Source: Hyphomicrobiales bacterium (GTDB taxonomy: Bacteria > Pseudomonadota > Alphaproteobacteria > Rhizobiales > Xanthobacteraceae). Taken from it: a stretch of DNA of 19,716 nucleotides. Below, piece after piece: positions 1 to 19,716 of the stretch. How positions within the stretch are numbered: the first letter of the stretch is position 1; each line of letters starts with the position of its first letter. Position numbers and translations under genes: made by a program. The stretch is taken from contig JACQDO010000120.1 in the NCBI GenBank assembly GCA_016201085.1, positions 1 through 19,716 on the forward strand. The letters run 5' to 3'. A model generated the notes under the pieces. That model was not told the DNA's origin, did no database searches, and saw only the letters and a list, made by a program, of their open reading frames with translations.

Positions 1-179
1 GCTATTTCCTGGTCCATTCAACCCATTGGCAAAGTGCGCTCCTTGTCGTTGCCGGCCTGCTGCTGATCGATCCGCATCTCGTCACCGATGTCGTCGGCGC
101 GATCATTGCCGCTGCCGTCGTCCTCGTTCAGCTCGCCAGCAAACGCGCCGCACTCAAGCCTGAGATCGCCGCGGAATGA
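1..179 (+). CDS. C-terminus of a probable TRAP transporter fused permease (partial)
   Basis: Open from the left edge in the frame that starts at base 3 and ends at the TGA at 177-179. The visible 58 residues contain one hydrophobic helix (SALLVVAGLLLIDPHLVTDV), a second hydrophobic run (GAIIAAAVVLVQL), and then a short charged tail. The helix with an LLLI-P-LVTD pattern is what I know from the extreme C-terminus of TRAP 4TM/12TM fusion permeases, which import carboxylates. Its TGA overlaps the ATG of the following dehydratase (ATGA), so the two are probably translationally coupled and a sugar-acid substrate would fit. The family assignment rests on a short tail only; any polytopic permease is possible. 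Confidence 0.5.
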   Translation, partial: YFLVHSTHWQSALLVVAGLLLIDPHLVTDVVGAIIAAAVVLVQLASKRAALKPEIAAE

Positions 180-1903
180 GCAAACGCAAACGTCCCGACG
201 AACTGCGCAGCCATCGCTGGCTCGGCGTCAACGATCTGCGCTCGTTCGGCCACCGCTCGCGCCTGCGTCAGGGCGGCTACGATGCGCCCGACTGGGCCGG
301 CAAGCCGGTGATCGGCATTCTCAACACCTGGAGCGACATCAATTTCTGCCACACCCATCTGCGCGCGCGCGCCGAGGACGTGAAGCGCGGCGTATTGCAG
401 GCCGGCGGCTTTCCCATCGAGCTGCCGGCGATGTCGCTGTCGGAGCCGTTCGTCAAGCCGTCGACCATGCTCTACCGCAACCTGCTGGCGATGGAGGCGG
501 AGGAGCTGCTGCGCAGCCATCCGATCGACGGCGCCGTGCTGCTGGGCGGCTGCGACAAGACCACGCCCGGCCTGATCATGGGCGCGATCAGCATGGGTCT
601 GCCCGCCATCTACGTTCCCGCCGGGCCGATGCTGCGCGGCAACTGGCACGGCGAGGTGCTCGGCTCCGGTTCCGACGCCTGGAAATACTGGGACGAAAAG
701 CGCGCCGGCCGCATCAGCGAAGAGCAATGGCAGGAGATCGAGGGCGGCATCGCGCGCTCTTACGGCACCTGCATGGTGATGGGCACGGCGGCCACCATGA
801 TGGCGATCGCCGAGGCGATGGGCATGACGCTGCCGGGCGCTTCCTCGATTCCCGCCGCCGATGCCGGCCATCCGCGTATGTGCGCCAGCGCCGGCCGGCG
901 CATCGTCGACATGGTGTGGGAGGACCTGACGCCGCAGCGCATTCTGACGCCGGCCGCCTTCGATAACGCCATCCGCGTGCACATGGCGATGGGCGGCTCC
1001 ACCAACGCCATCATCCATGTGGTGGCGATGGCGCGCCGCGCCGGCTTATCGCTCGACATGAAGCGCTTCGACGAGATTTCGCGCGAGATCCCGGTGCTCG
1101 CCAATGTGCGGCCGTCCGGCGAGTTCCTGATGGAGGATTTCTTCTACGCCGGCGGCCTGCGCGCCTTGATGCACGAACTACGCGAGACGCTCGATCTCGG
1201 CTGCCTGACGGTGACCGGCCAGAGCGTTGGCGACAACATCAAGGGCGCCGAAGTCTACAAGCGCGACATCATCCATCCGCTCGACGATCCGGTGTCGCGC
1301 GAAGGCGCCACCGCCGTGCTCGCCGGCAACCTGGCGCCGCGCGGCTGCGTGATGAAGCCGTCGGCCGCAGACAAGAGATTGTTGAAGCACCGCGGCAAGG
1401 CGATCGCCTTCGAGGACTACAACGAGATGGCGCGCGCGGTGGAGCGCGACGATCTTAGCGTTACGCCCGACCACGTGCTGGTGCGCAAGAACGGCGGTCC
1501 CATAGGCGGCCCCGGCATGCCGGAATGGGGCCAACTGCCGATTCCGACCAAGCTGCTGAAGGCCGGCGTGAAAGACATGCTGCGCATTTCCGACGCGCGC
1601 ATGAGCGGCACCAGCTATGGCGCCTGCATCCTGCACGTGGCGCCGGAGAGCTTCGTCGGCGGCCCGCTGGCGTTTGTGCAAACGGGCGACGAGATCGAGG
1701 TCGATGTGGCCGCGCGCCGCATTCATCTGCATGTCGGCGAGGAAGAGCTGGCGCGCCGCCGCGCCGCCTGGCAGAGGCCTGCGCCACGCTATCCGCGCGG
1801 CTACGGCGCGCTTTATTCGCAACATATCGGGCAGGCCGACGAGGGCTGCGATTTCGATTTCCTGGCGCCGCTGGGGGCGATTGCGGAGCCGGAGATACAC
1901 TAA
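176..1903 (+). CDS. IlvD/Edd family dehydratase, probably a pentonate (L-arabinonate-type) dehydratase
   Basis: A 575-residue protein of the dihydroxy-acid/phosphogluconate dehydratase family, which removes water from sugar acids to give 2-keto-3-deoxy acids in the cytoplasm. Three [2Fe-2S] cysteines are in place: C58 (NFCHTH), C126 (GGCDKTTPG, with the adjacent metal-site lysine K128) and C199 (YGTCMVMGTA). They match the 59/127/200 spacing that I recall for Rhizobium L-arabinonate dehydratase. The active-site serine loop ARMSGTSYG lies at about 475-482. The length and the C-terminal segment (RYPRGYGALYSQH) fit the sugar-acid branch rather than IlvD of branched-chain amino acid synthesis. 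The start overlaps the upstream permease stop by four bases and has no strong ribosome site, which suggests coupling. A Bug-type binding protein lies downstream. The exact substrate (arabinonate, xylonate, fuconate or galactonate) cannot be read from sequence. Confidence 0.88.
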   Translation: MSKRKRPDELRSHRWLGVNDLRSFGHRSRLRQGGYDAPDWAGKPVIGILNTWSDINFCHTHLRARAEDVKRGVLQAGGFPIELPAMSLSEPFVKPSTMLYRNLLAMEAEELLRSHPIDGAVLLGGCDKTTPGLIMGAISMGLPAIYVPAGPMLRGNWHGEVLGSGSDAWKYWDEKRAGRISEEQWQEIEGGIARSYGTCMVMGTAATMMAIAEAMGMTLPGASSIPAADAGHPRMCASAGRRIVDMVWEDLTPQRILTPAAFDNAIRVHMAMGGSTNAIIHVVAMARRAGLSLDMKRFDEISREIPVLANVRPSGEFLMEDFFYAGGLRALMHELRETLDLGCLTVTGQSVGDNIKGAEVYKRDIIHPLDDPVSREGATAVLAGNLAPRGCVMKPSAADKRLLKHRGKAIAFEDYNEMARAVERDDLSVTPDHVLVRKNGGPIGGPGMPEWGQLPIPTKLLKAGVKDMLRISDARMSGTSYGACILHVAPESFVGGPLAFVQTGDEIEVDVAARRIHLHVGEEELARRRAAWQRPAPRYPRGYGALYSQHIGQADEGCDFDFLAPLGAIAEPEIH

Positions 1904-1905
1904 GG

Positions 1906-1995
1906 CTGTCATTGCCGGGCCGCCGCAAAGCGGCGAGACCCGGCAATCCATCTCCTGAAAAAGATGGATGCGCGGGTCAAGCCCGCGCATGACGG
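1906..1995. repeat. Dispersed intergenic palindromic repeat of the Hyphomicrobiales type
   Basis: Three back-to-back hairpins fill the gap. ATTGCCGGG pairs with CCCGGCAAT (1911-1945) around an inner CGCCGC-aaa-GCGGCG stem. CCATCT pairs with AGATGG (1948-1967). ATGCGCGGG pairs with CCCGCGCAT (1968-1990) around TCAAG. The outer ends are also imperfect inverted repeats (about 10 of 13 bases). Read on the minus strand the last hairpin translates to MRGLDPRIH, the spurious peptide known from repeat families scattered through Bradyrhizobium-like genomes. It may form a stable RNA structure between dehydratase and binding protein messages. It lacks a T tract, so it is not a classical terminator. Confidence 0.75.
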
Positions 1996-2025
1996 AAGAG
2001 AGGGCAGAAACTCGGGAGGACGACC

Positions 2026-3006
2026 ATGCTGCGAACGATGTCGCGGAAATTCGGCGCGATGGCGCTTGTCGCGGTGCTGACGGCCACGGCGCTGCCGGCG
2101 CTGGCGCAGACCTATCCGAGCGCGCCGATCCATCTGATCGTCGCCTACGCGCCCGGCGGCACCGGCGACGTGGTGGCGCGCGTCGTCGCGCCCAAGCTGT
2201 CGGCCGCGCTCGGGCAGACGGTGGTGGTCGAAAACCGCGCCGGCGCCAGCGGCGCCATTGGCGCGCGCAGTGTCGTCGCCGCCGCGCCCGACGGACATAC
2301 GCTGCTGGTCGGACAGACCGCCGAGGTCGCCATCAACCAGCATTGGCTCAAGGGCCTCAACTACGATCCGGACAAGGACCTGCAGCCGGTCGCGCTGATG
2401 ACGGTGGTGCCGCTGGCGCTGGTGGTGCCAGCCAAGGCGCCGTATTCGACCATGGCCGAATATTTGGCGGCCATGCGCGACGGCAAGCATACCTTCGCCT
2501 CGGCCGGCACCGGCACGCCCGGCCATTTCGCCGGCGAGCTGCTCAAGGCCAAGACCAAGGCCAATCTCACCCACGTGCCCTACAAGGGCGCCGGGCCCGC
2601 GCTCAACGATCTGCTCGGCGGCCATGTCGAGATGTATTTCCCGGGCATGCCGGCGGCGATGCCGCTGGTGAAAAACGGCCTGGTGAAAGTGCTGGGCGTG
2701 TCATCGGCCAAACGCTCGGCCATCGCGCCCGACGTGCCGACCGTGGCGGAGGCCGCCGGCATCAAGGATTTTTCCTTCACGCTCTGGCAGGGCATCTTTG
2801 CGCCGCACGGCACGCCGCCGGCGATCGTCGCCAAGCTCAACAGCGAGATCAACAAGGTGCTCAACGATCCCGAGACCAAGAAGAAGCTGCTGGATGCCGG
2901 CGCCGAGGTCGAGGCGATGTCGGTCGAGCAATTCCGCGCCTTCGTCGCCGCCGAGAGCGGCAAGTATCTGGCGATCATCAAGGAGACCGGCGTCACCGCC
3001 GAGTGA
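2026..3006 (+). CDS. Tripartite tricarboxylate transporter substrate-binding protein (Bug/TctC family)
   Basis: A 326-residue periplasmic solute-binding protein. The N-terminus has a signal peptide (hydrophobic run about 10-27, AxA-type cleavage after LPALA). The mature part shows the Bug family signatures: YPSAPIHLIVAYAPGGTGD, then VVVENRAGASGAIGA, the DGHTLLVG strand, FASAGTGTPGHFAGE, VPYKGAGPALNDLLGGHV, and a late DVPTVAEAAG motif. These proteins bind carboxylates and deliver them to a TctAB permease. A GGAGG ribosome site (about 2015-2019) lies six bases before the ATG. No tctA or tctB gene is visible here; as in many betaproteobacteria and rhizobia this is likely an orphan binding protein. 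Position after a sugar-acid dehydratase suggests a related ligand, but that is inference. Confidence 0.9.
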   Translation: MLRTMSRKFGAMALVAVLTATALPALAQTYPSAPIHLIVAYAPGGTGDVVARVVAPKLSAALGQTVVVENRAGASGAIGARSVVAAAPDGHTLLVGQTAEVAINQHWLKGLNYDPDKDLQPVALMTVVPLALVVPAKAPYSTMAEYLAAMRDGKHTFASAGTGTPGHFAGELLKAKTKANLTHVPYKGAGPALNDLLGGHVEMYFPGMPAAMPLVKNGLVKVLGVSSAKRSAIAPDVPTVAEAAGIKDFSFTLWQGIFAPHGTPPAIVAKLNSEINKVLNDPETKKKLLDAGAEVEAMSVEQFRAFVAAESGKYLAIIKETGVTAE

Positions 3007-3009
3007 GGT

Positions 3010-3030
3010 GCCTGGCTGCTACAGGCTTTT
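3010..3030 (+). terminator. Weak hairpin-plus-T terminator candidate
   Basis: GCCTG (3010-3014) and CAGGC (3022-3026) form a 5-bp stem with a seven-base loop, followed directly by TTTT (3027-3030). It lies four bases after the stop of the binding protein gene. The stem is short, so activity is uncertain. Confidence 0.3.
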
Positions 3031-3343
3031 CGACGACTTCAATCAGCAGGCCAACGGCGTGCTGGTCGTGCGTTGAAATATTCTACTATAGCGAGTAACT
3101 TGATAGGATGCGCGTATATCGGGCGTTTCGGCGAACCTTGTATTTTTCAACTATGCGCATTGCACCGCTGCATAACGCTGATGGAACTCGCACAAAAAAA
3201 TGGTAATGCGCAACCACGCGCCGGTAACTTGTAACCGTTCGCTATCGATTTGTTCACTAATTCGAGAAAAGCGCGCCCATTGTACATCTATATATGAGGA
3301 TTTTATGGGCACTCTCCCGGCCTAAAGGATGGGATATCTGTGC
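3031..3343. other. AT-richer intergenic region upstream of the binding-protein/c-di-GMP operon
   Basis: About 310 bases with no convincing gene. Base composition drops clearly below that of the neighbours, with A/T runs (for example TGTATTTTTCAA near 3140 and an A7 run near 3195). It probably carries the promoter and control sites of the 3344-6372 operon. An imperfect palindrome around CGGTAACTTGTAACCG (about 3222-3237) and a TATATA stretch near 3289-3294 could be control elements, but I find no -35/-10 pair good enough to place. Confidence 0.4.
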
Positions 3344-4162
3344 ATGCGCGCGTCGCGTTCGTGTGTGGTTGTTGCGATGTGCCTTGCCGGCTCGCTCATG
3401 GCGGCGAGCGCGGCACCGGCACAGCCGTTGCGCATGGGCGGCACCGGCAGCGTGCTCGGCCTGTTGCAACAGGTTAGCGCCGAGTTCACCACCGCCACCG
3501 AGACCAAAATCGACATCGTGCCGGCGCTTGGCAGTTCCGGGGCCATGCGCGCTCTGGCCGATGGCAAGCTGGACCTGGTCGTCTCGGCGCGGTCGCTGAA
3601 TGCCGATCAAGTGGCCGCCGGCCTCACCCAGGTCGCCGTATTGCAAACCGCGTATGTCTTTGCAACCTCGCACCGCAATCCAAACGGATTGAAGAGCCAA
3701 GATCTTGCCGGAATTTTTGCGAGCGAGAAGCCGACATGGGACGACGGCACGCCGATGCGCATCATTCTGCGCCCGCGCAGCGAGGCCGATACCACGCTGC
3801 TCGGTAAACTCTTCGCCGGCATGGACGCGGCGATTGAAACGGCGCGGCGGCGCAGCGAAGTGCCGACCGCGGCGACCGATCAGGACAATGTCGCGCTGGC
3901 GGAGCGTGTGTCCGGCTCATTGATCGGAACCAGCGCGGCCCAGCTTGCGACCGAGCATCCCAATCTGCGCGTTGTACCGCTCGACAATGTCGTACCGAAC
4001 TTCGCGAATTACCAAAGCGGCGTCTACCCATACACCAAGCTGCTGTACGTGCTCATTCGCGCCAACGGCAACCAAGAAACGCACCGTTTCGTCGATTTCC
4101 TGCGCTCCCCTGCGGGGGTGAAGACGCTGCGCGCCGCGGAAACCGTTCTGGGCGTTAAATGA
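3344..4162 (+). CDS. Periplasmic PstS-like substrate-binding protein paired with a GGDEF-EAL protein
   Basis: A 272-residue exported protein. The start at 3344 gives a clean signal peptide (MRASRS, hydrophobic core about 8-21, cleavage near ASA-AP or APA-QP) and has GGATGGGA about nine bases upstream. A start at 3329 is in frame but lies directly against the AAAGG. The mature part resembles the phosphate-binding PBP-like_2 fold: GGTGSVLGLLQQVSAEF, then PALGSSGAMRALADGKLDLVVSAR, DLAGIFASEKPTWDDG, and YPYTKLLYVLI near the end. The ligand may be phosphate or another oxyanion or small acid. Its stop overlaps the next start as ATGA. No ABC permease genes follow, so a sensory rather than a transport role is likely, in the way NspS serves MbaA in Vibrio. 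That analogy is inference. Confidence 0.8.
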   Translation: MRASRSCVVVAMCLAGSLMAASAAPAQPLRMGGTGSVLGLLQQVSAEFTTATETKIDIVPALGSSGAMRALADGKLDLVVSARSLNADQVAAGLTQVAVLQTAYVFATSHRNPNGLKSQDLAGIFASEKPTWDDGTPMRIILRPRSEADTTLLGKLFAGMDAAIETARRRSEVPTAATDQDNVALAERVSGSLIGTSAAQLATEHPNLRVVPLDNVVPNFANYQSGVYPYTKLLYVLIRANGNQETHRFVDFLRSPAGVKTLRAAETVLGVK

Positions 4163-6372
4163 TGCAGGGTGTCGCGCTCAGGAAATTGGTCAGCACGATC
4201 GGGCTTACCGTTGCGATCACGACTGCCGTCGCTACGCCAAGCGTCTACCTTATCCACGACTACTATAATGTCTCGGAGCACATGGCGTTCAAAGCCCGAT
4301 TGAATGCCGCGCGGGTCGCCCAGTACATCTATGCACACGGCGACTTGTGGCAGTATCAGCAGTTGCGGCTCACCGAGTTGATCCAATTGCCCGAGATCGG
4401 TGCGCGGCCTATCCGGCAAAAAATTTACGACCGGGACAAACGTCTGGTGCTCGAAGAGGGCGCGCCTGTAGCTGCACCGATAATGACCCGCAGTATACCG
4501 ATTGTCGTTGCCGGCTCGACCGTGGGCGATTTCGTCGTCGAAGAGAGCCTGCGCAAGACCCTCTACGAGACCGGACTGGTCGCTTTCATATCCGCGCTGA
4601 TCGGCTTTGGCGCGTATTTTGCGCTGCGAGTGTTTCCGCTGCGCGTGCTCGATCGCACGCTTGGCGACCTGCACGAGACTCAGCGCCGGCTGGCCGCGCA
4701 GAACGAACGCTTCGACACCGCATTGACCCATATGTCGCAGGGCCTGGTGATGTTCGATGCGTCGGCTCACATGGTTGTGTTCAATCAACGCTACATCGAC
4801 ATGTTCGGACTGTCGCGGGACATCATCAAGCCTGGCGCCAGCCTGCGCGATGTCCTCCACCATCGGGTTTCAACCGGCGGCTTCTCCGCCGACGAAGTCG
4901 ACGACTATATGGCCGGCGTCCTGGCCGCCGTACGCGAGGGAAACACCTTCAGCAAGATCACGAAATTGCCGGACGGCCGGACCATTTCCATTGTCAATCA
5001 GCCGACCGTGGACGGCGGCTGGGTCGCTACCCACGAGGACATCACCGAACGGCTTCTGGCCGAGGAAAAGATCAGGCACTTGGCGCATTACGATGCACTC
5101 ACCGACCTGCCGAACCGTGTCAAATTCTACGATTGGATGGAAACGGCGCTGGCCCGCATGCGCCGCTCGGAAAACATTGCGGTTCTCAGCCTCGATCTCG
5201 ATCATTTCAAGAACGTCAACGATACGCTTGGCCATCCGGCCGGCGACCGGTTGCTGCAAGTCGTGGCCGAGCGCATGCGCGCTTGCGTGCGGGCCGAGGA
5301 TCTTGTGGCGCGCCTGGGTGGCGACGAATTCGCCATCGTGCAGGTTTCCTCGGCAAAGACGCCGAATATCGCCGAGTTGGCCGCGCGCGTCATCGAGCAG
5401 GTGGGTGCGTCCTACGATATCGACGGCCACCAGGTCGTCGTCGGCGGCAGCATCGGCATCGCCATCGCCCCGGGCGACGGCAAGGTGCCCGATGTCATCA
5501 TGAAGAACGCGGATCTGGCGCTCTACCGCGCCAAGGCCGACGGCGGCGGCGTCTACCGTTTCTTCGAGGTCGGAATGGACGCCCGCATGCGGGCGCGCAG
5601 CGTGCTCGAGCTCGATCTACGCAAGGCGATCGTGAACGGCGAGTTCGAGCTTTATTACCAGCCGATCGTCGACGTCAAAAGCGGACACGCCACCGGCTGC
5701 GAGGCGCTGGTGCGCTGGCATCATCCCGAGCGCGGGCTGGTGCTGCCGGGCGAATTCATTGCGCTGGCGGAAGAAACCGGCCTCATCGTGCCCTTGGGCG
5801 AGTGGATTTTGCGGCAGGCCTGCGCCGCGGCGGCGCGCTGGCCCAAGCACGTGACTGTCGCCGTGAATCTCTCGCCGGCCCAGTTCAAGAGCCGCAACAT
5901 GGTGCAGACCGTCATCAGCGCGCTGGCTGCATCAGGTCTGGCGGCCGGCCGGCTCGAGCTGGAGATCACCGAACTGGTGCTGTTGCAGGAGACCGAAGGC
6001 GCCTTCGCCATTCTGCATCAATTGCGCGAACTCGGCATCAGAATCGCGATGGACGACTTCGGCACCGGCTATTCCTCGCTCGGCTATCTGCGCAGTTTCC
6101 CGTTCGACAAGATCAAGATCGACCAGTCCTTCATCCGCGATTTGACCACCAAGGAAGACAGCGTCGCCATCATTCGCGCCGTGGTCGGCCTGAGCAGCAG
6201 CATGGGGATCACGACCACCGCCGAGGGCGTCGAGACGAAAGATCAGCTCGCGCGCCTGACTGCGGAAGGCTGCAACGAGGTGCAGGGCTATCTGTTCAGT
6301 CCGCCGCTGCCGGCCGGCGAGATCGAACGGGCGCTCGACAAGCTCAGCCCGCGCATCGAGGCGGTGGCCTGA
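4159..6372 (+). CDS. Membrane PAS-GGDEF-EAL protein (bifunctional diguanylate cyclase/phosphodiesterase candidate)
   Basis: A 737-residue inner-membrane protein. Transmembrane helix 1 is about 10-32, a periplasmic domain of about 105 residues follows, and helix 2 is about 138-160. A short coiled linker leads to a PAS domain (about 180-300), then GGDEF (about 305-470) and EAL (about 483-730). GGDEF is intact (387-391) with an RAED inhibitory site at 378-381. EAL carries its key motifs: CEALVRW (E515), NLSPAQF, LEITE, DDFGTGYSSL (D632-D633), KIDQSF, AEGVET (E689) and QGYLF. Both c-di-GMP synthesis and breakdown are therefore possible. The gene overlaps the periplasmic binding protein by four bases, so the small periplasmic domain is a natural docking site for that protein. 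Output direction and ligand cannot be told from sequence. Confidence 0.92.
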   Translation: MMQGVALRKLVSTIGLTVAITTAVATPSVYLIHDYYNVSEHMAFKARLNAARVAQYIYAHGDLWQYQQLRLTELIQLPEIGARPIRQKIYDRDKRLVLEEGAPVAAPIMTRSIPIVVAGSTVGDFVVEESLRKTLYETGLVAFISALIGFGAYFALRVFPLRVLDRTLGDLHETQRRLAAQNERFDTALTHMSQGLVMFDASAHMVVFNQRYIDMFGLSRDIIKPGASLRDVLHHRVSTGGFSADEVDDYMAGVLAAVREGNTFSKITKLPDGRTISIVNQPTVDGGWVATHEDITERLLAEEKIRHLAHYDALTDLPNRVKFYDWMETALARMRRSENIAVLSLDLDHFKNVNDTLGHPAGDRLLQVVAERMRACVRAEDLVARLGGDEFAIVQVSSAKTPNIAELAARVIEQVGASYDIDGHQVVVGGSIGIAIAPGDGKVPDVIMKNADLALYRAKADGGGVYRFFEVGMDARMRARSVLELDLRKAIVNGEFELYYQPIVDVKSGHATGCEALVRWHHPERGLVLPGEFIALAEETGLIVPLGEWILRQACAAAARWPKHVTVAVNLSPAQFKSRNMVQTVISALAASGLAAGRLELEITELVLLQETEGAFAILHQLRELGIRIAMDDFGTGYSSLGYLRSFPFDKIKIDQSFIRDLTTKEDSVAIIRAVVGLSSSMGITTTAEGVETKDQLARLTAEGCNEVQGYLFSPPLPAGEIERALDKLSPRIEAVA

Positions 6373-6396
6373 ACCCGCACGTAATCGTGCCGCGGT

Positions 6397-7408
6397 TCAC
6401 GGCTGACTTGCGATGTAATTCGTCACCCCCGACACCGTCGCGCCGCCGACCACGCAGGGCAGGCCGAATTCGACATGGCCGGTGGCCGCCGCCGCGATGC
6501 AGCCGCCCGCGATCGCGCTCTGGCCGACAAACGCCCACCAGGACGCGCTGCGGCGGTAGGCCGGACCCTTGCGCCGCAATTCGTCGATAGCCGCGACCGC
6601 CTGCTTGCGGATGCGCGCGATCTCCACCGTTTCGGCCGCATCGGTGACTTCCTTGAGCGCGGCCACCGTTTCTTTCGGCTGGTTGCGCGCCTTGCTTGCG
6701 CCCTTGAGCAGCATCAGCAGGTCGGAATCGCGCGTGGCATTGCTGGCCAGCGTGAACTTCGCCATGCTGCCGATGGTGAGCCGCTCGACGTCGTCGCCGT
6801 CGGCCGACCAGGGCAGCATCGCCACGATGCGCATGATCGGACCATAGCTGCCGGTGGCGAAATAGTAGCCCCACAGAATGTCGAGCACTTCCGGACTGGG
6901 CTCCAATACGGCCTTGCGTTCGCGCTTGCCCCACACCGCGTCGATCCGCATGTGCTCGCGCAGGCGATCGAGAGCGGACGGGCTCGGTGCGATCGCCAGT
7001 TGATCGAGCGTGGGACTTTTCCCCGACAGATATTTCCCGATCATCGCCTGCCGCTCCGGCATGCGGCCGGCAAATTTGCGCAGCAGATCCTGCCAATCCG
7101 GTCGCCCCGAATAGGCGATCGCGCGCACGACGATCATTCGAACCGATGATGCCGGCGAGAAATCCGACATAGACGCCGGCGCGCTCGGTGTCCTGCAAGC
7201 CGCCCAAGCGGCTGAGCTCGCGCATGACGGCGGGCACGGCGTTGGCATCGGGTTTGGCGCGATAGGCGTTGACCCAGCGCAGCACGGCCTCGGTCGAATA
7301 GAATTCGACCGCCTTGGGCGGCTTTTTGAATTCGGCCGCCTTCGGCGGCTTGGCCTGTGCCGGCAGAACCATCAGCAGGGCCATCAGCCCGGCCAGCAGC
7401 GTCCGCAT
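6397..7408 (-). pseudogene. Frame-disrupted secreted protein of unknown function
   Basis: The reading frame must shift to give one coherent protein. From the ATG at 7408 (GGGAGGGG ribosome site just upstream) comes a signal peptide (MRTLLAGLMALLMVLPAQA), then a KPPKAxEF motif twice in tandem (7301-7351), then sequence to VGFLAGIIGSN near 7136. In that frame the remainder turns into arginine-rich nonsense. The frame one base on gives sensible protein from IVVRAIAYSGRPDWQDLL (about 7134) down to the TGA at 6397-6399, ending in GVTNYIASQP. The later part has two small hydrophobic stretches near its end. Joining needs one extra base or two (mod 3) missing at about 7128-7145. It could be a true mutation, a small deletion, or a sequencing error. 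I do not recognise a function; the gene converges on the c-di-GMP gene with 24 bases between. Confidence 0.7.
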
Positions 7409-7549
7409 GTCCCCTCCCGCGTTGGCGGGAATTGAGCAGTCGCCTACGACAATTTCGTGAGCGGCTCGCGGCAAAGTCGTGGCGGCGATTTGTGCCAATT
7501 CGGGAATTCGGTTGACGAAGTGGGTCGCTTACGGGCATTTGCTCGTCGC

Positions 7550-8467
7550 ATGGCCGACGACATTCCCTTCGATAAAAATCTCGATCTGGCGCCCGACACG
7601 GTCGACGAGCCGATGCCGCTGGTGCGGCGAATCATGGCCGACAATCCGGGGCCCTTCACCTTCAAGGGCACGCTCAGCTACATCGTCGGCAGAGGCAAGG
7701 TCGCCATTGTTGATCCCGGCCCCGACGATCCCGCGCACATCGCCGCGCTGCTCGACGCGGTGCGCAACGAGACGGTGACGCATATCTTCGTCACCCATAC
7801 GCACCGCGATCATTCGCCGGCGGTGCCGGCGATCAAGCATGCGACCGGCGCCACCGTCTATGCCGAAGGTCCGCATCGCGCCGCGCGGCCGCTGCATATC
7901 GGCGAGCAGAAGCGGCTCGATCACAGCGGCGACATGGATTTCCGTCCCGACGTGGCGCTCAAGGACGGCGAGATCGTGCGCGGCGAGGGCTGGAGCGTCG
8001 AGGCGGTGGCGACGCCGGGTCACACCGCCAATCACATGGCCTTTGCGTTCAAGGAAAACAACGTGCTGTTCGCCGGCGATCACGTGATGGGCTGGGCCAC
8101 CTCGATCGTGGCGCCGCCCGACGGCGCCATGAGCGACTACATGGCCTCGCTCGAAAAGCTCCGCCGGCGCGGCGAGACCGTCTACTTCCCCGGCCACGGC
8201 CCGGCAATCAGGGACGCCGGCCGTTTCGTCAGCTACTACATCCTGCATCGCAAGGCGCGCGAGGCCTCGATCCTGCATCGGCTGGGCAAGGGCTCAAGCG
8301 ACATCCCCACGATTGTGCGCGCCATCTATATCGGCATCGATCCGCGCCTGACCGGCGCCGCCGGCCTGTCGGTGCTGGCGCATATGGAGGATCTGGTGAC
8401 GCGCGGTCTGGTCGCGACCGACGGACCGCCGGCGATCGACGGCGTGTATCGGTTGGCGAGAGATTGA
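7550..8467 (+). CDS. MBL-fold metallo-hydrolase (LACTB2-like, with C-terminal winged helix)
   Basis: A 305-residue cytoplasmic protein of the metallo-beta-lactamase superfamily. The zinc ligands are all seen: THTHRDH (82-88), GHT (157-159), the bridging aspartate in AGDH (175-178) and GHG (215-217). The region after about 235 (HRKAREASILHRL ... LTGAAGLSVLAHMEDLVTRGLV) matches the winged-helix extension of the LACTB2/RNase-like branch. Substrate is unknown; members include glyoxalase-like hydrolases and nucleases. I chose the ATG at 7550 because the protein family starts near MADDIPFDKNLDLAP; an in-frame start at 7457 adds 31 residues with no family-like sequence. The ribosome site before 7550 is weak. 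The gene stands alone, divergent from the broken secreted-protein gene. Confidence 0.88.
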   Translation: MADDIPFDKNLDLAPDTVDEPMPLVRRIMADNPGPFTFKGTLSYIVGRGKVAIVDPGPDDPAHIAALLDAVRNETVTHIFVTHTHRDHSPAVPAIKHATGATVYAEGPHRAARPLHIGEQKRLDHSGDMDFRPDVALKDGEIVRGEGWSVEAVATPGHTANHMAFAFKENNVLFAGDHVMGWATSIVAPPDGAMSDYMASLEKLRRRGETVYFPGHGPAIRDAGRFVSYYILHRKAREASILHRLGKGSSDIPTIVRAIYIGIDPRLTGAAGLSVLAHMEDLVTRGLVATDGPPAIDGVYRLARD

Positions 8468-8519
8468 AATTCCGCACCGCCGCCTGTCCGACACGCGGCC
8501 ATCACCGCTGAGCGATCCT

Positions 8520-8711
8520 CTAATTCCGTCGCTTATGAGGGATTATATTTGCCGATGGGATTCCGCTGGTGCCCATGCGGATCAGCCAGTCGGCGGTGCG
8601 CAAGAGTGCGGCGCGGTTAGCCCAGGGAGTCTCCGCCCAATGCCGTGTCAGCAATAACATCGCCTTGTCGAAGTAGACGTTGGTATCGCGACCGGCACCA
8701 AATCGTTGCAA
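8520..8711 (-). CDS. Small hypothetical protein or remnant
   Basis: 63 residues from the ATG at 8711. The sequence MLQRFGAGRDTNVYFDKAML, then HWAETPWANRAALLRTADWLI, looks protein-like (amphipathic, Trp-rich) and resembles short unnamed proteins I associate with Bradyrhizobium-like genomes. The open frame extends back to 8885, but the extra 58 residues look like translated non-coding DNA. No ribosome site precedes either start. It may be a degraded gene. No function can be given. Confidence 0.4.
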   Translation of the reverse strand: MQRFGAGRDTNVYFDKAMLLLTRHWAETPWANRAALLRTADWLIRMGTSGIPSANIIPHKRRN

Positions 8712-9112
8712 CATTTCAATGCAATTTTGCCGGCTGTTCAGCAGCGTGCGGTGGCTCAGCCGATTCTGGGAATGAGGAGCCTTACTCGTTTTCTGCGGCA
8801 AACCCGTGCGTTTGTTTTGGGGCAATTTAGTTGGATGCACCAAATGCCACCTCTTGAGGAGAAATGCTTCTCCCCGAAAAAACAATAACTAATGTCGTTT
8901 GCCTGTGCGAATAGAGATTCCATCGATTGGCGTAAATATTCTGAAAAAACCAATTTTAATAATGCCTTATCGTCGCATCTATGACCTTTTGTCTAATACG
9001 ATTGACGAGCTTACATAACAGCATCCCCCAAGTACTATTCATCAAAATAAAACACTGCTTTCAGGGAAAAACGCTGCGTAGCTCGGCGGCGAGCGCCGTC
9101 GAGCCGACAATA
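8712..9112. other. AT-rich non-coding stretch upstream of the MHS transporter
   Basis: About 400 bases with clearly lower GC than the surroundings and no credible gene. It should contain the promoter of the transporter at 9124. A possible pair is TTACAT (9011-9016) and TACTAT (9033-9038) with 16 bases between, but both boxes are only partial matches. A 6-bp hairpin GGAGAA-atgc-TTCTCC lies at 8858-8873 without a T tract. The low GC and the adjoining doubtful ORF could mark an old insertion or deletion. Confidence 0.4.
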
Positions 9113-9123
9113 GGGGGTTGACT

Positions 9124-10467
9124 ATGGCTTCGGCTTCTCGCGTTCCGGCAAATTTCCGACGCGTCATCACTGCCGCGGCGGGCGGAAACGTTATCGAATG
9201 GTATGACTTCTATATTTTCGGCAGCTTGGCCACGATCTTGTCGGTCAAGTTCTTCGAAAAGAGCCATCCCGTCGCCGCGCTGCTCAGCACCATCGCGCTG
9301 TTCACCGCCGGCTTCCTGGTGCGGCCGTTGGGCGCATTCGTGTTCGGCTGGCTGGGCGACCGCGTCGGTCGCAAGTACACCTTCATCCTGACGCTCGTCG
9401 GCATGGCGCTCGGCACCGGCGCGATCGGTCTGATCCCGACCTTCGAGAAAATCGGCGTGGCCGCCGCGATCATCCTGTTCTGCCTGCGCATGCTGCAAGG
9501 CCTTTGCCTCGGCGGTTCGTACGGCGGCGCCATCACTTATGTCGCCGAACACGTGCCGGAAGACCAGCGCGGTTACTATACCGGCTGGCTGCAAACCTCG
9601 CCGACGCTTGGTATCGTGCTGTCGCTCATCATCATCATCGCGACCCGCACTTATTTCGGCGAAGCCGTGTTCAACGACTGGGCCTGGCGCATCCCGTTCC
9701 TGTGCTCCTTCCTGCTGGTGTTCGTGACCATGTACATGCGCGCCAACTTCGAAGAGTCGCCGGTCTACGAGGAGATCAAGGCCAAGGGTAAGACCAGCAA
9801 GAACCCCTGGCGCGAAGCCTTCCTCAATCCGCAAAATTTCAAGTACGTGGTGATCGCCACCATCGTGGTCTTGGGCGAAGGCGTGGTCTGGTACTCGAGT
9901 CAGTTCTGGGCGCTGTTCTATATCCAGACGGTGTCCAAGGTGGATACGTTGACCGCCTCCTGGATCGTCGGCATCGGGTTGGTGATCGGCACTCCGTCGC
10001 TCATCCTGTTCGGCTGGCTGTCCGACAAGATCGGACGCAAACCGGTGATCCTGGGCGGCTTCTTCCTGGCGGCGGTGACTTACTATCCGCTGTACATCTG
10101 GCTCGGGGCGTCCACGCAGCCCGGCCATATCAACATGCCGATTGCGATCCTCATCGTCGCCATCATGGTCTGCTACGTCGGCATGGTGTACGGGCCGATC
10201 GGCGCCTTCCTGGCCGAATTCTTCCCCGGCCGCATCCGCTACACGGCGGTGTCCATGCCGTACATGATCGGCAACGGTTGGGGCGGCGGCTTGGTGCCGT
10301 TCATCACCACCGCGGCTTACACGGCGACCGGAAGCCTCTTTTATGCGCTGCTCTATCCGATCGCCGTTCCGACGGTATGCTTGATACTGTCGCTGTTCCT
10401 GATGCCCGAAACTCGCCAAATGAGCGTCTGGGACGAAGATGTGAACCCGCGTGCGCAAAAAGCTTAG
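9124..10467 (+). CDS. MFS transporter, metabolite:H+ symporter (MHS) family
   Basis: A 447-residue inner-membrane protein with twelve predicted helices. It begins with the MHS signature AAAGGNVIEWYDFYIFGSLA, followed by the loop 2-3 motif GDRVGRK, a long TYVAEHVPEDQRGYYTG segment, the second-half repeat of the motif (SDKIGRK) and LAEFFPGRIRYTAVSMPY. Relatives (ProP, KgtP, ShiA, CitA types) import osmolytes, dicarboxylates or aromatic acids with protons; which one applies is not clear. A TTG at 9118 is also in frame, but GGGGG at 9113-9117 lies six bases before the ATG at 9124, which decides the start. The gene is monocistronic: AT-rich DNA precedes it and a strong terminator follows. Confidence 0.9.
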   Translation: MASASRVPANFRRVITAAAGGNVIEWYDFYIFGSLATILSVKFFEKSHPVAALLSTIALFTAGFLVRPLGAFVFGWLGDRVGRKYTFILTLVGMALGTGAIGLIPTFEKIGVAAAIILFCLRMLQGLCLGGSYGGAITYVAEHVPEDQRGYYTGWLQTSPTLGIVLSLIIIIATRTYFGEAVFNDWAWRIPFLCSFLLVFVTMYMRANFEESPVYEEIKAKGKTSKNPWREAFLNPQNFKYVVIATIVVLGEGVVWYSSQFWALFYIQTVSKVDTLTASWIVGIGLVIGTPSLILFGWLSDKIGRKPVILGGFFLAAVTYYPLYIWLGASTQPGHINMPIAILIVAIMVCYVGMVYGPIGAFLAEFFPGRIRYTAVSMPYMIGNGWGGGLVPFITTAAYTATGSLFYALLYPIAVPTVCLILSLFLMPETRQMSVWDEDVNPRAQKA

Positions 10468-10493
10468 AATCAAAACTTGGAATCCAAACGATG

Positions 10494-10522
10494 TGCGGGG
10501 CCCGTTGGGCCCCGCATTTTTT
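10494..10522 (+). terminator. Strong rho-independent terminator
   Basis: TGCGGGGCCC (10494-10503) and GGGCCCCGCA (10507-10516) form a perfect 10-bp stem with a GTT loop, followed by six T (10517-10522). It is 27 bases after the MHS transporter stop and ends that transcript. It is not a T-tract terminator for the opposing DUF1499 gene. Confidence 0.93.
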
Positions 10523-10542
10523 ATCGCGGATCGGTTTCGCGT

Positions 10543-11385
10543 TTACCGCCTGTTGGCCGGCTGACGCTTGGGCGGCGGCGTCTCTTTCTTCGGCGCCTCG
10601 GCGCGCGGCTCCGGCGCGGAGTTGGCGGCGGCGTCGATGTCTTCCAGCAAAGCGCGCAGGCGCGCGGCATTGGCGCCGAAATCGTGCGTGCCGTAGCGCG
10701 AGGCCGAGCGCAGATCGACGCGCGTGCCCTGCCCGAGCGGGCTGATGCGGATCACCACGTCGTCGCGGAAGCCCATGATCGGGGTGCGCGCCACCGCCTC
10801 GATGCTGCCGTCGCGGCGGCTGGCCGCCGGCGGGTTGGAATCGACCAGCAGCCATTTGCGTTTGGTGGCGATAGCCAACGCGATGTCGTAGGCGGTCTTC
10901 GGCGGCACATCCAGTTGCAGCGGCACGATGTCGGGATAGGCCGCGCGCTGGCGCTCGGCGGTGGCGTTGCCGGGATAAGCGATGCGGTCGCGCGGCCGCA
11001 GCCGCGTCAGCACATCGAAACGCGGCGGATTGGCCGGATCGGTGGTGATGTCGTTGATCGCCGGCAGCTTGCTGGCGCGATAACCGAGATAGCTTGGATA
11101 AGAGAGCAGCAGCAGCCCGAGCAAAAGCCCGAGCAAAGAGTAGCCGAGGCCGGAAAGGCCCTGCCGCCAGATCACGATGAAGCTCGCGAAGGCCAGCAGG
11201 ATCGCCAGCGCGGCGAACACCAAGGCGGCGGCGAAGGTCGCCAGCGCCGGCACGATCTCCAGCAGGCCGGAGCGCAGGATGACGACCGAGAGCGCGGCGA
11301 CCGCGAAGGCGAACAGGCCCAGCCGGCCGGACCAGGCCGCCAGTTTCGACATCGGTTCAGCGGCGAAAGAGGCTCGTCGCGCCAT
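10543..11385 (-). CDS. DUF1499 domain membrane protein
   Basis: 280 residues. Three hydrophobic segments lie at about 20-36, 44-72 and 79-100, followed by a soluble DUF1499 domain (about 108-250). The family pattern is clear: NDITTDPANPPRF, YPDIVPLQL, SIEAVARTPIMGFRDDVVIR and SRYGTHDFGANAARLRALL. The tail is Pro/Lys/Arg rich. DUF1499 has no firmly known activity; it often occurs with envelope or membrane-lipid genes. The ATG at 11385 has AGGA six bases upstream. It is the last gene of a three-gene operon, eight bases after the M48 peptidase stop, so a shared membrane role with that protease is likely. Confidence 0.88.
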   Translation of the reverse strand: MARRASFAAEPMSKLAAWSGRLGLFAFAVAALSVVILRSGLLEIVPALATFAAALVFAALAILLAFASFIVIWRQGLSGLGYSLLGLLLGLLLLSYPSYLGYRASKLPAINDITTDPANPPRFDVLTRLRPRDRIAYPGNATAERQRAAYPDIVPLQLDVPPKTAYDIALAIATKRKWLLVDSNPPAASRRDGSIEAVARTPIMGFRDDVVIRISPLGQGTRVDLRSASRYGTHDFGANAARLRALLEDIDAAANSAPEPRAEAPKKETPPPKRQPANRR

Positions 11386-11393
11386 ATCTTATC

Positions 11394-12497
11394 CTACCCC
11401 GCGCATATCCGTTTCAAGGCCGCCCATTCCTCGGCATCGAGCATGGGCTCTGCCGGCCGCTCCGCGGCCAGTCTGTTGATAGCGGCAATGCGCGCCTTGG
11501 TCTCCGGGTGATCGAGAAGAATCTGCATGCCCGGTTCGGTGGCGCCGCCGATCTTCTCCAACATGCTGGCGAGCGCGCGCGCATTGCCGCCGGCCTTGTT
11601 CATCAGCGCGGTGCCATAGGCATCGGCGGCCGCTTCAGCCTCGCGCGAATAGGATGACTGCAACACCGATTTGGCGGCCAATACCACGGCGCCGCCGCCG
11701 ACAAAATCGCCCAGCAGCATGCCGAATAAAAACGACAATCCGCCCGCCTGCAACACCGCCTTGCTGCCGTCGCGGTGCGCGACATGGCCGAGTTCGTGCG
11801 CGATCACGCCGGCCACCTCGTCAGCCGTGGCGGCCTTCTCGATCAGGCCGCGGAACACATAAATCTGGCCACCCGGCAGCGCCATGGCATTGGCTTCGGT
11901 CCGGCGCACGACGATGCCGCGCACCGGCAGCGGCAGGTCGGCGGCGGTTTGCAACTTTTGCATCAGCTTGTCGAAGGCGGCGCGGCCGGGCTTTTCGCTA
12001 TCCTGGCTGCCGCACTCGAAGCCGGCGCCGAGACGGCGGTTGTCGAGCAGCGTGCGCACCTGCATGTCGACGGCTTCGCCGAGCTTGCGCTCGATACCCG
12101 CCGGCAACAGCGGCGCCAACCGTTCGGCGATCGCCGGCACGCCGAACCAGGCGACCAGCAGCAGCGACGCGGTAGCGGCCACGCTCCAGCCGATGACGCG
12201 GATGCGCTGACGGCGCTGGCGCAGGCCGGTGCGGTCGACATGCAGCGCGCGTGCATCGATGATGGCTGCGAATTGCGTATCGGTGATTTCCAGGCGTTCG
12301 AGCGCCGCGCTGCCGCGGCGGCCGAGCCGCAGCACGCTGTCGGGCGCGGCCAGGCCCTCGATCTGGTCATAGGGCCATTGCGCCAGCAGCCTTCCGTCGC
12401 GGCCGGCGATCTCAAGGCCGGATGCGCCAAGCGCCACGCCCACGTCCTGGCGGACGCTGGTCTGGCCGTCGAAATAGATGCCGGCGCCGGTGGTCAT
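11394..12497 (-). CDS. M48 family metallopeptidase
   Basis: 367 residues. An N-terminal beta-rich region (about 5-70: YFDGQTSVRQDVGVAL ... WPYDQIEGL) precedes one transmembrane helix (about 102-122). The C-terminal M48 domain (about 145-350) has the zinc motif HELGH (234-238), the third ligand in SREAEAAADAYG (E288), and a late histidine in LLDHPETKARI (H330) that matches the switch histidine known from BepA. It is probably a membrane-anchored protease that clears misfolded envelope proteins. An in-frame TTG at 12500 exists, but the ATG at 12497 overlaps the stop of the upstream DUF898 gene as TGATG, so translation is coupled. Second gene of the operon. Confidence 0.9.
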   Translation of the reverse strand: MTTGAGIYFDGQTSVRQDVGVALGASGLEIAGRDGRLLAQWPYDQIEGLAAPDSVLRLGRRGSAALERLEITDTQFAAIIDARALHVDRTGLRQRRQRIRVIGWSVAATASLLLVAWFGVPAIAERLAPLLPAGIERKLGEAVDMQVRTLLDNRRLGAGFECGSQDSEKPGRAAFDKLMQKLQTAADLPLPVRGIVVRRTEANAMALPGGQIYVFRGLIEKAATADEVAGVIAHELGHVAHRDGSKAVLQAGGLSFLFGMLLGDFVGGGAVVLAAKSVLQSSYSREAEAAADAYGTALMNKAGGNARALASMLEKIGGATEPGMQILLDHPETKARIAAINRLAAERPAEPMLDAEEWAALKRICAG

Positions 12498-13765
12498 CAA
12501 TATCCGCCCACATTAAGCGCATCGGCCAGTCCTTCGCCCAGCGCCGAGCTGGGCGTGCCGCCGGCCTTGACGCGGTCGAGCGCAGACAGACCGGACAATT
12601 GCAGCGATTCCATGCCCAACTGCCAAAGCGACAGCAGCACGGTGGCGCGGTAGATGGTCGAGAAGCCGAGCGCCATAATCACATAGCCGATCAGCAGCAG
12701 GCCGGTCGCCGCGATCTCGCCGGCGGCGCCGGTCGGGCCGCTACCGGCCAGCAGGCCCACCGCCACCAGCCCAACGGCGCCCAGAACCGCCATCGCGATG
12801 CAGAACAACAGGCCGTACCACAGGAAGCGGACATAGGCGCCGTAGACATGGCGCATGCGCAGCGTCGAGGTCACCGACAGCTCGCCGAAGCTCAGTCCCG
12901 AACTCCACCAGCGCAACACCAGCGCCTGGAATGCCGGATAGAGCAGGGCAGCCAGCGTGACGGCGGTGCCCGCCATCAGCATGGCAAATACGATGACGCC
13001 GGCAAGCTGCGGATTGCCGCCCTCGATGCGGCTCATGACATCGTCGCTGCCCGCGCCGAGCGCATCGCCAAGTGCCTTCCAGTCGACCGCCATGACGAAG
13101 GCGCCGACCGTGAGCGCGAGCGGCGCGAACACCATGAGCCACATCGGCAAGCCGCGCCACAGCAGGCGCAGGCCCGAGCCGGCAAAATGGCCGGCGATAT
13201 CGCCGTAATAGGTGTTGCGCATCTTGTAGCGTTCCAGGCTGGCGAGCTGGAACGGATAGGCCAGCCCCAGCGTGAGCGCGGTCGCGAGCCACCACAGCAC
13301 CGCGCGCAGGGCGTAGGCCGAGGCCGAGCCGCCCTGGTGGAAACGCAGCCCGCGATAGATCGTGCGGGTGAGGCGATAGCGGCGGGCGCGATAGACCGCG
13401 TATTGTCCAAGCACGGCCAGCGCGGCAAAGGCGATCACGCCGGATAGCTGCCCAATGGTGCCGAGACCGAGCGCCCCCAGGAAGAAGCCGGCATAGACCG
13501 GAACCAGGATGGTGATCGCCATCAGGAAGCCGATCAGCAGCTCGAACGGCGTGCCGGTATATTCCAGCGTCTCGCCGGCGACCTCGGTGTTGGCCCAGAG
13601 GAAGCGGCGCACGTCGGTGGCCAGCCAGAAGCGGTAGATGCCGAGCGTGACGATGAGCAGCAGCGCGCCGCGAACGAGCAGCCGCCAATAGGCGCGGCGC
13701 GTGCCGAGGAATCGGATGGCGCCATGCGCCGCGGTCGCGCTCGCCTCGAGGCTGGTCATGCGCAT
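12497..13765 (-). CDS. DUF898 (YjgN-like) multi-pass membrane protein
   Basis: 422 residues with about eight to ten hydrophobic segments. The DUF898 hallmarks are IRFLGTRRAYWRLLVRGALL, a TLGIYRFW turn followed by RRFLWANTEVAGETLEYTGT, then a second copy of the same pattern later (LTLGLAYPFQLASLERYKMRNTYYG). YjgN-type proteins are of unknown role and often sit beside M48 peptidases. The ATG at 13765 or at 13759 is likely; a TTG at 13780 is also in frame, and none has a clear ribosome site. First gene of the operon; the divisional overlap with the M48 gene is TGATG. The c-di-GMP gene upstream on the same strand ends 82 bases before this start, so read-through is possible. Confidence 0.87.
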   Translation of the reverse strand: MRMTSLEASATAAHGAIRFLGTRRAYWRLLVRGALLLIVTLGIYRFWLATDVRRFLWANTEVAGETLEYTGTPFELLIGFLMAITILVPVYAGFFLGALGLGTIGQLSGVIAFAALAVLGQYAVYRARRYRLTRTIYRGLRFHQGGSASAYALRAVLWWLATALTLGLAYPFQLASLERYKMRNTYYGDIAGHFAGSGLRLLWRGLPMWLMVFAPLALTVGAFVMAVDWKALGDALGAGSDDVMSRIEGGNPQLAGVIVFAMLMAGTAVTLAALLYPAFQALVLRWWSSGLSFGELSVTSTLRMRHVYGAYVRFLWYGLLFCIAMAVLGAVGLVAVGLLAGSGPTGAAGEIAATGLLLIGYVIMALGFSTIYRATVLLSLWQLGMESLQLSGLSALDRVKAGGTPSSALGEGLADALNVGGY

Positions 13766-13847
13766 GAGGGATAATGGCAAGCGGCGGGCGGCGCAATGTC
13801 CTCGGCGCCATGGCAGGCGTCAACGCTCTCGTCCGCGCGCCTGCAGG

Positions 13848-16190
13848 CTAAGCGACCTTCTGCGCCGCGAAAGCCGGCTTCTCCAGCCGGGCGCGGATGG
13901 CATCCCCGGACATCGGCCGGCCGAACAGATAACCCTGGCCTTCGTGGCAGCCTTGCGAACTCACCAGCTTCATCTGCTCTTCCGTTTCGATGCCTTCGGC
14001 GACCACGATCTTGTCGAGGCCGGCACCGAGGCTGGCGACGGCGCCGATGATGGCGCGGGCGTCGCGCTCGTCGCCAAGATCGACGATGAACGACCGGTCG
14101 ATCTTGATCTTATGGAAGGGGAATTTGCGCAGGTAGTTGAGCGAGGAATAGCCGGTGCCGAAGTCGTCGAGCGACAGGCTGACGCCGAGATTCTTGAGCT
14201 GCCGCATGGCCGCCAGGGTGCCCTCGCTCTCCTCGAGCAGCAAACGCTCAGTGACCTCGAGCTCGAGCCGTTGCGCGGATAGTCCCGACTTCGCCAGCGC
14301 CGAGACCACCTGCAAGGTGAGGCCGCGCTCCCTGAACTGGACCGGCGACAGGTTGACGGCAACCTTGACGCCGTGCGGCCAGGTCGCCGCCTCGACGCAG
14401 GCGCGGTTCAACGCCCATTCGCCGATCGCAATGATCAGGCCGGTCTCCTCGGCAACGGGGATGAACACCGACGGCGGCACATTGCCGCGCACCGGATGCG
14501 TCCAGCGCAGCAGCGCCTCGCAGGTCGTCACCCGGCCGGTCTTCAAGTCGACCAGCGGCTGATAATTCAGGTGGAACTTCTGCAAAGCGAGGGCTTCGCG
14601 CAAATCGAGTTCGAGAGCGCGTCGTTCCTGCGCCGCATCCTCCATCGCCATGGCGAAGAAACAGTGGCTGCCGCCGCCGCTATTCTTGGCGGCGTAGAGC
14701 GCCATGTCGGCCTTCTTGAGCAGTTGATCGGCGTCGACGCCGTCATGCGGCGCCATGGCGATGCCGATCGAGGCGCCGATGTCGATGCGGTGGCCGTCGA
14801 TCTCGAACGGCTGGTTGAGCGTGCTGGCCAGGCGCATGGCCAGGCGCTTGGCGTCCTGGTGGCGCTCGGTGGCCGTCTGTAGCACGACGAATTCGTCGCC
14901 GCCGAAGCGGGTGATCATGTCGATCGGGCGGATGACGGTGCCCAGCCGGGCGGCGACTTCCTTGAGCAGCTTGTCGCCGATCGGATGACCGAGCGTATCG
15001 TTGATCGCCTTGAAGCGGTCAAGATCGATCAGGTGGATGGTGACGTGTCTTTCGCCGTCATCATCGGACGCGAGCATGGCGTTGAACCGCTCGTGGAACT
15101 GCGTGCGGTTGGCGAGCCCGGTGAGCTCGTCGAACCGGGCGAGGTGCGCGATGCGCTCCTGCGCGCGTTTGCGCTCGGTCACGTCTTCAAGAATGACGAC
15201 CGAGCCGCCGTCCGACTTCATGCGGCGCGATACGGCGATGCTGCGTTCGCCGTCCGGCGAGGTCTCGAACTGGTCGAACTTGTCCTGCCGAAGACCGCCG
15301 GCCAGCTCGCAAATCACCTGCTTCACGCTCTTGGCTTTGAAGTTGCCGGCGCGGATGCTGTGCCGGATCAGTTGCGGCATCCGCATGCCGACGTGGACCG
15401 GCGTATCCTGCAGATGAAGCAGTTCGATGAACCGCTCGTTCCAGACCTGCAGGCGATCCTGCTGGTCGAGCATGCACAGGCCGTGCGACATGTTGTTGAG
15501 CGCAATGTCGAAGCGGTTGGCCTGCTCCTCGAAGCGGGCGGCCAGCGCCGCCTCTTTGAGCGTCATGGTCAGTGCCTGCATGATGACGTCGCGGATGCCG
15601 AGCGTGATGTCGATCATCCCGTAGATGAACAACAGCCCTACGACGCCGAGCACTTTGTGTATCCAGTCGGGGTAGATCAGCAGTGCAATCGCCATCGGCA
15701 GCATGATGAAAGTGAGCTGACCGACGGCGATGAACGGGCGTCCGGCATTGCGTCCTGAAATCGCGGCGGCATAGCCGGTCGCGGTGGTGATGACCACCAT
15801 CTGCAGGGTCGCATCCGGGGTGTGCATGAGCGTCAGCCAGCACAACAGGCCGAGCAGGCCGGAGAAACACCAGGCGCCGTATTCGTAGATGTGTTCCCAG
15901 AACTTTGTGACCTCGAGCTGCTGGCTATTTTTGTACTTCCGGTAAAACAGCGCAGACACGACCCGCAGCATACCGACCGCCAGGATGGCGATCGAATTGG
16001 CCATGATCCACCGATCGCCGACGCTTAATGCGACGACCATGCCGATAATCGAGCAGTTAACGGCGCCGATAGTCAGCGAAGAGATCGGCGCAAACAACGA
16101 CTCGACCAAGGCGGCGCGGATCTCCGTCGGGAGATTCGCATCCGCTTTGCGGGTCTGCAGCAGTTTTTTAATCAGCATGTGGCTTCGCAC
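13848..16190 (-). CDS. Six-helix membrane PAS-GGDEF-EAL protein, divergent from rpfF
   Basis: 780 residues. The N-terminal 200 residues hold about six transmembrane helices (about 35-58, 62-83, 104-122, 127-147, 154-173, 178-198) with short loops, an integral-membrane sensor I cannot assign to a named family. A PAS domain follows (about 222-340: FDIALNNMSHGLCMLDQQDR), then GGDEF (about 345-510) and EAL (about 525-770). GGDEF is intact (430-434) with an RPID inhibitory site (421-424). EAL has CEALLRW (E558), NLSPVQF, LEVTE, DDFGTGYSSL, KIDRSF, AEGIET and QGYLF, so it should be a working phosphodiesterase fold. Start: GTG at 16190 with AAGG five bases upstream; ATG at 16178 is the alternative. 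It is head-to-head with a DSF synthase, which makes it a candidate DSF receptor or effector. Confidence 0.9.
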   Translation of the reverse strand: MRSHMLIKKLLQTRKADANLPTEIRAALVESLFAPISSLTIGAVNCSIIGMVVALSVGDRWIMANSIAILAVGMLRVVSALFYRKYKNSQQLEVTKFWEHIYEYGAWCFSGLLGLLCWLTLMHTPDATLQMVVITTATGYAAAISGRNAGRPFIAVGQLTFIMLPMAIALLIYPDWIHKVLGVVGLLFIYGMIDITLGIRDVIMQALTMTLKEAALAARFEEQANRFDIALNNMSHGLCMLDQQDRLQVWNERFIELLHLQDTPVHVGMRMPQLIRHSIRAGNFKAKSVKQVICELAGGLRQDKFDQFETSPDGERSIAVSRRMKSDGGSVVILEDVTERKRAQERIAHLARFDELTGLANRTQFHERFNAMLASDDDGERHVTIHLIDLDRFKAINDTLGHPIGDKLLKEVAARLGTVIRPIDMITRFGGDEFVVLQTATERHQDAKRLAMRLASTLNQPFEIDGHRIDIGASIGIAMAPHDGVDADQLLKKADMALYAAKNSGGGSHCFFAMAMEDAAQERRALELDLREALALQKFHLNYQPLVDLKTGRVTTCEALLRWTHPVRGNVPPSVFIPVAEETGLIIAIGEWALNRACVEAATWPHGVKVAVNLSPVQFRERGLTLQVVSALAKSGLSAQRLELEVTERLLLEESEGTLAAMRQLKNLGVSLSLDDFGTGYSSLNYLRKFPFHKIKIDRSFIVDLGDERDARAIIGAVASLGAGLDKIVVAEGIETEEQMKLVSSQGCHEGQGYLFGRPMSGDAIRARLEKPAFAAQKVA

Positions 16191-16565
16191 GGCTGCCTTG
16201 AAGCCGCCGATCCTACGTGGCGTTGCTCAATATCGTGCAAACGCACAGGCTTATCGGCGCGCGTGATAAATGAGTGGCAAATGGCCGCGTCACGACTTCA
16301 ATAAAATTGTTTCGAATTGGCCCGCGCCCAGTACCGATGCTTATCGAACAGAAGCAGCGGTTATCGAGACGGTATGCGGAAGCGCCGCGAGAGAATTTTT
16401 TTGTAGTTAATGTTCATTTTGAGGCGAATTTTCAGCGCGTTTCGTTGCGCGCGCGTTCGTGGAACTTACGAGTCTTGCGTTCCGCATATGGTTAACAAGC
16501 GATTGCTGATTGTCGCGGGCACGACTTTCTGTTAGGGTAAAAAAATTGTTAACTGGTGCGTCGAA
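16191..16565. promoter_or_regulatory. Divergent control region between the GGDEF-EAL gene and rpfF
   Basis: 375 bases without a gene. GTTAACAA (16491-16498) and TTGTTAAC (16546-16553) form an 8-bp inverted repeat 47 bases apart. Between them lies a possible rpfF promoter, TTGTCG (16510-16515) and TAGGGT (16533-16538), 17 bases apart, though the -10 fits poorly. TTATCG occurs three times: 16251-16256, 16341-16346 and 16361-16366; the last two sit in g(c/g)TTATCGA copies 20 bases apart. A GGTG before the rpfF ATG (16555-16558) is its likely ribosome site. The region is more AT-rich than its flanks (A/T runs near 16310 and 16395). No site can be tied to a known regulator. Confidence 0.5.
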
Positions 16566-17558
16566 ATGTCGATGTATGCGTATTCGAACGCCTATTCTCC
16601 CGGTCGGGCTATCGCTCAGGCGAAGCCCTTTGCTGCGATAGCGCCGGCGGTTCCCGCGATCGATCCCAAGCTGGCCGATCAAAAGCTGATCGATCTTAAG
16701 AAGAGCGCCGACGCGCTTCGGCTGTTTGCGCTGGAACAGCTGGAGGTAACCTGGGAAGAACAAATCGGCGCGCTTTGGACCTTCATGCGGCCGCGCGGCC
16801 GGCCGAGCTACAATTTGGAGCTGCTCGACGACATCCACGCTTTGCAGCGCGGCATCGTGGCGAAGTTCGCCGATCGACCGAACGAGTTGCGCTACCTGAT
16901 CGCCGGCTCGCGCACGCGCGGTGTGTTCAGCCTTGGCGGCGACCTCGACCTGTTCGCGGCCTCAATACGCAAACAGGACCGGCCGGCGCTGGTCACGTAC
17001 GGCAAGTCGTGCGTACGCGTCCTGCACAGGTTCTTGAACGCGCTTGACCTGCCGATCATCACCATCGGATTGGCGCAGGGCGACGCGCTCGGCGGCGGCT
17101 TCGAGTCGCTGCTCTCGTTCAATGTCAGAATTGCCGAGCGCGGCGCCAAGTTCGGCTTCCCCGAAACCATATTCGGCCTGTTCCCCGGCATGGGCGCCTG
17201 CAGCCTGGTGACGCGGCGCACCGGCGCGGCCTTCGCCGAGGAGATGATGCTCAGCGGCAAGACCTACACCGCCGAGCAGATGAAGGACGCCGGCCTGATC
17301 CACATGGTCGTTGAGCCGGGGCAGGGCATCGAGGCCGCGCGCGACTACATGAAGCGCACCGAGCGCCGGCATGTCGGCCACCGCGGCATCTTCAAGGCCG
17401 GGCTCGTGGTCAATCCGGTCACGCTCGATGAGCTCGACCGCATTGTGCAGATCTGGGCCGATACCTGCCTGCAATTGAGCGAGCGCGATCTCAAGGTCAT
17501 GCAGCGGCTGGTGTCCGCGCAGGACCGGCTGCAACCCGCCTTGCAGGCCGCCGAGTAG
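16566..17558 (+). CDS. rpfF: DSF synthase, RpfF-type crotonase-fold enzyme
   Basis: 330 residues. RpfF makes cis-2-unsaturated fatty acid signals (DSF family) from acyl-ACP by thioesterase and dehydratase steps. Both glutamates are present at the right spacing: E180 in DALGGGFES and E200 in FGFPETIFGLFPGMGA (20 apart, as E141/E161 in Xanthomonas RpfF). Other RpfF traits: FSLGGDLDLF (121-130), SGKTYTAEQMKDAGL (230-244), and a C-terminal helical region ending IWADTCLQLSERDLKVMQRLVSAQ, which is a near match to the RpfF tail and not found in ordinary enoyl-CoA hydratases. It is about 40 residues longer than known RpfF because of an Ala/Pro-rich N-terminus. No rpfB, rpfC or rpfG is seen; the only divergent partner is the GGDEF-EAL gene. 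The chain length of the product is not predictable. Confidence 0.88.
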   Translation: MSMYAYSNAYSPGRAIAQAKPFAAIAPAVPAIDPKLADQKLIDLKKSADALRLFALEQLEVTWEEQIGALWTFMRPRGRPSYNLELLDDIHALQRGIVAKFADRPNELRYLIAGSRTRGVFSLGGDLDLFAASIRKQDRPALVTYGKSCVRVLHRFLNALDLPIITIGLAQGDALGGGFESLLSFNVRIAERGAKFGFPETIFGLFPGMGACSLVTRRTGAAFAEEMMLSGKTYTAEQMKDAGLIHMVVEPGQGIEAARDYMKRTERRHVGHRGIFKAGLVVNPVTLDELDRIVQIWADTCLQLSERDLKVMQRLVSAQDRLQPALQAAE

Positions 17559-17595
17559 GACGCGCGGCAGAAATACGTCACCGAATAAATCGACG

Positions 17596-17617
17596 GCGCC
17601 GTCAATATTGACGGCGC
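17596..17617. terminator. Perfect 22-base palindrome between converging genes
   Basis: GCGCCGTCAAT (17596-17606) is followed by its exact reverse complement (17607-17617). It lies 37 bases after the rpfF stop and overlaps the stop of the DUF3551 gene (17602-17604), so an 11-bp stem could end both converging transcripts. No T tract follows closely on either strand, which lowers certainty about intrinsic termination. Confidence 0.5.
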
Positions 17618-17859
17618 GGGCGTTGGCTCTTTTCCGGCTTTCTGCCGGGCTCACTGTAGAATGGGTTGCGCTCGCAGAAGCCGCCGATGCCGCTGACGGT
17701 GGCGCGGCATTGCTCGACGGTGACGAAGCCGCAGTTGTAGGCGGCATCGCCCATGTTGAGCACGGCGCACCATTTGTAAGGATCGGCGTGAGCGTTGCCG
17801 GGCGCGGACAAGGCAGCGGCGGCTGCGCCGAAAATTGCTGCCAGAACCAATTTGCGCAT
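17602..17859 (-). CDS. Small secreted DUF3551 protein
   Basis: 85 residues. The ATG at 17859 has CGGAGA six bases upstream and starts a signal peptide (MRKLVLAAIFGAAAAALSAP, cleavage near AHA-DP). The mature part has the DUF3551 pattern: YKWCAVLN, then YNCGFVTVEQCRATVSGIGG, FCERNPFY, with four cysteines (31, 43, 51, 62) that could form two disulfides. These proteins are abundant in Bradyrhizobium and relatives and have no known role. The tail is basic (KPEKSQRPRRQY). Longer in-frame starts up to 17898 only add nonsense. It converges on rpfF. Confidence 0.85.
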   Translation of the reverse strand: MRKLVLAAIFGAAAAALSAPGNAHADPYKWCAVLNMGDAAYNCGFVTVEQCRATVSGIGGFCERNPFYSEPGRKPEKSQRPRRQY

Positions 17860-17992
17860 CGATGTCTCCGGATGGCGGTGGCGACAAATGACAGGCACCG
17901 GCAGCTAACACCAACCCCTACCGGGCCGCCGTTATTCCCAGTGTCCGCGCCCGTCACTCACTCCGCCGCCTGACTGAGCCCAATGCCTCCGC

Positions 17993-19716
17993 TCACCACC
18001 GGTATTTGATTGAGCCGGTGCCGGTATAAGTCCGCGCGTGGCTGGCGAACTCGCCGTCGAATTTGGCGGCGATCGACACGTTATTGGCGAGGCGCAGTTC
18101 GGCCCCCGCCGACAGCAAGGCCGAGTTGGCCGGTATCGGCGCGCCGTTGACCGTGAAGTTCGAGCCCGGCAGCGTCTGGAACACTGCATTCATGGCGATG
18201 TCGCTGGTGTGATCGTGCGCCCAGGCGGCGCGGGTGCGGATGGCGAGCGCCCGTCCATTGTCGAGCGCGAACGTCTTGTCGAACCAGCTGCCCAGCTCGA
18301 AGCGCGTTGCGTTGGTCCTGTTGGAGGCGTAGCTGAGCGGGAAAGTCCCGGTCCCCGACAGCACGGTTTCGCTGTAGCCCGGCGTGCGGAACTGCTGGAT
18401 TTGCGCGGCGGCATAGGGCGTGACGCCGACCCACGGCATGGCGAAGCGGTAACCGCCCTCGAGCCGGCCGCCGAAGCTTTGCGCGCGGAAGCGTGCTTGC
18501 AACGTTTCACTGCCGACGGCCGTCACCGTGCGGCCGGTCGTCATGTCGTGCCAGGCATAGGCGGCGGCGGCGGAGATATAGCTGGCGCCGAACGAATGCG
18601 AGCCATAGGCGCCGAGCTGGAACACGTCGCTCCGGCCGCCGCCGAGACCTTGCGACAGTCCCCATGACAGGTTGCCGCCGGCCAGCGCGAAGCCGAGCGT
18701 CGTATGCGGCATCACGCGATAATCGGCGCCGGCGGCGAGGCCCCAGATATGCGTCGACACGTCGTTGCTGCCGACGATCGCATCGCCGGCGGTCTTGCCG
18801 TAGCCGCCGTAACCCTGGCCCCACAAGCGCCAGCGCCGGTCGATGTCGATGCTGGCAGCGCGGCGGTCCTTCGGCGTCACCGCGGCATAGGCCGCCGCTG
18901 CTTCCGGCGATGCCATCCGCTCGCCGGGACCGAAGGCGCGCGCGAAGCCGAGCGCGCCGGGGTTGCCGCCGGGCGCGCCGCTGAGCGGATTGAGCAGCAG
19001 CGGCAGGAACGCGTTCATCATCTTTATGCCGCCGCTGGCGGCGCCGGTCGCGGCCTGGCCGCCGACCTGATCGAGCGCGCCGGTCAGCTGCGCGCCGGTA
19101 AAGCCGAGCAGCGTGTTGAAGCCGGCCGGCAGCGTCGGGTTGGCGAGCACGCCGGCGTTGATGCCGGTCGCCACCTGCGTCTGGTTCTTGGTGAAGCTCG
19201 CAAGCAGCGCGATCGTGGCCGGGTCGAGCACCAGATAGACGTGGGTGGCGTCATAGACGAGGTGCGGATTGCGCACGCGCATTGTGTCGCTGTTGAATCC
19301 GAGGGTGTCGAAGGCCGAAAAGGTCGTGCCGTTGAGTCCGCCGGTGGCCAGCAGGATGGCGTAACTGCCCGCGGCATAGGCGCCGGAGGCAAAGCTGACG
19401 AGCGCGGTGCCGGAGAGCGCGGCGGTGCCGTTCACCGTGACCATGCTGAACTGGTTGGGTCCGGCTTGCACCACATAGCTGACGCCGCTGTTGAAGGTGA
19501 GGTTGCCGTTGACTATGAGCGTGCCTGGCGTTCCAAGCAGGCCCGCCATCAGCGTGCCGCCGGCGTTGACGGTGGTATTGCCGACCGCGCCGTAGCCTGC
19601 CAGCGTGCCGCCTGAATTGAGCGTGACGGTCGCGGCGCCGGTTGTGTCGGTCGTGGTGAGTGCGATCGTTCGGCTGCTGACAATGGTGGCGCTTCCGGTC
19701 GTGCTGTTGTCGGAGA
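17993..19716 (-). CDS. Autotransporter with C-terminal outer-membrane beta-barrel (partial, 5' end outside window)
   Basis: The frame stays open to the right edge; the ATG at 19549 is internal, because the sequence before it reads as typical passenger repeats (SGGTLAGYGAVG, NTTVNAGGTL). At least 574 residues are visible. The passenger part (from 19716 to about 18900) is Gly/Thr/Asn/Val rich with beta-helix-like turns. The barrel starts near the WGQGYGGYG segment (about 18820) and ends KYRW at 17993, with the terminal aromatic residue needed for outer-membrane assembly. Type V secretion places the passenger on the cell surface; no protease or adhesin motif is visible in this part. Starting length and any signal peptide lie beyond the window. 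Confidence 0.9.
   Translation of the reverse strand, partial: SDNSTTGSATIVSSRTIALTTTDTTGAATVTLNSGGTLAGYGAVGNTTVNAGGTLMAGLLGTPGTLIVNGNLTFNSGVSYVVQAGPNQFSMVTVNGTAALSGTALVSFASGAYAAGSYAILLATGGLNGTTFSAFDTLGFNSDTMRVRNPHLVYDATHVYLVLDPATIALLASFTKNQTQVATGINAGVLANPTLPAGFNTLLGFTGAQLTGALDQVGGQAATGAASGGIKMMNAFLPLLLNPLSGAPGGNPGALGFARAFGPGERMASPEAAAAYAAVTPKDRRAASIDIDRRWRLWGQGYGGYGKTAGDAIVGSNDVSTHIWGLAAGADYRVMPHTTLGFALAGGNLSWGLSQGLGGGRSDVFQLGAYGSHSFGASYISAAAAYAWHDMTTGRTVTAVGSETLQARFRAQSFGGRLEGGYRFAMPWVGVTPYAAAQIQQFRTPGYSETVLSGTGTFPLSYASNRTNATRFELGSWFDKTFALDNGRALAIRTRAAWAHDHTSDIAMNAVFQTLPGSNFTVNGAPIPANSALLSAGAELRLANNVSIAAKFDGEFASHARTYTGTGSIKYRW

Follow-up and report, generated by a model that had tools for sequence, protein, structure and literature searches.

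A membrane GGDEF-EAL protein paired with RpfF homologues in several alphaproteobacterial lineages is a candidate one-component DSF receptor

Introduction

In the accessible text of a review from 2015, DSF is perceived through two core pathways, RpfC/RpfG and the soluble RpfR, together with accessory sensor kinases (PMC4504480). In Xanthomonas, according to the same text, RpfC is a sensor kinase that acts via the HD-GYP protein RpfG, while DSF or BDSF is also perceived, beside the core receptors, by RpfS (Xanthomonas) and BCAM0227 (Burkholderia) (PMC4504480). The RpfF/RpfR system of Burkholderia and Cronobacter is more direct: the synthase gene adjoins a gene for a PAS-GGDEF-EAL protein, and RpfR, in the parts of the papers available, is a soluble protein with FI and PAS domains (PMC6361424, PMC4504480). 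Available sections of a 2022 review of sensing in the c-di-GMP network name RpfR for the DSF family and state that beta- and gammaproteobacteria widely carry the system (PMC8846402).

Here we describe an alphaproteobacterial locus in which an rpfF-like gene stands beside a gene for a membrane PAS-GGDEF-EAL protein, which we call NTM-GE after its six-helix N-terminal membrane domain (NTM). A literature search, mostly without subscription papers, returned no title or abstract start describing such a pairing in alphaproteobacteria. The original prediction for this locus had leaned on a divergent rpfF-rpfR pair in Burkholderia; the accessible text of two papers instead describes those genes as convergently transcribed (PMC6361424, PMC4504480).

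Results

The locus and its RpfF homologue

The window, meaning the whole stretch of DNA analyzed, comprises 19,716 nt from a Hyphomicrobiales bacterium (Xanthobacteraceae; GCA_016201085.1, contig JACQDO010000120.1, positions 1–19,716, forward strand). The two open reading frames lie at the coordinates first given and stand head-to-head, and their features are collected in Table 1.

Table 1. Coordinates of the rpfF/NTM-GE locus within the window.
Feature	Position	Strand	Basis or remark
rpfF-like gene (330 aa), homologous to DSF synthases of the crotonase family	16566..17558	+	Pfam, PDB matches, residues read directly
Codon of catalytic E180	17103..17105	+	In the rpfF-like gene
Codon of catalytic E200	17163..17165	+	In the rpfF-like gene
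NTM-GE, membrane PAS-GGDEF-EAL protein, probably 776 aa from ATG 16178	13848..16178	-	Candidate DSF receptor
NTM, six-helix N-terminal membrane domain after a short, possibly amphipathic helix	15516..16178	-	Hallmark GYAAAISGRNAGRP
PAS_7 domain of NTM-GE	15156..15500	-	Pfam; missing from 41 sphingomonad-type members
GGDEF domain	14673..15137	-	GGDEF and RxxD (RPID) inhibitory-site motifs intact
EAL domain	13914..14606	-	EALLRW, NLSP, EVTE, DDFGTGYSS, KIKIDRSF and EGIE all intact
Intergenic region, 387 bases, between the divergent genes	16179..16565	.	

Pfam assigns the RpfF homologue to ECH_1, and its top four PDB sequences are 7zq7, 3m6m, 6dgn and 5fus (E 1e-52 to 3e-44), among which 3m6m and 6dgn bear the name RpfF. 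Both predicted catalytic glutamates could be read directly; E180 and E200 are aligned in all three PDB alignments shown, RpfF chains included, and are invariant across 19 rows. The protein scored 206 bits against the NCBIfam RpfF equivalog NF053515, below its cut-off of 550, as did three RpfC-linked alphaproteobacterial RpfFs (227 to 235 bits), and it passed the cut-off of PRK08788 (348 vs. 177). Judged by its crotonase family, its two catalytic glutamates and its overall similarity to RpfF, it belongs to the RpfF family, as a putative DSF synthase.

NTM-GE had been described as a 780-residue protein, a length that requires the GTG at 16190 as start. The open reading frame is present, but ATG 16178 is the more likely start because most of the 120 homologues listed have 776 residues; the protein is thus probably 776 aa long, and the gap to rpfF is 387 bases. 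This gap, expected to carry the promoters of both genes, has a GC content of 50% (on 16191–16565) vs. 64% in the window, and promoter and terminator scans gave numbers close to chance. Pfam found only PAS_7 (231–345), GGDEF (352–506) and EAL (529–759) in NTM-GE; no kinase or phosphorelay domain was reported, and no family for the membrane domain. RPID sits five residues ahead of GGDEF, and the predicted combination of PAS, GGDEF with RPID, and EAL in one protein was borne out by domains and motifs alike. The AlphaFold model likewise bears out the predicted membrane helices, with six long helices at a mean pLDDT of 92.2 and only ~30 residues ahead of the first of them.

NTM-GE and an RpfC-like kinase alternate beside rpfF

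We assembled 134 alphaproteobacterial rpfF loci, made up of the best 80 of 440 confirmed relatives, which lean toward near relatives of the window RpfF, and 54 loci from an even draw from the order (55 positive genomes gave these 54 and the window, which stands outside the 134). These are loci rather than independent genomes, some being the same record twice (L199/L094, with identical match places, L193/L100, L176/L092, L177/L083 and L201/L081), and gaps are measured between open frames, not proven genes. Within this set, best 80 of 440 included, NTM-GE adjoins rpfF in 70 loci, an RpfC-like kinase does so in 48, neither is adjacent in 16, and no locus has both; where one of the two is present, the neighbor is either NTM-GE or the kinase. 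A single apparent case of both, L035, rested on a 29-bit fragment match and was dropped.

The 70 NTM-GE pairs come from the Pseudolabrys group, Chelatococcus, Maritalea, Sphingomonas and Sphingobium, with Pseudolabrys sp. Root1462 (L034) and Sphingomonas sp. Leaf20 (L045) as culturable examples, and in all but one the open frames lie ≤400 bases apart. Fifty-two pairs are convergent, nine divergent, five same-strand upstream and four same-strand downstream, so that adjacency is kept across differing arrangements. Gene order, which the original prediction proposed to compare across Hyphomicrobiales, is conserved as adjacency, which reaches far beyond this strain, and not as divergent order: all nine divergent pairs (L031–L039) belong to the Pseudolabrys group, and we rejected divergent orientation as a defining feature. 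Of 24 genomes of the window's genus, 13 carry rpfF, and exactly these carry NTM-GE (Fisher p 4e-7, a value that ignores kinship); the pairing exceeds chance. It is also lineage-restricted, since among 385 genomes of the class sampled evenly by family (NTM cut-off 1e-20), 24 of them with rpfF, the window's genome was the only one with NTM-GE next to rpfF. Class-wide generality was rejected on this count.

The RpfC-like kinase is convergent with rpfF in 45 of its 48 loci, and a GGDEF-EAL protein lies ≤6 kb away in 43; the two such partners read in Pfam are both REC-PAS-GGDEF-EAL. DSF-binding residues of Xanthomonas RpfC were taken from the accessible text of PMC5391125, and the register of 14 kinase N-termini was set by hand on the residue order given there: Glu19 is kept in 14/14, Asp17 in 10/14, Arg15 in 8/14, Ser/Thr18 in 7/14 and Gln22 in 2/14. 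A search for the RpfC-type sensor found it in none of 35 genomes with the NTM-GE/rpfF pair, a set covering 35 of the 70 loci, and, with the same query, in 11 of 17 rpfF genomes with neither neighbor adjacent, two of the 17 being one genome. Among the genomes searched, NTM-GE and the RpfC-type sensor are mutually exclusive. The window's genome, in an assembly 88.6% complete, gave no RpfC-type sensor, in line with the expectation of no other DSF receptor of that type.

In 4 of the 17 genomes with no adjacent sensor (L051, L078, L082 and G204), an NTM lies elsewhere at 157–301 bits, scored by profile rather than placed by tree, and no RpfC sensor was found; this distant-receptor search left out L193. 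The rpfF of G204 is close to a contig end, and the pair there may truly be adjacent. In G563 the two genes are 208 kb apart, and the 12 best matches of its NTM are all rpfF-linked. A tree of NTM domains placed 61 rpfF-linked rows in two clades made up solely of linked rows and 54 unlinked domains outside these two main clades; the unlinked L243 fell inside a small clade with linked rows. The corresponding RpfF tree holds 129 of the 134 rows, five having been dropped because their cores were repeats or the rows were short. Genomes without rpfF can carry the membrane domain as well, and exclusive linkage was rejected with 96 of 397 genomes of the order carrying it (cut-off 1e-8).

The membrane domain is the constant and presumably sensory part of NTM-GE

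Only 29 of the 70 rpfF-linked NTM-GE proteins have a PAS domain. In the other 41 the spacing between NTM and GGDEF is -3 to 2 residues, vs. 112 to 128 with PAS, and Pfam found no PAS in the NTM-GE of L042. The PAS is dispensable, while the NTM has 22 invariant columns in 24 rows, the GGDEF motif was found in 67/70 linked proteins (not in three), and the EAL glutamate is present in 69/69. Since PAS is missing in 41/70, what stays constant on the putative sensory side is the six-helix membrane domain. The window protein does have PAS_7, and RpfR, in the available text of two papers, binds BDSF via its PAS (PMC6361424, PMC8846402), so that PAS_7 might bind the signal in the same cytosolic manner with the helices only as an anchor. 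With so many linked proteins lacking PAS and the membrane domain held constant, we consider this decidedly unlikely, and PAS is disfavored as the common sensor.

Discussion

The observed gene content, conserved pairing and intact catalytic motifs are best read as a self-contained DSF-type unit in which NTM-GE is the dedicated membrane one-component receptor and effector, a reading we hold to be likely. Its family, its catalytic residues and the solved structures nearest to it suggest that RpfF would make a cis-2-unsaturated fatty acid from acyl-ACP. The NTM would perceive this signal, presumably by binding it, within the inner membrane or at it. The change would pass via the last helix, and PAS where present, to the fused GGDEF-EAL, whose output would shift c-di-GMP. 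By analogy with RpfR, EAL phosphodiesterase activity would probably be raised. In these lineages NTM-GE sits where other alphaproteobacteria have an RpfC-like hybrid kinase, which is usually accompanied by a GGDEF-EAL protein. The one-step membrane DSF receptor module of the original prediction keeps its core, a conserved DSF-synthase/c-di-GMP module in which GGDEF-EAL is fused to a membrane sensor, and loses its divergent Burkholderia analogy.

A different account would make RpfF an ordinary lipid-metabolism crotonase and NTM-GE a sensor of some unrelated cue, such as membrane state, the two being neighbors by shared regulation only. The many rpfF-less genomes with the membrane domain and the missed equivalog cut-off favor it; RpfF proteins, in which both glutamates align, nevertheless rank among the closest solved relatives of the window protein, and shared regulation alone does not predict the exclusion between NTM-GE and the RpfC-like kinase, at the locus (70, 48 and 0 of 134, best 80 of 440 included) or across the 35 genomes searched. 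We regard this account as unlikely. RpfF is also held by RpfC, via one of the kinase's own domains. In RpfR it is the FI domain (residues 1–95) that, as described in the accessible part of PMC6361424, binds and inhibits RpfF, and NTM-GE could mainly restrain RpfF in this way without being the receptor itself; the ~30 residues modeled ahead of the first helix are too few for an FI-like domain, which makes this most improbable. Restraint of RpfF as an extra function is compatible with the receptor model.

Compared with RpfR, NTM-GE may offer a similar one-step link from DSF to c-di-GMP, and the PAS-GGDEF-EAL order next to rpfF is present in the window. Unlike RpfR, NTM-GE sits in the membrane and has a dispensable PAS, the window pair is divergent, and a hydrophobic six-helix domain stands in place of the soluble N-terminal FI. 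The Xanthomonas system shares a multi-helix membrane sensor next to rpfF and an output on c-di-GMP, but the HisKA-HATPase-REC-Hpt series that follows the membrane helices of RpfC is absent from NTM-GE in Pfam. The alphaproteobacterial RpfC-like kinases and their GGDEF-EAL partners (Stappia, Pseudovibrio, Roseomonas, Xanthobacteraceae) occupy the same slot beside a homologous rpfF as two proteins with a phosphorelay rather than one fused membrane protein. RpfS and BCAM0227 are histidine kinases, not GGDEF-EAL proteins. Profile-profile comparison of the NTM with the RpfC sensor gave no match, with no sequence homology detected. The Pseudomonas aeruginosa membrane cyclase ImcA (8wcn), one of the nearest described counterparts, ranks first for both the NTM and RpfC sensor models, its rank for the NTM being tied with an unrelated protein.

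Whether NTM-GE represents a further core class of DSF receptor beside RpfC and RpfR seems to us evenly balanced. In such a class, a membrane one-component protein, its six-helix domain possibly sharing the overall plan of the RpfC sensor, would detect the fatty-acid signal within the membrane and drive the fused GGDEF-EAL directly, taking the place of the RpfC relay in the Pseudolabrys group, several other Hyphomicrobiales and sphingomonads. An exclusive DSF role is disfavored because the same membrane domain exists in rpfF-less genomes, and those relatives may hear the signals of other species. If real, such a class would take DSF signaling to common environmental bacteria among the sphingomonads and several Hyphomicrobiales, connect signal and c-di-GMP within one protein, and suggest a candidate ligand for a membrane sensor domain that so far has none. 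The rpfF/NTM-GE pair is carried by culturable strains.

An rpfF gene paired with a membrane GGDEF-EAL protein

The window is contig C295 of genome G000, an assembly of 526 contigs that is 88.6% complete. Two of the four best PDB sequences for its RpfF, a DSF synthase homologue, are named RpfF (3m6m, 6dgn). Both catalytic glutamates of the original prediction (E180, E200) align with these and are invariant across a 19-row family alignment with identity down to 41%. For the head-to-head partner, here NTM-GE after its N-terminal membrane domain (NTM), the predicted six helices, PAS-GGDEF-EAL domains and motifs were recovered, whereas the length of 780 residues is probably too great: a length of 776 aa prevails among the 120 homologues listed, which makes the ATG at 16178 the probable start. 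Cyclase-type and EAL activities are both possible, since the GGDEF, inhibitory-site and EAL motifs all read as intact. The RxxD inhibitory site is present here, yet in just 17 of 70 rpfF-linked members. The Pfam search gave no match in the N-terminal region, which was modelled, with high confidence, as a short helix and six long helices (mean pLDDT 92.2), the sixth extending towards the PAS domain; we infer that the six-helix region sits in the membrane.

Features of the window
Feature	Position	Strand	Remark
rpfF-like gene	16566-17558	+	open frame, family and PDB comparison
NTM-GE gene, PAS_7-GGDEF-EAL	13848-16190 (13848-16178 if ATG start)	-	open frame, Pfam
DUF898 gene	12497-13780	-	follows NTM-GE, same strand
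M48 peptidase gene	11394-12500	-	after NTM-GE, same strand
DUF1499 gene	10543-11385	-	after NTM-GE, same strand
PBP_like_2 solute-binding protein and second PAS_7-GGDEF-EAL genes	3329-6372	+	overlap by 4 bases

Conservation of the pair

We took rpfF loci from two sources, named genomes (best 80 of 440 confirmed relatives) and 397 genomes sampled evenly across the window's order (55 rpfF-positive, 54 regions fetched), and called partners with custom-built profiles on 134 loci. NTM fused to GGDEF-EAL adjoins rpfF in 70, with at most 400 bases between the open frames in 69 of these. The predicted pairing thus reaches far beyond the strain (the Pseudolabrys group, Chelatococcus, Maritalea, Sphingomonas, Sphingobium, Novosphingobium and several further families), though its arrangement varies: convergent in 52, divergent in nine, same strand upstream in five and downstream in four. 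Adjacency that persists through such shifts points more strongly to a functional link than an unchanging gene block would. Among 24 genomes of the window's genus, the 13 that carry rpfF are also the 13 that carry NTM-GE. We conclude that rpfF and NTM-GE form a real, conserved DSF-type module.

In two loci (L195:6926-7837, L202:6887-7885) rpfF overlaps a same-strand downstream membrane GGDEF-EAL open frame, which suggests one operon; these are open frames, not proven starts.

An RpfC-like kinase in the same position

In 48 of the 134 loci the neighbour is instead a kinase laid out like RpfC; the four read in Pfam all show membrane helices-HisKA-HATPase-REC-Hpt. In 43 of the 48 (e.g. L091:5761-11701, L096:5824-11658) a GGDEF-EAL protein lies within 6 kb, in place of the HD-GYP protein RpfG, and the two such proteins read in Pfam are REC-PAS-GGDEF-EAL. 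In Xanthomonas RpfC, Arg15, Asp17, Ser18, Glu19 and Gln22 are essential for DSF sensing (PMC5391125). Among 14 aligned kinase N-termini, Glu19 is kept in all, Asp17 in 10, Arg15 in eight, Ser/Thr18 in seven and Gln22 in two; retention is uneven, so these kinases resemble RpfC and are putative DSF sensors.

No locus of the 134 has both partners. Genome-wide searches found no RpfC-type sensor in 35 NTM-GE/rpfF genomes (35 of the 70 loci covered). Such a sensor was also absent from all 24 genomes of the window's genus. The identical query was positive in G033 and in 11 of 17 rpfF genomes lacking a neighbouring partner (L094 and L199 being one genome). Four others of the 17 (L051, L078, L082, G204) lack an RpfC sensor but carry NTM at another place in the assembly, and in G247 a GGDEF-EAL gene beside rpfF is cut by the contig end. 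Neither an RpfC-type sensor nor NTM was found genome-wide in the last of the 17, G140, whose rpfF (L186) is a distant homologue (248 bits). Genome-wide exclusion holds where tested, and it applies to NTM of the rpfF-linked kind; weaker relatives do turn up in genomes that carry RpfC, namely in three of the order's 31 RpfC-linked genomes and in L087 and L105.

Distribution

The NTM domain, found in 96 of the 397 genomes, many without rpfF, is wider in distribution than the pair. When 70 linked and 54 unlinked domains are placed in one tree, the linkage label needs three changes; 61 linked rows form two clades without unlinked members, and the other nine lie nearer the unlinked group. The RpfF tree needs two changes of partner. 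Both are quick trees, and label shuffles show clustering only.

In a class-wide sample of 385 genomes, even by family, rpfF is present in 24, and an RpfC-like kinase adjoins it in 17 of the 23 loci fetched. No partner adjoins the other six, two of which are at contig ends; two of the six genomes (G764, G650) have an RpfC sensor elsewhere. In G563, rpfF and NTM lie 208 kb apart, and the 12 best matches of this NTM are all rpfF-linked. NTM-GE adjoins rpfF in the window's genome only, which rules out the pairing as an alphaproteobacterial rule. Thus, by these counts, it is a lineage-restricted alternative to RpfC.

Some genomes in which no rpfF was found, all from the window's family (G058, G375, G259, G387 and others), encode proteins with the same NTM domain; these may respond to signals made by others or may sense a different cue.

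Comparison with known DSF receptors

According to one review, DSF has two core receptors, RpfC/RpfG and soluble RpfR, with RpfS and BCAM0227 as accessory kinases (PMC4504480). For signals of the DSF family, a 2022 review of c-di-GMP networks lists RpfR and describes that system as widespread in beta- and gammaproteobacteria (PMC8846402). NTM-GE matches no receptor on either list. Unlike RpfC, RpfS and BCAM0227 it has no kinase, and unlike RpfR it is membrane-bound, with PAS optional. It is like RpfC in its placement beside rpfF and like RpfR in its proposed working, one protein from signal to c-di-GMP. Judged from sequence, NTM-GE is a likely candidate receptor for a DSF-type signal. We found no description of the pairing in the literature, which we covered in part, and the module is probably undescribed so far.

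Other genes in the window

The DUF898, M48 peptidase and DUF1499 genes recur close to the pair in other loci: L031, L035 and L036 have all three, while L034 and L038 have DUF1499. Elsewhere in the window, the solute-binding protein gene overlaps the start of the second PAS_7-GGDEF-EAL gene, whose 737-aa product has two hydropathy peaks. The region between them may be periplasmic, and the two proteins are a possible binding-protein-fed c-di-GMP sensor.
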